Part shown: piece after piece, positions 1-64,000 of the stretch | How the letters are laid out: each line of letters opens with the position of its first letter | Numbering within the stretch: position 1 is the stretch's first letter | Source: Caballeronia concitans | GTDB taxonomy: Bacteria > Pseudomonadota > Gammaproteobacteria > Burkholderiales > Burkholderiaceae | Direction of reading: 5' to 3' | Assembly: GCF_001544615.1 (NCBI RefSeq) | Contig: NZ_FCNV02000008.1 | Coordinates: 1 to 64,000 of the forward strand | Length of the DNA: 64,000 nt | Made by a program: the position numbers and the translations under genes | Notes under the pieces: model-generated | The model's database searches: none | What the model was told of the DNA's origin: nothing | What the model saw: the letters and a program-made list of their open reading frames with translations, nothing else

Positions 1-207
1 TAAACCTTCCTCTTAATACTTCGTGTGAGACTCTTGATTACTTTTGCTATTGCCAATTCCGAAGAACCGGCCGCACTCGCCATCAAGCGCCCACACTTAT
101 CGGCTGTTAGTTTTTAAAGAGCACATCGCCTGACTTACCCACCTCACCGCACCGAGCGTCTTGCTCAGCGCCGCTTCCGTCTGGCGTTTGCTGCATCAGC
201 AGCAGAG
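1..207 (-). other. rRNA operon 5' leader (16S gene beyond left edge)
   Basis: Read on the minus strand, this is a typical betaproteobacterial pre-rRNA leader. It contains a boxA antiterminator (TGCTCTTTA, 115-123) followed by the AACTAACAGCCGATAAGTGT block usually found upstream of Burkholderia 16S rRNA. It runs off the window before the 16S start, so no mature rRNA is included. The 5' end is placed about 7 bases downstream of the -10 box of the promoter at 214-242. That 16S begins just beyond base 1 is inferred from leader similarity remembered from related genomes. Confidence 0.75.
115..123 (-). promoter_or_regulatory. boxA antitermination site
   Basis: The minus strand reads TGCTCTTTA, the conserved boxA core bound as RNA by NusB/NusE in rRNA operon leaders. 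It lies about 90 bases downstream of the predicted transcription start, a normal position. Confidence 0.75.
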
Positions 208-213
208 AACGAG

Positions 214-242
214 ATTATGTCTGGCGAGAGGCAACAGGTCAA
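214..242 (-). promoter_or_regulatory. rRNA P1-type promoter
   Basis: On the minus strand, -35 TTGACC (237-242) and -10 CATAAT (214-219) are separated by exactly 17 bases. An A/T-rich stretch (about 255-272) just upstream could act as an UP element. Transcription would start near 207 and run left into the rRNA leader. The spacing and position make this the likely main promoter of the rRNA operon. Confidence 0.75.
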
Positions 243-362
243 CCCCTCTCTGCGATTTATTTTCGACTCGTGTCCGCTGCTTAATAAGGAGGCACCCGGC
301 AACCTCACCGATTCGATGATGACCCGAACGCCCCACGATCCGACACTGCACAACGCAATCGC

Positions 363-713
363 TTAATTTCCGAAGTATGGAACGCAAAAGCCAGCGGGTC
401 CCACGCAATCCGATGCGGACCACGAACCCCGCTGCGTCATCCCCGAACCCGTCGCGCCCGAACGCGCGCCGCCGTATGACTGATTCGCTCCATCCGCGTA
501 TTGCTGCGCGGCGACCTTGGCTTCGGCGGCCTGGATATCGGCAGGATACGCCGCGTTGTCTCCCGACGCCGCCGAATATCCGGCCCGCTCCAGTTGCACG
601 AGTTCTGCCCGCACCTGCGCACGCGTGACCGGCGCGCTATTGCCCTGCGCGAAAGCAAAAGTAGGCGCGATGACCGCAGCGACCGACACAACGAGTTTGG
701 CGATGGTATTCAT
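363..713 (-). CDS. DUF4148 domain exported protein
   Basis: A 116-residue protein starting with a clear Sec signal peptide (MNTIAKLVV..., cleavage expected after AFA-Q). The segment TRAQVRAELVQLERAGY followed by a YPADIQAAEAKVAAQ stretch is the DUF4148 pattern, common in small periplasmic proteins of Burkholderiaceae. The start at 713 is chosen because it creates the signal peptide and has GGGAG about 10 bases upstream; the longer reading frame to 770 has no such features. The C-terminal half is Gly/Ser rich and contains two cysteines (SDCVGPAGFC). The function of the family is unknown. It stands alone, facing the rRNA promoter. Confidence 0.85.
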   Translation of the reverse strand: MNTIAKLVVSVAAVIAPTFAFAQGNSAPVTRAQVRAELVQLERAGYSAASGDNAAYPADIQAAEAKVAAQQYADGANQSYGGARSGATGSGMTQRGSWSASDCVGPAGFCVPYFGN

Positions 714-901
714 GATGTACAGACTCCCACGATAGGTTGACCCGGACCGCGTGCGATCCACTCGCCTCATCGAGCGCAGGGACGATGGCCCAATGCACCC
801 CCGATTTCCCCGACCCAGGTTTCAAGCGTTGAGGCTTCGATTGGTTAACCCGAGGACATCGCGATCTATTCCCATCATCGCGACGCAACGACACACTGCA
901 C

Positions 902-943
902 TTGACACGCTTGCCGAGGCTCACGTACCGTTTGGTAGACCAA
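902..943 (+). promoter_or_regulatory. candidate promoter with palindromic operator for the efflux operon
   Basis: A perfect -35 TTGACA (902-907) lies 18 bases before a weak -10-like TACCGT (926-931). Immediately downstream is the perfect inverted repeat TTGGT-AG-ACCAA (932-943), then the adaptor gene at 977. This arrangement suits a repressor covering the transcription start, but no regulator gene is adjacent and the -10 is poor. Confidence 0.4.
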
Positions 944-976
944 CCAACAATTGTCAACCGGATCAGGGAGCGAGCG

Positions 977-1939
977 ATGCCCCGCATTCTTCGCGTTCCA
1001 CTCTGTTCATGTCTTCTCGTCGCGACACTGCTCGCGGCATGTTCGCGGCAAGACTCCAACGCCTTTCAGGGTTATGTCGAAGGCGAATTCGTTTATCTCG
1101 GTGCTTCGCAATCGGGCAAGCTGATCGACTTGCCCGTCGCGCGTGGACAAACGATCAAGGCGGCAACGCCCGTGTTCGCGCTCGAATCCGACGATGAAGC
1201 CGCCGCGCTCGATCAGGCGAAGCGCCAGCTCGCCGCCGCGCAATCGCAACTCGAAGACATCTTGACGGGCAAGCGCGCGCCCGAGGTCGCATCGGTTCGT
1301 GCGCAGCTCGCGCAGGCCCGCGCGAACGCACGCAAGGCCGCGCTGCAACTGAATCGCGACGAAGCGCAATTCAGCGCGGGCGGCATTTCGAAGGGACAAC
1401 TCGACGACTCGCGCGCCAATGCGGACGCCACCGCCGCACAGGTACGCGACCTGAGCGAGCAGGTCGATATCGCGCGCCTGCCGGGACGTCCGCAGCAAAT
1501 CGCGGCGCAGCGCGCACAAGTCGCGGCCGCGCAGGCCGTCGTCGCACAGGCGCAATGGAAGCTGGATCAGAAGCGTGTTGCCGCTCCCGCCGATGGCCTC
1601 GTCTACGACACGCTCTTTCGTCGCGGCGAATGGGTTCAGGCGGGCAGTCCGGTCGTGCAGATGTTGCCGCCTGAAAACATCAAGGTGCGCTTCTTCGTGC
1701 CGGAACGCACGGTGGGCACGCTGGCGACGGGACGCGCGGTCTCGATTCATTGCGACGGCTGCACCGCCGATATTCCCGCGAAAATCACGTATATCTCGCA
1801 GCAGGCGGAGTACACGCCGCCCATCATCTATAGCAACGAGAGCCGTGCGAAGCTCGTGTTCATGATCGAGGCGCATGCGAACGCATCGGATGCGCGCAAG
1901 CTTCATCCTGGCCAACCTGTCGCGGTGAGCCTGCAATGA
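977..1939 (+). CDS. HlyD-family efflux adaptor lipoprotein
   Basis: A 320-residue periplasmic adaptor (membrane fusion protein). The start at 977 has GGGAG 6 bases upstream and yields a lipoprotein signal with lipobox LLAAC (Cys22). The region after it (GYVEGEFVYLGASQSGKL) is the first half of the biotinyl-lipoyl hairpin. A long Ala/Gln/Arg-rich coiled-coil hairpin spans roughly residues 85-210, and the second lipoyl half with beta-barrel follows (APADGLVYDTLFRRGEWV). It resembles YbhG-type adaptors, but is anchored by lipid rather than a transmembrane helix. Its stop overlaps the ATPase start by 4 bases (ATGA). It would link the inner-membrane ABC exporter to the outer-membrane factor at 4043-5449. 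The substrate is unknown. Confidence 0.88.
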   Translation: MPRILRVPLCSCLLVATLLAACSRQDSNAFQGYVEGEFVYLGASQSGKLIDLPVARGQTIKAATPVFALESDDEAAALDQAKRQLAAAQSQLEDILTGKRAPEVASVRAQLAQARANARKAALQLNRDEAQFSAGGISKGQLDDSRANADATAAQVRDLSEQVDIARLPGRPQQIAAQRAQVAAAQAVVAQAQWKLDQKRVAAPADGLVYDTLFRRGEWVQAGSPVVQMLPPENIKVRFFVPERTVGTLATGRAVSIHCDGCTADIPAKITYISQQAEYTPPIIYSNESRAKLVFMIEAHANASDARKLHPGQPVAVSLQ

Positions 1940-2892
1940 ACGAGCCGATCGACGCGCATCGGACGCAATACGTCATCGACGTACGCAAGCTCAACAAGCA
2001 CTTCGGCGACAAGCACGTCGTCAACGATGTCTCGCTGCAAGTCGCGCGCGGCGAAATCTTCGGCTTCCTGGGTCCGAACGGAAGCGGCAAGACCACATCG
2101 ATCCGCCTCATGTGCGGTCTGCTCACGCCCGATTCCGGCAGCGGCACATGCCTCGGCTACGACATCGTGCGCGAGAGCGAAGAGATCAAGCGCAACGTCG
2201 GCTATATGACGCAGCGCTTCTCGTATTGGGAGGACCTGACGATCCGCCAGAATCTCGACTTCGTGGCGCGCATCTATCAGATGGCGAATCGTCGCGAAGT
2301 GGTGGATCGTTCGCTCGAAGCGCTCGGCCTGCAAAGCCGCGCGAATCAATTGACGGGATCGCTTTCGGGCGGCTGGAAGCAACGCCTCGCGCTGGCTGCG
2401 TGCATGCTGCACGAGCCGAAGCTGCTGCTGCTCGATGAACCCACCGCCGGCGTCGATCCCACCGCGCGTCGTGATTTCTGGGAAGAGTTGCATCGGCTCG
2501 CGGCGAACGGCATCTCGGTGCTCGTGAGCACGCACTACATGGATGAAGCCGAGCGATGTCACAAGCTCGCGTACATCGCCTATGGAAAGCTCCTTGCCCA
2601 AGGCACCGCGAACGAAGTGATCGCATCGCAAGGGCTTGCGACATGGAGCATCCACGGCGAACGTCTGAGCGCATTGTCGGGACGCTTGCGCAAGACGCCA
2701 GGCGTCGATCAAACCGTGGTCTTCGGATCGGCGCTGCATGTCAGCGGCAGCGATCACGCAGCACTCGAACGCGCCGTGTACGATGCGACGAAAGACAGCG
2801 CGCTACGCGCCGAGCAAATCGACACGGGCCTCGAAGACGTGTTCATCTATTTGATGAGCCGCTCCACCGATAACTTCAAGGTGAGTTCATGA
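1936..2892 (+). CDS. ABC exporter ATP-binding protein (YbhF/DrrA type)
   Basis: A 318-residue nucleotide-binding subunit. Visible motifs: Walker A GPNGSGKT (residues 46-53), ABC signature LSGGWKQR, Walker B LLLLDEP followed by TAGVDP, and the H-loop STH. The C-terminal 80 residues form the extension usual in ABC-2 exporters. YbhF itself carries two ATPase domains while this protein has one, so it should work as a homodimer with the permease. It overlaps both neighbours by 4 bases (ATGA), implying translational coupling. Its role is ATP-driven efflux of an unknown, probably hydrophobic or toxic compound. Confidence 0.9.
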   Translation: MNEPIDAHRTQYVIDVRKLNKHFGDKHVVNDVSLQVARGEIFGFLGPNGSGKTTSIRLMCGLLTPDSGSGTCLGYDIVRESEEIKRNVGYMTQRFSYWEDLTIRQNLDFVARIYQMANRREVVDRSLEALGLQSRANQLTGSLSGGWKQRLALAACMLHEPKLLLLDEPTAGVDPTARRDFWEELHRLAANGISVLVSTHYMDEAERCHKLAYIAYGKLLAQGTANEVIASQGLATWSIHGERLSALSGRLRKTPGVDQTVVFGSALHVSGSDHAALERAVYDATKDSALRAEQIDTGLEDVFIYLMSRSTDNFKVSS

Positions 2893-4031
2893 GCGCTCGC
2901 GTGCGTTTCTCGGTGACGCGCTGGTGGAGCATCGTGCTCAAGGAGTTCCTGCAATTGCGGCGCGACCGCATCACGTTCGCGATGATCGTCGGCTTGCCGA
3001 TCATTCAACTCGCGCTCTTCGGCTATGCGATCAACACCGATCCGAAGCACTTGCCGACTGCGATCATCGCGGGCGAAAACAGCACGTTCTCGCGCAGCTT
3101 CATCGCGGCGATGCGCAACTCCGAGTACTTCGATATCGTCGAAACGCTTCCGGACGACGAAGCCGGCCGGCGCGCACTCGCGCAAGGCCGCGTGCTTTTC
3201 GTGCTGAACATACCGACGGATTTTTCACGCCGGCTCTTGCGTGGCGAACGCCCCGCGTTGCTCGTCGAAGCCGACGCGACCGATCCCACCGCGGTCAGCC
3301 GCGCGACCAGCGCATTGAGCGGCCTCGTTGCATCGGTCGAGTCGAAGGACATCACCGGCCCGCTCGCAAGACTCGCCGGCAAGCCTCCCGCGTTCGACGT
3401 GCAGGTGCATCATCTCTACAACCCTGAAGGCATCACGCAATATAACGTCGTGCCCGGCCTCATGGGCGTGATCCTGACGATGACGCTCGTGATGATGACC
3501 GGCCTCGCGATCACGCGCGAACGCGAACGCGGCACGATGGAGAATCTCCTTGCGACACCCGTGCGCCCCATCGAAGTGATGACGGGCAAGATCGTGCCTT
3601 ACGTGTTCATCGGTTTGATACAGGCGACGATCATTCTTCTCGCCACGCACTTCGTCTTCCATGTGCCGTTGGCCGGCAATCCGATCGCCATCTATCTTTC
3701 GGCGCTGCTCTTTATCGCGGCCAACCTGACGGTGGGCATCACGCTGTCGTCGCTTGCACAGAACCAGCTTCAGGCGATGCAGCTCACGTTCTTCTATTTC
3801 CTGCCGAACATTCTGCTTTCGGGCTTCATGTTCCCTTTCGCGGGCATGCCGAAGTGGGCGCAATTCATCGGCAATCTTCTGCCGCTCACGTACTTCAACC
3901 GTCTCATTCGCGGCATTCTTCTGAAGGGCAACGGCTGGGCCGATCTATGGCCTTCGGTGTGGCCGATGGTCCTCTTCACGCTGATCGTCATGTGCATTGC
4001 GCTGCGCTTCTACCGGCGCACGCTCGATTAG
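2889..4031 (+). CDS. ABC-2 type exporter permease
   Basis: A 380-residue membrane subunit with the ABC2_membrane_3 plan: an N-terminal helix (residues about 29-49), a large periplasmic domain to about residue 180, then five or six helices. The conserved stretch TRERERGTMENLLATPVRP between the second and third helices is the family coupling signature. The last conserved block is LPLTYFNRLIRGILLKGNGW. Only one permease gene is present, where E. coli YbhFSR has two, so a homodimer is inferred. It is coupled to the ATPase gene and followed 12 bases later by the outer-membrane factor. Confidence 0.9.
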   Translation: MSARVRFSVTRWWSIVLKEFLQLRRDRITFAMIVGLPIIQLALFGYAINTDPKHLPTAIIAGENSTFSRSFIAAMRNSEYFDIVETLPDDEAGRRALAQGRVLFVLNIPTDFSRRLLRGERPALLVEADATDPTAVSRATSALSGLVASVESKDITGPLARLAGKPPAFDVQVHHLYNPEGITQYNVVPGLMGVILTMTLVMMTGLAITRERERGTMENLLATPVRPIEVMTGKIVPYVFIGLIQATIILLATHFVFHVPLAGNPIAIYLSALLFIAANLTVGITLSSLAQNQLQAMQLTFFYFLPNILLSGFMFPFAGMPKWAQFIGNLLPLTYFNRLIRGILLKGNGWADLWPSVWPMVLFTLIVMCIALRFYRRTLD

Positions 4032-4042
4032 GAGGCGCGCAA

Positions 4043-5449
4043 ATGAAACCCCTCGCAGCCATTTGCGTGCTGATGCTCGGCGGCTGCACCGTCGGCCCGG
4101 ATTTTCATGCGCCCGCCCCGCCCGATACACAGTCTTACACGCGAAGCACGTCGCAAGCCCAAGCCGTTGCCGATCACGCGCTGCCGCAATGGTGGAAGCA
4201 GTTCGGCTCGGATACGTTGAACGGTCTCGTCGATCAGGCGTTGCATAACAGTCCGACGCTCGGCCAGGCTCGCGCGCGGCTGACGCAAGCGCGCGAGGAC
4301 TATCAGGCGCAAGCGGGCGCCACGTACTTCCCTGCTGTCGATGCCTCGTTCTCCGCCTCGCGTCAGAAAGTGGACCCCGCCGCGTTCGGCGTTCCGGTGC
4401 CGAGCCCCGGCCCGTTCACGCTATACGATGCATCGGTGAGCGTGTCCTATACGCTCGATGTCTTCGGCGGCGATCGTCGCGCGCTCGAAGCATTGCGCGC
4501 GCAAGTGGACTATCAATCGTTCGAACTCGATGCGGCGCGTTTGTCGATAGCGGGCAACGTCGTTTCCACGGCGATCCGTCGCGCTTCATTGCAGCAGCAG
4601 ATCACGCTGACGCAAAGCATCGCCGATGCACAGGCGCAGCAGCTCGCCATCATGGAAGCGCGGCTGAATGCGGGCGGCGTGGCACGCTTCGATGTTCGGA
4701 GCCAGCGCACGCTCCTCGAACAGACGCGCGCGAGCTTGCCATCGCTCGTCACTCAGCGCGATGCAGCCGATCATCGGCTCGCGATTCTCCTGGGCGTCGA
4801 GCCATCGAAAGCGGACTTCGACGCGCTCACGCTCGATGCACTGCGCGCGCCGGACGACGTGCCGCTCACGTTGCCATCGACGCTCGCGCGCGAACGCCCC
4901 GACATTCGCGCGTCGGAGGCGTTGCTGCATCAGGCGAGCGCGAACGTCGGCGTGGCGACGGCGGATCTTTATCCGAAGCTCTCGTTATCGGCGGGCGTGG
5001 GTTCGCAACGCACGAGCATTCACGACATGCTCGACAAGCTGAATGTGTGGAACGTCGGCCTCAATCTGACGCAGCCGCTTTTTCGCGGTGGCGAATTGCG
5101 TGCGAGAAAGCGTTCCGCTGAAGCGGCCTACGATGCCGCGACGAGCGCGTATCGGCAAACCGTGCTCGATGCGCTTCAGCAAGTGGCGGATGCATTGACC
5201 GCGTTGCAAAACGACGCACATGCGGTGGCGTTGCGCGATATCGCGGCTGACGAGGCGCAAGCGAATCTCGATACGGTCCACGCGCGTCATGCCGCGGGTG
5301 GCGTGAGCCGCTTCGATCTACTCGATACGCAAAGGCAAGCGCTGCAAACGCAACTCGACCGCGCGCTTGCGCATGCGAGCCGTCTCAGCGATACAGCTGC
5401 GCTGTTTCAGTCGCTTGGCGGCATCGAAAAAGAGCGCTTGAATGATTGA
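4043..5449 (+). CDS. TolC-like outer-membrane efflux lipoprotein (NodT family)
   Basis: A 468-residue outer-membrane factor. The start at 4043 is preceded by GGAGG (4031-4035) and gives a lipoprotein signal MKPLAAICVLMLGGC with Cys15, followed by TVGPDF, the classic opening of OprM/NodT lipoproteins. Two homologous coiled-coil/barrel halves are visible; the GVARFDVRSQ and GGVSRFDLLDTQR repeats mark equivalent helices. RPDIRASEALLHQASANVGVATADLYPKLSLSAGVG is typical of the family and is given here only as landmarks RPDIR and YPKLSL. It completes a four-gene tripartite efflux operon. The longer upstream frame overlaps the permease and is not used. Confidence 0.9.
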   Translation: MKPLAAICVLMLGGCTVGPDFHAPAPPDTQSYTRSTSQAQAVADHALPQWWKQFGSDTLNGLVDQALHNSPTLGQARARLTQAREDYQAQAGATYFPAVDASFSASRQKVDPAAFGVPVPSPGPFTLYDASVSVSYTLDVFGGDRRALEALRAQVDYQSFELDAARLSIAGNVVSTAIRRASLQQQITLTQSIADAQAQQLAIMEARLNAGGVARFDVRSQRTLLEQTRASLPSLVTQRDAADHRLAILLGVEPSKADFDALTLDALRAPDDVPLTLPSTLARERPDIRASEALLHQASANVGVATADLYPKLSLSAGVGSQRTSIHDMLDKLNVWNVGLNLTQPLFRGGELRARKRSAEAAYDAATSAYRQTVLDALQQVADALTALQNDAHAVALRDIAADEAQANLDTVHARHAAGGVSRFDLLDTQRQALQTQLDRALAHASRLSDTAALFQSLGGIEKERLND

Positions 5450-5462
5450 ATGAGCGCGCGGC

Positions 5463-7373
5463 TTACTCGGCGAAGCGGCCCTGTACCGCGCGCTGAATTT
5501 CCGCGAACGCGACCGGCTTCACGAGATGATGATCGAAGCCCGCTTCCTTCGAACGCTGGCGATCATGCGCCTGGCCGTATCCGGTCACGGCGATCAGCAA
5601 TGCATCGGCGGTTGCGGGGCGCGCGCGCATTTCGGCGGCCAGCCGGAAGCCGTCCATGCCGGGCAAGCCGATATCGAGCAGCACGATCTGCGGAAGGAAC
5701 GCCTCGGCGATATCGAGCGCCTCCGCCCCGTCATGCGCGGTGCGCACATCGAAGCCATCGGCTTCGAGAAGCAGCGCCATCGCGGTGGCCGCATCGACGC
5801 TGTCATCGACGAGCAATACGCGCTTGCCGCCTGTCACGCGCGGCGCTTCATCGACGGGATGCGACTCGGGCCGCGGCTCCTTCGCGAGCGGCAGCCACAC
5901 GACGAACTCGCTGCCGTGCTGCGGCCCCGCCGAATACGCCTCGATGCGCCCGCCCTGCAATTCGACGAGCGTCTTCGCGAGCGGCAAGCCGATGCCGAGC
6001 CCGCCCTCCGACCGTTCGAGCGATGTCTCGGACTGCACGAAAAGATCGAAGATATGCGGCAGCATGTCCGGCGCGATGCCGATGCCGTTGTCGCGCACCG
6101 TGATGCGCACTTCGTCGCCGAACTGCGCGGTCTCGATCGCGATCTCGCCTTCCTCGATGCTGTACTTCGACGCATTCGACAGCAGATTGCCGAACACCTG
6201 CGCAATGCGCACGCTATCGCCGACGATATAGAGCGGCGCGTCCGCGAGCCGTGTCGTGAGCTTGTGACGCTTGCGCTCCAGCGCGGGCTGCGCGGTTTCG
6301 ATAGCCGCTTCGACCGCCGCCGCGACATCCACCGCTTCCTGCCGCAGCGTGATCTTGCCCTGCGTGATGCGCGCGACATCGAGCAGATCGTCGACGAGGC
6401 GGCTCAAGTGCCGCACTTGCCGGTCGATGATCGTGCGCACCGTCGCGAAGTGCTGCGCGGACGGCGCGCGCTGCGGGTCGAGCAGATCGACGGCATTGCG
6501 GATCGGCGCGAGCGGATTGCGCAACTCGTGCGCGAGCATCGCGAGGAATTCGTCCTTGCGGCGATCGGCGTCGCGCAGCAGCATTTCGGCGGCCTTGCGC
6601 TCGGAGATATCGTTGACGACGCCCGCGATACGCACGGGCCGGCCATCCGCGCCGCGCACCTGCGACGCGCGCTCCGCCACCCAGAGCGGCCCGCCGTGCG
6701 CCCGCGCGATGCGGTATTCGACCTGATACGGCGCGCCGCTCGTCAGCAATTGCCGATACGCCGCCGCCACATGCTCGCGGTCCAGCGGATGAATGTCGCC
6801 GGACCAGTGATCCGGACCCGGACGCGGCGCGGGCGCGCCTTCGCCGGAATCCCACAGGCGCGCGTAGGCGGGACTCACGTAGAGCAATTGATTCGCGGCG
6901 GGATCGAGCATCCAGAATACGTCGTCGATATTCTCGGCGAGCTGCCGGAAGCGCTCTTCGCTTTCGCGCAGCGCGCTTTCCGCTAGCCGCACGCGCAACA
7001 GCGCGCGCACGTGCGCGATGAGTTCGGCGGGTTCGACCGGCTCCGTCAGATAACTGTCCGCGCCGCCTTCCAGACCGCGAATGCGGTCGAGGCTATGCAC
7101 CGCCGCCGCCGACGTCTGCAGCACCAGCGTGCTCGCCGTCTCCGGCGACGCCTTGATCTGGCGGCACACTTCGAGGCCGTTGATATCGGGCAGCTTCACG
7201 TCGAGCAGCACCAGATCCGGCGATTCCGCGCGCACCCGCTCCAGCGCGGCGGTACCGGTTCCCGCTTCGATCACGTTGAAACCCGCGCGCGACAAGATAC
7301 GCGTTTTCGCATAACGCGCGCCGTCGTTGTCATCGACGTTGAGAATCAGCACCTCGCTCCAGTCGCTTTTCAT
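5463..7373 (-). CDS. REC-PAS-histidine kinase-REC hybrid sensor kinase
   Basis: A 636-residue soluble protein with no membrane helix. Order of domains: N-terminal receiver (about 8-125, phosphoacceptor Asp58 in LLDVKLP), PAS/PAC (about 135-262), HisKA with His282 in AHELRNPL, HATPase (N-box NLLSNASKYS, G-box DNGIGI), and a C-terminal receiver with LLDIGLPGMDGF. It is the last gene of the stressosome operon; its start overlaps the stop of the preceding kinase (ATGA). An N-terminal receiver in front of a kinase means its activity is probably set by phosphotransfer, plausibly from the upstream kinase or another histidine kinase. No DNA-binding output is present, so the final target lies elsewhere. 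Confidence 0.88.
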   Translation of the reverse strand: MKSDWSEVLILNVDDNDGARYAKTRILSRAGFNVIEAGTGTAALERVRAESPDLVLLDVKLPDINGLEVCRQIKASPETASTLVLQTSAAAVHSLDRIRGLEGGADSYLTEPVEPAELIAHVRALLRVRLAESALRESEERFRQLAENIDDVFWMLDPAANQLLYVSPAYARLWDSGEGAPAPRPGPDHWSGDIHPLDREHVAAAYRQLLTSGAPYQVEYRIARAHGGPLWVAERASQVRGADGRPVRIAGVVNDISERKAAEMLLRDADRRKDEFLAMLAHELRNPLAPIRNAVDLLDPQRAPSAQHFATVRTIIDRQVRHLSRLVDDLLDVARITQGKITLRQEAVDVAAAVEAAIETAQPALERKRHKLTTRLADAPLYIVGDSVRIAQVFGNLLSNASKYSIEEGEIAIETAQFGDEVRITVRDNGIGIAPDMLPHIFDLFVQSETSLERSEGGLGIGLPLAKTLVELQGGRIEAYSAGPQHGSEFVVWLPLAKEPRPESHPVDEAPRVTGGKRVLLVDDSVDAATAMALLLEADGFDVRTAHDGAEALDIAEAFLPQIVLLDIGLPGMDGFRLAAEMRARPATADALLIAVTGYGQAHDRQRSKEAGFDHHLVKPVAFAEIQRAVQGRFAE

Positions 7374-9130
7374 GATGTCGTTCCGTCGCCGCGAAGGGCA
7401 CCGTTCATTCTGCCCGACACCATATCCAGCACGCCCGCCAATTCCCCGCCGGAAACCGGCTTTTGCACGAATGCGGCCGCGCCGAGCGCCTGGGCTTCAT
7501 CGCGGTCTTCCGGCTCGCCCAGCACGACGACAGGAATATTGCGCGTGGCCGCCTGCGCGCGCAGCGCCGCGAGCCAGATCCACGCTTCGGACGGCGCGGG
7601 CCGCACGGCGAGCAGCAGCGCGGCGGGCGGCGTACGCGACAGCGCGCGGCTCGCTTCGTCGAGCGTGGCGGCGCTGATCGTCCGATACGGCGATTGCCGC
7701 AACGCCGCTTCGCAATCGAGCCGTTCGATCGGATTGCTCGCGACGAGCAGCACCGCCGGCACCGCCTCGCCGTGGGCGGCGGCGTGCTCGGCTTCGGAGA
7801 CGCCGTAGAAAGCGGGAATCGTCGCGTTGAAGGTCGAGCCGCGCCCGGCCTCGCTTTCGAGCGACACATCGCCGCCCAGCAGCTTGCAGAGCTTGCGGCA
7901 CAGCGGCAAGCCGAGGCCCGTGCCTTTCACATATTGTTGAAGCCGGTTCTCGACCTGGCCGAATTCCTCGAATACCACTTGCTGATGTTCCGGCGCAATG
8001 CCGATGCCCGTGTCCTTCACCGAGAACGTGATGAGCCGGCGCGCTTCGTCGTAATGCGCGGACACGCGCACTTCGCCGCGCTCCGTGAACTTCAGCGCGT
8101 TCGACACGAAATTGCGCAGCACTTGCGCGACCTTGGCTTCGTCGGTGCGAATGGGCGGCAGGCCTTCGCAGGACTCGAATATCAGTTCGACGGCGTTGCC
8201 CGGCGTGAGCGGCCGCAGCATGCCGCGCAGCGCGGAAAAGAGCGTATCGACTTCGAATTCGGCCGCGCGGACTTCGATCTTGCCCGCTTCGATCTTCGCG
8301 AGATCGAGCAGGTCATCGACCGTTTCGGACAGGTCTTCCGCCGCCTTGCGAATGAAGCGCACCTGCTTTTCCTGCTCTTCCGTGAGATCGCCGTCGATGC
8401 GTTCCAGCAGCAGCTTCGAGAGCGCGCGGATCGACGAAAGCGGCGTGCGGAATTCGTGGCTCATGTTCGACAGGAACCGCGACTTCGATTCATCCGCGCG
8501 ACGCAGATGATCCGCGCGGGCGTCGAGTTCCGCGTACAGCGCGACGACGCCGCGATTCGTGTCTTCGAGTTCGCGCGTGAGGCGCGTCAATTCTTCCTGG
8601 CGTTCGCGCAGATCGGCGAGCGCGCCGATCAGTTCGCGGTTCTGCCGCGCGAGTTCGGCGGTCGAATCCTCAGTGTTCTGGCGCGTGAGCGTCGCGGCGA
8701 TGGACTGCGCGGCGTTCGCATCGAGCGACACGCTTTCGGGCAGCGCCTTCGCGAGCGAGATGGACGTGCCGCCGTCGGGATCGTCGGCGATCGCGCACTG
8801 ATCCATCAGACGTTGCGCGGCGAGCAGGCCGAGCGCGGCTTGCGATGCGTCGCTCTTCATCGCGCGCAGACGTTCGCCCGCGCCCGCGCCGGCGAGAAAT
8901 CGCACGACGAAGCGCGGCGGATACATCGCGTCGTCGAGCAAAAAATCCGCACGCGCGCGCGGCCCCGCCGAGAGCACCGTGCGCGCCGCTTCGAGCACGG
9001 ACGTGGAAATACGCGTCTGGTCCTGCGTCGAGAAGCCGAGCGCGGCGCTGGCATCGCGCGCCTTGCGCCGGGCGGCGACGATATCGCGCTCGTCGTCGAT
9101 CTCCATCGAGTAGAGCGGACGCGCCATCAT
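7370..9130 (-). CDS. hybrid histidine kinase with RsbT-like N-terminus and pseudo-receiver
   Basis: A 586-residue soluble kinase. Residues about 9-130 resemble an RsbT/anti-sigma GHKL domain (ERDIVAARRKAR, GFSTQDQTRI), but the ATP-binding N-box is replaced by LEAARTV, so this part is probably catalytically dead. A coiled coil (about 155-215) leads to HisKA with His225 in SHEFRTPL, then a HATPase domain (DTGIGI; GTGLGLPL). The C-terminal domain (about 460-575) has a receiver fold pattern, but the phosphoacceptor position reads LLLAVRP with no Asp. The start ATG overlaps the upstream TGA; a second in-frame ATG follows immediately. Its place in the operon suggests it reads RsbS/RsbR status and passes phosphate to the next protein. 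Confidence 0.85.
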   Translation of the reverse strand: MMARPLYSMEIDDERDIVAARRKARDASAALGFSTQDQTRISTSVLEAARTVLSAGPRARADFLLDDAMYPPRFVVRFLAGAGAGERLRAMKSDASQAALGLLAAQRLMDQCAIADDPDGGTSISLAKALPESVSLDANAAQSIAATLTRQNTEDSTAELARQNRELIGALADLRERQEELTRLTRELEDTNRGVVALYAELDARADHLRRADESKSRFLSNMSHEFRTPLSSIRALSKLLLERIDGDLTEEQEKQVRFIRKAAEDLSETVDDLLDLAKIEAGKIEVRAAEFEVDTLFSALRGMLRPLTPGNAVELIFESCEGLPPIRTDEAKVAQVLRNFVSNALKFTERGEVRVSAHYDEARRLITFSVKDTGIGIAPEHQQVVFEEFGQVENRLQQYVKGTGLGLPLCRKLCKLLGGDVSLESEAGRGSTFNATIPAFYGVSEAEHAAAHGEAVPAVLLVASNPIERLDCEAALRQSPYRTISAATLDEASRALSRTPPAALLLAVRPAPSEAWIWLAALRAQAATRNIPVVVLGEPEDRDEAQALGAAAFVQKPVSGGELAGVLDMVSGRMNGALRGDGTTS

Positions 9131-10161
9131 GCAGCTCCGGCCGCGCGTGCGACGAACACGGTCACGTCGTCGCGGCCGCGCGAAGAATCGCGGTACAGCA
9201 CTGCGGCAACGAGCGCCGGATGCCGCGTGCTCAGGCCCGGATAACGTTCGAGGTCCCAGCGCGAGCCGAGTCCGTCCGAATGCAGGACGACGAGCGAATC
9301 GCGCGAATACGGCACGTCGAACTGCTGCACGCGCCGCGCCGCATGCCCGACGATGCCGCTATGCGACACCAGATGCCGGTGCGAACTGTGCGTCCACACG
9401 CTCGCCGCGATATTGCCGATGCCCGTGAACGCGACCTTCCCGTCCGCGCCCGCTGCCGCCGCGCCCGCCGGCATGCGCGCGATGCCGACCGCCGCGCCGC
9501 GCGTCGGACGCAGCGCTTCGTTGGCCACGTCCATGATGCGTTCGAGCGGCGCGTCGCCGTGCGTGCCGAGCACGCGCGCCGCCTCGATCGCGGCGACGTT
9601 GGCGAGCGGCCCGTGGCCGAGACCGTCGGCGACGAGCACGGTGAAGTCATCGTCGCCGAAATGGCAGGACCAGGCATCGCCCGATACGGTTTCGGTCTGA
9701 AGCGGCAGATTCACGACGCCGTACGTCACGCCCGCATCGTTCGTGGATGCCGCGCCCGCGCTGCTCCAGCACACGATGCGCATCACGGTGCCTTGTCCGG
9801 GCACGCTCCAGACATCGAGCTCGGAAGACAGGCGGCGGATGGCGCCCATGCCGTTGCCGGGGCTGCCGGCCGTGGTATAGCCGTCCTCGAAAGAGCGGTA
9901 AAGATCCTGAATGCCCGGCCCGCGATCGATGCACAGCATTTCGATGCCGCATCGCTGCGAGCCGTCCAGAAGCGGACGCACGAGCAGCTCGCCACTGCCC
10001 GCGTGCTTGAGCAGATTGGTGCCGCATTCGGTGACGACGATCGCGAGCTGGCCCGCGACCGTCTCGTTGAAACGGAGGCCGCGCGCCAGTTCGCCGATCG
10101 AGCGTCGCGCGAAGGCAATCTGGCTCGCCTCGGCGATCTCGTACCGCTGCTGCGCCGCCAT
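9127..10161 (-). CDS. RsbT-like kinase domain fused to SpoIIE/RsbX-type phosphatase
   Basis: A 344-residue protein with two parts. Residues about 10-130 form a GHKL kinase of the anti-sigma type (N-box ECGTNLLKH with Asn49, G1 box DRGPGI with Asp79, glycine-rich GNGMGAIRR). Residues about 145-344 form a PP2C/SpoIIE-like phosphatase with metal-binding aspartates in SGDAW (Asp162), VADGLGHG (Asp179), HSDGL and GRDDVT. In the Bacillus stressosome RsbX removes phosphate from RsbS and RsbR; the phosphatase half is the likely counterpart. The start at 10161 is preferred because GAAGGA precedes it; an upstream in-frame ATG at 10185 overlaps rsbT and lacks a ribosome-binding site. Confidence 0.85.
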   Translation of the reverse strand: MAAQQRYEIAEASQIAFARRSIGELARGLRFNETVAGQLAIVVTECGTNLLKHAGSGELLVRPLLDGSQRCGIEMLCIDRGPGIQDLYRSFEDGYTTAGSPGNGMGAIRRLSSELDVWSVPGQGTVMRIVCWSSAGAASTNDAGVTYGVVNLPLQTETVSGDAWSCHFGDDDFTVLVADGLGHGPLANVAAIEAARVLGTHGDAPLERIMDVANEALRPTRGAAVGIARMPAGAAAAGADGKVAFTGIGNIAASVWTHSSHRHLVSHSGIVGHAARRVQQFDVPYSRDSLVVLHSDGLGSRWDLERYPGLSTRHPALVAAVLYRDSSRGRDDVTVFVARAAGAA

Positions 10162-10169
10162 TGATTCCT

Positions 10170-10622
10170 TCAAAACGGTTTCCATTTGGTGATCGAGACG
10201 TGCGTGCCCTCGCCGGGCGCCGAGCGGATGTCGAACTCGTCGCACAGGCGTTTCGCGCCGCCCAAGCCCAGTCCCAGGCCGCTGCCCGAGGTGAAGCCGT
10301 CCGAGAGCGCGCGGGCGATGTCGGGAATGCCGGGGCCGTTATCGACGAATTCGAGCTTGAGGCCGCGGCGGCCATTGCGTTCGACGATCGTGCAATGCAC
10401 GTCGCCGCCGCCGCCGTAAATGAGCGTGTTGCGTGCCAGCTCGCTCGCCGCCGTCACGAACTTCGTCTGATCGATGAGCGACAGGCCCTGCGCCACCGCC
10501 TTTTCGCGCACGAACTGGCGCAGCCGCACGATCTGCTCGTCGTTGCGGATGGGCAGCGTGTCGGATGGTGGCGAGGCAAACTGCGCTGCCGAGGGTTGAA
10601 AGGTCATCATGGGCTGGTTCAC
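10170..10622 (-). CDS. rsbT: RsbT-like serine/threonine kinase
   Basis: A 150-residue single-domain GHKL kinase. The N-box SELARNTLIYGGGG (Asn65) and G-box VDNGPGIPD (Asp94), followed by the glycine-rich GSGLGLGLGGAKRL, are intact, so it should bind ATP. In the RsbR/S/T paradigm this switch kinase sits in the stressosome, phosphorylates RsbS and RsbR on stress, and is then freed to activate a downstream partner. It begins with GTG 8 bases after the rsbS stop; an in-frame ATG at 10610 is a possible alternative. About 20 residues precede the domain. Confidence 0.85.
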   Translation of the reverse strand: MNQPMMTFQPSAAQFASPPSDTLPIRNDEQIVRLRQFVREKAVAQGLSLIDQTKFVTAASELARNTLIYGGGGDVHCTIVERNGRRGLKLEFVDNGPGIPDIARALSDGFTSGSGLGLGLGGAKRLCDEFDIRSAPGEGTHVSITKWKPF

Positions 10623-10630
10623 AGCAGCCG

Positions 10631-10990
10631 TCAGGCCGCGCTGCTCCCGGTGAGGAGCGCCATGCCCTTTTCGACGTTGAGCGCCGTGCGCACGCCCGAC
10701 AGCGTGAGCCCGAGCTCGACGAGCGTGATCGCGACCGAAGGCTGCATGCCGACGACGACCGTCTGCGCATCGAGCACGCGCGCCATCGCCGCCGTGTTGC
10801 CGATCATGCGGCCGATGAAGGAATCGACCACATCGAGCGATGAAATGTCGATCAGCACGCCGGTCGCGCCGTCCTTCACGATGCGGCCCGTCAGATCGTC
10901 CTGCAGCGCGAGCGCGAGGCGGTCGTGCATGTCCACCTGAATGGTGACGAGCAAGAGCTTGCCCATCCTGAGAATCGGAATGCGTTCCAT
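10631..10990 (-). CDS. rsbS: RsbS-like STAS antagonist
   Basis: A 119-residue single STAS domain starting MERIPILRMGKLLLV, close to Bacillus RsbS (recalled, not aligned). The motif DISSLDVVDSF contains Ser57, which matches the phosphorylated serine of RsbS by its DSF context, and GMQPSVAITLVELG is the usual second conserved block. The ATG at 10990 is chosen over the adjacent GTG at 10993 because AGGG lies 7 bases upstream. The protein would form the stressosome core with RsbR and hold RsbT. It is the second gene of the operon. Confidence 0.87.
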   Translation of the reverse strand: MERIPILRMGKLLLVTIQVDMHDRLALALQDDLTGRIVKDGATGVLIDISSLDVVDSFIGRMIGNTAAMARVLDAQTVVVGMQPSVAITLVELGLTLSGVRTALNVEKGMALLTGSSAA

Positions 10991-11041
10991 CACGTGGCCC
11001 TGTTCAGTCGCGTTGCATGCTGTTGAAGAATCCGCGCGCCG

Positions 11042-11962
11042 TCATTCCGGCAGCGACGAATCGTGCATGCCGCCGGCCGCACCGTGGCGCGCCGCGCCTT
11101 CGTGCGCCCCAGCCAGCGTCACCGACTTGCCCGTGCGCTGCAACGCGACGACGAACGCGGCCGCGAGCGTCGCCTTGGTCGTCACGTTTTGCAGGTTCAC
11201 GCCCAGATGCACGATGGTCTGCGCGATCTGCGGACGAATGCCGCTGATGATGCAGTCCGCGCCCATCAGCCGCGCCGCCGCGACCGTCTTCAGAAGATGC
11301 TGCGCGACGAGCGTATCGACGGTCGGCACGCCGGTGATGTCGATGATCGAGATGGCCGCGCCGGTCTCGACGATCTTCTGCAGCAGGTTCTCCATGACCA
11401 CTTGCGTGCGCGCCGAATCCAGCGTGCCGATCAGCGGCAGCGCGAGAATGCCGTCCCACAGTTGCACGACAGGCGTGGACAGTTCGAGCAACTCTTGTTG
11501 CTGACGCACGATCACTTGCTCACGGCTCGCCTGGAACACTTCGGTGGTGTACAGGCCGAGTTCGTCGAACAGTGCGCTGATGGTCCAGGTTAGATCGGCG
11601 AGCGCGGCGGCGTCGTTGACCAGTTCTTCGCGAAGGCGAGCAACGAGCGGCTGCTTCAGCGAGAACACGAACATCGCCGTTTCGACCGGCGAGAAGCCCT
11701 GACGCGCGCGCTGGCCGGACATATCCGCGAGAAACGCGCGCACTTCCTGCCATTCGGCTTTCTTGAAGTCGACGCGATCAGACGCTCCCAGCGCCGCGAC
11801 GAGCAGCGAGACGAATTGCGCGAACTGATTGCGCAGTTCCGCTTCGCCGACGAGCCCGCGCCGCGCCGCGATGGCGTGCTGTTGCGTGATCCATTCCGTC
11901 AGCAGTTCCGTCTGTTGGTTGCTGAAGAGTTTGGCGAGCCGCGTTCCGCCGACCATTTCCAT
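11042..11962 (-). CDS. rsbR: RsbR-like stressosome sensor (globin-like N-domain plus STAS)
   Basis: A 306-residue protein. The helical N-terminal half (about 1-150, LLTEWITQQ ... FSPVETAMFVFSLKQPL) is the RsbR-type sensory domain, not an obvious heme globin; a linker (QQQELLELSTPVVQLWDGIL) precedes a STAS domain (about 160-280). Both threonine-containing motifs expected for phosphorylation are present: GVPTVDT (Thr217) and GIRPQIAQT (Thr249). The start at 11962 has AGGGA 9 bases upstream; the longer frame to 12097 has none. It is the first gene of the six-gene operon and the likely signal input. The gap to rsbS is 51 bases. Confidence 0.87.
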   Translation of the reverse strand: MEMVGGTRLAKLFSNQQTELLTEWITQQHAIAARRGLVGEAELRNQFAQFVSLLVAALGASDRVDFKKAEWQEVRAFLADMSGQRARQGFSPVETAMFVFSLKQPLVARLREELVNDAAALADLTWTISALFDELGLYTTEVFQASREQVIVRQQQELLELSTPVVQLWDGILALPLIGTLDSARTQVVMENLLQKIVETGAAISIIDITGVPTVDTLVAQHLLKTVAAARLMGADCIISGIRPQIAQTIVHLGVNLQNVTTKATLAAAFVVALQRTGKSVTLAGAHEGAARHGAAGGMHDSSLPE

Positions 11963-12339
11963 GCCGAGATCCCTGTGCGAATGATGTTTTTGTGGGCGCC
12001 GAGCCCCCGACGAACGATGCGTCGCTTGACTGCAGATCAGGGCCGCGAGCAGTCGCGCACCGCGCAGAGCGACGCAAAGGCGCTCGGAATGTAGCACGCC
12101 ATCTCAAAAATCGACAGTGCGCGGCCCCTTGATTCGAGAGACTTCGTCTGATTGTTGCGCGATTCCGCCGAAGAATCGTAAGGATCGGCACATGCTGCCG
12201 ATCCGGCTCACTGACTCGGTCATAGTTTCCGTGCGAATCGGCAGAGGTTCATGGCATACCGCAGATAGCAGCCCGAATATTTTTTCGCGCGATGCACGGT
12301 GCAATACTGGTCCGGCACATTTCTGCCACCGGAGCGCAC
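11963..12339. promoter_or_regulatory. divergent intergenic region between rsbR and the NCS2 permease
   Basis: A 377-base region that must hold the promoters of both the rsb operon and the permease. The one clear structure is the inverted repeat GGATCGGCA-N5-TGCCGATCC (12182-12204), without a T-run, so more likely an operator or mRNA structure than a terminator. Short reading frames here have no ribosome-binding site and are not called. I could not place convincing -35/-10 pairs. Confidence 0.4.
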
Positions 12340-13704
12340 ATGTCCCAAACGATTCATCCCGTCGACGAAGTGCTGCCCTTCGGTCAGATGCTCGCCGTCG
12401 GCATTCAGCATGTGCTCGTGATGTATGCGGGAGCGATAGCGGTGCCGCTCATCATCGGCGCGGCGCTTAAATTGCCGAAAGATCAGGTGGCGTTCCTCAT
12501 CAGCTCGGACCTGTTCGCGTGCGGCATCGTCACGCTGGTGCAGTGCATCGGAGTGTGGAAGTTCGGCATACGATTGCCGGTCATCATGGGCGTGAGCTTC
12601 GCGCCCGTCGGACCGATGGTCGCGATGGCTTCGTCCGGCGCGGGGCTGCCCGCCATCTTCGGCGCGACCATCGCGGCGGGCGTGTTCGCCATCGTCATTG
12701 CGCCGTTTTTCGGGCGTTTGATGCGCTTTTTCCCGCCTATCGTCACGGGCACGATCATCCTTACGATCGGCATGACGCTCTTTCCGGTGGCGATCTACTG
12801 GGCGGCCGGCGGACGCGGCGCGCCGCATTTCGGCGACCCGCGCAATCTGATGATCGCGGGCATCGTGCTGCTCGCGATTCTGCTCATCAACAAGTACCTG
12901 CGCGGATTCATCGCGAACATATCGGTGCTGCTCGGCATGGCGATCGGCTTTGCCATTGCGCTGCCGCTCGGCCTGATCGACTTCTCCGGCATCGGGCGCG
13001 CCGCGTGGTTCGCGCCGGTGCGGCCGTTCGCGTTCGGCATGCCGACGTTCGACTTCGCGGCCATTGCTTCACTGTGTCTCGTGATGGTCGTCATCATGGT
13101 GGAATCGCTCGGCATGTTCCTCGCGCTCGGCGATCTCGCGATGCGTCCGGTCTCGCGCGCCGACGCCACGCGCGGCCTGCGCACCGACGGTCTTGGCACG
13201 GTAATCGGCGGCATCTTCAACACGTTCCCGCATTCTTCGTTTTCGCAGAACATCGGGCTTGTCGGCATCACGGGCGTGAAAAGCCGCTGGGTGGTCGCGG
13301 TATCGGGCGTCATCCTGATGTTGCTCGGGCTCTTGCCGAAGCTGTCGAACCTCATTGCATCGATACCGGTCGTCGTGCTGGGCGGCGCGGGCATCGCCAT
13401 GTTCGGCATGGTCGCGGCCACCGGCGTGAAGATCCTCAGCAAGGTGGATTTCGAAAGCAAGAACAACCTGCTCATCGTGGCGATCAGCCTTGGCGTGGGC
13501 GTCATTCCGCTGACCGCGCCGACGTTCTTCGGCCAGATGCCCGCGTGGGCCGGGCCGCTCACCCATAGCGGCATCACGCTGACGGCGGTGGTCGCCATTC
13601 TGCTCAATGCGCTCTTCAATCGAGGCCGGCCCACCGACGACGTGCAACGTGAAATCGCGGCCGATATGCCTCTAAGCTTGCGCCAGGGCGACGACAACGC
13701 TTGA
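12340..13704 (+). CDS. NCS2 family xanthine/urate permease
   Basis: A 454-residue inner-membrane transporter with about 12-14 helices. The first helix carries GIQHVLVMYAGAIAVPLI, the form seen in xanthine and urate carriers (XanQ/UacT/PbuX), and the family signature appears as QNIGLVGITGVKSR preceded by HSSF. These features favour oxidised purines over uracil, but the exact substrate cannot be fixed by eye. The start at 12340 has GGAG 5 bases upstream; the frame to 12292 adds an unlikely leader. No purine catabolic genes are adjacent. It is divergent from rsbR. Confidence 0.87.
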   Translation: MSQTIHPVDEVLPFGQMLAVGIQHVLVMYAGAIAVPLIIGAALKLPKDQVAFLISSDLFACGIVTLVQCIGVWKFGIRLPVIMGVSFAPVGPMVAMASSGAGLPAIFGATIAAGVFAIVIAPFFGRLMRFFPPIVTGTIILTIGMTLFPVAIYWAAGGRGAPHFGDPRNLMIAGIVLLAILLINKYLRGFIANISVLLGMAIGFAIALPLGLIDFSGIGRAAWFAPVRPFAFGMPTFDFAAIASLCLVMVVIMVESLGMFLALGDLAMRPVSRADATRGLRTDGLGTVIGGIFNTFPHSSFSQNIGLVGITGVKSRWVVAVSGVILMLLGLLPKLSNLIASIPVVVLGGAGIAMFGMVAATGVKILSKVDFESKNNLLIVAISLGVGVIPLTAPTFFGQMPAWAGPLTHSGITLTAVVAILLNALFNRGRPTDDVQREIAADMPLSLRQGDDNA

Positions 13705-13741
13705 GCCTCTGCGTGCGCCTCTTTAAGCGGCGCGTTTTATC

Positions 13742-14608
13742 ATGCGGCTATTCCCCCACTATCCGCCGCGCACGATGATGGAACTGCTTGGGCTGCTGCT
13801 TGCCGCCATCGCGCTGGCTTACCTTGCCGCGCTCGCCGCGCTTTACTGGCTGCAAGGCCGCTTGGTCTATCCGCTCGAGCAGGCGCAGGCCGTGGTCGAC
13901 GCCACGCTCGACGATCGCACGCAACTCATCACCGTTCGCACGCAGGACGGTCTCAATCTGGTCGCACGTTACGGCGCGCCGCCCGATGCCGCATCGCCGA
14001 CGGTGCTGCTCTTTCACGGCAATGGCGAAGACCTGACGCAACGCGCGTTCATCGCGCTGGAATTGATGCAGGCGGGCTACGGCGTGCTGCTCGCCGAATA
14101 TCGCGGCTATGGCGGCAATCCCGGCAAGCCGCACGAAGCGGGTCTTTATGCCGATGCCCGCGCCGCTTATGCGTATGCCGCCGCGCGTTCGCCATCCATC
14201 GTGTTGCATGGCTATTCGCTAGGCTCGGGCGTCGCGGTGCAACTGGCAAGCGAAGTGCGTATCGATGCATTGATACTCGAAGCACCATTCACGAGCATTG
14301 TCGATGTCGCTGCGGCACGCTTCAAACTCTTTCCCGTGCGATACCTTGCGCGCGACCGCTATGACAGTCTCGCGAAAATAAAGTCGGTGCGCGCGCCGAT
14401 TCTGATCTACGGCGGCACGAAAGACTTCGTCATTCCGCCCGCGCATTTCCAGCGTCTTTTCGACGCCGCGCAAGGCGACAAACATCTTGCGTTCATAGAA
14501 GGCGCCGATCATATCGACGTGTGGGACCGAGGCGGACGCAAGCACGTGCTGCAATTCCTCGCATCGATCAAGGCGCGGGATAAACAAAAAGTCCACGACG
14601 CCAACTGA
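13742..14608 (+). CDS. alpha/beta hydrolase, membrane-anchored
   Basis: A 288-residue protein with an N-terminal membrane helix (about 13-35, LLGLLLAAIALAYLAALAALY) and an alpha/beta hydrolase domain. The oxyanion region is LLFHGNGED, the nucleophile elbow is LHGYSLGSG, the acid lies in IYGGTKDFVIP and the histidine in IEGADHIDVW, so the catalytic triad is complete. It resembles YfhR/BEM46-like hydrolases (ABHD13 type), whose substrates are mostly unknown. Starts at 13742 or at the ATG pair 13775/13778 are all possible; none has a strong ribosome-binding site. It follows the permease by 37 bases on the same strand. Confidence 0.82.
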   Translation: MRLFPHYPPRTMMELLGLLLAAIALAYLAALAALYWLQGRLVYPLEQAQAVVDATLDDRTQLITVRTQDGLNLVARYGAPPDAASPTVLLFHGNGEDLTQRAFIALELMQAGYGVLLAEYRGYGGNPGKPHEAGLYADARAAYAYAAARSPSIVLHGYSLGSGVAVQLASEVRIDALILEAPFTSIVDVAAARFKLFPVRYLARDRYDSLAKIKSVRAPILIYGGTKDFVIPPAHFQRLFDAAQGDKHLAFIEGADHIDVWDRGGRKHVLQFLASIKARDKQKVHDAN

Positions 14609-14752
14609 CGACCGTGCTTTAAAAAATCAGGCGCGAAATGGGAACCGCTGTGGATGTGTCTCGTCTCAACGAACTCGTAGTCGATGAGCTTTGCGCCGTC
14701 CGGCGCGCTCCATTTACCGGTTGTTATTCGACATTCACAAGAGGAGCGGTCA

Positions 14753-15343
14753 ATGTTTCAATATCCCGGCAATATCGCTTATCAGATTCCCTCGATTGCA
14801 CGCGCCAACCTTCAGGCTTTTCTCAACGTCAGCGGTCGCTTCGCCAGCGGCTTGCAGCAACTCACCGAGTTGAACGTGCAAACGGTGCGCAGCGCAATCG
14901 AAGAAAGCAACACGCTTTTGCAGCCTGCCGATGACTCGGGCGCAAGCGTGCTCGGCTGGCAGTCCGTCATGCTCGCGCAATTCCCGCAGAAAGCGGCTTC
15001 GTATGGACAGAACGTGTGGTCCATCGTGACGTCGACGGAAGCGGACATCATCGGCGAAATGCGCAGTCAGTATGAACGCAACGGCATCACGTTGAAGGGC
15101 CTGTTCGACACCGCTTCGAGCGAGGCCGAGCAGACGGCGCAATCGACGGCGCAAGAAGCCGGCGTCGTCATCACGAATCTTGCGGAAGCAGCAAGCGAAG
15201 CAACGCAAGAGACGAGCGGCGCCATTCTGGATGCAAGCGGCAACATCGCCAACGAGGCGGCGAGCGCGCCCAAGCAATTGGGCGAGACGACTGAAACGCC
15301 GATCGCCAAGGCATCGCGCGCGTCATCGAGACGTCAGGTTTAA
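14753..15343 (+). CDS. phasin family protein
   Basis: A 196-residue helical protein with the phasin pattern: an N-terminal amphipathic region (ANLQAFLNVSGRFASGLQQLTELNVQTVRSAIEE, landmarks LNVQTVRSAIEE), a second conserved helix (WQSVMLAQFPQKAASYGQNVW) and a low-complexity Ala/Glu/Ser/Thr tail. Phasins coat polyhydroxyalkanoate granules and control their size and number. The start at 14753 is preceded by AGAGGAG. No PHA biosynthesis genes are adjacent, which is usual for accessory phasins in Burkholderia. It converges on xthA with only 4 bases between stops. Confidence 0.8.
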   Translation: MFQYPGNIAYQIPSIARANLQAFLNVSGRFASGLQQLTELNVQTVRSAIEESNTLLQPADDSGASVLGWQSVMLAQFPQKAASYGQNVWSIVTSTEADIIGEMRSQYERNGITLKGLFDTASSEAEQTAQSTAQEAGVVITNLAEAASEATQETSGAILDASGNIANEAASAPKQLGETTETPIAKASRASSRRQV

Positions 15344-15347
15344 AGCG

Positions 15348-16151
15348 TCAGGCTTCGGAAGCTTTTTTCCTGCCGCGCGATTCCTTCAATACGACCCACG
15401 TGGGCGCATGATCGCTCGCGTGGGGTTCGCCGCGCACCCACTTATCGACGCCCGCATCCTGCAGTTTGGGAGCCAAGTCTTTGCTCAGCAAGATGTGATC
15501 GATGCGCAATCCCGAATTCGTCTGCCAGTGCTGACGAAAATAATCCCAGAACGTATAGATGCGCTCTTCGGGATATTTCTTTCGCAATGCATCGGTCCAG
15601 CCTTGCGCGAGCAGCCTCGCATAAGCGGCGCGGCTTTCGGGCTGAAGGAGCGCATCCTTGAGCCATGAACGCGTGTTGTAGATGTCTTCGTCGGTCGGCA
15701 CGACGTTGTAGTCGCCCGCAAGCACCACCGGATGCCCGCTCTTCAGCAACGCCGCCGCGTGCGCGTTGAAGCGCTCGAACCATTCGAGCTTGTAATCGAA
15801 TTTCGGTCCGGGCTGCGGATTGCCGTTGGGAAGATAAAGGCAACCGATCAACAAGCCATGCACGGCCGCTTCGATATAGCGGCTATGCGTATCGTTTTCG
15901 AAACCGGGCAGACCGCGCCGGCTGAGAATTGGCTGCGAACCCTTGGCGAGAATGGCAACGCCGTTCCATGACGCCTGCCCGTGCCACAGCGCGCCATAGC
16001 CCGCGTTTTCGATGGCGGCGGCGGGAAATTGCGCGTCCGTCGCTTTCAGTTCCTGCAAGCACACGATATCCGGCGCTTCGCGTTCGAGCCATGTCAGCAA
16101 GGCGTCGATACGCGAGCGAATGCCATTGATGTTGAAGGTCGCGATTTTCAT
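15348..16151 (-). CDS. xthA: exodeoxyribonuclease III
   Basis: A 267-residue AP endonuclease / 3'-5' exonuclease of the EEP fold. Motifs: MKIATFNINGIRSR at the N-terminus, LQELKATD (metal-binding Glu), the LAGDYNVVPTDEDIYN block (Asp/Asn of the active site), GLRIDHILLS, and SDHAPTWV with the catalytic His. The length is normal for the ExoIII family. It functions in base excision repair by cleaving abasic sites. The start ATG at 16151 is followed directly by the conserved motif, leaving no doubt about position. Confidence 0.92.
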   Translation of the reverse strand: MKIATFNINGIRSRIDALLTWLEREAPDIVCLQELKATDAQFPAAAIENAGYGALWHGQASWNGVAILAKGSQPILSRRGLPGFENDTHSRYIEAAVHGLLIGCLYLPNGNPQPGPKFDYKLEWFERFNAHAAALLKSGHPVVLAGDYNVVPTDEDIYNTRSWLKDALLQPESRAAYARLLAQGWTDALRKKYPEERIYTFWDYFRQHWQTNSGLRIDHILLSKDLAPKLQDAGVDKWVRGEPHASDHAPTWVVLKESRGRKKASEA

Positions 16152-16230
16152 TCGGCGGTGTGCATCGGATGATGGCGAATTTAACGATCCTACGCCCGAT
16201 GCACGATGCGTGCCGCCACGCGATTCTCCG

Positions 16231-17109
16231 TCAGGACTGGACGCCCCAGCGCCGCACGGTCACGCGCTCGATGGTATCGAACACGAGATGTTCGACCGCG
16301 AGCCCGATCACGATGACCGCGGCAAGCCCCGCGAAAACGCGATCCGTATAAAGCTCGTTGCGATTCTGGAAGATGTACCAGCCAAGACCGCCCTTGCCCG
16401 AACTCGCGCCGAAGACAAGCTCTGCCGCGATCAATGTGCGCCACGCGAAGGCCCAGCCGACGCGCAAGCCCGCGAGAATGGAAGCCAGCGCGGCCGGCAC
16501 CAGAATGAGCACGACATGCCGCAAGCCCGAGAGCCCGTAATTGCGTCCCGTCATGCGCAAGGTGGCCGGCACCGCCTGAAAGCCCGCATACGTATTGAGC
16601 GCAAGCGGCCACAATACCGAATGCACGAGCACGAACAGCAGGCTGCCCGTGCCTAGCCCGAACCACAGCAAGGCAAGCGGCAATAGCGCGATGGACGGCA
16701 AAGGATTGAACATTGCGGTCAGCATCGACAGAATATCGCGGCCGATGCGCGTCGACACCGCAAGCGATGTCAGCACGAAAGCAAGCGCCGCACCGAGGAA
16801 ATAACCGCGCAGCAGCACCGACATGGAAATGGCGACCTTCTCGATCAACTCACCCGAGAGAATGCCTTGCACGAATGCGATGCACGTCGCGCTGAAGGTC
16901 GGCAAGAGCAGATCGTTATCGACGAAGCGCGCCGCCATTTCCCATATGCCGATCAATACCAGCGCGATGAGCGTCTTGCGCAGCCATGCGCGATCGACGA
17001 GGCGTGTGGCCAACGGCAAAGGCGCTTCGTGCGATGGCTGTTCGAGTGTGGACGGAACGACTTCGAACTCGGGCCGAACGGGCGGCTCCATGAATTGCGG
17101 CGTGCTCAT
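16231..17109 (-). CDS. sulfonate/nitrate-type ABC importer permease
   Basis: A 292-residue membrane subunit of the SsuC/TauC family. About 45 hydrophilic residues precede the first helix; six helices follow. The EAA loop region reads GLRVGWAFAWRTLIAAELV with the typical GASSGKGGLGWYI ending. Its start overlaps the ATPase stop by 4 bases (ATGA). It is the last gene of the dioxygenase-SBP-ATPase-permease cluster, where it would form the channel for an organosulfonate or related anion. Confidence 0.87.
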   Translation of the reverse strand: MSTPQFMEPPVRPEFEVVPSTLEQPSHEAPLPLATRLVDRAWLRKTLIALVLIGIWEMAARFVDNDLLLPTFSATCIAFVQGILSGELIEKVAISMSVLLRGYFLGAALAFVLTSLAVSTRIGRDILSMLTAMFNPLPSIALLPLALLWFGLGTGSLLFVLVHSVLWPLALNTYAGFQAVPATLRMTGRNYGLSGLRHVVLILVPAALASILAGLRVGWAFAWRTLIAAELVFGASSGKGGLGWYIFQNRNELYTDRVFAGLAAVIVIGLAVEHLVFDTIERVTVRRWGVQS

Positions 17110-17930
17110 CGCGCAACCTCTTCTTCGAATAGCAGGCGATGAATGCGCGCGACGCTTTGCTGAAACTCACCGCGCCCCACGCTTTCCTGCGAATACTGAT
17201 GACTGTTCAATTCGGCGCGCACGCGGCCCGGATGCGGCGTCAAAAGCAGAATGCGATTGCCGACGATGAGCGCCTCTTCTATCGAATGCGTCACGAACAA
17301 CAGCGTGAAGCGTTCATCGCTCCAGAGACGCAGCAACTCTTCCTGCATGCGGCGGCGCGTGAGCGCATCGAGTGCGGCGAACGGCTCATCCATCAACAGA
17401 ACGCGCGGCTGCATGGCAAGCGCACGCGCAATCGCGACGCGCTGCTTCATGCCGCCCGACAGCGTGTGCGGATAGGCATCGGCGAAACGCGCAAGGCCGA
17501 CCTTGTCGAGAAAATGCAGCGCACGTTCACGCGCTTCGGCACGGCCCAACTTGCGCGCCACGCGCAACGGAAACGCGACGTTCTGCAAGACCGTCTTCCA
17601 GGGCGGAAGCTGATCGAACTCCTGAAACACGACAATGCGATCCGCGCCCGGTCCCGTCACGCGTTCGCCGTCGATCTCGATGCTGCCGGATACCGGTTCG
17701 ATAAAGCCCGCGACCGCCTTCAGCAATGTCGACTTGCCGCAGCCGGACGGTCCGAGCAATACGAATCGATCCGCGCCATAGACATCGAAACTCACGTCGT
17801 GCGTCGCGCGCACGAGACGTTCGGGCGTGCGGTATTCGAGCGTGACGTCACGCGCGGACAATAATTTGCCGCTCGTTTCGGCGGCCTGACCGCCTTCTAT
17901 TGGATAAAGCAAGTGAGGATTGGCAGCCAT
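17106..17930 (-). CDS. sulfonate/nitrate-type ABC importer ATPase
   Basis: A 274-residue ATP-binding protein of the TauB/SsuB family. Walker A LLGPSGCGKST, Q-loop FQEFDQLPPWKTV, signature LSGGMKQRVAIARAL, Walker B VLLMDEPFAALD and the H-loop FVTHSIEEAL are all intact. A roughly 20-residue N-terminal extension precedes the domain. It is coupled to the permease gene and separated from the binding-protein gene by 110 bases with no obvious terminator, so the four genes are probably co-transcribed. Confidence 0.88.
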   Translation of the reverse strand: MAANPHLLYPIEGGQAAETSGKLLSARDVTLEYRTPERLVRATHDVSFDVYGADRFVLLGPSGCGKSTLLKAVAGFIEPVSGSIEIDGERVTGPGADRIVVFQEFDQLPPWKTVLQNVAFPLRVARKLGRAEARERALHFLDKVGLARFADAYPHTLSGGMKQRVAIARALAMQPRVLLMDEPFAALDALTRRRMQEELLRLWSDERFTLLFVTHSIEEALIVGNRILLLTPHPGRVRAELNSHQYSQESVGRGEFQQSVARIHRLLFEEEVAR

Positions 17931-18040
17931 GATCGCAGCGCGCTCAAATCAAACCACCAAGATACCGGCCCGCGATGCGCGCGCTAACCAATCATTGCGC
18001 ATATTCAATGCAGCATCGCGGATAAGCGCCCGAGCTTTCT

Positions 18041-19063
18041 TTAACTGCCGTCGCGTGTGGCGGGATCGCTAAAGAAATAGTCTTGCCAGGACTTCGGCTC
18101 GTTCTTGATCGCACCCACGCGATGCATGAATTGCGCAAGCGCGAAGGTATTTTGCGGCGCGACCTTGAATTGCACCGCCGGGTCCTTGATGACCTTCAAG
18201 AGCAGGGCGCGATCGATCTTCGCCTGATTCACGCGCAGATAGATATCTGCGGCGTCTTCGGGATGTTGCGTGATGAAGCGCGCGGCATCGGCGAGGCCAT
18301 CGACGAAAGCGCGATACGTCTTCGGGTTCGCGTCGCGAAATTTCTCGGTGGCGTAGAGCACGGTTGCGGAACTCGGACCGCCGAGTACATCGTACGAATT
18401 CAATACGATATGGGCCTTCGGATTGCCCGCAAGCTCCTGCTGCTGGAACGGCGGATTGCCGAAATGCGCGTTGATTTCCGTGCCGCCCGCGATGATCGCC
18501 GCTGCCGCGTCCGGATGCGGCACTGCTTGAGTGAGTTTGTCGAGACGATCATATTGCTTGTCGCCCCACTGCTTGGCCGCTGCAAATTGCAGAACGCGTG
18601 ACTGCACCGACACGCCGACCGCCGGCACCGCGATACGGTCCTTATCGGTGAAATCGGCGATGCTCTTCACGCGCGGGTCATTCGACACGAGGTAGTACGG
18701 CAGATTGCCGAGCGATGCCACGCCCTTTACGTTCTGGCGGCCATGCGTGCGATCCCAGATGGTGAGCAACGGCCCGACGCCTGCTGCGGCGATATCGACG
18801 GAGCCGGACAGCAGCGCGTCGTTGATGCTCGCGCCGCCCGAGAGCTTGGCCCAATCCACCTTGATGTCGATGCCCTGCTTCTTGCCCTCCTGCTCGATGA
18901 ACTTCTGATCGCGCGCGACATTGAGCAGCAGATAAACCACGCCATATTGTTCGGCAATGCGCAGCGTGCCTTCGGCATGAGCGTTCGAAGCGCCCACGCC
19001 GATCGACAGCGCCAACGCGGCGGCGAGCGCGCGCAACGCGCCCTTCCCTCGTCGAGAATGCAT
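18041..19063 (-). CDS. periplasmic sulfonate-type substrate-binding protein
   Basis: A 340-residue secreted protein with a signal peptide (KGALRALAAALALSIGVGASNAHA-E). The mature protein begins TLRIAEQYGVVYLLLNVARDQ, the SsuA/TauA/NMT1-like fold, and contains DIAAAGVGPLLTIWDR in the anion-binding region. It delivers the ligand to the importer encoded downstream. The aromatic-rich pocket is consistent with a sulfonate, but the ligand is not defined by sequence. It follows the dioxygenase gene by 36 bases. Confidence 0.85.
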   Translation of the reverse strand: MHSRRGKGALRALAAALALSIGVGASNAHAEGTLRIAEQYGVVYLLLNVARDQKFIEQEGKKQGIDIKVDWAKLSGGASINDALLSGSVDIAAAGVGPLLTIWDRTHGRQNVKGVASLGNLPYYLVSNDPRVKSIADFTDKDRIAVPAVGVSVQSRVLQFAAAKQWGDKQYDRLDKLTQAVPHPDAAAAIIAGGTEINAHFGNPPFQQQELAGNPKAHIVLNSYDVLGGPSSATVLYATEKFRDANPKTYRAFVDGLADAARFITQHPEDAADIYLRVNQAKIDRALLLKVIKDPAVQFKVAPQNTFALAQFMHRVGAIKNEPKSWQDYFFSDPATRDGS

Positions 19064-19099
19064 CGGAAACCCCGTATTTCAAGGACTATTTGTGTTGAG

Positions 19100-19999
19100 T
19101 CAGAAAGGCGCGTCGCCTTCTATGGTCGTGCGGTACAGCTTGCGACGCTGATCGTCCGGCGTGCCTGCCGCGAGATGCATGACCGAGCGGTTGTCCCAGA
19201 ACACCATGTCATGGTCGCGCCATGCATGGCGATAAACGAACGCGGGCTGCACGCTATGCGCGAAGAGTTCGTCGAGCAATGCGCGGCTTTCGTCTTCCGG
19301 CATATCGATGATGCGCGTCGTGAAATGCTCGCTGACGAACAGCGCCTTGCGCCCGGTCTCCGGATGCGTGCGCACGATCGGCTGCTCGACGGGCTTCACT
19401 TGCGCGATCTGCTCCGCAGTGAGATTGGGCCGCCACGGACTGCGCTTTTGCAATTCCGCATACTTGGCGAGATACGTGTGCTCCGCCTTGCGCCCTTCAA
19501 TCGCTTGCTTCAGATGCGTGGGCAGCGTGTCCCATGCGAGATGCTGATTGGCGAAGAGCGTATCGCCGCCGGTCGCGGGCAGCTCTTGCGCATGCAGCAT
19601 CGAACCGAGGCTTGGCTTTTCTTTGTACGACAGATCCGAATGCCAGAAATGACCGGCATCGCCCAGGCCGATAGGCTTGCCGTTTTCCACGATGTTCGAC
19701 ACGATCAGCACTTCAGGATGCCCGTCGAGCGCGAATTGATGCAGCACGTGTCTTTGCAATGGCCCGAAGCGCTTGCTGAACGCAATCTGCTCATCGGGCG
19801 TGATGTGCTGATCGCGGAATACGAGTACGTGATAGTCGAGATGCGCGCGATGAATGCGCGCGAAATCCGCTTGCGAAAGAGGCCTGGACAATTCGAGGCC
19901 GATGACTTCGGCGCCTAGCGGGCCGTCGAACGGACGAATGGTGATGCCTGAATCGACGGCTTCCCGGGAAGCGTCGCGAGTCGGAGAGAGAATCGTCAC
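19100..19999 (-). CDS. TauD/TfdA family Fe(II)/2-oxoglutarate dioxygenase
   Basis: A 299-residue enzyme. The iron-binding facial triad is visible as His120-x-Asp122 (FWHSDLSY) and His275 (RSVMH), and the 2-oxoglutarate-binding arginine as Arg290 (KLYRTT). TauD releases sulfite from taurine; related enzymes act on alkylsulfonates, alkyl sulfates or herbicides. Co-location with a TauABC-like importer supports a sulfur-scavenging role. The gene starts with GTG at 19999 and lacks a good ribosome-binding site; no internal start fits better. It is first in the operon, unlike E. coli tauABCD. Confidence 0.87.
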   Translation of the reverse strand: MTILSPTRDASREAVDSGITIRPFDGPLGAEVIGLELSRPLSQADFARIHRAHLDYHVLVFRDQHITPDEQIAFSKRFGPLQRHVLHQFALDGHPEVLIVSNIVENGKPIGLGDAGHFWHSDLSYKEKPSLGSMLHAQELPATGGDTLFANQHLAWDTLPTHLKQAIEGRKAEHTYLAKYAELQKRSPWRPNLTAEQIAQVKPVEQPIVRTHPETGRKALFVSEHFTTRIIDMPEDESRALLDELFAHSVQPAFVYRHAWRDHDMVFWDNRSVMHLAAGTPDDQRRKLYRTTIEGDAPF

Positions 20000-20105
20000 G
20001 GTTGCATTGGAGTCGGCGGACAGACGAACAATCTACGCCGCCCGCGCCACGCGCGCAAACAACGATCCGCGAAATCGTTATGCAACCGCACGCTAAGCCG
20101 CGCTG

Positions 20106-21296
20106 TCAGTCCTCTAGCGCGTCGAATGGCAATTCCACTTGCACGGGCGCGACGAAAGCATCGGCTTCGCCTGCCGCGCTCAGCGCACTGACGCGCACGC
20201 CGAGCAACCGCAATCTTTTTTCCAGCACGATGCGCTTCAGGCATTCCGTCGCGGCGCGGCGAATTTCCATTGCGTCGGCAGTGGCGACGGGAAGCGTCAG
20301 ATCGCGTGTAACGGTGCGAAAGTCGTCGAAACGCAGTTTGATGCCGACCGTGCGCCCGACATACGCTTTGCGCTGAAGGTCGTCGGCCACGCGCTGACAC
20401 AAGCCGGTAAAAGCCGCGGATAAGGTCGCGCGGTCATGCTTCGGATGAAGATCGCGCTCGAAGGTGGTCTCGCGGCTCATCGACTTAGGCGTGGAACTCA
20501 CGACGACCGGCCGATCGTCCTGTCCCTGCGCGATACGTGCAAGCCACGCCGCATACGTCGCCCCGAAATGCGTCTGCAAGAACCCGAGGTCCGCAGCGGC
20601 AATATCGCCGACTGTCACGATGCCGAGCGCCGCCAGCTTCTCGTTTGCCTTCGGTCCAATCCCATTCACCTTGCGCGCGGCCAGCGGCCAGATGCGCGTG
20701 GGCAGATCATTCATCGTGAGAATGGTGAGGCCGTCGGGCTTGTCCAGCTCGGAGCCGATCTTCGCAAGCAGCTTGTTCGGCGCGATGCATATGGAACATG
20801 TCAGTCCCGTCGCTTCGTAAACCGCGTTTTTCATGCGCTTGCCGATATCGGCGGAATCTCCGTCCAGGTCGCTTACGTCGATATAAATCTCGTCGATGCC
20901 GCGATTCTCTATTTGCGTCGTGAAGGTCGCGACAGCGGCTTTGAAGAGGCGCGAGTAGTGGCGGTATGAATCGAAATCGGTCGGCAGGAGAATGGCGTCG
21001 GGCGCGAGTTGCGCGGCCTTCATCATGCCCATTGCGGAAAAGACGCCGAATTTGCGCGCCTCATACGTGGATGTGGTCACCACGCCCCGGCCCGCGTAGT
21101 CGCGCAAGCGTGCGAAGCGCCGCGTGCCGTCAGGAAGCGTTTCCGGCGTGGCGTTGCGCCCGCCGCCCACGACGACCGGCTGCCCGCGCAATTCCGGATA
21201 GCGCAGCAATTCCACGGAGGCGAAGAACGCGTCCATGTCGAGATGAGCGATACGTTTGGGCGGATGCGTAGCGGGTGTCGAACTTGAAGCGTTCAT
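20106..21296 (-). CDS. dinB: DNA polymerase IV (Y-family)
   Basis: A 396-residue translesion polymerase. Catalytic acidic residues are Asp20 (HLDMDAFF) and Asp135-Glu136 (GIDEIYIDVS). The helix-hairpin-helix region GIGPKANEKLAALGI and little-finger domain follow. The C-terminus reads QVELPF, a match to the beta-clamp binding consensus. Relative to E. coli Pol IV (from memory) there is an insertion of about 25 residues after VVVGGG (residues about 46-70). A perfect LexA box lies 51 bases upstream, so SOS induction is expected. Confidence 0.92.
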   Translation of the reverse strand: MNASSSTPATHPPKRIAHLDMDAFFASVELLRYPELRGQPVVVGGGRNATPETLPDGTRRFARLRDYAGRGVVTTSTYEARKFGVFSAMGMMKAAQLAPDAILLPTDFDSYRHYSRLFKAAVATFTTQIENRGIDEIYIDVSDLDGDSADIGKRMKNAVYEATGLTCSICIAPNKLLAKIGSELDKPDGLTILTMNDLPTRIWPLAARKVNGIGPKANEKLAALGIVTVGDIAAADLGFLQTHFGATYAAWLARIAQGQDDRPVVVSSTPKSMSRETTFERDLHPKHDRATLSAAFTGLCQRVADDLQRKAYVGRTVGIKLRFDDFRTVTRDLTLPVATADAMEIRRAATECLKRIVLEKRLRLLGVRVSALSAAGEADAFVAPVQVELPFDALED

Positions 21297-21346
21297 CGAC
21301 GGCTAAAGGGCTTTAAGGCACAAGCGGCAAAGGAAAAAACGCGCTT

Positions 21347-21364
21347 ACTGTACATCCATACAGT
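21347..21364 (-). promoter_or_regulatory. LexA (SOS) box upstream of dinB
   Basis: The sequence CTGT-N8-ACAG (21348-21363), within the palindrome ACTGTACATCCATACAGT, matches the proteobacterial LexA consensus exactly. It is 51 bases upstream of the dinB start and just downstream of the stop of the gene at 21391-21756, so dinB should have its own SOS-regulated promoter. Confidence 0.85.
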
Positions 21365-21390
21365 CATTTGCGCCAGTGCGCCTCAATGCT

Positions 21391-21756
21391 TTATTCCGGC
21401 GTGCGCTTTTCCGCGAGCGCGCGGCTGCAATCGTCGAAAACCTGCCTCACGACGTCCGATTGATAGTTGAGATCCTCGCTATCGAGAATCTCTTCGACGG
21501 CGTCACGCGCCCAGTCCGCTTCGAGCAGTGCGCAATGACGCGTGGCGAGTTCGCGCGCGATGGCCGCGAGCTTCGCGACCGTGAGCCAGTCCGCAAGCCG
21601 TCCATGCCGGTCGAGCCATTTATGCGCCGCCTGCACATGAAACGCCGCCGCCGGCCAGTCGCCGTTGAGATAGAACGCGCCGAGGCTGCCGCACGTGAGC
21701 CAGCAGAGCAATTCGACGCGATCGCGGGCACTGAGAGTACGAGGCACATCGTTCAT
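21391..21756 (-). CDS. hypothetical protein, helical
   Basis: A 121-residue protein that I do not recognise. It is mostly alpha-helical, contains a Trp/Cys-rich segment (ELLCWLTCGSLGAFYLNGDW) and a charged C-terminal half, and has no signal peptide or clear membrane helix. Codon bias and a proper ATG support real coding. It precedes dinB on the same strand, with the LexA box between them. A role in the SOS response is not implied, because the box sits downstream of this gene. Confidence 0.65.
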   Translation of the reverse strand: MNDVPRTLSARDRVELLCWLTCGSLGAFYLNGDWPAAAFHVQAAHKWLDRHGRLADWLTVAKLAAIARELATRHCALLEADWARDAVEEILDSEDLNYQSDVVRQVFDDCSRALAEKRTPE

Positions 21757-22011
21757 GGCGGCAGTTCACGAAAGACGTTTCGACGAGCGGCGCCGAAGCA
21801 CGCGCTTACGTTCGTATTGAAACACGATAGCACGTGATGGTGCGGCGCGGCAGTGCTCTTACGAAGCGACATCGTGCGTTGACGAACGCTTGGCCGTGCT
21901 CACTGGCCGCTAATTCTCGGGGCTTAATCTGCTTTGCATCGACGGACGTTTGAACGCAATCAAGCAAGCGGGCACGTCGTTCTTAGTGATTATTTAGCGA
22001 CGGAGTCCATC

Positions 22012-22209
22012 ATGTTCGAACGAATCTCGAAGTCTTTTGGCGAATTGATTTTCTCGCGGCACGACACGTCAACAGACGCCTATTTCGCTTCATCGACCGA
22101 TCTTGCCGATCTCGAGCGCCGCATGCGACACGTAGAAAACGACGCGCCCCGTTACACGCTGCCTTTTTGCGGTTCGATGAATGCGCGTGACGATGCGCAC
22201 CGCTTTTGA
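22012..22209 (+). CDS. DUF3563-family small protein
   Basis: A 65-residue protein. The segment DAYFASSTDLADLERRMRHVEN is the hallmark of DUF3563, small proteins common in Burkholderiaceae and of unknown function. The start at 22012 has GGAG 9 bases upstream; the frame beginning at 21934 is too long for the family. The tail after residue 45 is longer than usual. It converges with the response regulator gene, leaving 7 bases between stops. Confidence 0.75.
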   Translation: MFERISKSFGELIFSRHDTSTDAYFASSTDLADLERRMRHVENDAPRYTLPFCGSMNARDDAHRF

Positions 22210-22216
22210 TGCGCCG

Positions 22217-22900
22217 CTATTTCGCATCGTCGCGGCCGGCCTGCCCGAGCATGACGGTCCAGCCAAGGCCACGCACGTTGCGAATCACGCCCGCGCCGAA
22301 TTTCTTGCGCACGGAGTGAATGAGTACGTCCACGGCATTGCTTTCCACTTCCTTGCCCCAGCCATAGAGACGGTCTTCTAACTGGTCGCGCGAGAAAATA
22401 GTGCCGGGGCGTTCCATCAACGCGTGCATCAACGCAAATTCACGCGCCGAGAGCACGCCCGACGTCTCGCCGCATGTGAGCGTGCGCTGATCCAGATTGA
22501 GATTGATGGATTCGTCCCCGAGACGCGATACCGCGTATCCCGCTTTTCTGCGCAGTACCGCGCGAATTCTCGCAAGCAGCTCGGGCATGTCGAAAGGCTT
22601 GAGCAGGTAATCATCAGCGCCGAGATCGAGGCCCTGCACGCGCGTGTCGAGATCGTCGCGTGCAGTGAGAATCAGCACAGGCGTTGCGTTGCCGGCGGTA
22701 CGCGCCTGTCGCAACAACTCGATGCCCGTCATGCCCGGCAAGCCGAGATCCAACAGCACGACCGTGTATTCGGCGGCGTCCATTGCCTTGCGGCCCGCGT
22801 TGCCGTCGCGCACCCAATCGACGGCGTAGTCCGCGTCCTTCAGAGCGCGCATGAGGCTCGTGCCGATTTGCACGTCGTCTTCGATCAGAAGAATTCGCAT
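22217..22900 (-). CDS. OmpR-family response regulator
   Basis: A 227-residue regulator: receiver domain (1-115, Asp51 in LLDLGLPGMTG, Lys in LLKPFDMPEL) and winged-helix DNA-binding domain (about 125-220; VESNAVDVLIHSVRKKF, RGLGWTV). It is of the QseB/PmrA/TctD type. The ATG at 22900 has GAGG upstream and begins the conserved MRILLIEDD. It lies 105 bases downstream of the cognate kinase; the kinase-first order is less common than regulator-first. Confidence 0.9.
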   Translation of the reverse strand: MRILLIEDDVQIGTSLMRALKDADYAVDWVRDGNAGRKAMDAAEYTVVLLDLGLPGMTGIELLRQARTAGNATPVLILTARDDLDTRVQGLDLGADDYLLKPFDMPELLARIRAVLRRKAGYAVSRLGDESINLNLDQRTLTCGETSGVLSAREFALMHALMERPGTIFSRDQLEDRLYGWGKEVESNAVDVLIHSVRKKFGAGVIRNVRGLGWTVMLGQAGRDDAK

Positions 22901-23005
22901 GCTGCACCTCGCACACCGGAGTGAGTTCGAGCGCGAGGCGATAAATATGCACGACCGATCTTTTATTGATATCGCGCCGCGTGGCGAATGAATTTTAGAC
23001 GGCAC

Positions 23006-24361
23006 TCACGCGGTTGCGGCAGTGTTTTCTCGTGGGGAGAGGTCCGCGCGTTCGTCGACGGGAAAGCCGATCGACGCCACGATTCCCGAGCGGCCATCGT
23101 CGCGATTGCGCAGCGTCACTTCGCCGTGATAGCGAATGGCGATAGCTTTCACGATCGATAATCCCAGTCCGCTTCCCTCTATGTCCGCATTCGCGCGAAA
23201 GAAGCGGTCGAACACGCGAGGCAGCAATTCTTCCGCGATGCCGGGGCCGGTATCGATGATTTCGATCCGTACCTTGTCGTGATCGCGGCGCATGCGTACA
23301 TCGACAGTTCCTCCGTCGGGCGTATAGCGCACCGCATTGGAAAGCAGATTCATCACTGCAATGCCGATGTCCGCTTCCACCGCGCGCACGTGGGAGCCCA
23401 CCATTTCTTCGGCGCCGACATCGAGGCCGCGTTGAAACGCAATCGGCAATACGTCCGCGATGGCGTCCCTGACGACCGTGGCCATGTCCACACGCACCAT
23501 CGCTTCACTGTTCATCGGCGCATCCGCGCGTGCCATACGCAAGAGTTGCGTGATGAGACTGCCGCTGCGCGCAATGCCGCGTCGCAATTCACGGAATCGC
23601 TCCTGATTTCCGGGCGAAATATGCGGCGCGAGATTATCGGCCTGAAGCTGAAGCGCGGTTAGAGGTGTGCGCAATTCGTGCGCGGCGTCCGCAATGAAGT
23701 TGCGCTCGCTTTCGATCGACCTCGCCAGACGCTCGATCATCGTATTGATCGAATGAATGAAAGGCGCGATCTCCGCAGGCACGCCGGCAGCGGGCAGCGG
23801 CTTGAGGTGAGCTGTGTCGATGGCCTGCACTTCGTTGCCCAGGCGCTTGAGCGGGCGCAGCGAGCGCTGCACGACGAGCCCAACCGCAATCCACATGAGC
23901 GGCAACAGCACAGCGATAGGCCAGAGCGTCTTGGTCGCGCTGGCTTCGGCAAGCGCACGGCGCACGGACGAACGCTGCGCCACTTGAATGGTCATCGTCG
24001 GCTCCTTACGCGTGAAAATGCGCCAGTCTTCGTCGTTGAACATGGCGTTCGAAAAGCCCGGTGACGCGTCGGGGGAGAAATGCAATGCGGGATCGGTGGT
24101 GCGAAACGGCGTGTCCTCGCCGGCCTTCCAGACCACGACGACGATATCCCGATCATCTTGCGAGCCTCGCGCGGGATTTTGCGGAATGCCTTCTGCAAAG
24201 CCATCTCGCATGCGCGCCGCCACCTGTTCCAGACGCAAATCCAGCAGCGCGCTGATGCCGGTCTTGCTCAACTGATACGAACTCACGCCCTGCACGATGC
24301 CGATCACGCTCACGAGTAACCCGAGCGCGACGACCAGTTGGTTTCTTAGCGATTTGATCAT
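23006..24361 (-). CDS. sensor histidine kinase (QseC/TctE type)
   Basis: A 451-residue inner-membrane kinase. TM1 spans about 8-28, a periplasmic domain of about 115 residues follows, TM2 spans about 147-167, then a short HAMP-like region, HisKA with His228 (DAAHELRTPL), and HATPase with NLLSNAVRYTPDGG, DTGPGI and GSGLGLSIV. The start at 24361 (MIKSLRNQL) fits the membrane topology better than the upstream frame at 24445. It pairs with the response regulator at 22217-22900. The signal is unknown. Confidence 0.88.
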   Translation of the reverse strand: MIKSLRNQLVVALGLLVSVIGIVQGVSSYQLSKTGISALLDLRLEQVAARMRDGFAEGIPQNPARGSQDDRDIVVVVWKAGEDTPFRTTDPALHFSPDASPGFSNAMFNDEDWRIFTRKEPTMTIQVAQRSSVRRALAEASATKTLWPIAVLLPLMWIAVGLVVQRSLRPLKRLGNEVQAIDTAHLKPLPAAGVPAEIAPFIHSINTMIERLARSIESERNFIADAAHELRTPLTALQLQADNLAPHISPGNQERFRELRRGIARSGSLITQLLRMARADAPMNSEAMVRVDMATVVRDAIADVLPIAFQRGLDVGAEEMVGSHVRAVEADIGIAVMNLLSNAVRYTPDGGTVDVRMRRDHDKVRIEIIDTGPGIAEELLPRVFDRFFRANADIEGSGLGLSIVKAIAIRYHGEVTLRNRDDGRSGIVASIGFPVDERADLSPRENTAATA

Positions 24362-24655
24362 GTGAGTCCGCAGCGTCGTCAATAATGAGGGCGAGCCGCT
24401 TGCGTGGCTGATTCTGCTTCGCGGCTTAAAGCGGAAGGACGGCATTGGAATCGATCAATACACTAAAAAAATGCGCAGGTCCCAGCGCGATAGTCGCGCA
24501 AGGTTCGAGAAAAGGCCAGGCCCAGCCTAGCGCACGAGAATGAGGAAAGAATGAGGGCCCGCAAGCGGCGTTTGGCGTACCGGGATACCATTGCGTGTCC
24601 TTTAGCGGCGGACTCTCGCGCCAATGCCGCTGCAGCCAGATAAAAACTCACTCGC

Positions 24656-26179
24656 ATGCCGCAGCTCAAGCAAACCCAGCGTCCCCTCGTCATCGCTGCC
24701 GTGATGGCGTCCATGGCCATGGTCGCGATCGAAGCGACCATCGTCTCTACCGCGATGCCGCAAATCGCCACGCAACTCGGCGGACTCAATCTCTATAGCT
24801 GGGTGTTTTCGTCGTTCCTGCTGACGCAGACGGCGCTGACCGTCGTGTTCGGCAAGCTCGCCGATCTCTTCGGCCGCAAGCCCGCGATACTCGTCGGCAT
24901 CGCCATCTTTCTGATCGGCTCGGTGCTGGCGGGCTTCGCATGGTCGATGCCCGCGATGATCGTCTTTCGCCTGATACAAGGCGTCGGCGCGGGCGCAATC
25001 CTGCCCGTTGCGCTCACTGTCGTCGGCGATCTTTATCCGGCGAGAGAACGCGGCAAGGTGCAGGGTTATCTCGCGAGCGTGTGGGCCGTGTCCGCCGTGC
25101 TCGGACCGATGGTCGGCGGGCTGCTCATCCGTCATCTGTCGTGGGCGTGGATCTTCTGGATCAACGTGCCGATCGGCGTGCTCGCCGCGCTGCTATTCGT
25201 GATGTTCCTGCACGAAGAGAAACGTCACGAACGCCCGGCCATCGATATTGCGGGCGCCTGTCTTTTCACGGCAGCCGTCGCTTCGCTGATGATGGCGCTC
25301 ACCGACGCGGGCAGCGCGAACAACGCGCGCGTCGGCGTCGAAGTGGCGGTGTTCGTCGTGGCGAGCGTGCTCTTCGTGTTGCAGGAACGGCGCGCCGCTG
25401 ATCCGATGATCTCGTTCGGTTTATGGGCGCATCGCCCGATTGCGGCCGGCAACGCGGCCACGCTGCTTGCCGGCATGGCGCTGATGGGCCTGACCACGTT
25501 CCTGCCGATGTACGTGCAGGGCGTGATGCATCGCTCGCCGGTGGAAGCAGGCTTCACGCTGACGATGATGATGGTCGGCTGGCCCAGCGGCGCGACCTTC
25601 ACGTCGCGCACGTTCAGCCGCATCGGGCTGCGTCGTTTGCTCATCGGCGGGACGGTGTTCATCCCACTCGGCGCGATTCCGTTCGTGTTGCTCACGCCGC
25701 AATCGAGCCCCGTGCTCGCGGGCGTAGGGTCCGCTGTCATGGGCTTCGGCATGGGCGTGCTGAGCGTGTCGTGCCTCATCCTCATTCAGGAAATCGTGAA
25801 GCTGTCCGAGCGCGGCAGCGCGACGGCATCGAATCTCTTTGCGCGCAATCTCGGCAACACACTCGGCGCGGCCGTATTCGGCGCGGTGCAGAACTATGGA
25901 CTCACGCATGCGAGCGGCTTGCCTGCGGTAAGCGCCGATCAACTCAAGCAATTGCTGACGGCCGTACCCGGAAATTTTTCGGCGAACACGGAGATACGGC
26001 TTGCCTTGCATCACGCGTTGCATCTGACCTTCACGTCGATGTTCGTGATCGCTATCGGCGCGGTCATATCGATGCTCTTCATGCCCACCGTGGAATTGGG
26101 ACGTGCGCGTGAGACGGTCGAAACAGTCGATCCCGTGAAAGGCACGAGCGCGGAAAGACATATCGGCATCGACGTTTGA
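24656..26179 (+). CDS. MFS multidrug exporter, DHA2 (EmrB-like) family
   Basis: A 507-residue protein with 14 predicted helices. Conserved motif A appears as GKLADLFGRKPAI, motif C-like glycines as ASVWAVSAVLGPMVGGLL, and the N-terminal EATIVSTAMPQIA is typical of DHA2 drug:proton antiporters. No adaptor (EmrA) or outer-membrane partner is adjacent. The ribosome-binding site is weak. It is divergent from the two-component pair at 22217-24361, which could regulate it, though nothing in the sequence proves this. Confidence 0.87.
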   Translation: MPQLKQTQRPLVIAAVMASMAMVAIEATIVSTAMPQIATQLGGLNLYSWVFSSFLLTQTALTVVFGKLADLFGRKPAILVGIAIFLIGSVLAGFAWSMPAMIVFRLIQGVGAGAILPVALTVVGDLYPARERGKVQGYLASVWAVSAVLGPMVGGLLIRHLSWAWIFWINVPIGVLAALLFVMFLHEEKRHERPAIDIAGACLFTAAVASLMMALTDAGSANNARVGVEVAVFVVASVLFVLQERRAADPMISFGLWAHRPIAAGNAATLLAGMALMGLTTFLPMYVQGVMHRSPVEAGFTLTMMMVGWPSGATFTSRTFSRIGLRRLLIGGTVFIPLGAIPFVLLTPQSSPVLAGVGSAVMGFGMGVLSVSCLILIQEIVKLSERGSATASNLFARNLGNTLGAAVFGAVQNYGLTHASGLPAVSADQLKQLLTAVPGNFSANTEIRLALHHALHLTFTSMFVIAIGAVISMLFMPTVELGRARETVETVDPVKGTSAERHIGIDV

Positions 26180-26211
26180 GCATGCTCTAGCGCCGATGCC
26201 TTCAGAGGCTC

Positions 26212-26448
26212 TTAATCCTGCGCCTGAACGAGCGGGCTGTCCTGCTTGTCCTTGGACACGCTGGCGTCGTTGCGGTATTGCGTCGCGGCTTCATCGGCTG
26301 CGATGGTTTGCGTGTTCATGCCCTGCTGCGACGCGGGCGCGCCGCTCGAAGGCGTGTAATGCGGCGCGGGGCCATAGCCGCTCGCGAGTGCATAAGACGC
26401 GGCAAGCGAAGCCGCAACGAAGATGATGCCGCCGAGTTTCCTGATCAT
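26212..26448 (-). CDS. small exported protein of unknown function
   Basis: A 78-residue protein with a Sec signal peptide (MIRKLGGIIFVAASLAASYALA-S). The mature part is Ser/Gln/Asp-rich and unstructured in appearance (APASQQGMNTQTIAADEAATQYRNDA; landmarks ADEAATQYRNDA). AGGAG lies 9 bases upstream of the ATG at 26448. It resembles the many small periplasmic proteins of Burkholderia with no assigned function. Confidence 0.7.
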   Translation of the reverse strand: MIRKLGGIIFVAASLAASYALASGYGPAPHYTPSSGAPASQQGMNTQTIAADEAATQYRNDASVSKDKQDSPLVQAQD

Positions 26449-26595
26449 GATCGTGCTCCTGAGGGTTTCAATGATCCACTTCATCGGCCTCATTGCACGA
26501 AGTTCAGCAAGCGACCTTCCGAAATGTGCACGCAGTCTACGTGCGTGCCTGTACATTGAAATCCCCCCGGAAGCGCGGATAAGAATGGATGGATG

Positions 26596-26617
26596 AGCGC
26601 TTCGTGAATGAAGCGCT
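26596..26617. terminator. hairpin downstream of phoD
   Basis: AGCGCTTC-GTGAAT-GAAGCGCT forms an 8-bp stem with a 6-base loop, 9 bases past the phoD stop. There is no strong T-run on the minus strand, so termination efficiency is doubtful. Confidence 0.4.
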
Positions 26618-26625
26618 TTGCGCGT

Positions 26626-28437
26626 TCACACGTTGTCTTCGACGCCTATCGATACCGCTCCCGCGTTGATGGTCAAGCGCGTGCGCTTGGCAAGCGGGGC
26701 CTGTGGCGCAGTGCGATCTGCGTTCAAGCCCTTCACCTTGTTGAAGATCGCGACGAACTGGCCAGGCGTGACGGTCGCCGATGCATAGCCCAGGCCGTCG
26801 AGATCCGAATACAGCATGTCCGGATTGTTCTGCATGACGAAGTTATCCAGCACGCTCGACGAGGTGATCAGCGACGCGAGCGGCATGCCCGCCGAGTAGG
26901 TCGCGACGTCCTGAAAGAACGGCCGGCTGCTGATGCCCGCGACCATCAGATCGATGATGACCGGCGTGCCGGTCGCGGGATCGGGCACGTCTCGCACGAT
27001 GCCCGCCTGAAACGCATGAAGATCGCCGGTGATCGCGATCACGTTCGTGATGCCCTGCGTCTTCACGAACGAAGTGAGATCGGCCTTGTGTGACGGATAA
27101 CCGTCCCACGCATCGCAGTCGAGCACGAACACGGCGTTGTCCGGTGCGGGCGCAATCGATCGCAAGTCGAGCCACATGCGGTTCAGCATCACTTCGTTGC
27201 CCCACACCTTCCACGTCGCGGTCGATGCCTTCAGCGTGTCCTTCCACCATTGCGTCTGCACGGGGCCGAGCATCGAAGGCACGCGCCCGAGACGCTGCGT
27301 ATCGAGTGCCTCGAACTGCGCGAGCACCTTTTGCGGCACGAAGTAACGCGAGCCGACGAGGTCGTTGCCATTCACCGGATCGTGTCCGAGCGCCTGCGCA
27401 ATGGCCGCTTCGCTGACGACGTGATCGTCGCGATAGAGCCGCTCGTCGGTCATCACGAGATGCAGCAGCGAACCGAAGTGGAAGTCGCGATAAATGTGGA
27501 TGTTGTCGTAGTTCGCGTTGTTCAGATCGAACGAGACATCGCCCCAATCCACTGGCAGATATTCCGCCCACGCCTGATTCGCATTGCGGCGACGCGCGGT
27601 CTGTTGCAGGTTGGCGTTCGTGTAGGTTTGATGGTCTTGCCAGCAATCGTCGGTGAATTCGTGATCGTCCCAGATGGCGATTACCGGAAAGCGCGCGTGA
27701 ACCGTCTGCAGACGCGCATCGCCGCGATACGTGCGATAAAGCGTGCGGTAATCGGCAAGCGTGTTCGCATAGACGCCGCCGCCTGCGAGCGGCAGGCCAT
27801 CGGGCAAGGTGATCGGCGTATGCGCGGGTTCGGCCGCGTTGGTCTGGAGCGGCGTGCCCACCGTCTCGTAGATGTAGTCGCCCACGTGAACGACGAAGTC
27901 GAGATCCGTTTCCGCGGCCATCAAGGTCATGGCCTGCCAGTGGTTCGCGTTCCAGTTCTGGCAGGTGAACCACGCGAAGCGCAGTTGTGCGACTGCATCG
28001 TTCGCGGCGGGCGCGGTGCGCGTCGTGCCCATTGGGCTGACATCGCTGCCCGCGATGAAGCGGTAGTAGTAAGTCGTCTTCGCAGTCAGCCCCGTTATCT
28101 TCGCGCGGACCGTGAAGTCGTATGCCGGCACGGCGCTCAACGGCACGCTCGCGGCGAGCTTCGAGAAATCGGCAAGCGGCGACACTTGCAGCGTGAGCGC
28201 GACAGGCTGCGCAGCGTTTCCTCCGTTGGCGACACAACGCGTCCACAGCACGACGGACGTATCGCGAGGATCGCCGCTCGCGACGCCTTGTGCGAACACA
28301 TAGGCGCCCGTGGGCGGCGGCGGTGGCGTGCTGCTGCCGTTATCGTCGTCGTCCGAATGATGACAGGCTGTGAGCGTGCCCGACGCCGCTGCAACGGTAT
28401 AGAACGCGGACAGGGACAGGAACCGGCGGCGATCCAT
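26626..28437 (-). CDS. phoD: PhoD-family alkaline phosphatase
   Basis: A 603-residue exported metallophosphatase. The N-terminus MDRRRFLSLSA is a twin-arginine signal; a Cys25 in TLTAC-HH could also act as a lipobox. A proline-rich linker precedes an N-terminal beta domain (about 45-150), then the catalytic domain with VHVGDYIYE, IWDDHEFTDD and TGDLHAF, the metal ligands of the PhoD fold. AGGAGG lies 5 bases upstream. The enzyme would hydrolyse phosphomono- and diesters for phosphate supply. No Pho box was searched for computationally. Confidence 0.9.
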   Translation of the reverse strand: MDRRRFLSLSAFYTVAAASGTLTACHHSDDDDNGSSTPPPPPTGAYVFAQGVASGDPRDTSVVLWTRCVANGGNAAQPVALTLQVSPLADFSKLAASVPLSAVPAYDFTVRAKITGLTAKTTYYYRFIAGSDVSPMGTTRTAPAANDAVAQLRFAWFTCQNWNANHWQAMTLMAAETDLDFVVHVGDYIYETVGTPLQTNAAEPAHTPITLPDGLPLAGGGVYANTLADYRTLYRTYRGDARLQTVHARFPVIAIWDDHEFTDDCWQDHQTYTNANLQQTARRRNANQAWAEYLPVDWGDVSFDLNNANYDNIHIYRDFHFGSLLHLVMTDERLYRDDHVVSEAAIAQALGHDPVNGNDLVGSRYFVPQKVLAQFEALDTQRLGRVPSMLGPVQTQWWKDTLKASTATWKVWGNEVMLNRMWLDLRSIAPAPDNAVFVLDCDAWDGYPSHKADLTSFVKTQGITNVIAITGDLHAFQAGIVRDVPDPATGTPVIIDLMVAGISSRPFFQDVATYSAGMPLASLITSSSVLDNFVMQNNPDMLYSDLDGLGYASATVTPGQFVAIFNKVKGLNADRTAPQAPLAKRTRLTINAGAVSIGVEDNV

Positions 28438-28537
28438 GCGAGCCTCCTAAAGGTTCCTTACAAGCTATAAACCACGCAAGGCGCTGTCAAGAAAGGCGGC
28501 GATCGAAGCGAAGCATCGAACGTTCGCTTTGTTTGCG

Positions 28538-29614
28538 TTATTGCACTGCTTTCAGCGGAAAAATCACTCTTGCCGAAATAAGGCCGAGCGCGCCGCCAAG
28601 CAACGTTTCCCACGCACGCGCCGCGAGCAGCGGCACCGAATGCACGCCGCTTGCCGCAAGCGTCACGATGAGCGCAAACGCAAACGCACCGCATGCAATG
28701 TCGTAGCGGTCCGGCGTGGCCATCGAAAAGACGATCATCGCGAACGCGGCCATCGACCAGACCACGAGCGGCGCATGTTCCCCAAGCGGCAAGCAGATCA
28801 GACCGACAGGCACGCCGACCAGCGTGCCATAGATGCGCCGCCGCACGCGCTCGGCTGTGCCGACCGCCGAGGTCGCGACGACATACACGCAGGCCGTCAT
28901 CGCCCATACGGATTCAGCAAGGCCGAACGCAGCATTGAGCATTACCACGACGAGCGCGCCGCTCGCGGCCTGCAAGCCCATTGCGAATGCGGGCGATACC
29001 GCGTGCCTGCCATATGCCGATTCGGAAGCGAGCGCCGGCAGCACCGCGGGATGTTCCGCCGGCCCGCTCAAAAGACGCGGGACCATGGCGGCAAGCATCG
29101 CGATGAACAATGCAAGCACGATGGCCCACGCATCCACGCGCGCGAGATTCGTCGCATAAGCCACGAGCTGGCCGATATAGAACTGCGAGCCGATGCCCGC
29201 GCCCGTTACACCGAAGCGCTTCAGATAGCCCGCGAGAAACGCGCCCGGCACAAGTATCAATTCCGCGCCGCCGCGCCCGAGTTCGCGAGACAACGGCGCG
29301 AACAACACGAACGTCAACGCGCCGAACGCGGCGGCTGTGCAAAAGATGGCGAGATCGCGGCTCGATTCCGCGCGCGTCGTGCGCGCTTCCGAGACGCTCG
29401 CCCATAGCGCGAACGTCGCTGCGAGCGTGCCGACGGATACGCTCGCGGGCACATCGCGCGTGACGTCATGCAAGGTGCCGACAGCCGCCGCGAGTCCGTA
29501 TGCCGTGACAAGCCGCAAGCCCTTGATACGCCGATGCGTGCCGGGATCGACGCGTTCGAGCCACGCGAGCATCGCGGACATGGAGAGCGCGCCCGAGTAT
29601 TGCCGGTCGTTCAT
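28538..29614 (-). CDS. FUSC-family inner-membrane protein
   Basis: A 358-residue protein with about 10 hydrophobic helices arranged in two halves and a RVRRRIYGTLVGVPVGL motif in the second, characteristic of FUSC/aromatic-acid exporter proteins (YccS/AaeB relatives). The large cytoplasmic domain seen in AaeB is missing, so this is a short version. It may export aromatic acids or similar compounds, but no adaptor is adjacent. The LysR gene lies upstream by 50 bases on the same strand. Confidence 0.75.
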   Translation of the reverse strand: MNDRQYSGALSMSAMLAWLERVDPGTHRRIKGLRLVTAYGLAAAVGTLHDVTRDVPASVSVGTLAATFALWASVSEARTTRAESSRDLAIFCTAAAFGALTFVLFAPLSRELGRGGAELILVPGAFLAGYLKRFGVTGAGIGSQFYIGQLVAYATNLARVDAWAIVLALFIAMLAAMVPRLLSGPAEHPAVLPALASESAYGRHAVSPAFAMGLQAASGALVVVMLNAAFGLAESVWAMTACVYVVATSAVGTAERVRRRIYGTLVGVPVGLICLPLGEHAPLVVWSMAAFAMIVFSMATPDRYDIACGAFAFALIVTLAASGVHSVPLLAARAWETLLGGALGLISARVIFPLKAVQ

Positions 29615-29664
29615 CGCAATCGGCCTCGCGTGATGGATGAATTCGCATGCGCCTGCAACGCATT

Positions 29665-30591
29665 CTAGGCGGTCTTTTTGCGCGTTGCGCGTTTGCGTGA
29701 CGCCGCTTGCAGGCCGTCGGCCTCATACGCCGCTGCATCGACGATGCAGTCCGCAAGACGCGTCGCGGCATCGTGACGGCCGCGCCGCACACGCTCGACG
29801 AGCCCGATCTCGCGATGAAACGTATCGTCGCCGAGATCGAGCGCAACGGCGCCACGCGGCCACGCACCGATGCCCGCCGACTTCGGCAGCAACGCCACGC
29901 CCAAGCCGCGCGCAACCAATTGCGCAATGCCCTGCAACTCATCGACCTCGATTGCATCGCGCACATCGATGCGCTTCTTGCGCAGAAACACGTCGACTTG
30001 CCGGCCGCCGAACGAGCGACGGTCATAGCGAATGAACGGTTGCGTTTCGATCAGCTCGCGCCAGCCCATGCGCTTCTTCGCGGCCGGTGCGAGCAGCACG
30101 AAGGGTTCGGCGACGAGCGTGCGCCATTGCAATTCCGAGGGCAACGAGAACGGCGGACGAATGATGACGGCCATGTCCGTTTCGCCGGCATCGACTTGTG
30201 CAAGCAGATTGAGCGATACGCCCGGCACGAGCCGGATGCGCCACGCGGGCAACATGCGTCGAAATTCGGCGATGGCATCGGGCAAGAGCGCTGCATGCGC
30301 CGATGCGATCGCGCCCACGCCGAGCGTGCCGCTGCCTCCGCCCTCGCCTTCCGGTTCGGCAAGCCGCGCGTACAGCGCGATGAGTTCATCGGCGAGTTCG
30401 AGCGTGCGGCGGCCGGCCTTGTTGAGCGTCGCGGAGCGGCCCGTGCGATCGAAGAGCGCAAAGCCGAGATGCGCTTCGAGCCGCTGCATCTGCGCGCTGA
30501 CCGCCGATTGCGTGAGACCGATCTGCGCGCCCGCGCCCGCAAACGTGCCGAAGCGCGCAACGGCAATGAAAGTAGTGAGTTCGCGCAGCAT
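29665..30591 (-). CDS. LysR-family transcriptional regulator
   Basis: A 308-residue regulator. The N-terminal winged helix (1-60) shows ARFGTFAGAGAQIGLTQSAVSAQMQRLE (landmark TQSAVSAQMQRLE), and the C-terminal ligand-binding domain spans about 90-290. The C-terminal tail is unusually basic (ASRKRATRKKTA). It is divergent from the VOC gene and upstream of the FUSC gene; a palindrome at 30599-30615 next to its start is a likely binding site. By the usual LysR pattern it would control the divergent VOC gene and possibly the FUSC exporter. Confidence 0.9.
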   Translation of the reverse strand: MLRELTTFIAVARFGTFAGAGAQIGLTQSAVSAQMQRLEAHLGFALFDRTGRSATLNKAGRRTLELADELIALYARLAEPEGEGGGSGTLGVGAIASAHAALLPDAIAEFRRMLPAWRIRLVPGVSLNLLAQVDAGETDMAVIIRPPFSLPSELQWRTLVAEPFVLLAPAAKKRMGWRELIETQPFIRYDRRSFGGRQVDVFLRKKRIDVRDAIEVDELQGIAQLVARGLGVALLPKSAGIGAWPRGAVALDLGDDTFHREIGLVERVRRGRHDAATRLADCIVDAAAYEADGLQAASRKRATRKKTA

Positions 30592-30598
30592 GGGAATT

Positions 30599-30615
30599 CA
30601 TCGATTTAATTGATG
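30599..30615. promoter_or_regulatory. candidate LysR binding site
   Basis: CATCGATTTAATTGATG is a near-perfect A/T-rich palindrome containing T-N11-A (30601-30613), the core of LysR-type boxes. It sits 8 bases before the LysR start in the 124-base divergent region shared with the VOC gene. Confidence 0.45.
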
Positions 30616-30715
30616 GTGACAGTCGAAATATATCGTTTTTCACCAGATTTATTCATCAATACAATCGAGGCCTCGATTCACTTCTTTCGCTAAAGCGCAA
30701 ACGAGGACAACCCAC

Positions 30716-31150
30716 ATGAGCACCCCGCACGACGTCATGCCGCCGTTTCATCTCGCGTTTCCCGTTCATAGCCTCGCCGCCGCGCGCGAGTTTTATGGCG
30801 ATCTGCTCGGCTGCCCCGAAGGGCGCAGTTCGAACGAATGGGTCGATTTCAATTTCTACGGGCATCAGATTGTCGCGCATCTCGCGCCCGATGAAGTGGG
30901 GCATCGCTCGACGAGCGCCGTCGATGGCGACGCCGTGCCGGTACGTCACTTCGGCGCGGTGCTGTCCATTCCGCAGTGGGAGGCGCTTGCGGAGAAGTTG
31001 AAGGCTGCGGGAACGCGCTTCATCATCGAGCCGCATATTCGCTTCAAGGGCGAAGTGGGCGAGCAGGCCACGATGTTCTTCCTCGACCCGTCGGGCAATG
31101 CCGTCGAGATCAAGGCCTTTGCGAACATGGCGTCGCTGTTTGCGAAATGA
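30716..31150 (+). CDS. VOC-superfamily protein (glyoxalase/dioxygenase-like)
   Basis: A 144-residue single-module VOC protein. The fold is recognised from [23 protein letters not shown] at the start and [15 protein letters not shown] at the end, which supply the metal-binding His and Glu positions. The middle contains [11 protein letters not shown]. Function may be isomerase, dioxygenase or resistance; it cannot be resolved by eye. CGAGGA precedes the ATG. It is divergent from the LysR gene and ends before a strong terminator. Confidence 0.82.
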
Positions 31151-31182
31151 AGGCTAGCGCCGTCGCATGAAGGCGCACAAAG

Positions 31183-31213
31183 AAAACGGGACGCTCGCGA
31201 GCGTCCCGTTTTT
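31183..31213. terminator. strong bidirectional terminator
   Basis: A near-perfect hairpin with arms ACGGGACGCTC / GAGCGTCCCGT, preceded by AAAA and followed by TTTTT. It lies between the converging VOC gene and the small exported protein gene and should terminate both transcripts. Confidence 0.88.
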
Positions 31214-31232
31214 ACAACTGTGAAGTCAAGGC

Positions 31233-31517
31233 TTACTGACCGGAGCCGCTTGCGCTGACCGGTGCGCCCGGGCCGCTCGGCGTTGCGGTGCCGCTCGGTG
31301 CCGTCGAAGGTCCGGTCTTCATCGACGACGTATGGCTGCCGTGCGACTTCTTCGAATGCGAGGACTTGTGCGACGTGCCCGGACCCTGAGTCGTGGTCTG
31401 CGCGTTGTCCCCTGCCTGCAGGCCCGTCGACGAGCTCGGCGGGTTGTCCTGTGCGAACGCGGATGCACAGACGAGAGCGAATGCGCCAGCAGCGCACGAG
31501 AGAGCGATACGTTTCAT
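31233..31517 (-). CDS. small exported Ser/Thr/His/Lys-rich protein
   Basis: A 94-residue protein with a Sec signal peptide (MKRIALSCAAGAFALVCASAFA-Q). The mature part is low-complexity: SSSTGLQAGDNAQTTTQGPG, then a His/Lys/Ser cluster (HKSSHSKKSHGSH) and a Gly/Pro/Ser tail. ATG at 31517 has AGGAG 9 bases upstream; a TTG codon two residues earlier is not needed. It lies 175 bases downstream of the TpsB porin gene on the same strand. I do not recognise the family; metal binding by the His cluster is conceivable but untested. Confidence 0.72.
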   Translation of the reverse strand: MKRIALSCAAGAFALVCASAFAQDNPPSSSTGLQAGDNAQTTTQGPGTSHKSSHSKKSHGSHTSSMKTGPSTAPSGTATPSGPGAPVSASGSGQ

Positions 31518-31692
31518 GTCCAATGACTCCTGTTAGCGGTTCTGTCAGCGGTTGCAAATCAGGTTGCAGATGCGATTCGTGCATTGTTCTGCATGCCGGC
31601 CGCCGCGGCTTTGCACGCAGCGGCTCGTCGCATTCGGTCTTGAGCACGCGACGTGCCACGGTCTGACGAAACGGTGACGCATGGCGCGCGCG

Positions 31693-33489
31693 TCAGAATT
31701 GCGCCGTCATCTGGAACCCGACCGTGACCCGCGACGTAGACAACGACGAAGGCTTGTAGAGCGGCGTACCCGCGAACACGTCGTAGCTGAAGCCCGCATA
31801 CTTCGACGGCACGCCGCCGCGCAGGCCGATCACCGCGCCCGCGAGCTGCGTCCCGGCGAGAAACGCCGTATTCGGCCCGAACACGCGGCCATAATCGATT
31901 CCCGCGTAAAGCGACTGTCCCGACTGTCCGATCATCGCCTGCAACTCGTTGCGCCAATAGAAGCCGCGCTCGCCGGCCAGCATCTGTTCGCCATCGAAAC
32001 CGCGCACGGTATAGCGGCTGCCGATGGTGAGATCGTCGATGTAATAGAGGCTGTCGTTCGTATATTGCGCGTGCACCGTGCCCACGTAGCGGAAGTTCTG
32101 CTGGCCGACTGCGAACGGCATCGAGAGATTCATATCGGCAACGGCCATATGAAAGCGATACGTCGGGCTTGCGGGCGCCGTGGCCGGCGTCGGCGCGATG
32201 TTCGGATCGTCGTCGATATGCGGGTCCGGCTTTGCACCGAATGCGCCGATGCCTTGCCGATACGCGAGCGTGCCATCGAACTGCGCGCGGCCGAAGTAAT
32301 GACGGTCGGTCACTCCCGCTTCGAGGAACGTGTTGTTGCGGTTCTGGAGCGTGATGGAGGTATCGTCGATGAAGCTCTCGCCAAAGCGCCGCGACAGTTG
32401 CACGTAGCTTCCGACCACGTCGCTCTGGCCGCGCGACAACACGCGTTGCAGTTTGATACCAGCCGTCTGCGCATTGCCGCTCGAGACGAACGTCTGATTG
32501 ACGCCCGCGATCTGCTGATGATACGTGTTCGTGTTGCCGAAGAGCGATGCGGTCCAGTATCCCCACGGAACGGAGTACGAGCCGTTGAAACCGTGCGAGC
32601 CACGCGCGTGATCGTGCAGATACAAGTCCTGGCTCGCGCCCGCGCTGAAGATGTCGTTGAGCCCGAGCGGATTGTCGATGCCGATGCCCACGTTCCCTTG
32701 CAGCTTGCCCGTTGCGCGGCTGCCTGAGTTGTCGATCGAAGCAACGATGCTCCACGACTTCGAGCGCTTCACGCTGATGACGACATCGCTTTCGCCGGGC
32801 GTGCTCGTGGGCTCGATTTTCATTTCGGCATCCTGACTTGATACGCGCTTCATCTGCTCGATGCCTTGCTCCAGATCCCGCAGGTTCAGCACGTCGCCGG
32901 CGCGCGCGGGAAACGCGGATTTCCACGAGCCGGAGGTATCGGATTGCTCGAAGCGCAGCGCATGGATGACGCCCGGGACGAGCGCGACCCGCAGCGTTCC
33001 CGTCGATAGATCCTGTTGCGGCAAGAGCACGCGCGTCGTGACCAGCCCGCGGCTCAGAATGGCCTGTTGCAGCCCCTTCGTCAACGCGTTGACGCTTTCC
33101 TTGCCGACACACTGTCCCTTGTAATGGTCGAGCCAATCGCGCGCGAATGCGAAACGATCGAGCGGCAACGCGGATGCGCCCTTCTCACGCACGGCTTCCG
33201 GCAACGTCGATGGAACATCGAGCGCGAATGTATCGATGCGAAAGCACGGCGTTTCCGCAGGCAGCGAGGGGAAGCCGCCGTCGCCGGGCACGCTGGAGCG
33301 CACGACCGGCGCTTGCGTGGCGGCTTCGCGTTGCTCGGCATCGCGTTGCTGCTGAACCTGCTGATTCTGGATGGCATTGGCGCGCGCGGCGGCGGCTTGA
33401 TCGGCGGGGGACGGCGACTGTTGCGCGTGGACCGCGAACGATACGAGGGCTGCCAGCGGCAATGCCGCGAGCCTCATGGGTGACTTCAT
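31693..33489 (-). CDS. TpsB/ShlB-family two-partner secretion porin
   Basis: A 598-residue outer-membrane transporter of the Omp85/TpsB group. A signal peptide (MRLAALPLAALVSFAVHA) follows the start; then a Gln-rich linker helix (about 25-60), two POTRA domains (CFRIDTFALDV; TGTLRVALVPGVIHAL) and a 16-strand barrel. The signature loop motif is visible as YTVRGFDGE, and the protein ends in aromatic Phe (VGFQMTAQF) as expected for barrel assembly. ATG at 33489 or 33477 are both possible. No TpsA exoprotein gene lies on either side, so the substrate must be encoded elsewhere or this is an orphan. Confidence 0.87.
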   Translation of the reverse strand: MKSPMRLAALPLAALVSFAVHAQQSPSPADQAAAARANAIQNQQVQQQRDAEQREAATQAPVVRSSVPGDGGFPSLPAETPCFRIDTFALDVPSTLPEAVREKGASALPLDRFAFARDWLDHYKGQCVGKESVNALTKGLQQAILSRGLVTTRVLLPQQDLSTGTLRVALVPGVIHALRFEQSDTSGSWKSAFPARAGDVLNLRDLEQGIEQMKRVSSQDAEMKIEPTSTPGESDVVISVKRSKSWSIVASIDNSGSRATGKLQGNVGIGIDNPLGLNDIFSAGASQDLYLHDHARGSHGFNGSYSVPWGYWTASLFGNTNTYHQQIAGVNQTFVSSGNAQTAGIKLQRVLSRGQSDVVGSYVQLSRRFGESFIDDTSITLQNRNNTFLEAGVTDRHYFGRAQFDGTLAYRQGIGAFGAKPDPHIDDDPNIAPTPATAPASPTYRFHMAVADMNLSMPFAVGQQNFRYVGTVHAQYTNDSLYYIDDLTIGSRYTVRGFDGEQMLAGERGFYWRNELQAMIGQSGQSLYAGIDYGRVFGPNTAFLAGTQLAGAVIGLRGGVPSKYAGFSYDVFAGTPLYKPSSLSTSRVTVGFQMTAQF

Positions 33490-33719
33490 GGTGCTGATGG
33501 ATGTGATCGATGATGCTGACGCGGCAGGCACGTTGATGCGCGTGGCTGCGGTCCGGGTTGACGCTCTGGCGTCTCACATGCGAAAGGCTCGCGATTCGCC
33601 GCTAGGAGACGGCATTTTAGTTTTGAGCCGTTCCGAGGCGGGATGTGATTTGTGGGTAGATGTGATATTTGGTTGCGCTCGACGTGCGTGCCGTGCGCGA
33701 AAGCGAGTCGTCGAAAGGT

Positions 33720-33983
33720 TCAGGCGTCGTAACGCGCACGCGCGGCGGCGGCGATGCGCATCAACGCATCGACGCTCAGCTTCGCCGCAATGCCCTTCAC
33801 GTATTCGTGATGATGCGCTTCGAGCGGCGCATCGAGATATTGCGCATGCAGGTAGCGAATCAGCGCAATGCGCCTGTGTTTCAGCGCGATGCTGCGATCG
33901 AGCAGCGCGAGCGCCGCATGCGCGTCATGGCCCTTGCATGCGCGTTCGGACAAACGCGCCGCCGTATCGCGCGATGCGTTCAT
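33720..33983 (-). CDS. unknown 87-aa protein coupled to the sarcosine operon
   Basis: An 87-residue helical, basic and His-rich protein (ALKHRRIALIRYLHAQYL; EAHHHEYVKGIAAKL). The ATG at 33983 overlaps the stop of the folB-like gene by 4 bases (ATGA), so it is translated with the sox operon as the last gene. I recognise no family. Its position suggests a part in betaine/sarcosine or one-carbon metabolism, perhaps as an accessory or regulatory subunit. Confidence 0.65.
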   Translation of the reverse strand: MNASRDTAARLSERACKGHDAHAALALLDRSIALKHRRIALIRYLHAQYLDAPLEAHHHEYVKGIAAKLSVDALMRIAAAARARYDA

Positions 33984-34408
33984 GCGATCGATACGGCGAG
34001 CGCCTGATGCGCACACCATGCATCGTAGTCCGAACGATTCCAGTCCAGCTCGAGTGCGAGCCTCTTCGTGCCTTCGCGAATCTTCGGCTTATGCAGGCTG
34101 AGCGTGAGCGCATCGAGCGCGGGCCATTCATCGAACGATAACGCGGCGATTTCCACCGCGAGCGTTTCGAGCAGGCGCGTATGCGGCTTGTCCTGCAGAT
34201 ACGCGGTCACGCGATTGCACCACGCTTCGTAATCGATGAGCCGCGCTTCGTTCGGCATGTCACGATAGCGCAGGCTCGCATCGATGGACACGGGCTGCGG
34301 CGCACGATGCTCGTGCTCGTACAGCCCGATGCGCGTCATCACGACGAGTTCATCGACGATGACGCGCCAGCCCCGGCCGCCCGCATGAAAAGGCTCGAAG
34401 GGCTTCAC
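33980..34408 (-). CDS. FolB-like dihydroneopterin aldolase family protein
   Basis: A 142-residue protein of the tunnelling fold. IVDELVVMTRIGLYEHEHRAPQPV resembles the FolB opening (landmarks GLYEHEH and QPV), with LLETLAVEIA and LHKPKIREG supplying the conserved Glu and Lys positions. It starts at GTG 34408, which overlaps the soxG stop (GTGA), showing tight coupling. FolB makes 6-hydroxymethyl-dihydropterin; a copy inside a sarcosine oxidase operon suggests a tetrahydrofolate-related role supporting methylene-THF formation. Whether it still has aldolase activity is unknown. Confidence 0.75.
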   Translation of the reverse strand: MKPFEPFHAGGRGWRVIVDELVVMTRIGLYEHEHRAPQPVSIDASLRYRDMPNEARLIDYEAWCNRVTAYLQDKPHTRLLETLAVEIAALSFDEWPALDALTLSLHKPKIREGTKRLALELDWNRSDYDAWCAHQALAVSIA

Positions 34409-35058
34409 GACAGCAACGGCTCGGCTGCATCGAGCATGATCTTCACGAAGTAATCCGCGAAGCTCCGGCGCACGATGATCTCGAAGCGATCCGCACCGAG
34501 CGGCACGAGCGTGATCGACGCCTTGAAGTAATGGCTCTGCGCACACTGTCCCACGCCGAACATCTTCGGATGCAGGTCGAGCGGGCAGCCGCGCGACAGC
34601 ACATCGCGTGTGCGCGGTCCGTCGATATCGAGCACCGTGTAGCCGCTGCCGATATCCACCGCCGACGCAAACGCGCCCGCGAACGCATCGCGCAAACGTG
34701 CTTCGAGCGGCGCGATGCGCGACGCATCATGCGCGACTTCCGACACCACGAGCCATTCGTCCGGGCCGAGCCACAGCATGTCGTAGCCGTTGCCCTTCGC
34801 GATGGTGTTCGGCCTCTCAGGCGGCGCACAGCCGATCACGCTCTGCACCGCTTGCACGAAGGCCGCGTCGCGCGTATCGCCGCGCACGTTCACGAGTTGC
34901 AGGAACGGACGCTCCGTCAAACGAAACGCCTTCGATGCGCCCGCCTGATGCGCCTTCATCAACGCATCGGCGCCCACGAGCGGCGACTCCTGCCACACGC
35001 CCTGCCCGACCGTCACGCGATCGACGACAGTCGAGGAACCTCTGGTTTCATTCAACAT
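34405..35058 (-). CDS. soxG: sarcosine oxidase gamma subunit
   Basis: A 217-residue subunit of heterotetrameric sarcosine oxidase with a GcvT-like fold (LWLGPDEWLVV, DIGSGYTVLDIDGP, RGCPLDLHP). The start at 35058 has AAGGAG 9 bases upstream and overlaps the end of soxA by 11 bases. SoxG stabilises the complex and does not carry a cofactor of its own in known enzymes. It is followed by the coupled folB-like gene. Confidence 0.9.
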   Translation of the reverse strand: MLNETRGSSTVVDRVTVGQGVWQESPLVGADALMKAHQAGASKAFRLTERPFLQLVNVRGDTRDAAFVQAVQSVIGCAPPERPNTIAKGNGYDMLWLGPDEWLVVSEVAHDASRIAPLEARLRDAFAGAFASAVDIGSGYTVLDIDGPRTRDVLSRGCPLDLHPKMFGVGQCAQSHYFKASITLVPLGADRFEIIVRRSFADYFVKIMLDAAEPLLS

Positions 35059-38050
35059 GCTGACGTGCTCCTTCGCTGTCGTAGAACACCGAACTGGTGA
35101 TCTTTGCGTTGATCTGCTTGCCGCCCGCAAGCGGGATCGTGACCGATTCGCCGATCTTGTCGAGGCCGCCCTTCACGACGGCCAACGCAATCGAACGCTT
35201 CAAAACAGGGCTGAAATAGCTCGACGTGACATGACCGAGCATCGGCGCGGTATCGCCCTGGAACGGACCCGCGACGATCTGCGCGCCTTCGGGCAGCACG
35301 AACGACGGATCGTCCGTGAGCAAGCCGACGAACTGCTTGCGTCCCGCCTTCGCAGTATCCGAGCGCGTGAGCGAACGCTTGCCGATGAAGTCCTTCGACT
35401 TCGCGACGAGCCCGCCCATGCCGAGGTCGTACGGCGTCATCGAGCCGTCCGTGTCCTGCCCGACGATGATGTAGCCCTTCTCCGCGCGCAGCACGTGCAT
35501 CGTTTCCGTGCCGTAAGGCGTGATGTCGAATTCCGCGCCCGCTTCCATCAACGCTTCCCATACCGCGCGGCCCACGTTCGCCGGCACGTTCACTTCATAG
35601 GCCAGCTCGCCCGAGAAGCTGATGCGCATCACGCGCGCCGATGCACCCGCCACCGTGCCATCGCGATAGCTCATGAACGGGAACGCGCCATTAGCGAAGT
35701 CGATGTCCTGACACACCTTCTGCAACACCTTGCGGCTGTTCGGACCGACGACGGCGAAGGTCGCCCAATGATCCGTCACCGATGCGAGGCGCACGCGCAT
35801 GTCGGGCCATTCGGTCTGCAGCCAGCGTTCGAGCCACGTGAGCACGCGCGCCGCGCCGCCGGTGGTCGTCGTCATCATGTAGTGATGTTCGGCGAGGCGC
35901 ACGGTCACGCCATCGTCGAAGATCATGCCGTTTTCGTCGAGCATCAGGCCATAACGGCACTTGCCCACTTCCAGCTTGCTCCACGGGTTCGTATAGACCC
36001 AGTTGAGCAGCTTGGCCGCATCGGGGCCTTGAATGTCGATCTTGCCGAGCGTCGATGCATCCAGAATACCGACGCTTTCGCGCACCGCGAGCGACTCGCG
36101 CGCGACCGCCGCGTGCATGTCCTCGTTGCCGCGCGGGTAGTACCACGGCCGCTTCCAGTTGCCGACATCCTCGAACATCGCGCCGTTCTGCACGTGCCAT
36201 TCGTGAATGGCGGTCTTGCGCACCGGATCGAGAAACTCGCCCAGCTCGCGGCCCGCGAACGTGCCGAACGTCACCGGCGTGTAGTTCGGACGGAACGTGG
36301 TCGTGCCCGTTTCCGGAATGGTCTTGCCGAGCGCTTGCGCAAGAATCGCCATGCCGTTGATGTTGCCGAGCTTGCCCTGATCGGTGCCGAAGCCCATCGC
36401 CGTATAACGCTTGACGTGCTCGACGGATTCGAAGCCTTCACGCGCCGCGAGATAGATGTCGGCGGCGGATACGTCGTTCTGGAAATCGACGAACTGCTTC
36501 GGACCGCGCGTGGCAAGCTCGCGACCGCCGACGATCCACAGCGGCATCAACGGCGCTTCCACGATTTCTGCCACTTTCACCGCTTCCGGCCGCGCGACGA
36601 TGTGCCCTGCCGCGCGCGCCGCTTCCGCGCCTGCATCGAGACCGAAGCGAATGCCGCGCGCCAGCGTGAATTCGCCCGCGCATGCGCCGACGCTGCTTTC
36701 GGCCTGCATCGCCTTGCCGGGAACGAAGCACGCTTTCTCGTCGTGCCAGTGCGCCTTCCCGCCCGATTGCGCGAAGAGATGCAGCACGGGGCTCCATCCG
36801 CCCGACATCGCGACGAGATCGCAAGGCAGGTCCGTTTGCTTCGCGCCGACTTGTCCCTTCGCATACGCGGCCACTTCCACCGACGACACGCGCAGCTTGC
36901 CGTGCGCCGCGGTCACGACCGCTTCGTTGAGCACGCGCACGCCATAGCGCCGCGCGGCTGCGGGCAATGCGCCTTTCGATTCCATCGGACGCGGATCGAC
37001 GACCGTCACGTTCGCGCCCGCTGCCTTGAGATCGAGCGCGCATTGATACGCGTCGTCGTTGTTGGTGAACACGACGGCGTTGCGGCCCGGCAGCACCGCA
37101 TAGCGATGCAGATACGTGGATACCGCCGATGCCAGCATCACGCCCGGCAAATCGTTATTGCCGAACACGATGGGACGCTCGTGCGCGCCCGTCGCGAGAA
37201 TCACGCGCTTCGCACGCACTTTCCACATCAGTTCGCGCGTGCCCTTGCGCATCGACACAGGCAGATGTTCGGTCAGACGCTGCGTCACCGTGACGAGGTT
37301 GTGGTCCTGATAGCCGAACGCCGTGCTGCGCGAAAGTATCTTCACGTCAGGCATTTTTCGCAATTCGGCTTCCACTTTCTGCACCCATTGCAGCGCGGAC
37401 TTGCCATCGATCTCGGCGCGGCACGACAAGAGCGAGCCGCCGAGTTCCGGCTGATCGTCGACGAGCATCACGCGCGCACCCGACAGACCCGCCGCATACG
37501 CAGCAGCGAGACCCGACGGTCCGCCGCCGACCACGAGCACGTCGCAATGCGCGAAGCACTTGTCGTAGCGGTCCGCATCGCGCTGTTCGGGCGCCTTGCC
37601 GAGACCGGCTGCATCGCGGATCACTTCTTCGTACTTCGGCCACATCTTGCGCGGCCACATGAACGTCTTGTAGTAGAAGCCCGCCGGAATGAAGCGCGCG
37701 ATCTTCTGATTGACCGCCATGCGATCGTTCTCGATGTTCGGCTTCGCGTTCACGCTCTCGGCAACGAGTCCCTGATACAGCTCGACTTCCGTCGCGCGCG
37801 CGTTCGGCACCGTATAAGCGCCTTTTTCAAGCTGCACGACGGCATTCGGCTCTTCGACACCCGCCGTCACGATGCCGCGTGGCCGGTGATACTTCCAGCT
37901 ACGCGCGACGAAGTGCTGTCCGTTCGCGAGCAATGCGGAGGCGAGCGTGTCGCCCTGAAAGCCCTGATACGTCTTGCCGTTGAACGTGAACGTCAGCGCG
38001 ATGGCGCGATTGATGCGCCCGCCCGTGGCGAGTCGGTCTTTCTGGCTCAT
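35048..38050 (-). CDS. soxA: sarcosine oxidase alpha subunit
   Basis: A 1000-residue protein with the SoxA plan: an N-terminal 2Fe-2S-fold-like segment (FNGKTYQGFQGDTLASALLANG; landmark GDTLASALLANG), a dinucleotide-binding region VLVVGGGPSGLAAAYAAG (about 170-190), a middle oxidoreductase domain, and a C-terminal GcvT-like domain (about 600-990) that binds tetrahydrofolate. The complex oxidises sarcosine to glycine and makes 5,10-methylene-THF plus hydrogen peroxide. It overlaps soxD by 4 bases and soxG by 11. The very long plus-strand frame opposite it is a GC-rich shadow. Confidence 0.93.
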   Translation of the reverse strand: MSQKDRLATGGRINRAIALTFTFNGKTYQGFQGDTLASALLANGQHFVARSWKYHRPRGIVTAGVEEPNAVVQLEKGAYTVPNARATEVELYQGLVAESVNAKPNIENDRMAVNQKIARFIPAGFYYKTFMWPRKMWPKYEEVIRDAAGLGKAPEQRDADRYDKCFAHCDVLVVGGGPSGLAAAYAAGLSGARVMLVDDQPELGGSLLSCRAEIDGKSALQWVQKVEAELRKMPDVKILSRSTAFGYQDHNLVTVTQRLTEHLPVSMRKGTRELMWKVRAKRVILATGAHERPIVFGNNDLPGVMLASAVSTYLHRYAVLPGRNAVVFTNNDDAYQCALDLKAAGANVTVVDPRPMESKGALPAAARRYGVRVLNEAVVTAAHGKLRVSSVEVAAYAKGQVGAKQTDLPCDLVAMSGGWSPVLHLFAQSGGKAHWHDEKACFVPGKAMQAESSVGACAGEFTLARGIRFGLDAGAEAARAAGHIVARPEAVKVAEIVEAPLMPLWIVGGRELATRGPKQFVDFQNDVSAADIYLAAREGFESVEHVKRYTAMGFGTDQGKLGNINGMAILAQALGKTIPETGTTTFRPNYTPVTFGTFAGRELGEFLDPVRKTAIHEWHVQNGAMFEDVGNWKRPWYYPRGNEDMHAAVARESLAVRESVGILDASTLGKIDIQGPDAAKLLNWVYTNPWSKLEVGKCRYGLMLDENGMIFDDGVTVRLAEHHYMMTTTTGGAARVLTWLERWLQTEWPDMRVRLASVTDHWATFAVVGPNSRKVLQKVCQDIDFANGAFPFMSYRDGTVAGASARVMRISFSGELAYEVNVPANVGRAVWEALMEAGAEFDITPYGTETMHVLRAEKGYIIVGQDTDGSMTPYDLGMGGLVAKSKDFIGKRSLTRSDTAKAGRKQFVGLLTDDPSFVLPEGAQIVAGPFQGDTAPMLGHVTSSYFSPVLKRSIALAVVKGGLDKIGESVTIPLAGGKQINAKITSSVFYDSEGARQHVE

Positions 38051-38346
38051 TTCGACGCTCCTTCCTTGTTGTCCATTGCAGCCAGCGGACGGTCGAACGT
38101 CTCGTAGCCCTGAATCTCATAGCTCACCGTGTCGCGCTGAACCTTGAACCAGCGACGGCAGCCCTGCGCATGCATCCATTGCTCGCGATGCACGCCGCGC
38201 GGATTACGGCGCATGAAGAGATAGTCGCCCCATTCCTTGTCGGTGAGCTTGTCGGTATCCAGCGGGCGCGCGATATCCGCTTCGCCGCCGCAGGAGAATT
38301 CGGTTTCGGCGCGCGGCCCGCACCAGGGGCATTCGATCAGCAACAT
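38047..38346 (-). CDS. soxD: sarcosine oxidase delta subunit
   Basis: A 99-residue zinc-binding subunit. The motif LLIECPWCGPRAETEFSCGGEA with Cys pairs and the later HAQGCRRWF are typical of SoxD. The ATG at 38346 follows GGGAG. It overlaps soxA by 4 bases and starts 13 bases after soxB, in the standard soxBDAG order. Confidence 0.92.
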   Translation of the reverse strand: MLLIECPWCGPRAETEFSCGGEADIARPLDTDKLTDKEWGDYLFMRRNPRGVHREQWMHAQGCRRWFKVQRDTVSYEIQGYETFDRPLAAMDNKEGASK

Positions 38347-38359
38347 GTGTCCTCTCCCT

Positions 38360-39604
38360 TCAGTGCGCAACGGCAGCAGCGCCGTGTTCGTCGATCAGAT
38401 GGCCGGTATAGAAACGATCCAGCGAGAACGGCGCATTCAACGGATGCGGCTCGTCCTTCGCGATGGTGTGCGCATACGCCCAGCCGGAACCCGGCGTTGC
38501 CTTGAAGCCGCCCGTACCCCATCCGCAATTGAAATACAGGCCCTTCACGTCGGTCTTGCTGATGATCGGGCACGCATCCGGCGATACATCCACGATGCCG
38601 CCCCACTGCCGGTTCATGCGCACGCGCGAGAACACGGGGAACATCTCGACGATCGCTTCCAGCGTGCCTTCGATGATGTGAAAGCTGCCGCGCTGTCCGA
38701 AGCCCGTGTATTGATCGACGCCCGCGCCGATCACGAGATCGCCCTTGTCGGACTGGCTGATATACGCATGCACCGCGTTCGACATGACGACAGTGTTGAC
38801 CACCGGCTTGATCGGCTCGGACACCAGCGCCTGCAGCGGATGGCTTTCGAGCGGAAGGCGCACGCCGGCCATGTCCGCGAGCGTCGTCGTGTTGCCCGCC
38901 GCGACGATCGCAACCTTCTTCGCCTTGATATGGCCTTTGGTCGTATCGACGCCGGTCACGCGGTTGCCGTCGCGACGAATGCCTACCACCTGACAGTTCT
39001 GAATGATGTCGACGCCCGCCTGGTCCGCGCCGCGCGCGAAGCCCCACGCGACCGCATCGTGACGCGCGACGCCGCCGCGTCGCTGAATGGATGCGCCCAG
39101 CACCGGATAGCGGCTATTCAGGTTGATGGTCGGCTCGATTTCCTTGATCTGCGCGGGCGTGAGGAACTCGGCATCGACGCCGTTGAGACGGTTCGCGTTC
39201 ACGCGGCGCTCGGTATCGCGCACGTCCTGCAGCGTATGCGCGAGATTCATCACGCCGCGCTGGCTGAACATGACGTTGTAGTTGAGGTCCTGCGAAAGCC
39301 CTTCCCACAGCTTCATCGCCTTTTCATACAGCGCGGCGGATTCGTCCCACAGATAGTTGGATCGAACGATGGTCGTATTGCGCGCCGTGTTGCCGCCGCC
39401 GATCCAACCCTTCTCGAGAATCGCGACGTTCGTGATGCCATGTTCCTTCGCGAGGTAATACGCAGTCGCGAGACCATGCCCACCGCCGCCGACGATCACC
39501 ACGTCGTATTCGCGCTTGGGCTCGGGACTGCGCCACTGGCGCTCCCAGTTCTCGTGATACGACATGCCGTTGCGCAGCAGGCTGAATATCGAATAGCGGC
39601 TCAT
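38360..39604 (-). CDS. soxB: sarcosine oxidase beta subunit
   Basis: A 414-residue flavoprotein. The FAD-binding motif is [19 protein letters not shown] (about 34-52) followed by [15 protein letters not shown]; the substrate side includes [24 protein letters not shown] (landmark [11 protein letters not shown]). SoxB carries the covalent FMN and performs the oxidation of sarcosine. It is preceded by sdaA with a 28-base gap, so sdaA and soxBDAG are likely one transcript. Confidence 0.93.
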
Positions 39605-39632
39605 GGTGTTTCCCTTGTTTCGTAGCGGTGTT

Positions 39633-41027
39633 TCAGCACTCGATGACGTTCACGGCCAGCCCGCCGCGCGACGTCTCCTTGTATTTCGTCTTCATGTCCG
39701 CGCCCGTTTCGCGCATCGTCTTGATGACGGAATCGAGCGACACGTAATGCGTGCCGTCGCCCTTCATCGCCATGCGCGCGGCGTTGATCGCCTTGATCGC
39801 GCCCATCGCGTTGCGCTCGATGCAGGGAATCTGCACGAGGCCGCCGACGGGATCGCACGTCATGCCGAGGTTGTGTTCCATGCCTATTTCAGCGGCGTTT
39901 TCCACTTGCGCGGGCGTGCCGCCCATGACGGCCGCGAGCGCGGCGGCGGCCATCGAGCACGCGACGCCCACTTCGCCCTGACAGCCCACTTCCGCGCCCG
40001 AGATCGACGCGGTTTCCTTGTAGATGATGCCGATGGCCGCTGCCGTCAGAAGAAAGCGCACGATGCCTTCATCGTTCGCGCCGTGCATGAACTTGACGTA
40101 GTAATGCAGCACGGCGGGGATCACGCCGGCCGCACCGTTCGTCGGCGCGGTCACCACGCGCCCGCCCGATGCGTTCTCTTCGTTGACGGCCATCGCGTAG
40201 AGATTGACCCAGTCGAGCATCGACAACGGATCGCGCAGCGACTCTTCGGAACGCGAGCGCAATTGCGCGGACAGGTCCGCTGCGCGGCGCTTGACGTGCA
40301 TCGGGCCGGGCAATTCGCCGCGTTCCTTGCAGCCGCGCTCGACACATGCGGCCATCACGCGCCACACGGCGAGCATGCCTTCGCGCACGTCCTGTTCGCT
40401 GCGATTCGCGCATTCGTTCTTCATCGCGATATCGGCGATAGACAGACCTGTCTCCCGGCAGATGCGCATGAGGTCGTCGCCGGTGCGAAACGGATACGGC
40501 ACGTTCGCGCCCGCGCGCACGCCGTTCACGCGATCGCCTTCGCGATTCACCACGAAGCCGCCGCCGATCGAGTAATACTCTTTCTCGACGAGCAACTGGC
40601 CGTGTTCGTCGAACGCCTGAAAGCGCATGCCGTTCGGATGCACGATGCTCGATCCCGCCGCGCCCGGCATCAGCTTGCGATAGAAGCCGATATGTTCGCG
40701 CTCGTCGAACGCAATGGCGTGCTTGCCGAGCAGCATCAGGCACCGCTTCTCGCGAATCTCCCTCAGACGCGGCGCGATGACGTCGGGATCGATCAGATCG
40801 GGCAGATTGCCTTCGAGACCGAGCAGCACGGCCTTGTCGGTGCCGTGGCCCTTGCCGGTCGCACCGAGCGAGCCGAACAGTTCGACCCGCACGCGCGTGA
40901 CGAACGCAAGCAGATTCGCATCCTCGATATGCGATGCAAAGCGGCATGCCGCGATCATCGGCCCGACGGTATGCGAGCTGGAAGGACCGATGCCGATCTT
41001 GAACAGATCGAAAACGCTGACATTCAT
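39633..41027 (-). CDS. sdaA: L-serine ammonia-lyase (iron-sulfur)
   Basis: A 464-residue single-chain L-serine dehydratase. The N-terminal domain begins [24 protein letters not shown] (landmark [11 protein letters not shown]), and the catalytic alpha domain contains the cysteines expected for a 4Fe-4S cluster ([33 protein letters not shown], shown as separate landmarks). It converts serine to pyruvate and ammonia. Leading the sox operon, it completes betaine to glycine to serine to pyruvate catabolism, with the glycine hydroxymethyltransferase encoded elsewhere. Confidence 0.92.
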
Positions 41028-41327
41028 GGCGTGCCCTCAGGGTTGGCGGTTCGCATGCGTGGCCGGTTCATCACCCGATCACGACATGGCCTCATTGCAC
41101 CAAACCGCAATTCCCGCTGATAGAACAAAAACGGCATGGAAATGGGATGGCGGCGTCAGCGCGTTCTTTCGCACGCTTCGCATGGCACGTTGCCGCGCGG
41201 TTTCGTTGGAAATCGGGAGTTTTTTGAGATTGCTCTGAAAGGCTGAACGGGTGGGCCTCGGTATATTCCCTAGGTCGCGAGAGCACGCCTCTCTTTACCG
41301 ATTTCCCTCGTTCAACGGTTTGCAGCA
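41028..41327. other. intergenic region upstream of sdaA
   Basis: About 300 bases between the divergent sdaA-sox operon and a small membrane protein gene. It is less GC-rich near 41100-41260. I found no credible riboswitch, hairpin or consensus promoter; TATATT at 41262-41267 could be a -10 for the plus-strand gene but has no matching -35. A GbdR-type activator site is expected for the sox side but I cannot identify one. Confidence 0.4.
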
Positions 41328-41642
41328 ATGGAAAGTCACGCCCTTCCCGATCAGTTCTTCAAGTCCTGGGTTTTCGCGTTCGTCGTCGGCGCTGGTGTCG
41401 TCGGCGTGCTTCAGGCTTTAGGCATCCTTTCGCCCGAACGCCTGCTCACGCGGGAAGCGCCCGTGTGGGCCGCGCTCGTCGTCGTGTGCTCGCTCGGCCC
41501 CGTGCTGCGCTACTTCGGCGTGTTGAAGGCGGAAGTCGAACAACGCTGGGGCGACTACACCATCGCGAGTCTGCTCGGCCGTTCGACGGGCGCGCTCATC
41601 GGCGGCGTGTTCTCCTGGGCGTTCGCCGTGCTCGGCGCTTAA
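41328..41642 (+). CDS. small membrane protein of unknown function
   Basis: A 104-residue protein with three predicted membrane helices (about 12-33, 44-62 and 82-103). The loops are short and the second is charged (KAEVEQRWGDY). I do not recognise the family. Coding is supported by the consistent third-position GC and hydrophobic segmentation; the ribosome-binding site is weak. It is followed by a GlxA-type regulator after 117 bases. Confidence 0.6.
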   Translation: MESHALPDQFFKSWVFAFVVGAGVVGVLQALGILSPERLLTREAPVWAALVVVCSLGPVLRYFGVLKAEVEQRWGDYTIASLLGRSTGALIGGVFSWAFAVLGA

Positions 41643-41759
41643 ATCAGCTGTCTTCACGCCACGTCTCACTGCGTGGCGTCCCTCATTCCGATCATGCTCG
41701 CGCGATGCGCGGCCGGTGTTATGCTCGCTGCATAATTCCAGCCGCCGCAATTCACGCGC

Positions 41760-42848
41760 ATGAACCCCGCCGAGTCACTTCCGCCGCTCTCCATCGACGG
41801 CCAATCGAAATCGCGTATTCGCTTCGGCATCGTGCTGTTGCCGAACTTCACGCTGACCGCGTTCTCCGGCTTCGTCGATCTGCTGCGCCTCTCCGCCGAC
41901 GAAGGCGATTTCAGCCGCCCCGTGCGCTGCTCGTGGAGCGTGATCGGCGAAACGCTCGCGCCCGTGCGCGCCAGTTGCGGCATTCAGATCACGCCGTGGG
42001 AGACGTTCGAGAACGCCGAGCCGTTCGATTACGTCGTCGTGGTCGGCGGCCTGTTGCATTCGGGACCATCCGCGAGCGACGCCACGCTGCAGTTCATCCG
42101 CCGCGCCGCCGCTGCGGAAGCCACCATTGTCGGCATGTGCACGGGCGTCTTCACGCTGATGCGCGCGGGCGTGCTCGACGGTCATCGCGTATGTGTGAGC
42201 TGGTTCCACTACTGGGACTTCGTCGAGCGCTTTCCGCAGGCGGACGAGCAGATGCTCGTCGCGGACCGGCTCTTCGTGATCGACAGAAGGCGCATCACAT
42301 GTTCGGGCGGGCGCGCTTCCATCGACGTGGCCGCCGCCATCCTGCTGCGTCACTTCGAAACCGCGACGGTGCAGAAGGCGCTGCGCATTCTGCTCGTCGA
42401 CGACATGCAAAAGGGCAACGCGCCGCAACCGCATCCGCCGGGTCTCGCGCCCGCCACGCATCCGAAGGTCAAGCGCGCGATACTGCTGATGGAGCAGCAC
42501 GTGGGCCGCTCGTTATCTCTCGATGAACTCGCGCACAAGCTCGACATGTCCACGCGCCAGCTCGAACGTCTCTTCAAGTCGGAGACGGGCAAGGCGCCGC
42601 AAGCGTATGCGAAGCAGGTGCGTTTGCGCACGGCCGCGTGGCTGCTGACGAGTTCGGACAAGACGGTGGCCGATATCGCATCGAGTTGCGGCTTCTCGGA
42701 TGCATCGCATCTGGGCCGCGAATTCCGCAAGCAGTTCGGCTTGCCGCCGATGATGTATCGCGAGCAACGCGGCGCGCAGGACGCAGAAGAAGTGCATCAC
42801 GCAATGGACTACGACGAAACTTTCCCCGGCCGCGCGCAGGCGATCTAG
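41760..42848 (+). CDS. GlxA-family transcriptional regulator (DJ-1/PfpI plus AraC)
   Basis: A 362-residue regulator. The N-terminal amidotransferase-like domain (about 18-190) includes FGIVLLPNFTLTAFSGFVDLLR and MCTGVFTLMRAGVL (Cys in the nucleophile-elbow position); the C-terminal AraC domain (about 235-335) shows LDELAHKLDMSTRQLERLF and VADIASSCGFSDASHLGREF (landmarks given in part). Such proteins activate quaternary-amine catabolism genes (GbdR, CdhR, SouR). It is encoded just before the class II aldolase gene, its probable partner or target. Confidence 0.85.
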   Translation: MNPAESLPPLSIDGQSKSRIRFGIVLLPNFTLTAFSGFVDLLRLSADEGDFSRPVRCSWSVIGETLAPVRASCGIQITPWETFENAEPFDYVVVVGGLLHSGPSASDATLQFIRRAAAAEATIVGMCTGVFTLMRAGVLDGHRVCVSWFHYWDFVERFPQADEQMLVADRLFVIDRRRITCSGGRASIDVAAAILLRHFETATVQKALRILLVDDMQKGNAPQPHPPGLAPATHPKVKRAILLMEQHVGRSLSLDELAHKLDMSTRQLERLFKSETGKAPQAYAKQVRLRTAAWLLTSSDKTVADIASSCGFSDASHLGREFRKQFGLPPMMYREQRGAQDAEEVHHAMDYDETFPGRAQAI

Positions 42849-42896
42849 CACATCTGTCCGACGTTTTCCGCGGCCATCCACCCAAGGAGAAGCGGC

Positions 42897-43658
42897 ATGG
42901 AGACTCACGGTTATTCGCAGGAAGAATGGGCATTGCGCTGCGATCTCGCGGCGCTGTATCGCGTGATTGCGCATTTCCGCTGGACCGACATGATCTTCAC
43001 GCACATCAGCGCGCGCGTGCCGGGGCCGGAGCATCACTTTCTCATCAACCGGTACGGCGTGCTCTTCGACGAAATGCGCGCGTCGGATCTCGTGCGTATC
43101 GATAGCGAAGGCCGCCCCGTCGATGCCGATCCCGCTCATCCCGAGCGATACCTCGTGAATCCCGCGGGCTTCACCATTCACTCGGCCATTCATATGGCGC
43201 GGCCCGATGTGGTGTGCGTCGTGCATACGCATACGCCCGCCGGTGCAGCCGTATCCGCGCAGAAGAAAGGCCTCTTGCCGATCAGCCAGCACGCGTTGAA
43301 GTACTACGGGCATCTCGCGTATCACGACTACGAAGGCATTGCGCTCGATCTCGCGGAGCGCGATCGCCTCGTCAACGATCTCGGCCTGCATAACGCGATG
43401 ATCCTGCGCAATCACGGCCTGCTCACGTGCGGCCCGTCCATTCCGACCGCGTTTCAGGAGATGTACTTTCTGGAGCGCGCGTGCGAGATTCAGTTGCGGG
43501 CGCTCGCGGGCGGCGGCGAACTGAATCTGCCATCGGCGAAAGTGTGCGAAGTCACTGCCGCTCAGTATCGAAGCGACGAGATCGAGGGCGTGACCGCGCT
43601 GCAATGGCAGGCCGCGTTGCGGATGATCGAAGGCGGCAAGACGGATTATCGGACGTAG
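42897..43658 (+). CDS. class II aldolase/adducin family protein
   Basis: A 253-residue protein of the AraD/FucA fold. Zinc-ligand histidines appear in VHTHTPAGAAVS and RNHGLLTCG, and FTHISARVPG is the usual N-terminal motif. AAGGAG precedes the ATG. Members include fuculose-phosphate aldolase, ribulose-phosphate epimerase and decarboxylase-like proteins; the substrate here is unknown. It lies 48 bases after the GlxA regulator on the same strand, converging with the gbdR-like gene. Confidence 0.83.
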   Translation: METHGYSQEEWALRCDLAALYRVIAHFRWTDMIFTHISARVPGPEHHFLINRYGVLFDEMRASDLVRIDSEGRPVDADPAHPERYLVNPAGFTIHSAIHMARPDVVCVVHTHTPAGAAVSAQKKGLLPISQHALKYYGHLAYHDYEGIALDLAERDRLVNDLGLHNAMILRNHGLLTCGPSIPTAFQEMYFLERACEIQLRALAGGGELNLPSAKVCEVTAAQYRSDEIEGVTALQWQAALRMIEGGKTDYRT

Positions 43659-43671
43659 CGTTCGAACGGCG

Positions 43672-44664
43672 TCACGCAGAAAGACGCCGCTCGACACTCG
43701 GCGCATGTCCGAATTGCGCGCGATACGCCTTGCTGAAATGGCAAGGCGAATGAAATCCGCAGATGCTCGTCACGCGCGCAATCGATGCATCGGTGTTGCG
43801 CAAGAGATCGCGGGCGCGTCGCAGGCGCAGCGTCAGATAGTAATGCGTCGGCGATACGTTGAGGAACATCTTGAACATGCGCTGCAAGTGTCGTTGCGAC
43901 AGATGAACGAGCCGCGCGAGTTCTTCGAGCGAGAGCGGCTCTTCGATGTTGGCTTCCATCAGGCGCACGACTTCCACGAGTTCCGCTCGCGAGAAGCCGA
44001 CGCGCGCATCGACGGGAATGTGCTGATAGTCGCTCGAACCGCGTATGCGTTCGACGATGAACTGCTCCGACACCTGCGCCGCGACCGCTTGCCCGAGCCT
44101 CAGGCCGACGAGATTGAGCATGAGATCGAGCGGCGCGGTGCCGCCCGTGCAGGTCACGCGATCGCGATCGATCACGAAGAGCTCATCGGCGAAGCGCACG
44201 TGCGGAAAGCGCTTGTTGAGCGGCGACATGTCTTCCCAATGCACGGTGCAACGATAGCCGTCGAGCAGCTTCGCCGCGAGCAGCGCATAGGGACCGGTGC
44301 AGATGCCGCCGAGCGGAATGCCCGCGTCGTGCACGCGTTGCAGGAGCGAGATCACGGTGTCGTCGACATAATCGGCCACGTGCCAGCCCGCGCAGACGAT
44401 CAGCACGTCGGGCATGCCGGCTTCGTCCAGCGTGGTCGTCGGCTTCACGGTGATGCCGTTGCTCGCGCGCGCCGGCTCGCCGTCGGGCGTGATGACGGAC
44501 CATCGATAGTGCTGCGCGCGGCCCACGTAGTTGGCCATGCGCAGCACCTCGACCGCGCTCGTGAACGCGATCATCGAGAAGTTCGGCAGCGTCAGGAAGC
44601 CGAAGTGCGAGAGATTCGCAAGCGGCGATTCGCTGGCAGCCGGAACGATCGCGTCGCGCTTCAT
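43672..44664 (-). CDS. gbdR: GbdR-like GlxA-family regulator
   Basis: A 330-residue regulator with DJ-1/PfpI-like N-domain (about 17-190; FGFLTLPNFSMIAFTSAVEVLRMANY in part, ICTGPYALLAAKLL) and C-terminal AraC domain (LEELARLVHLSQRHLQRMF; TSICGFHSPCHFSKAYR, in part). It resembles GbdR, which in Pseudomonas senses glycine betaine/dimethylglycine and activates betaine, sarcosine and transport genes. It starts 7 bases after the stop of the betaine-type permease gene, so transporter and regulator share a transcript. The name rests on resemblance and context; the frame's upstream extension to 44706 is unlikely. Confidence 0.7.
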   Translation of the reverse strand: MKRDAIVPAASESPLANLSHFGFLTLPNFSMIAFTSAVEVLRMANYVGRAQHYRWSVITPDGEPARASNGITVKPTTTLDEAGMPDVLIVCAGWHVADYVDDTVISLLQRVHDAGIPLGGICTGPYALLAAKLLDGYRCTVHWEDMSPLNKRFPHVRFADELFVIDRDRVTCTGGTAPLDLMLNLVGLRLGQAVAAQVSEQFIVERIRGSSDYQHIPVDARVGFSRAELVEVVRLMEANIEEPLSLEELARLVHLSQRHLQRMFKMFLNVSPTHYYLTLRLRRARDLLRNTDASIARVTSICGFHSPCHFSKAYRAQFGHAPSVERRLSA

Positions 44665-44671
44665 ATGCGCA

Positions 44672-45574
44672 TCAACCTTGCTGCGCAGCCGGCGCGCGGC
44701 GCACACGCATCACGCTGCGGATGCCCGAGAGAAGCGGGGCGCGCGCCATGCCGGGCGAACGTCCGAAGCTTTCCGTGATGCGATCGAGGACGATCGCGAG
44801 CAACACCACGGACAAGCCGCTCTCGAAGCCCAGGCCGATATCGAGCCGCTGAATGCTCGCGAGCACGTCGTTGCCCAGGCCGCCCGCACCGACCATCGAC
44901 GCGATGATGACCATCGAGAGCGCCATCATGATCGTCTGGTTCACGCCCGTCATGATCGACGGCAACGCGTTCGGAATCTGCACCTTGTAGAGCAATTGCC
45001 ACGGCGTGCAGCCGAAAGCCTGGCCCGCTTCCACGATCTCGCGATTCACATGCTTGATGCCGAGCGACGTGAGGCGCACCGCGGGCGGCATCGCGAAGAT
45101 GACGGTGGACAGAATGCCGGGCACACGGCCGAGACCGAAGAGCATGGCTGCGGGAATCAGGTACACGAAGGCGGGCATCGTCTGCATCAGGTCGAGCACG
45201 GGACGCACGGCCATTTCGACGTATTTGCTCTTCGCGGTCCAGATGCCGAGCGGCACACCGAGCAACAGGCTGATGAATGTTGAGGACAACGTAAGACCCA
45301 GCGTGATGACCATCTGGTCCCAGAAGCCCGTCGCGTAGATCAGCAAAAGCGACAGCAAGGTGAACGCGGCGAATCGCCAGCCGACGCGCCATAAGCCGAT
45401 GCCGACGAAGAAAGCCATCAGCGCCCACATGGGAATGGATTGCAGGCCGTGTTCGATGAGCGCTGCAAAGCTCTCGATGACCTTGCCGATGGAATCGAAT
45501 GTTTTGGCGTCGTGGTCGAGCAGATAATGAACGCCCTGATCGACCCAGCTACCGAGCGGAATGATTTCAGACAT
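44672..45574 (-). CDS. glycine betaine/choline-type ABC permease
   Basis: A 300-residue membrane subunit of the ProW/ChoW/CbcW type. About six helices are visible and the coupling region contains QAFGCTPWQLLYKVQIPNALPSI (landmark CTPWQLLYKVQIP), then GLGNDVLASIQRLDIGLGFESG. It overlaps the upstream ATPase gene by 8 bases. The downstream gene is the GbdR-like regulator. The binding protein is absent here, as is also seen in Pseudomonas where several CbcX-like proteins share one CbcVW core. Confidence 0.87.
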   Translation of the reverse strand: MSEIIPLGSWVDQGVHYLLDHDAKTFDSIGKVIESFAALIEHGLQSIPMWALMAFFVGIGLWRVGWRFAAFTLLSLLLIYATGFWDQMVITLGLTLSSTFISLLLGVPLGIWTAKSKYVEMAVRPVLDLMQTMPAFVYLIPAAMLFGLGRVPGILSTVIFAMPPAVRLTSLGIKHVNREIVEAGQAFGCTPWQLLYKVQIPNALPSIMTGVNQTIMMALSMVIIASMVGAGGLGNDVLASIQRLDIGLGFESGLSVVLLAIVLDRITESFGRSPGMARAPLLSGIRSVMRVRRAPAAQQG

Positions 45575-46745
45575 GGGAACCTCGATGGCGCGTTAAAACC
45601 TGCAGTACGTTCGTCTTGTTGACCGAACCGCAATACGAACCGTCCGCGTCGACGACGGGTAGCGGCGCGGGGCTCGCGACCACACGGTTCACGACGTCGT
45701 CGAGCGTCATGCTGCGCTCGATGCATTCGATGTGTTTGATCTGCGGCGCGACGTTGCCGTTCGAATCGCGACCGACGAAGCCGCGAATGCGGCGTTGCGC
45801 GTCGAGCACGAACGCGTAATCGGCGCTGCCGTTGAGCGTCGCCGCGACGCTCGTTGCGTCGATCTGCGGCGAGTGCTTCATGAGCGGCACGGCGTCGGTC
45901 TGCATCAGATCGCCGGCCGTCAGATAGCGGCTCGTGTCGATGCCTTCGAAGAACGCCTCGACGTAATCGTCGGCGGGGTTCGTGATGATGTCCTGCGGCG
46001 TGCCGATCTGCACCACGCGGCCGCCTTCCATGATCGCGATGCGCGTGCCGATGCGCATTGCTTCTTCCAGATCGTGCGACACGAAGAGAATCGTGCGGCG
46101 CTGCTCGCGCTGCAGCTCAAGCAGCACGTTCTGCATTTCCTTGCGCTTCAGCGGATCGAGCGCGGAGAACGCTTCGTCCATGATCATCAGCGAAGGATTG
46201 ACGGCGAGCGCCCGCGCAAGCCCGACGCGCTGCTGCATGCCGCCTGACAGTTGCGACGGCAGCTTCTGCGCGAACGCCGCGAGGCCGACCTGTTCGAGCA
46301 CGGTCATCGCGCGCTTTTCGCGCTCCTTGCGTCCGACGCCCGCGACTTCCAGCCCGAACGCCGCGTTCGAAAGCACGGTGCGTTGCGGCATCAGCGCGAA
46401 CGACTGGAACACCATGCTCATGTCCTTGCGGCGCAGCGCCGTCAGTTCGGAACGCGGCACGGCGGCGACATCGCGTCCGTCGATCAGCACCTTGCCGGCG
46501 GTCGGATCGACGAGCCGGTTGATCAGACGAATCAGCGTCGACTTGCCGGAACCCGACAGTCCCATCAGGACGAAAATCTCGCCTTCCTGGACGTCGAACG
46601 AGACGTTATGGACGCCCACGATCTGCCCGGTGCGCGAGAAGACTTCTTCCTTCGTCGCGCCGCCGGCCAGCATATCCAGCGCCTGTTTCGGGCTATTGCC
46701 GAACACCTTGCACAGCCCTTCGACTACCACCTTGGGGGAATTCAT
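45567..46745 (-). CDS. glycine betaine/choline-type ABC ATPase with CBS domains
   Basis: A 392-residue protein of the ProV/ChoV/CbcV type. It has the extended N-terminus of the family (KVFGNSPKQALDML), Walker A LMGLSGSGKST, signature LSGGMQQRVGLARAL, Walker B LMIMDEAFSALDP, and a C-terminal pair of CBS domains (about 275-390) that sense ionic strength or nucleotides in related systems. GGAGG lies 5 bases before the ATG at 46745. It is the first gene of the transporter-regulator operon. Confidence 0.88.
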   Translation of the reverse strand: MNSPKVVVEGLCKVFGNSPKQALDMLAGGATKEEVFSRTGQIVGVHNVSFDVQEGEIFVLMGLSGSGKSTLIRLINRLVDPTAGKVLIDGRDVAAVPRSELTALRRKDMSMVFQSFALMPQRTVLSNAAFGLEVAGVGRKEREKRAMTVLEQVGLAAFAQKLPSQLSGGMQQRVGLARALAVNPSLMIMDEAFSALDPLKRKEMQNVLLELQREQRRTILFVSHDLEEAMRIGTRIAIMEGGRVVQIGTPQDIITNPADDYVEAFFEGIDTSRYLTAGDLMQTDAVPLMKHSPQIDATSVAATLNGSADYAFVLDAQRRIRGFVGRDSNGNVAPQIKHIECIERSMTLDDVVNRVVASPAPLPVVDADGSYCGSVNKTNVLQVLTRHRGSHV

Positions 46746-46889
46746 TGAAACCTCCGGAAAGCGTGGCGGACGTCCGTCCGCGCTGTGCATACATAGTTGC
46801 TAGAAAAAAGTGCCGCGAGCCGACTATTTGCGACAGCTACATGAAGAAATACGACAACGGAATATGACGATTCGGCGCGAGGCGCGGCG

Positions 46890-46912
46890 AAACCCTTGCC
46901 CGGCAAGGGTTT
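46890..46912. repeat. perfect inverted repeat between flavin reductase and betaine ABC genes
   Basis: AAACCCTTGC-CCG-GCAAGGGTTT forms a 10-bp stem with a 3-base loop. It lies 110 bases past the flavin reductase stop and 145 bases upstream of the ABC ATPase start. Without a T-run it may be an operator, an attenuator or a weak terminator. Confidence 0.6.
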
Positions 46913-47021
46913 GCGAAGAGGCGGGAAGACAGGCGTGCGGTTTTTGGCGTGTCGCGCCGGGACAAGTCGCGGCGCGTTTTTCGATGCTCGGTCGCGTGTT
47001 CGCGCCGAGCCGCTCTGGCGC

Positions 47022-47639
47022 TCAGGCGCTCGGGCGGATCATCTGGAACATTTCGCCGATCTCGGCGTAGTCGGCGCGATACCCCGCGCGCATGATCGGG
47101 CGCGCGGCGGCGGTATCGAAAAGACCGTCTTTCAGGAATTCGCTGCGGATATGGACGCCGACGACCTGCCCGAGCGCGAGCCAGTTGTTCATTGGCTGGC
47201 CGTCGAGATCGTGCAGACGGACGACTTGCAGCAGCCGGCACTCGAGCGCCGCCGGCGATTCCGCCACATGCGGCACGCCGACATTGCGGCCCGGCGCTTT
47301 CGTCAAGCCCGCGAGTTCGAATTCGTCGATACCGCGCGCCACCGGCGCCGATGTCCGGTTCATGCGCTCGGCGAGCGGACGCGTCGACATGTTCCAGACG
47401 AATTCGCCGGTCGCCTCGATATTGCTGATGCTGTCCTTGCGGCCTTCGCTCGAAAAGCCGATCACGTACGGAAACGTCGCGAATGCGCCGAAGAAGCTGT
47501 ACGGCGCGAGATTCACGCTGCCGTCCGCGTCGCGGCTCGATATCCAGCCGATGACGCGCGGCGCGACGATCGCCTTGAACGGGTCGTGGGGCAGGCGGTG
47601 GCCTTCGTTGGGATCGTAGAAATGGACGTCGCCGGTCAT
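47022..47639 (-). CDS. flavin reductase family protein (FMN split barrel)
   Basis: A 205-residue protein. PRVIGWISSRDADGSVNLAPYSFFGAF (landmarks VIGWISSRD and NLAPYSFF) is the FMN-binding split-barrel signature, with SNIEATGEFVWNM and FELAGLTK following. Such proteins reduce FMN for monooxygenases or act on their own substrates. No monooxygenase is adjacent. Start ATG at 47639 gives the normal family length. Confidence 0.85.
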   Translation of the reverse strand: MTGDVHFYDPNEGHRLPHDPFKAIVAPRVIGWISSRDADGSVNLAPYSFFGAFATFPYVIGFSSEGRKDSISNIEATGEFVWNMSTRPLAERMNRTSAPVARGIDEFELAGLTKAPGRNVGVPHVAESPAALECRLLQVVRLHDLDGQPMNNWLALGQVVGVHIRSEFLKDGLFDTAAARPIMRAGYRADYAEIGEMFQMIRPSA

Positions 47640-47890
47640 GGGGCGCTCGGTGCGTGAGAGTGAAGGAGACGAAAGAATACCGCGTCGGCGGATTCGGCAA
47701 CGGGCGGGGAGGAAAGCGGCGGAGAGATGAAGCGTCGCGCGGCGAGCGCGGAGGGGAGAATCGTCGTACGACGAAGTGCGGAAATGGCTAGAAAAACTAC
47801 AGAACTGTGAGAAAGCTGGCGGGCGGGTGTCCGGCTTGCGCCGTTGGATTTTGCTGGCTTGGTATGTCCCGCGCCGCCTTTAGTGACGCA

Positions 47891-48043
47891 TTACAGACGA
47901 ACGCCGAATGCGGTGCCGCGTGCCTTGCGCTGACGCTCCGCTTCACGGAAACGTGCTTGATACGAGTAGTCTTTATCCATCGGAAGGTGCGGCGATTCGA
48001 AGATCGAAGCGAATTTTTGCAGCAGGGCGAAGAGGTAGCTCAT
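47891..48043 (-). CDS. 50-aa small protein
   Basis: A complete small reading frame coding for 50 residues: it begins MSYLFALLQKFASIFESP and ends RQRKARGTAFGVRL. GGAG lies 7 bases before the ATG, and a promoter with a perfect TATAAT lies about 45 bases upstream, so expression is likely. The N-terminal amphipathic helix and a DYSYQARFREAERQ centre faintly recall DUF3563-like proteins of Burkholderia, but I cannot assign a family. The opposite-strand frame lacks a ribosome-binding site. Confidence 0.65.
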   Translation of the reverse strand: MSYLFALLQKFASIFESPHLPMDKDYSYQARFREAERQRKARGTAFGVRL

Positions 48044-48085
48044 GTCTGACTCCGGTTAGTGATTGAGGGTTTTCCCTTAGCAATG

Positions 48086-48114
48086 ATTATAGGGATACCC
48101 CTTCCGGATTTCTA
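48086..48114 (-). promoter_or_regulatory. promoter for the 50-aa protein gene
   Basis: The minus strand shows a perfect -10 TATAAT (48086-48091) with a -35-like TAGAAA (48109-48114) 17 bases upstream. The predicted start near 48079 gives a leader of about 36 bases to the ATG at 48043. Confidence 0.6.
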
Positions 48115-48124
48115 GTGCAATGCA

Positions 48125-48145
48125 ACATTTCTTGGCGAGAAATGT
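48125..48145. repeat. inverted repeat upstream of the 50-aa gene promoter
   Basis: ACATTTCT-TGGCG-AGAAATGT is a perfect 8-bp inverted repeat ending 10 bases upstream of the -35 element. It is placed like an activator or repressor site, but could also be the 3' hairpin of the gene at 48285-49022. Confidence 0.5.
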
Positions 48146-48284
48146 GGTAGTTTTTCTACATCGTCGGTCGATTTGACCGCTTTCACGCTGCTTTCATAAA
48201 CAGGGACGAGACGCACGCGTCCATGCGACGGGCGTGCGCGACGAAATGCGCGACACGACGCCGCGCGAAACGGGAAAAGTGGGA

Positions 48285-49022
48285 TCAGCGCCCGATGCGG
48301 GCAGCCGATGCGGTGGCATCGGCGTCGGACAGGAAAGCGAAGGTCGCCGGGCGGCTGGCGTGCAACAGCACCACCGTTTGCGCGATGCCGGCCGCGAGCG
48401 TCGTGAGCATGGCGCAGAAGGTGATGGTGAGCAGCGTCTTCGTGCGCCGTGCGTGGGCGGCAGCCGTCGCGCGTTGCTCGGAAACGACCGCGCGCAGTGC
48501 ATCGACCGTATCGGCGAAAGCCGTTGCGCGGGCGCCGTCGAGGACGAGATCGGGCGCGGCGATCCACGCCACGCTCGCCTTCCGTGCGATGGCGGCGGCT
48601 TTGCCTGGCGTCGCCGGGCGAGGCGCGAGCGCATCCGCGATCAGATCGCCCTGCTGCTGCGCGGCTTCCACCGGCTCGCGCGGCGTCGCGTTGGCGCGCG
48701 CCGCACGCCGCTTCGCCGTCGATTCCACCGCAGCCAGAAACACCTCCGGCAACTCGAACCCTTCGAACGTGCCCTGGCGGATGTCCGTGTTCATCGCCTG
48801 CAGCGTGGCGCGCTCGGCGTCCTCGGCGAACAGATCGAGCGTTTCGCCGTAGCGCTGGCCATCGCTCAGATCGGCGAGACGTTGCGCGGAGCGCGCGGCG
48901 CGGTTCAGCTTTCTGTCGACGTCGATGTCGGCGTTCGCTTCAGCGGATCGCCGGAGCTTCGCGGATGCAGCGGTGTCGTCGTCGTCGATGTCGGATTGTC
49001 GGGGTACTGCGGGATCTGGCAT
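48285..49022 (-). CDS. hypothetical protein with C-terminal membrane helix
   Basis: A 245-residue protein, acidic and charged through most of its length (DIDDDDTAASAKLRR; SDGQRYGETLDLFAEDAERA), with a single hydrophobic segment near the C-terminus (TLLTITFCAMLTTLAAGIAQTVVLL). That arrangement suggests a tail-anchored inner-membrane protein with a cytoplasmic domain. I recognise no family. ATG at 49022 is chosen over an upstream TTG at 49058; neither has a strong ribosome-binding site. Confidence 0.6.
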   Translation of the reverse strand: MPDPAVPRQSDIDDDDTAASAKLRRSAEANADIDVDRKLNRAARSAQRLADLSDGQRYGETLDLFAEDAERATLQAMNTDIRQGTFEGFELPEVFLAAVESTAKRRAARANATPREPVEAAQQQGDLIADALAPRPATPGKAAAIARKASVAWIAAPDLVLDGARATAFADTVDALRAVVSEQRATAAAHARRTKTLLTITFCAMLTTLAAGIAQTVVLLHASRPATFAFLSDADATASAARIGR

Positions 49023-49157
49023 AGGTCGAAAGGCTGCGGCGGCACTGCCGGCGCGCAACCGTCATGCGGTCAGGCAACAATTTTCGAGAGGCCGCATTGT
49101 CGCACGGCTGCGCGCCTTATCCAGCGGGCTTTTTGAGAAGAATAAACGCGCCATCGA

Positions 49158-49841
49158 TCAATTCGCTTCTTCTTCGCGGAACTCGCGGACGCTCTGAAGT
49201 TGCCGCAGACGATCGCAGATCGCCCGATATTCCTGCGACGACACGCGCGAAAGCTCGACCTGCACTTCATCCAGCTCCGGCGTTTCCTCGCTTTGCTGCA
49301 CGACGAACTGCTTCACGCGCACGCTGCCCGGGCCGAGCGCCTCGTGCAATCCGTGAAAGGAGAGCGAGCCGCGATCGACGAGCATCGTCAGTTGCCGGCG
49401 CTGCCGCACGGTGATGAAGCGGCGTTCGAGCGGCTTCAGCCCCGCGAGAATGAGAAGGATGATCGCCGTCGCCGCGATCGACGCCGTGTACAGCCCGCCG
49501 CCGACCGCAAGCCCGATCGCCGCGACGGACCACAAGCTCGCGGCGGTCGTCAGCCCGCGCACGATTTCGCCGCGCATCAGGATCGATCCCGCGCCCAGGA
49601 ATCCGATGCCCGACACGACCTGCGCCGCGACCCGCGATGGATCGAGCACGACGTGATCGCTTCCGAGCGCATCGGCGAAACCGAACGCCGACACGATCAT
49701 GATCAACGCCGACCCGACGCACACGAGCATATGCGTGCGCAGCCCCGCCGCCCACGAAAGGCGCTCGCGCTCGAAGCCGATCACGCTGCCGAGCGCCGCG
49801 GCCAACACGAGCCGCGAAATGAGTTCGACGTTGTTCAACAT
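49158..49841 (-). CDS. MgtC/SapB-family membrane protein
   Basis: A 227-residue protein with the MgtC pattern: RLVLAAALGSVIGFERE near the start, GLRTHMLVCVGSALIM, and GIGFLGAGSILM, spread over four or five helices, then a C-terminal soluble ACT-like region (about 150-227). MgtC proteins aid growth in low magnesium and survival in macrophages by acting on ATP synthase or other targets. ATG at 49841 is chosen because AGGAG sits 9 bases upstream; ATG at 49850 directly abuts it. Confidence 0.85.
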   Translation of the reverse strand: MLNNVELISRLVLAAALGSVIGFERERLSWAAGLRTHMLVCVGSALIMIVSAFGFADALGSDHVVLDPSRVAAQVVSGIGFLGAGSILMRGEIVRGLTTAASLWSVAAIGLAVGGGLYTASIAATAIILLILAGLKPLERRFITVRQRRQLTMLVDRGSLSFHGLHEALGPGSVRVKQFVVQQSEETPELDEVQVELSRVSSQEYRAICDRLRQLQSVREFREEEAN

Positions 49842-49947
49842 CTCGTTCATCTCCTGTGGTTGCAAGGCGCTGGCGCGCCGGGACGGGTTTGCTATGCTTC
49901 AGCGGCTACCCGCTAGCATTTTCGAAACATTTTTACAGAGTTGTCGT

Positions 49948-51060
49948 ATGCAAGATCGACTCACGCATGGCGAACCGGCGACGCCATCGACGAATCCTGA
50001 TTCCGGCGCCGCGTTGCGCGCGCATTACGCGGACATCGTATTGCCGATATGGCGCGGCCCCGGCTTCAACGAGGCGCGGCGTTTGCCGTTCGAAGCGGTC
50101 GCGCCCGACGATCACGCGCCGCTGCAGCCGTTGCGTTATCGCGCGATGGCGTGCGCGCGCCAGCTCTTCGTTTTCGCCGATGCAGGCGAGCTCGACCACG
50201 CGAAGACGCTGTTCGAATCGTTGCGGCACTCTTTTCGGGACACGCAGAACGGCGGTTGGTTCTACAGCGTGGATGCGGACGGCGCGCCGCTGGAGCGCCA
50301 AAAGGACTTGTACACGCACGCGTTCGTGATCTTCGCGTGCGCGCACTATGCGCGAAGAAGCGGCTCGACCGATGCGTTCGCGCTGCTCGATGAAACGTCG
50401 AAGCTCGTCGAAACGCGCTTCGCAAATGGCGGCGACATGCTGAATGCCGCGCTGTCCGAGGATTTCACGCGCACGCTGGAAGGACCGCTGCAGAATCCGC
50501 TGATGCATCTCGCCGAAGCGTGGCTCGCCGCGCGCGAAGCCAGCGGCGACGCCGCCTACGACACGCGTTTAGCGAAACTCGCGGAATCGGTGGCGCGCAC
50601 GTTCGTCCACGAGCCGACGGGCTGCATCGCCGAATTGCCGATGGGCGCGGCGAACAACCGGCTGGAGCCGGGGCATCAGTTCGAATGGTATTTTTTGGGC
50701 GTCGGCAGCGGCCATGCGGCGTTTGCATCGGCGGGACTGGACACGCGGCTCGAGCGCGCGTTCGACTTCGCGCAGAAACACGGCGTCGACAAGGAAACGG
50801 GCGCGGTGTGCGCCGCGCTCGATGAAACCGGCCGCGTGATCGACGCCACGCAGCGCATCTGGGCGCAGACCGAATATTTGCGTGCGCTCGCCACGCGCGG
50901 CGATGCGCTCGGCGAGCAGATCGAGCGTTTTCGCGCGCGTTTTCTGCACGCGCGCGGGTGGATCGAATGCCGCTCGGCCGACGGTGAAATCAGCCGCGCG
51001 GACATGCCTTCGACCACGCCCTATCACCTGGCGACGGCTTACGCGTCGCTGCCGCTTTAG
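49948..51060 (+). CDS. AGE-family sugar epimerase/isomerase
   Basis: A 370-residue protein of the (alpha/alpha)6-barrel AGE group (N-acylglucosamine 2-epimerase, mannose isomerase, YihS). Helical repeats are visible with [50 protein letters not shown] and [11 protein letters not shown], which carry the catalytic-site histidines and arginine. The exact sugar is unknown. Its stop overlaps the chemoreceptor gene's stop by 4 bases (convergent). A longer frame upstream overlaps mgtC and is not used. Confidence 0.82.
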
Positions 51061-52598
51061 GCCAGCTGGAATACCGAAACGGCCGCCTTCAGTTGCCGCG
51101 TCTGCTCATGCAATGACGACGCGGCCGCTGCGGCCTGTTCGACGAGCGCCGCGTTCTGCTGCGTCATCTCGTCCATTTGCGTGACGGCCTGATTCACCTG
51201 TTCGATGCCGACGCTCTGCTCCAACGACGACGCGCTGATCTCCGCCATCATCTGCGTGACGCGCGAGATCGACGTGGACACGTCGCGCATCGCGGCGCCC
51301 GCGCGCTCGACGAGCACGGAGCCGTCGCTCACCTGCGCGACCGACTCGCCGATCAGTTCCTTGATTTCCTTCGCCGATTGCGCCGAGCGCTGCGCGAGTC
51401 CGCGCACTTCGCCCGCGACGACCGCGAAGCCGCGCCCTTGCTCGCCCGCGCGCGCCGCTTCGACGGCCGCGTTGAGCGCAAGGATGTTGGTCTGGAACGC
51501 AATGCCGTCGATCACCGAAATGATCTCCGCGATCTTGTCCGAGCTTTGCGCGATCCCGCGCATCTTTTCGACGACGTCATCGACCACGCTGGAGCCGCGC
51601 GACGTGGCTTCGAGCGCATCGCCGGCGAGCGTGTTGGCTTCGCGCGCGTGATCGGCGTTCTGTCGCACGGTCGCGGTCAGTTCTTCCATGCTCGATGCGG
51701 TTTCTTCCAGCGACGCCGCCTGATTCTCGGTCCGCGCCGAAAGGTCCGCATTGCCGCTCGCGATCTCATCCGCGCCGAAGTTGATCGACTCCGACGTTTC
51801 GCGCACCGTCTTCACCGTGCGCGCGACGCTTGCCTGCATCAACGCGAGGCCGGCGAACAGGCGGCCGATTTCATTGGTCCCGCGATCCGCGATGCGCTCG
51901 TCCAGACGCCCCTCGGCGATGCGTTCGAAGTGACGGCCCGCCTCTTCGAGCGGCGCGATCACGCCACGGCGCAGCCAGAAATGCACGAGCACGACGCCCG
52001 CAATCAGCGCCGCCGCGATCACGAAGCCCACCGCGCGGAACAACGTGTAGCGCGTGTCGATGGACTGCAGATACGCGTTGCTCGACGCATTGCCGAAATC
52101 CACGAACTTCTGCTGCTCGGCGAGATAGCGGTCCTGGAAGCCTTGCGTCGGCTGGTCGAGAAACGCCTGGAGGTTGTTCGAGTCGAGATACTGCACGAGC
52201 TCGGACAGCGCCTTCGCGTATTCGGCGTACTTGGCCTGCAGCGCGGCCGTGCGCGCGCGATTCTCGTCGCCGGTCTTCGGCGCATCGAGGAACGACGTGA
52301 ACGATTTCTCGGCGAGCGCGATCTCTTCGCGCGCGTGCTGCACGATTTCCACCGGCTCCGTGCCGCCGCGCACCATCCGCGTTCCGGCGCGCGACAAGTT
52401 GATGCGCGCGTCCATCAAATGCTGCGTGGTCTTGTTGACCGCGTTGACCTGCTTCAACGCGATATTGGACAGGCTGCCGACGTCGTCGTGCGTGCTCGAA
52501 AGCGACCAGAACCCGAGCCCTTCGGTCACCAGCTGAAACAAGCAGAACACCACCAATACGGCAAGCAAACCCGATGAAACCTTGATCTTTCCGAACAT
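51057..52598 (-). CDS. methyl-accepting chemotaxis protein
   Basis: A 513-residue chemoreceptor: TM1 (about 9-29), a four-helix periplasmic ligand domain of the Tar/4HB type (about 30-185), TM2 (about 186-206), HAMP (about 208-262) and the methylation/signalling coiled coil. The hairpin tip is [32 protein letters not shown] (landmark [18 protein letters not shown]). It lacks the CheR-tethering pentapeptide, ending [13 protein letters not shown] at 52598 is preferred over GTG at 52607. The ligand is unknown and no che genes are nearby. Confidence 0.9.
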
Positions 52599-52869
52599 CA
52601 CTTCCACCCGACTAACGAATTGAGCCGTTTCAACTCACGGCGATAGTCCGGGTTTACGGCAGCGTCAACGTCGATCTTGAATCGCTTGCCGCGAAGCCTG
52701 TCTATGCGTTTGGCGGCCCGTTTTGTCGCCCGTTACGCCGATGATCGGCATTGCACGCGCGCACCGAAACGCGTCATTGCAGGAATTCCGCCGAACTTGC
52801 TTGCACAGCGCGCGAACGCTATCTATTGTCTTTGCAGTACGGTGCCGAACCCACCCAAGGAGTGTCCGA

Positions 52870-53307
52870 ATGGCCGAAATCGTCGATATCGCGCGCGGTG
52901 CGCTGAATGCGCAACCGTTCAGCGCCTTGCTCGGAACCAAGCTGATGCAGGTCGACTCAGCGAGTCTCACGCTGTGTCTGCCGATCCGCGACGAGCTGAG
53001 GCAGCAGCACGGCTTCGTACATGGCGGTGTGGTGAGTTATCTGGTCGACAACGCGCTGACGTTCGCGGGCGCGCTGCGGCTCGGGCCGAAGGTGGTGACG
53101 GGGGAATACAAGATCAATCATCTGCGTCCGGCGGTGAGCGGCACGCTGATGGCCCGAGCGCGCGTCGTGCATGCAAGCATGACGCAGGCAACGTGTCAGT
53201 GCGATGTCTTCGTCACCGATGGCAACGCCGAGCGGCTCGTCGCGGTCGCGCAGGGAACGGTCGCGCGCATCGGCGATACGGCGGTCGAGGCGTTTTACAA
53301 CGCCTGA
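52870..53307 (+). CDS. PaaI-type hotdog thioesterase
   Basis: A 145-residue hotdog-fold protein. HGFVHGGVVSYLVDNALTFAG carries the catalytic motif of the PaaI group (landmark HGGVVSYLVDNA), followed by VTGEYKINHLRPAVSGTL. It would hydrolyse acyl- or aryl-CoA esters. AAGGAG lies 8 bases before the ATG at 52870; the longer frame from 52723 is not supported. It ends before a strong bidirectional terminator. Confidence 0.87.
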   Translation: MAEIVDIARGALNAQPFSALLGTKLMQVDSASLTLCLPIRDELRQQHGFVHGGVVSYLVDNALTFAGALRLGPKVVTGEYKINHLRPAVSGTLMARARVVHASMTQATCQCDVFVTDGNAERLVAVAQGTVARIGDTAVEAFYNA

Positions 53308-53333
53308 ATATTGCATCGCCGCTTTGCACGTGA

Positions 53334-53361
53334 AAAAGCCTCGCCGCGTGGCGAGGCTTTT
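53334..53361. terminator. bidirectional terminator
   Basis: AAAAGCCTCGCC-GCGT-GGCGAGGCTTTT is a perfect 12-bp stem with a 4-base loop, T/A tracts on both sides, between the converging thioesterase and FAH-family hydrolase genes. Confidence 0.9.
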
Positions 53362-53382
53362 CGTTCGTGCGCCTTGCTTCTG

Positions 53383-54231
53383 TTACTTCGCCGCGACGGT
53401 CTTCTGCTGCTGCTCGCCGAGACCCTGAATGCCGAGGCGCATCGTCTGCCCGGCCTTCAGATACACCGGGCTCGGCTTCACGCCCATGCCGACGCCCGGC
53501 GGCGTGCCCGTCGAGATGACGTCGCCCGGCTGTAGGCTCATCACCTTCGACAGATACGCGACCAGTTGCGCGACGGTGAAGACCATCGTCTTCGTGTTGC
53601 CGTTCTGGTAGCGCTTGCCGTCCACTTCGAGCCACAGATCGAGCTTCTGCGGGTCTGCGATTTCGTCCTTCGTGACGAGCCACGGACCGATCGGGCCGAA
53701 CGTGTCGAAGCCCTTGCCCTTGTCCCACTGCGTGCCGTGTTCGAGCTGCCATTCGCGCTCGGAGACATCGTTGATCACGCAATACCCGGCGACGTAATCG
53801 AGCGCGTTGGCTTCATCGACATACTTCGCTTCCTTGCCGATCACGACGCCCAGTTCGACTTCCCAGTCGGTCTTCGTCGATGCGCGCGGAATTTCCACGT
53901 CATCGTTCGGGCCGCAGATGGCGCTCGTCCATTTGCCGAAGATGACCGGCTCGGTCGGTACCGGCAGGTTCGATTCGGCGGCGTGATCCGCGTAGTTCAG
54001 GCCGATGCACACGAACTTGCCCACGCGCGCGACACACGGCCCGATGCGCGGATTGCCCTCGACCACCGGCAGCGACGCCGGATCGGCCGCGCGCACTTTC
54101 GCCAGGCCAGCTTCGGTCAGCGTCGCGCCGGCGATGTCGTCCACGACCGACGAGAGGTCGCGAATCTGGCCATCCGCGTCGAGAAGACCCGGCTTTTCCT
54201 GACCCTTCGGGCCGTAACGAAGCAGCTTCAT
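53383..54231 (-). CDS. FAH-family hydrolase (2,4-diketo-3-deoxy-L-fuconate hydrolase type)
   Basis: A 282-residue fumarylacetoacetase-like enzyme. The fold is shown by CIGLNYADHAAE, the metal-binding WEVELGVVIGKEA and the STGTPPGVGMG loop. Many relatives are annotated ureidoglycolate lyase, but next to an SDR, a lactonase and an AKR it fits the last step of the L-fucose route, splitting 2,4-diketo-3-deoxy-L-fuconate to pyruvate and lactate. The ATG at 54231 begins MKLLRYG, typical for the family. It is the last gene of a four-gene operon. Confidence 0.82.
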   Translation of the reverse strand: MKLLRYGPKGQEKPGLLDADGQIRDLSSVVDDIAGATLTEAGLAKVRAADPASLPVVEGNPRIGPCVARVGKFVCIGLNYADHAAESNLPVPTEPVIFGKWTSAICGPNDDVEIPRASTKTDWEVELGVVIGKEAKYVDEANALDYVAGYCVINDVSEREWQLEHGTQWDKGKGFDTFGPIGPWLVTKDEIADPQKLDLWLEVDGKRYQNGNTKTMVFTVAQLVAYLSKVMSLQPGDVISTGTPPGVGMGVKPSPVYLKAGQTMRLGIQGLGEQQQKTVAAK

Positions 54232-54286
54232 CTGGTTTGATCCTCTATTTCTGCAGCAAGTTGAAAAGCGATGCGCGGTCGGCCCG

Positions 54287-55030
54287 TTAGTTGGACCAGC
54301 CGCCATCGATGATGTGAATCTGACCCGTCGTGAACGACGACTCATCGGACCCGAGATACAGCGCGAGCGCCGCGATTTCATCGGCCCGGCCGACGCGTCC
54401 CATCGGCTGGCGCGCGACGAACGCCGCCTGCACCTGATCGACGCTCGCGCCCTGCGCCTTCGCCTGCTCCGCGATGCGCTCCTTCAGCGACGGCGACTCC
54501 ACCGTGCCCGGACAGATCGCGTTGCAGCGAATGCCGCGCGTGACGAAATCGGCCGCGACGGACTTCGTCAAGCCGATCACCGCGGCCTTCGACGCGCCGT
54601 ACACGAAGCGGTTCGGCACGCCCTTCACGCTGGACGCCGCCGACGACATGTTGATGATCGAGCCGCCGCCCTTTTCCAGCATCGCCGGAAGGAACGCGCG
54701 AATCGTGCGGTACATCGCCTTCGCGTTGAGGTCGAAGGCGAAGTCCCAGTCGTCCTCGCTCGCTTCGAGAATCGAGCCGGCGTGGACGTAGCCCGCGCAG
54801 TTGAACAGCACGTCGACCGGGCCGACTTCCTTGGCGAGATCGTTGATCGCCTGGGCGTCACGCACATCCAGCTTGCGCGCTTCGAACGGCTTGCCGTCGA
54901 GCGATTCGATGCGGATGTCCGTCGCGATCACGCGCGCGCCCTGCGCCGCGAACATCTCCGCCGTCGCGAGGCCGATGCCCTGTCCCGCCGCCGTGATCAG
55001 CGCGGTCTTGCCTGCCAGTCTTTGTACCAT
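54287..55030 (-). CDS. SDR-family 2-keto-3-deoxy-L-fuconate dehydrogenase type
   Basis: A 247-residue short-chain dehydrogenase. The cofactor motif is ITAAGQGIG (about 12-20), with NCAG at 77-80 and the catalytic Tyr144-x3-Lys148 (YGASK). An Asp at the end of beta-2 (ATDIR) favours NAD+. The length and sequence fit KDF dehydrogenases of Xanthomonas and Burkholderia fucose clusters (from memory). GGAG lies 8 bases before the ATG at 55030. Confidence 0.83.
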   Translation of the reverse strand: MVQRLAGKTALITAAGQGIGLATAEMFAAQGARVIATDIRIESLDGKPFEARKLDVRDAQAINDLAKEVGPVDVLFNCAGYVHAGSILEASEDDWDFAFDLNAKAMYRTIRAFLPAMLEKGGGSIINMSSAASSVKGVPNRFVYGASKAAVIGLTKSVAADFVTRGIRCNAICPGTVESPSLKERIAEQAKAQGASVDQVQAAFVARQPMGRVGRADEIAALALYLGSDESSFTTGQIHIIDGGWSN

Positions 55031-55081
55031 CCACTGCTCCAGTCGAAGTTGTTTTTGAGACATGCCGGGTATAGGGCGACA

Positions 55082-55930
55082 CTAAAGTCGGTAGAACGCA
55101 CGGGCGTTCGCGCCGAAAATCGCCTCTTGCCCGGCTTTTTCGAGATGCGCGATGAGGCGCGTCGCGGCGGCGTGCCAGCCAGTGTAGTCGCCGTTGAGAT
55201 TCAGTACCGGCCAATCGCTGCCCCACATCAGCCTTTCCACGCCGAAGTGCGCGACGAGATGTTCGACGTAAGGTTGCAGCGTCGCGTCGGTCCAGTTCGC
55301 CGATGCTTCCGTGGCAAGGCCCGACAGCTTGCAATAGAGCTTTTGCGGCAACGCGGCGAGTTGCGCGATGCCGTCCGCCCACGGTTGCCACGCGGTGTCG
55401 ACGCCGTCGCGGATCGGCGGCTTCGCGCCATGATCGACGACGATCCTGAGCTTCGGATACCGCCGCACGAACTCGATCAGCGACGGAACATGCCGCGCGA
55501 AGATCAGCGCGTCGAAGGCGAGATCGCGTTCGATCAGGCGCTCGATCGCATCGGCACGCGGGGCGTGGGCGATCCACGTATCGTCGGGCAAGTCCTGCAG
55601 CATCGGGCGAACGCCCTTGAACTTCGGATCGCGCGCGAATTCGTCGATGATTTTTAGTGCGTCGACGGAATCGAGCGGAATCCAGCCGACAACGCCCGCG
55701 ATGGAATCGTCGTCGCGCGCAAGACGCAGCAGATAGCGCGTCTCGTCGACGGTCGGCGCGGCTTGCACGACGACGGTCCGCGCGACACCGGTGGCTTGTC
55801 GCAGCGGCGCGAGATCGTCCGGACCGAATTCGCGATAAAGCGACGGCATGTCCGGCGTGAGCCAGCCATAGTCGCCGCGCGCAGGGTCCCAGTAGTGCTG
55901 ATGCGCGTCGATCGTGTCGGCGGCGCTCAT
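55082..55930 (-). CDS. amidohydrolase-2 family lactonase (L-fuconolactonase type)
   Basis: A 282-residue TIM-barrel enzyme beginning DAHQHYWDPARGDYGWL, with VVDHGAKPPI and LMWGSDWPV. These are the amidohydrolase-2 motifs found in L-fucono-1,5-lactonase and related sugar lactonases. Its start overlaps the AKR stop by 4 bases (ATGA). It should hydrolyse the lactone made by the AKR to an aldonate. Confidence 0.85.
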   Translation of the reverse strand: MSAADTIDAHQHYWDPARGDYGWLTPDMPSLYREFGPDDLAPLRQATGVARTVVVQAAPTVDETRYLLRLARDDDSIAGVVGWIPLDSVDALKIIDEFARDPKFKGVRPMLQDLPDDTWIAHAPRADAIERLIERDLAFDALIFARHVPSLIEFVRRYPKLRIVVDHGAKPPIRDGVDTAWQPWADGIAQLAALPQKLYCKLSGLATEASANWTDATLQPYVEHLVAHFGVERLMWGSDWPVLNLNGDYTGWHAAATRLIAHLEKAGQEAIFGANARAFYRL

Positions 55931-56976
55931 TGCGGCACCGGCGCGTTTGCGTGAAGCAAGCCTTCCGCGCGCAACGCATCCCATAACGCGGACGGGATCG
56001 GCGTCGCGAACGATGCCGCGTTTTCGCGCACTTCGTCGGGATTGCGCGCGCCCATCAGCACGGTCGCCACGACTTTATGCGCATAAGGAAACTGGAGCGC
56101 GGCGCTCGACAACGCAACGCCATGTTCGCGACACACGCGCTCCAGCTTGCCGACGCGCTCAACGATTTCCTTCGGCGCATCGCCGTAGTTGAACTTGAGG
56201 TCACCGTGCGCGTTGGCATCGAGACCGCGCGCAAGAATGCCGGAATTGAACGCGCCGCCGAGCAGGATGCTCACACCGCGTTTTTCGCACTCGGGCAACA
56301 AGTCGTCGAGCGGATTTTGTTCGAGCAACGTGTAGCGGCCGGCGAGCAGGGCGCAGTCAATGTCGTATTCGGCCATCGCTTCCATGACCGCCGCGCTTTC
56401 GTTCACGCCGAGGCCGACCGCTTTCACGCCACGCGATTGCTTCAGTTCGTCGAGCGCGCGAAAGCCGCCTTCATCGGTCAGTTGCCGCCAGTAACGCGCG
56501 TTCTTTTCGCCGTGCGTGTAGCGGCCGATGTCGTGGATCAGCACGATATCGATGTCAATCATGCCGAGCCGCTGCTGGCTGTCCTCGAAAGAGCGGAGGA
56601 TGCCGTCGTAGGTGTAGTCGTAGATCGCCTGAAAGGGCAACGGATTCGCCCAGCCTTCGCTGCCGTCGTCGGGCGTCGTGCGCGGCACGAAGCGACGGCC
56701 CACTTTGGTCGAGAGCACGAAGTCGGCGCGTGGATAACGCCGCAGCGCATCGCCCAGACGATGCTCGGCCTTCGTGTGGCCGTAGTGCGGCGCGGTATCG
56801 AAGAAGCGCATGCCTGCGCGCCACGCGGCATCGACGGTCGCGCGCGCTTCTTCTTCAGTCAGCTCGTGATAAAGGCCGCCGAGCGGCGCGGTGCCGAGGG
56901 ACAGCGCCGTCACTTCGAGCGACGTGCGCCCGATCTTGCGTCGACGTAAAACGACCTCCTGCGATTCTGCGCTCAT
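55927..56976 (-). CDS. aldo/keto reductase (L-fucose dehydrogenase type)
   Basis: A 349-residue aldo/keto reductase. Catalytic residues are visible as DTAPHYGHTKAEHRLG (Asp, Tyr), STKVGR (Lys) and IDIVLIHDIGRY (His). The GLYHELTEEEA opening and VLIHDIGRYTH are typical of L-fucose / D-threo-aldose dehydrogenases. It would oxidise L-fucose to its lactone with NAD(P)+. ATG at 56976 has GAGG 7 bases upstream. It is the first gene of the operon, divergent from the IclR regulator. Its coding sequence contains a near-parS site at 56073-56088. Confidence 0.85.
   Translation of the reverse strand: MSAESQEVVLRRRKIGRTSLEVTALSLGTAPLGGLYHELTEEEARATVDAAWRAGMRFFDTAPHYGHTKAEHRLGDALRRYPRADFVLSTKVGRRFVPRTTPDDGSEGWANPLPFQAIYDYTYDGILRSFEDSQQRLGMIDIDIVLIHDIGRYTHGEKNARYWRQLTDEGGFRALDELKQSRGVKAVGLGVNESAAVMEAMAEYDIDCALLAGRYTLLEQNPLDDLLPECEKRGVSILLGGAFNSGILARGLDANAHGDLKFNYGDAPKEIVERVGKLERVCREHGVALSSAALQFPYAHKVVATVLMGARNPDEVRENAASFATPIPSALWDALRAEGLLHANAPVPQ
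56073..56088. other. parS-like site inside the AKR gene
   Basis: CTTTATGCGCATAAGG matches the three sites at the parAB locus in 15 of 16 positions. It encodes part of a YAHK stretch, so the match may be coincidental, but the distance of 5 kb from parAB is within the usual spread of centromere sites. Confidence 0.45.
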
Positions 56977-56995
56977 GTGCAAACCTCGGTCGATT

Positions 56996-57032
56996 GATGC
57001 GGTGGCGTTCGGCGAAGCCGATGCGGTGGCGT
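56996..57032. repeat. 13-bp direct repeat upstream of the AKR operon
   Basis: GATGCGGTGGCGT occurs at 56996-57008 and 57020-57032, a centre spacing of 24 bases. It lies 20-56 bases upstream of the AKR start, in the region divergent from the IclR gene, where operator copies would be expected. Confidence 0.5.
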
Positions 57033-57240
57033 CTACTGCGGCGTGACCATCGTGACAAAGCGTGCGTCATCGTCGGCGCGCGCTACGAGGGAAACCATCG
57101 ATGCAACGGTTTATCAATGAACGTATTATTCATATTCGCACAAACCGAAGTCAAGAATTGTGGCGGACACCGCCGTCGGTGATTTCCCTAGAAGCCGTCG
57201 CCCGGCGACGTCGAACGTATTCCTCGAACTCCGCGCCTTC

Positions 57241-58041
57241 ATGAATCGACGCACGCTCACCGCCGTTGACGCAGACGACAACGACGCCGAACGCTACCGC
57301 GCGCCCGCGCTCGACAAAGGGCTCGACATCCTCGAACTGCTGTCGGAGCAAAAGTCCGCGCTCACGCGCGCCGAAATCACGAAGCGGCTCGGGCGCAATG
57401 CGAGCGAGATGTATCGGATGCTCGAGCGGCTCGTCGCGCGGCAGTACGTCGTGCGCTCGCCGGAAGGCGACCGCTACTCGCTGAGCCTGAAGCTGTATGC
57501 GCTCGCGCATCGGCATCCGCCGACCGAGCGGCTAATCGCGGAAGCGCTGCCCGTGATGCAGCGGTTCGCCGATGCCGCCGAGCAATCCGTGCATCTCGCC
57601 GTCTACGATCGCGGCAATCTGCTCGTCATCGCGCAAGTGGACGGGCCGGGAACGTGGGGCATTTCGGTGCGGCTCGGGTCGCGCGTCGGCCTGATCGACA
57701 CCGGATCGGGCCGCATCATGCTCGCGTTTCAGACCGACGAGCAGCGCGAACACATGCTCGCGGAGCACACAAAGGTGAAAGGCGAACTCGCGGTCGATCA
57801 CGCAGTGCTCGAAGCCGAGCATCGGCGCGTCCGCGAACTCGGCTACTGGAAGAAGGACAGTCAGCAAACGTTCGGCGTCGTCGATGTCGCGTTTCCGCTG
57901 CTCGGGCCGTCCGGCCAGGCGATTGCGGCGCTCACGTGTCCATATATGCGACGCATCGACGATTACGTGGCGCCTTCCGTGGAAGACGTGACCGCCTTGC
58001 TCAAAGATGCCGCCGCTGCGCTCTCGATGACGCGCGACTGA
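57241..58041 (+). CDS. IclR-family transcriptional regulator
   Basis: A 266-residue regulator. The N-terminal winged helix (about 20-85) shows LDILELLSEQKSALTRAEITKRLGRNASEMYRMLERL (landmark GRNASEMYRMLERL), and the C-terminal effector domain (about 95-260) includes SVHLAVYDRGNLLVIAQ and the closing FPLLGPSGQAIAALT. The ATG at 57241 is chosen over the GTG at 57160. Divergence from the fucose-type operon makes it that operon's likely regulator, responding to an intermediate. Confidence 0.88.
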   Translation: MNRRTLTAVDADDNDAERYRAPALDKGLDILELLSEQKSALTRAEITKRLGRNASEMYRMLERLVARQYVVRSPEGDRYSLSLKLYALAHRHPPTERLIAEALPVMQRFADAAEQSVHLAVYDRGNLLVIAQVDGPGTWGISVRLGSRVGLIDTGSGRIMLAFQTDEQREHMLAEHTKVKGELAVDHAVLEAEHRRVRELGYWKKDSQQTFGVVDVAFPLLGPSGQAIAALTCPYMRRIDDYVAPSVEDVTALLKDAAAALSMTRD

Positions 58042-58129
58042 TCGGCGGACGCCTCGCGTTAGAATGGCGGCCCTCTCAAAAAGGCGGCCTGCGCGAATGC
58101 GGGCCGCCGCTCCATCTCACGCATTGCTC

Positions 58130-58675
58130 ATGGCGAAACTTCTTTCCGATTCCGAATTCCAGCGTTTTTCCGAACTTCAGCAAAAGCAGGCGAGCTTCAC
58201 GATCACATCCGATGAAGCCGACGAACTTCGCGATATCGTCGCGCGTGCGCAGAAGAAGCGCGACGACCGCGCGGCCGCCATGCAGGCGATCGAAGCGCAT
58301 ATCGCGCAATTCGACATCAGTCCCGACGAGCTATTCTCGCCCGAGCAAATCGGCGACGCGGCGCGGACCTACGGACTGATTCCCGCTGCGAAGAAGGAGC
58401 GCACGCTGCCGCCGCAACTGACGCACAACGGCAAGCCGTATCAGTGGACGTCGCGCTCGCTGCCCGATGAAATCCGCGAGCCGTTGTTCGAGGCGTTCAC
58501 GGCGGGACAGTCGGTGAAGGCGTTCATCGCGACACCGAAGGACGCCTCGCGCTGCGCGCTGACCATCGCCCGGCTGGAACGGGAAACGGGAAGTTCGTAT
58601 GCCGAAGCATTGCTGGAAGAGCTGTCGTTGTCGCGCGCACAGGTCGACGACGCGCTCGCCAAGCTGTCGGCCTAA
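58130..58675 (+). CDS. hypothetical protein
   Basis: A 181-residue charged helical protein. The N-terminal third is a coiled-coil-like stretch (FSELQQKQASFTITSDEADELRDIVARAQKK; landmark DEADELRDIV). The segment IEAHIAQFDISPDELFS weakly resembles the linker of H-NS-like proteins, and the C-terminal half (AFIATPKDASRCALTIARLERETG) is unrecognised. ATG at 58130 is preferred over 58064. Its stop overlaps the stop of the Pat-like gene on the other strand by 4 bases. Confidence 0.6.
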   Translation: MAKLLSDSEFQRFSELQQKQASFTITSDEADELRDIVARAQKKRDDRAAAMQAIEAHIAQFDISPDELFSPEQIGDAARTYGLIPAAKKERTLPPQLTHNGKPYQWTSRSLPDEIREPLFEAFTAGQSVKAFIATPKDASRCALTIARLERETGSSYAEALLEELSLSRAQVDDALAKLSA

Positions 58676-61098
58676 CTCCGCGCGTTTTCCGGTGGCTGTG
58701 CCGGCGCACCGCACAGCCGCATCCTGAATCCGACGACGCCGGGATCTTCCGTCTTCGTCAATTCAAAACCAGCCTTGCGCGCCAGCGCGATCATGCCGGC
58801 GTTCTCGCGCAGCGCCTCGCCGATCATCCATCGCGTCCCGCGTTTTCGCTCGTAATCGATGAGCCGCGAGAGCAGCAGCCATCCCAGTCCTTGCCCTTTC
58901 ATGTCCGAGCGCGCGGCGAGCGCGAATTCGGCAGTCTCATTGTCCGGATCGGCGATCGCGCGGGCGACGCCGAGCGTCTCGTGCGTTCCGTCGTCTTTCT
59001 GACGCGTGACGATCAGCGCCATTTCGCGGTCGTAATCGATCTGCGTCATCCGCGCCAGCTGTGAATGATCGAAGCTGCGCACCGCGCCGAAAAAGCGCAA
59101 ACGCAAATCTTCGGCGGTATTCGCGGCGACGAACGCGCGATGCGCGTCCTCGTCTTCCGGGCGTATCGGCCGGACCGTGATGCGCATGCCGCGCCAGTCG
59201 AGCGTCTCTTCCATCGCCCGCGGATACGGCACGATCGCGAGTGGCTTGCGATGCGCGCCGAGCGTGAGTTGCGGTTCGTGCACGGCGACGGAGTCGCGCG
59301 TAACGCGAATGGTCAGCCGCAGCGCGACGATTTCATCGATATAGCAAACGAGTTGCGACAGCGCCGTCAGCGTATCCAGCAACCTCTCCGCCGGCAATTC
59401 CCGCGCACGCGGCAAGCGCGCAATGAGGTCGCGCGCGAGCACGGGATTAAGCGGCGGCAGCGCGAATTCATGAAGCGCATCGGCAAGGCCCAGCGCGCCC
59501 GCAGTCTTGAATTCGAACACAGGGCCGAAGACGCGGTGATTCAGAAGGCGCGTATCGACGTGGATCGCATCACTGGAAAGCGAGTCGGTCGGTCCCGGCT
59601 CCACCGTGAGACCGAAGCGCGATAACACTCGAGCCGCGCGCTCACCGTTCAGTTCGGCGATACCGTTTTCGAGCGCGATGCGAATCTCGCTCTGCGCATC
59701 GTCGATGTCTTTCGGCACGTCCGCAGGAAGGCCGTCGGGTGTCTGCATGAGCAACTCACGGCCCTCTCTGAAATCGACGAGACGCGCGAAGCCGCGCGCG
59801 AGGCGATGCGGCGTCGTGTGAACGGGAATGCCGTTGGCGTGCAACTCGTCGCGGGTAGCGGCATCGACGCAACCGAAGAAGCACGCGAGCAAGCCGCGGT
59901 AAGCATGCCGCCGCTCGGCAATCAGCGTGCGCGCGACATCGGCGACGGGCGCGCTGTGCGTCGGCGCATGCACGATGAACACGGTCCCGGTCTCGCGATG
60001 CGGCGCGAGCGCTTCCAGCGCAGCGCCGAAATCCGCAGGCGATGCATCATCGCCGAGCAGGAGCGGATTTCCCGTTACAGCGCGAGGCAGCGCGGCGGCA
60101 ACGGCGTCGCGTACATCGACGGACCACGGCGCGAAACCATCGCCGGCGGCGCTGAATGCGTCCATCGTCAACGCACCGACGCCGCGATCGCTCGTGACGA
60201 CAGTCGCGACATCGCCCGTTGCCACCCGGCCTATACCGAGCGTTTCGATCTCATCGAGCAGGTCGTCAAGCGAATCGACGCGAACGAGACCTGCGCGGCG
60301 GAAAGCGGCGCCGTAAAGGCGGTCGAAGGGATCGTCACGGCCCGTGCGCAAAACGAGGACGGGCTTGTTCCTCGCAGCCGCGCGCGCGGCGGACATGAAC
60401 TTGCGCGCGGACGTGATCTCTTCGACCGCAAGCAGGATCGCTCGCGTCGATGCGTCGCTCGCCAAGTAGTCGAGAACATCGCCGGAGTCGACATCGGCTT
60501 CATCGCCCAACGCGACGATCCGCGAAAAGCCGAGCCCTCGCGCCCTCGCCCAGCCGAGCACACCGTTTGTCAATGCGTTGGAACCGGAGACCCAAGCAAC
60601 GCCACCGGGCTTGACGTTGCATGAAGGCGCGCCGAGGCACGCATTAATCGACGGCGACACGACACCGAGACTCGCCGGACCGACGATGCGCAGAAGAAAA
60701 GGTCGCGCAGCGGCGAGGGTGCGTGCGGTCCATTCGTCGCTGTCGCTGGACGCGGAACGCTTATGCCGATGACGGCTTTCGCGGCGACGGGCCTCGCCCA
60801 CGATGACCACTGCTTTCGTCCCGCGCCGGCCCAGTTGTTCGACGAGCGATGGCCACGTCTGCGGCCGCGTGCATATCACGGCGACCGCCGGCGACTCGGG
60901 TAACTGACTGATATCGGCAAAGACCCGCTCCGCGCCAAGGAACTCGTGTCTGGGGTTCACCGGCCACACCGGGCCGGCGAAACCCGCGCAAAGCATGCGC
61001 GTCCAGACCATTTCACCGATGGTGCCTGGGCGTGACGATGCGCCGATCACTGCGATCGATTTCGGGGCGAACAGGATGTCAAGGTTGCGTACGGTCAT
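58672..61098 (-). CDS. Pat-like protein: CoA-binding/ligase domains with C-terminal GNAT
   Basis: An 808-residue protein. It starts with a CoA-binding Rossmann domain (IAVIGASSRPGTIGEMVW), a ligase-like region with VSGSNALTNGVLGWAR (about 170-350), a middle segment in the ATP-grasp position, and a GNAT domain (about 640-800) with the acetyl-CoA loop RSDMKGQGLGWLLL. This order is that of the Pat/YfiQ acetyltransferases, which acetylate acetyl-CoA synthetase. It is shorter than usual (about 900), the ATP-grasp motif HKSDVGG is not seen, and there is an Arg/His-rich insertion (RRRESRHRHKRSASSDSDE, about 104-122). Confidence 0.8.
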   Translation of the reverse strand: MTVRNLDILFAPKSIAVIGASSRPGTIGEMVWTRMLCAGFAGPVWPVNPRHEFLGAERVFADISQLPESPAVAVICTRPQTWPSLVEQLGRRGTKAVVIVGEARRRESRHRHKRSASSDSDEWTARTLAAARPFLLRIVGPASLGVVSPSINACLGAPSCNVKPGGVAWVSGSNALTNGVLGWARARGLGFSRIVALGDEADVDSGDVLDYLASDASTRAILLAVEEITSARKFMSAARAAARNKPVLVLRTGRDDPFDRLYGAAFRRAGLVRVDSLDDLLDEIETLGIGRVATGDVATVVTSDRGVGALTMDAFSAAGDGFAPWSVDVRDAVAAALPRAVTGNPLLLGDDASPADFGAALEALAPHRETGTVFIVHAPTHSAPVADVARTLIAERRHAYRGLLACFFGCVDAATRDELHANGIPVHTTPHRLARGFARLVDFREGRELLMQTPDGLPADVPKDIDDAQSEIRIALENGIAELNGERAARVLSRFGLTVEPGPTDSLSSDAIHVDTRLLNHRVFGPVFEFKTAGALGLADALHEFALPPLNPVLARDLIARLPRARELPAERLLDTLTALSQLVCYIDEIVALRLTIRVTRDSVAVHEPQLTLGAHRKPLAIVPYPRAMEETLDWRGMRITVRPIRPEDEDAHRAFVAANTAEDLRLRFFGAVRSFDHSQLARMTQIDYDREMALIVTRQKDDGTHETLGVARAIADPDNETAEFALAARSDMKGQGLGWLLLSRLIDYERKRGTRWMIGEALRENAGMIALARKAGFELTKTEDPGVVGFRMRLCGAPAQPPENARS

Positions 61099-61205
61099 CA
61101 GCGGCGCTTCACGAAGTTATGCGTCACCGATAAGGATAGGCGATGTTCCCCCGCAGGCGGGTGCGGTGGGGTCAAAGTCTTGTGGTTTGAGGCGGGCGGT
61201 GGAGA

Positions 61206-61221
61206 CTTTATGCGCATAAAG
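61206..61221. other. parS candidate 1
   Basis: CTTTATGCGCATAAAG, a perfect 16-bp palindrome, 169 bases upstream of the parA start. It closely matches the site I recall for the second-chromosome ParB of Burkholderia (GTTTATGCGCATAAAC), differing at the outermost bases. Confidence 0.75.
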
Positions 61222-61263
61222 GCAGCCGCAACGCGGGCGCAAAGCCGCCGCGAGTTCACCCGG

Positions 61264-61279
61264 CTTTATGCGCATAAAG
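61264..61279. other. parS candidate 2
   Basis: A second identical CTTTATGCGCATAAAG; here the palindrome extends by three bases on each side (CGG/CCG, 61261-61282). It lies 110 bases upstream of parA, 58 bases after the first copy. Confidence 0.75.
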
Positions 61280-61389
61280 CCGCTGCCGTCCTCTGCCGAA
61301 TGGCTAACGCGTTAAGGTTTCTACAACAACGACTAGATATATTTCCGTCGCAATGTAGAATTCAAACGCAATCAATTTCGGAGTCTACT

Positions 61390-62052
61390 GTGGCGGCGGA
61401 AATCATAGCGATCACGCAGCAGAAGGGCGGCGTGGGCAAGAGCACCATCGCCATGCATCTTGGCGCGGCCCTTCACGAAAAGAAGAAGCGCGTGCTCGTG
61501 GTCGATGCGGATGGTCAGAACACACTGATTCATTGGTCCAGCGCGGCGTCGGACGACAACAACGGTATCCCGTTCCCGGTCGTCAATCTCTCCGAAGCAG
61601 GCGGGCAAATTCACCGAGAGATCAAGAAATTCGTCAACGACTACGACATCATCGTCGTCGATTGTCCGCCGTCCATCACAGAAAAGGTGTCAGGCGTCGT
61701 GCTGCTTGCGGCGAGCATCGCGGTGATTCCGACGTCGTCGTCGCCGGCTGATTACTGGTCGAGCGTCGGACTAGTGAAACTCGTGCAGCAAGCTCAAGTC
61801 ATGAACGAAGACTTGCGCGCCGTTTTCCTGCTCAACAAGACAGAAGAGAAGCGGATGCTGACGCGTGAACTCAAGGTCGCGCTCGAAGAACTCGGCTTTC
61901 CACTGCTCAAGACCCAGATCCCGACACGGGAGTGCTACAAGCAGGCGATGGCCCTCGGCCAAACTGTCCTGCAGATGAGCGACCGGGGTGCACGATTGGC
62001 TGCGGCAGAGATACGCGCGTGTGCCGACGAAATCCTCGCCATGCTCCCGTGA
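61390..62052 (+). CDS. parA: ParA partition ATPase (small, type Ib-like)
   Basis: A 220-residue Walker-type ATPase. The deviant Walker A is KGGVGKST (residues 12-19), with VVDADGQNT and DIIVVDCPPS as the other nucleotide motifs. It lacks the N-terminal DNA-binding domain of type Ia ParA proteins. GTG at 61390 is the start, because CGGAG lies 6 bases upstream and the preceding reading frame contains two parS sites and no coding character. It powers segregation of ParB-parS complexes. parB follows after 24 bases. Confidence 0.88.
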   Translation: MAAEIIAITQQKGGVGKSTIAMHLGAALHEKKKRVLVVDADGQNTLIHWSSAASDDNNGIPFPVVNLSEAGGQIHREIKKFVNDYDIIVVDCPPSITEKVSGVVLLAASIAVIPTSSSPADYWSSVGLVKLVQQAQVMNEDLRAVFLLNKTEEKRMLTRELKVALEELGFPLLKTQIPTRECYKQAMALGQTVLQMSDRGARLAAAEIRACADEILAMLP

Positions 62053-62068
62053 CTTTATGCGCATAAAG
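62053..62068. other. parS candidate 3, between parA and parB
   Basis: A third identical CTTTATGCGCATAAAG, starting at the base after the parA stop. Its last bases overlap the likely parB ribosome-binding site (AAAGGA, 62065-62070), so ParB bound here could affect parB expression as well as partition. Confidence 0.75.
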
Positions 62069-62076
62069 GACCCTGA

Positions 62077-63141
62077 ATGAAACCGTCGCAGTTTGCCAAG
62101 GGCTTCAAAGCCCGTCCCGATACGACCAGCAGCGAGAAGCGGACTGCGCTGGATCGATTGAATGCGATCGATGGCATCGTCGACATACAGCACGCCTCCC
62201 AGACCGCCACCAACGGTCGCTCAAGCGCGTTCGCCGCAGATGAGCAGGCCGAAGCGGTTGCGGGGCCGGAGTCCGAGGAATATCGCGCCTGGCGCCGGGC
62301 TAACCGATATACCGCGGGGCAGATCATCGAGTTGCCGTTGAAGGCCATTAAGCCGAGTCCGTTCAACCCGCGCCATTTCTATCTCAAGGCATCGATTGCC
62401 GAATTGGCCGTGAACCTCGCGAAGCAAGGTCAGCAGCAGGCAATTCATGTCATTCCCGATTACGTGAATCCGGGCATGTTCTTCGTGAGCGACGGTGGCC
62501 GCCGTGTGCGTGCGTTGAAGGAGGCGAACAAGGAGACAGTCAAGGCAGTGGTGGTCGATCTGCCGGTGGGCATCGAAAGCTACAAGCTGGGTTACGACCT
62601 CAACGTTCAACGGGACTCGCAGACGGTGTTCGACAACGCCGTCGTTTGGAGACGCTTTCTCGATGAACAGCATTTCCAGAGTCAGCGTGAACTCGCGGAT
62701 CACCTAGGACTCGACGAATCGACGATCGCGGTCGCTTTGTCGATCGCCAAGCTGCCCGAGAACGTCATGCAGGAGATGGTGGCGCGGCCCGACCGATTCG
62801 GCTCGAACATGGCGTACCAGATCTCGCGATACCACACCGCGCGCGGAAGCGATGCCACGCTGCGTCTCATCAACAAGATCACTTCCGACGATCTGAGCAC
62901 GCGCCAAGTCGCCGATATCGTGAAAGGACGCGCCAGCGCGCAGGAAGCACCGAAACCCGCCGGACGCCAGCGTTATGCTCAGCGCCTCGAGATCAAGCTG
63001 GATGGCATCTCCGTCGGCGATCTCAAATCTTACGGGGAAGATAGACTCGAACTGCGGTTGCGCGGACTTTCACGGGAGAGACGCGATGAACTGCTGCATC
63101 AAATAGAAGCGATGCTTCGGCCGGACGGCTCGAAAAGTTGA
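62077..63141 (+). CDS. parB: ParB centromere-binding protein
   Basis: A 354-residue protein. The N-terminal CTPase region shows IKPSPFNPRHF and DGGRRVRALKEA (the GxRRxRA box), and the central helix-turn-helix is ELADHLGLDESTIAVALSIAKLP (landmark LGLDESTIA). The C-terminal third (about 290-354) holds the dimerisation region. It should bind the palindromes at 61206, 61264 and 62053. It converges with the replication initiator gene, leaving 24 bases. Confidence 0.9.
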   Translation: MKPSQFAKGFKARPDTTSSEKRTALDRLNAIDGIVDIQHASQTATNGRSSAFAADEQAEAVAGPESEEYRAWRRANRYTAGQIIELPLKAIKPSPFNPRHFYLKASIAELAVNLAKQGQQQAIHVIPDYVNPGMFFVSDGGRRVRALKEANKETVKAVVVDLPVGIESYKLGYDLNVQRDSQTVFDNAVVWRRFLDEQHFQSQRELADHLGLDESTIAVALSIAKLPENVMQEMVARPDRFGSNMAYQISRYHTARGSDATLRLINKITSDDLSTRQVADIVKGRASAQEAPKPAGRQRYAQRLEIKLDGISVGDLKSYGEDRLELRLRGLSRERRDELLHQIEAMLRPDGSKS

Positions 63142-63165
63142 TCTGCCGGACGCGCGCGGTCTGCG

Positions 63166-64000
63166 TTAGGCCGCGCGTGACTGGCTCAGCGTGAACGATA
63201 ACAAATCGCCGTCGGTCGGCTCGCCCCACGTTTTGCGAGCGAGCCAATCGAAAAAGGACGTTTCTGCCAACTTCGAATCGAGGCCACGCTTGCGCCAGTC
63301 ATCGCGCATGTGAGCGCCCAACTCCGGCAGCACGGTTTCTTCGAAGCTCTGCCGCGCCAGTTCCCGTTCTTCCTCACCTTGCTCGTCGTACAGCGCACGA
63401 GCCTCCTTCCGCCGATACGCGGAGAATTCGCTCAGCAAGCGCGCCTTGAGATCATCGGCACCTGACGCACCGGTCGCTCCGACGCGAGCCGGCGCACCGT
63501 TTGCGGCAGTCGGCAGAGCCTCGACGGGCGGAGCGTAACCTTTCTTCAGCGCGTCCTTGAAGAGCGCTGCGGCGCTGCGCACGGCCGGGAGTGTGGTGCT
63601 ACGCATCCGCTGCTCCGTCATTTGCAGCGCGGCGCGAATGCGGTTTTCCTCGCTGTCGGCGTAAAGCGTCTGGGCTTCCTTGAGCGGAATGCCGATTTTC
63701 ACCATCCGGTCCACGAGCGTACTGTCGAAGACGTTCGGATGCTCGTCGAGCGCGAGCATTGGCTGCTTGCGCTCAGTCACGCGGAACTGAATTTCGGCGA
63801 CGCGTCGCCCCTCCCGATGCTCCACCAGTTCGACGAAGATATTCGTCACCGCATTGACTTCGGCGATCGCCGGGCGCAGGTAATCTCGCTTGAAGTATTT
63901 GTACTCGCGCTTGGCTTCGTCGCCGGCTTCCGTATCGGGCGTTCCCGACAGAATGGGCCGCCACCACTCCCACGTCTCGCGCATCGTCAAATGGCTGGGG
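63166..64000 (-). CDS. Rep_3-family replication initiator, N-terminus beyond right edge
   Basis: At least 278 residues of an open frame that continues past base 64000. YKYFKRDYLRPAIAEVNAVTNIFVELVEHREGRRVAEIQFRV (landmarks FKRDYLRPAIAEVN and VAEIQFRV) is the second winged helix of Rep_3 initiators, followed by a long charged C-terminal extension. Such proteins bind iterons at the replication origin of plasmids and Burkholderia secondary chromosomes. The frame is open upstream (PSHLTMRETWEWW), so the apparent start at 63990 (TTG) is not the real one. The origin probably lies just beyond the window. Confidence 0.85.
   Translation of the reverse strand, partial: PSHLTMRETWEWWRPILSGTPDTEAGDEAKREYKYFKRDYLRPAIAEVNAVTNIFVELVEHREGRRVAEIQFRVTERKQPMLALDEHPNVFDSTLVDRMVKIGIPLKEAQTLYADSEENRIRAALQMTEQRMRSTTLPAVRSAAALFKDALKKGYAPPVEALPTAANGAPARVGATGASGADDLKARLLSEFSAYRRKEARALYDEQGEEERELARQSFEETVLPELGAHMRDDWRKRGLDSKLAETSFFDWLARKTWGEPTDGDLLSFTLSQSRAA

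Follow-up and report, generated by a model that had tools for sequence, protein, structure and literature searches.

The six genes at positions 5463-11962 of the window (the whole 64,000-nucleotide stretch of Caballeronia concitans DNA analysed here) probably encode a stressosome that feeds a His-Asp relay by means of a docking domain built into its first histidine kinase, HK1. We give this reading, which was reached by sequence comparison, a probability of about 0.55. By homology, HK1 has a domain of the RsbT family as its input end, and no ordinary sensor or other recognised input domain is found there.

The operon and its stressosome core

All six genes lie on the minus strand and overlap or nearly do so, with intergenic gaps from rsbR to HK2 of, in order, 51, 8, 8, -4 and -4 nt, which upholds the six-gene operon proposed in an earlier, sequence-only reading of this DNA. 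Of 40 Burkholderiaceae loci that were fetched, 39 combine RsbR, RsbS, RsbT, the fusion protein described below and a kinase, and the grouping is therefore not a matter of chance. A scan for promoters and terminators returned zero promoter-like sites and five terminator-like sites, the same number as in shuffled sequences.

The first three genes have the composition of a stressosome core: the STAS domains of RsbR and RsbS carry phospho-Thr/Ser sites, and the RsbT encoded beside them has intact N and G1 motifs. Specifically, rsbR (11042-11962) encodes 306 residues with an RsbRD_N sensor (residues 9-110) and a STAS domain (166-269), rsbS (10631-10990) encodes a STAS protein of 119 residues, and rsbT (10170-10622, with an alternative start possible at 10607) encodes a switch kinase of 150 residues; Pfam recognised RsbRD_N and STAS in RsbR, STAS in RsbS and HATPase_c/HATPase_c_2 in RsbT. 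The phosphorylation sites and ATP motifs that had been described as intact proved to be conserved across 116-118 related rows. Thr217 and Thr249 of RsbR are each present in 116 of 116, Ser57 of RsbS is present in 116 of 117 (the remaining row is unaligned at the site), and the N-box Glu and Asn and the G1 Asp and Gly of RsbT are unbroken in 118 of 118.

The fourth gene (9127-10161) encodes a 344-residue fusion of an RsbT-type domain (about residues 10-129), whose N-box Asn is kept in 118 of 119 rows, to a PP2C phosphatase (about residues 142-339). Pfam matched HATPase_c_2 and SpoIIE to this protein, the latter at 23.4 bits, under the 25.0 cut-off. Since 3zt9 and 3w40 (RsbX) are the PP2C part's nearest relatives of known structure, the label "RsbT-SpoIIE" in the sense of an RsbU-type output phosphatase is ruled out, and an RsbX-type PP2C directly follows rsbT. 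RsbU itself had been called missing, and in searches of the nearly complete genome neither RsbU nor an RsbW-like gene of the sigma-B pathway was found; the two other PP2C matches there are Stp/PppA-like, as judged by eye only. RsbU_N, the domain of another type of stressosome target, had no match in either downstream kinase at E up to 1, and a search of HK1 residues 1-157 with the limit raised to E 10 found none either. The proposal that the kinases are the output of the operon is well supported by conservation across phyla, by the RsbT-type domain of HK1 and by the failure to find an RsbU or RsbW-like gene.

A degenerate RsbT-type domain on HK1

HK1 (7370-9130) is a protein of 586 residues comprising an RsbT-like domain (8726-9127; residues 2-135), a coiled-coil linker (8492-8659; residues 158-213, limits set by eye from the alignment) with a dN/dS of 0.04, HisKA with His225, HATPase_c and a degenerate receiver (7406-7759; residues about 458-575). 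Pfam identified HisKA and HATPase_c and left the N-domain unseen, NCBIfam placed no model over it among the 25 listed of 88 matched, and phmmer with the window's N-domain alone against the PDB gave weak, unrelated matches only. The homology of this domain emerges from relatives or from the operon's own RsbT. Against the latter, HK1 residues 1-135 matched at 29% over 131 aa (E 7e-8, BLASTP), a result equalled by 0 of 1000 shuffles (z 15.9); for comparison, the fusion N-domain reached a z of 2.1, the HATPase domain of HK1 2.4 and that of HK2 0.5. An HMM of 34 kinase N-domains, none of them from the window's Asn-less lineage, scored the HK1 N-domain at 91.7 bits, hhalign paired it with RsbT at 97.1%, and the best PDB match of the family profile was SpoIIAB, so that homology to the RsbT/SpoIIAB switch-kinase family extends over the full domain. 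The kinase N-domains, 40 rows, come together as a single group (at 100) in a tree built from all three types of domain, and a profile search of this genome found three RsbT-type domains, all inside this operon. In the titles, abstracts and passages that our literature search covered, no histidine kinase fused to an RsbT-type domain is described; the 2005 and 2017 reviews by Pane-Farre and colleagues, known to us from citations, may mention one.

The fusion of kinase and RsbT-type domain occurs at 104 of the 121 loci examined, which span six phyla. The Mg-binding N-box Asn of the N-domain is retained in 73 of these 104 (69 of which also have the G1 Asp) and is gone in 31, the window's copy among them. 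A tree holding the lost rows as a single clade was rejected (AU p 4e-5), and the Asn, as judged from this phylogeny, has been lost in at least two lineages. HK1 has Thr51 in its place, lacks the G1 Asp and has Ala99 and Ala104; Gly101 of the G2 box is retained in its lineage, so the ATP-site residues are not all gone. The active ATP site of the switch-kinase family (N-box Asn, G1 Asp, G2 Gly) is nevertheless absent from the N-domain of HK1, which by sequence is a pseudokinase.

In both lost groups the Asn and G1 Asp are found in no row and Gly99 and Gly104 are almost absent, while Arg21, Arg40 and Glu47 occur in every row, and eleven or more residues are invariant throughout. In alignment with SpoIIAB, Glu47 corresponds to Glu46 and Arg40 to Glu39; Arg21 was paired with SpoIIAB Arg20/RsbW Arg23 by its equal distance to the Glu (26 residues) and not by structure. 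The RsbW residues that bond to RsbV include Arg23, Asp42 and Glu49, the last of which reaches phosphorylated Ser56 (PMC7340262), and SpoIIAB Arg20 has also been reported in sigma factor contact (PMC10345196). Position 40 is Arg in HK1, Lys in 117 of 118 RsbT rows and Glu/Asp in SpoIIAB/RsbW, and given this difference from SpoIIAB/RsbW an HK1-STAS contact cannot be identical to theirs. The dN/dS of HK1 residues 14-54 is 0.13, compared with 0.11 for RsbT, while the whole N-domain (0.28) and residues 55-98 (0.34) lie well over the RsbT value. The invariant residues, the value for residues 14-54 and the repeated loss speak against a domain that is unused and decaying, although the whole-domain figure is elevated. 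The best reading of the conserved residues is that the N-domain of HK1 serves as a docking domain for the STAS domains of RsbS/RsbR. Docking need not be the ancestral function, as the domain may be an active Ser/Thr kinase where the Asn is kept.

Proposed relay and rival explanations

The sequence-only reading had called both kinases hybrids. This holds for HK2 (5463-7373; 636 aa), in which Pfam recognised REC, PAS, HisKA, HATPase_c and REC, and which has a phospho-His (His282), HATPase and receivers with Asp58 and Asp567. HK1, whose RsbT-type domain had been overlooked, is a hybrid in outline only: the phospho-acceptor position of its C-terminal receiver is occupied by Ala508, and the acidic pair is missing. 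An intact receiver is found in 0 of 31 Asn-lost kinases and in 51 of 73 Asn-kept ones; a link between the two losses was rejected, resting as it does on three independent pairs and being not significant. The positions given earlier for HK1 His225 and HK2 Asp58 are correct. All 10 relatives examined share REC1 of HK2 (7014-7346; residues about 10-120) at 51-81% identity and retain Asp58. Outside the Burkholderiales it is the best-conserved part of this sixth protein: in seven relatives REC1 identity is 51-64%, and in the six with a REC2 that domain reaches 28-37%. With the HK1 receiver dead and REC1 conserved, the suggested transfer from His225 to Asp58 gains support and is the likely next step.

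Under the proposed mechanism, RsbR and RsbS would make the core, whose STAS domains would be occupied, mostly at Ser57 of RsbS, by RsbT and by HK1's RsbT-like domain alike. A signal at RsbR would cause RsbT to phosphorylate RsbS and RsbR, upon which RsbT and HK1 would let go. Release (or binding) of HK1 may alter the pairing of its coiled coil and so switch autophosphorylation of His225, and the phosphate would pass to Asp58 in REC1 of HK2, since HK1's own receiver cannot accept it. HK2 would add PAS input and send the signal onward by His282/Asp567 to a regulator encoded elsewhere, while the RsbT-PP2C fusion would dephosphorylate RsbS/RsbR and reset the hub.

The earlier reading proposed that RsbT contacts the kinases. 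This is probably not the main contact: HK1 carries an RsbT-like domain itself, and the STAS-binding face of that domain is conserved, which makes HK1 with RsbS/RsbR the likelier contact. A version in which RsbT, once freed by the stressosome, binds the kinases or phosphorylates them in the way it acts on RsbU in Bacillus, and the HK1 domain is a surface for pairing with RsbT, akin to RsbW self-pairing, has precedents in the activation of RsbU by released RsbT and in histidine kinases with RsbU_N domains beside rsbT (both PMC12143880), and RsbW dimerises via helix 1 and strand 1 (PMC7340262). We consider it unlikely, however, given that RsbU_N went unmatched in HK1 and HK2 at E up to 1 and that the STAS-facing residues are among those invariant in degenerate HK1 copies; in the accessible text of PMC9237108, tests of Vibrio VvRsbT with VvD1, which may or may not carry this domain, are without positive result. 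As a whole, the earlier interpretation is partly supported.

Somewhat less probable again is that the N-domain is a mere dimerisation or structural remnant of an active ancestor, with HK1 otherwise regulated and two parallel systems sharing one operon. The degenerate ATP site and the whole-domain dN/dS of 0.28 against 0.11 for RsbT are compatible with a remnant, as are eight loci in which the module is present and the kinase is without the RsbT-like domain, which is accordingly not essential for pairing module and kinase. Invariance of at least eleven residues in both lost groups and the constraint on residues 14-54 argue otherwise, as does the lack of any further recognised input domain in HK1. 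A feedback role, in which the kinase's domain in intact-site relatives is an active Ser/Thr kinase on RsbS/RsbR and the window's copy is derived and silent, would suit the 73 of 104 domains with the Asn and the 69 that add the G1 Asp; it cannot hold for the window's copy in its present form, which has Thr51 and no G1 Asp, and we regard it as improbable. Returning to the docking reading, we tentatively suggest, at slightly less than even odds, a third exit from the stressosome, in which a histidine kinase becomes a client via an RsbT of its own: in the ancestor a single chain would have combined a switch kinase for Ser/Thr with a His kinase, and at least two lineages would have lost the Ser/Thr site, leaving the dock. 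Operons of this widespread type, present in six phyla, would then physically couple Ser/Thr partner switching to His-Asp relays.

Comparison with known systems

The operon shares RsbR, RsbS, RsbT and an RsbX-type phosphatase with the Bacillus subtilis sigma-B pathway but differs in that histidine kinases come next and an RsbU/RsbW-like protein was not found in the genome. Relative to the SpoIIAB/RsbW/RsbT family, the HK1 N-domain is a full-length homologue that keeps the Glu touching the phospho-site in RsbW; unlike those proteins it sits on a histidine kinase and has lost the N-box Asn, G1 Asp and Gly99/Gly104. In histidine kinases with RsbU_N beside rsbT (PMC12143880, PMC9237108) the N-terminal domain is likewise presumed to be where the stressosome switches the kinase, but RsbU_N is a receptor for RsbT, whereas HK1 bears a relative of RsbT itself.

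The closest parallel described is the RSTX module with two-component or c-di-GMP output in Vibrio vulnificus and others, in which rsbR-rsbS-rsbT are followed by an RsbX-type PP2C and, in some species, by HisKA/REC proteins a few bases away, with the sigma-B cascade absent (PMC9237108). As had been stated of RsbRST modules beside two-component genes, then, the association is already known. The modules differ in that RsbX is single-domain there and its counterpart is fused to an RsbT-type domain here, and in that RsbR carries a globin there and RsbRD_N here (PMC9237108). Some of their downstream proteins have RsbU_N, and in that survey, as far as its text was accessible, most are without it and without a recognised link (PMC9237108), while the kinase described here has an RsbT-type domain. 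If the third exit suggested above is real, it supplies the link for stressosome-associated kinases without RsbU_N. An RsbT-type domain on the kinase offers a concrete, testable contact for the route from stressosome to two-component system in Gram-negative bacteria, and the lineages that repeatedly lost the ATP site but kept the binding face amount to a natural experiment separating docking from catalysis. Operons of this type are found in groups as far apart as Burkholderiales, cyanobacteria and Acidobacteria, so that whatever holds for this route would be of wide relevance.

The operon and its genome

Six genes, encoding RsbR, RsbS, RsbT, a fusion of an RsbT-type domain to a PP2C phosphatase, and the kinases HK1 (586 aa) and HK2 (636 aa), lie on the minus strand at 5463-11962 with intergenic gaps, in gene order, of 51, 8, 8, -4 and -4 nt. 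The rsbRST-fusion-kinase operon proposed in the sequence-only reading was borne out, and its phosphorylation sites are conserved: RsbR Thr217 and Thr249 are each present in 116/116 related rows and RsbS Ser57 in 116/117, the remaining row being unaligned at this site. The structures closest to the PP2C part of the fusion protein are 3zt9, a Moorella RsbX homologue deposited as 'SpoIIE' and called MtX in PMC4524716, and 3w40, RsbX of B. subtilis. Among named relatives the operon is closest to that of Caballeronia grimmiae, with 88% identity in the fusion protein, so that Caballeronia is the probable genus. On the plus strand at 2889-5449, genes for an ABC-2 membrane protein and for an outer-membrane efflux protein converge on the end of the operon; from its start, a gene for a xanthine/uracil permease (12292-13704) diverges. 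At 35048-38107, open frames of 1000 (minus) and 1016 (plus) codons overlap almost completely; Pfam gave nothing for the 1016-codon frame at a limit of E 1e-10.

The genome containing the window is 6.17 Mb in size and 99.97% complete. A profile from the alignment of kinase N-domains (A2) detected three RsbT-type domains in it, every one within the operon, and STAS matches were confined to RsbR, RsbS and two frames of 595 and 505 codons. Two further PP2C matches, considered as possible RsbU, by eye resemble Stp/PppA. The A2, STAS and PP2C profile matches in this genome thus included no RsbU and no RsbW-like protein, which agrees with the earlier claim that RsbU is missing. Nor did a Pfam search show a DNA-binding domain in any of the six proteins, in agreement with the claim that the operon lacks a DNA-binding regulator.

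An RsbT-like domain on the histidine kinase

When the fusion protein was used in tblastn against 200 Burkholderiaceae genomes, matches were obtained in 60 genomes and 12 of 25 genera, and in several relatives the start of the downstream gene was matched as well. An HMM was built from 34 kinase N-domains of relatives, none from the window's own lineage, which lacks the N-box Asn; two seed members (L054, L057) come from genomes of the window's genus that carry another operon version. This HMM scored RsbT at 112.1 bits, HK1 residues 2-135 at 91.7, the fusion's N-domain at 39.7, HK1's own HATPase at 21.4 and HK2 at 11.6. By BLASTP, HK1 1-137 is 29% identical to the window's RsbT over 131 aa (E 7e-8); no score as high was reached in 1000 shuffles (z 15.9), and five other operon proteins or domains all gave z <= 2.4. 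Comparison of five degenerate N-domains with nine RsbT proteins by hhalign gave 97.1%, and among solved structures the family profile matched SpoIIAB best. Queried alone, the window's N-domain sequence returned nothing RsbT-like in Pfam, in the PDB or among the 25 of 88 NCBIfam matches listed.

We compared 121 loci, comprising the window, 40 from the Burkholderiaceae tblastn genomes and 80 named loci; all were found via the fusion protein and so give no measure of how frequent the kinase type is elsewhere. The RsbT-like domain precedes a histidine kinase core in 104 of them (100 distinct domains). RsbR, RsbS, RsbT, fusion and kinase co-occur in 39/40 Burkholderiaceae loci, too often for a chance arrangement, and 76/80 named loci have RsbR, RsbS and RsbT all upstream. 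The named loci that carry the domain span Pseudomonadota, Cyanobacteriota, Acidobacteriota, Planctomycetota, Gemmatimonadota and Nitrospirota and include metagenome bins. In ten relatives picked from these loci and checked with Pfam, an N-terminal HATPase_c_2 above the cut-off is followed by HisKA and HATPase_c in all ten, and a receiver is present in eight. When the class was sampled evenly, the fusion profile matched 18/274 genomes at E 1e-30, the window's genome counted; in four of the 18 the match was to the PP2C part only.

Among the 17 loci outside the 104, seven (L056, L058, L063-L066, L068) and L142 have a kinase of ~300-330 aa without the RsbT-like domain; they share the RsbR-S-T-fusion module, and the short kinase retains the coiled coil. 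In eight others the downstream frame is cut, absent or in another frame, or the kinase core falls below threshold, and three of these (L119, L129, L137) do carry the domain. The last, L070 (4863-6011), is a second, orphan RsbT-PP2C fusion copy in a genome of the window's genus; no rsbRST match was found beside it, and its N-box is damaged (Asn to His). A differing operon version in the window's genus (L054, L055, L057, L059) has one kinase of ~556-574 aa, in which the N-box of the RsbT-like domain is intact and the kinase core is a different one.

In a tree of three domain types from 40 loci, the kinase domains form a single group of 40 (100*), from which one ancient RsbT-domain/kinase fusion event appears likely; the tree has 140 columns and many open forks, and one RsbT row was placed among the fusions.

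Loss of the ATP site and a putative STAS dock

The N-box Asn is present in 73/104 kinase N-domains and lost in 31/104 (71 and 29 of the 100 distinct domains), the replacements being Thr 20, Gly 6, Ala 3, Met 1 and Cys 1, with Thr51 in the window. At the same loci it is kept in 118/118 RsbT proteins and 118/119 fusions, the exception being orphan L070. Losses were mapped on a tree of RsbS, RsbT and fusion, with the kinase left out. One loss group contains 16 rows of the window's genus, three Paraburkholderia and one Burkholderiaceae row; the other contains nine Massilia, one Duganella and one further Burkholderiales row. The distribution requires three changes, every one forced by starred branches, the third being L143, which sits on a long branch within the second group and has the Asn present and the G1 Asp absent. 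A single clade of all 31 Asn-less rows was rejected (AU p 4e-5; quick tree, no mixture model). On this sequence evidence, the RsbT-like domain would have become a pseudokinase at least twice.

Both loss groups (18 and 11 distinct rows) have no Asn, no G1 Asp and almost no Gly99 or Gly104; the window's group retains Gly101, which the Massilia/Duganella group has lost. Invariant in both are Arg21, Ala24, Arg25, Gln36, Asp37, Arg40, Thr43, Glu47, Arg50, Phe63, Leu108 and Met109, and across the 44 rows of A2 the only invariant columns are Arg21, Arg40 and Glu47. That these three are retained without exception in copies that have lost the Asn and the G1 Asp points to a STAS dock. HK1 Glu47 aligns with SpoIIAB Glu46 and HK1 Arg40 with SpoIIAB Glu39, and a spacing of 26 residues from Arg to Glu is shared by HK1 (Arg21-Glu47), SpoIIAB (Arg20-Glu46) and RsbW (Arg23-Glu49). 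SpoIIAB uses Glu46 as its catalytic base and Asn50 to chelate Mg, and its Arg20 and Glu39 are close to the SpoIIAA site, Arg20 being additionally reported in contact with the sigma factor (PMC10345196). RsbW Arg23, Asp42, Lys44/Ser48, Glu49 and Tyr118 bond to RsbV, Glu49 to Ser56, the target of RsbW phosphorylation (PMC7340262). Copies of the kinase N-domain that lack the Asn and the G1 Asp would not be expected to phosphorylate a partner. Among 13 rows of the window's genus, dN/dS was 0.28 for the whole N-domain, 0.13 for residues 14-54 and 0.34 for residues 55-98, with 0.11 for RsbT, 0.04 for the HK1 coiled coil and 0.015 for HisKA. By computation, then, the HK1 N-domain is homologous to RsbT, conserved and under selection; we infer that it would dock on RsbS/RsbR and be released, and that HK1 would relay to HK2.

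The sequence-only reading had proposed phosphotransfer from HK1 to Asp58 in the N-terminal receiver of HK2 (REC1). HK1's own receiver has Ala508 at the phospho-Asp position and lacks the acidic pair (HK1 alignment A3). The 31 Asn-less kinases comprise 16 with an Ala-type receiver and 15 without a receiver, and the 73 Asn-bearing kinases 51 with an Asp-containing receiver and 22 without; an intact C-terminal receiver thus occurs in 0/31 versus 51/73, a difference that represents only three independent pairs and is not significant. The sixth gene was compared in ten relatives from six phyla. All ten (10/10) retain Asp58 in the N-terminal receiver, which shares 51-81% identity with REC1. The PAS, GAF and type of kinase differ among them. 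In the three Burkholderiales relatives, HisKA is nearly as similar as REC1 (67-79%); in the seven outside the order, REC1 is 51-64% identical versus 22-46% for HisKA over alignable stretches, and the C-terminal receiver (REC2), present in six of the seven, is 28-37% identical. REC1, the best conserved part outside Burkholderiales, is thus the apparent conserved partner, in support of the proposed step to Asp58.

Relation to known stressosome outputs

The stressosome/two-component association is itself already known. Published modules include ones with HisKA/REC or GGDEF proteins downstream, of which some carry RsbU_N; RsbU_N was not found in the majority of the downstream proteins considered, and VvRsbT-VvD1 tests gave no positive result (PMC9237108). 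What is new is the RsbT-type input domain on HK1, its pseudokinase form included; no description of such a domain on a histidine kinase was recognised in the literature searched, and older reviews may have one. Some operons with rsbT include RsbU_N histidine kinases, and RsbU is activated by RsbT via a coiled-coil linker (PMC12143880). In Vibrio, mutants connect the stressosome and the kinase downstream of it with metabolism and motility (PMC10014275), and docking of RsbT on RsbS and RsbR has been modelled from SpoIIAB-SpoIIAA and RsbV-RsbW (PMC9237128).
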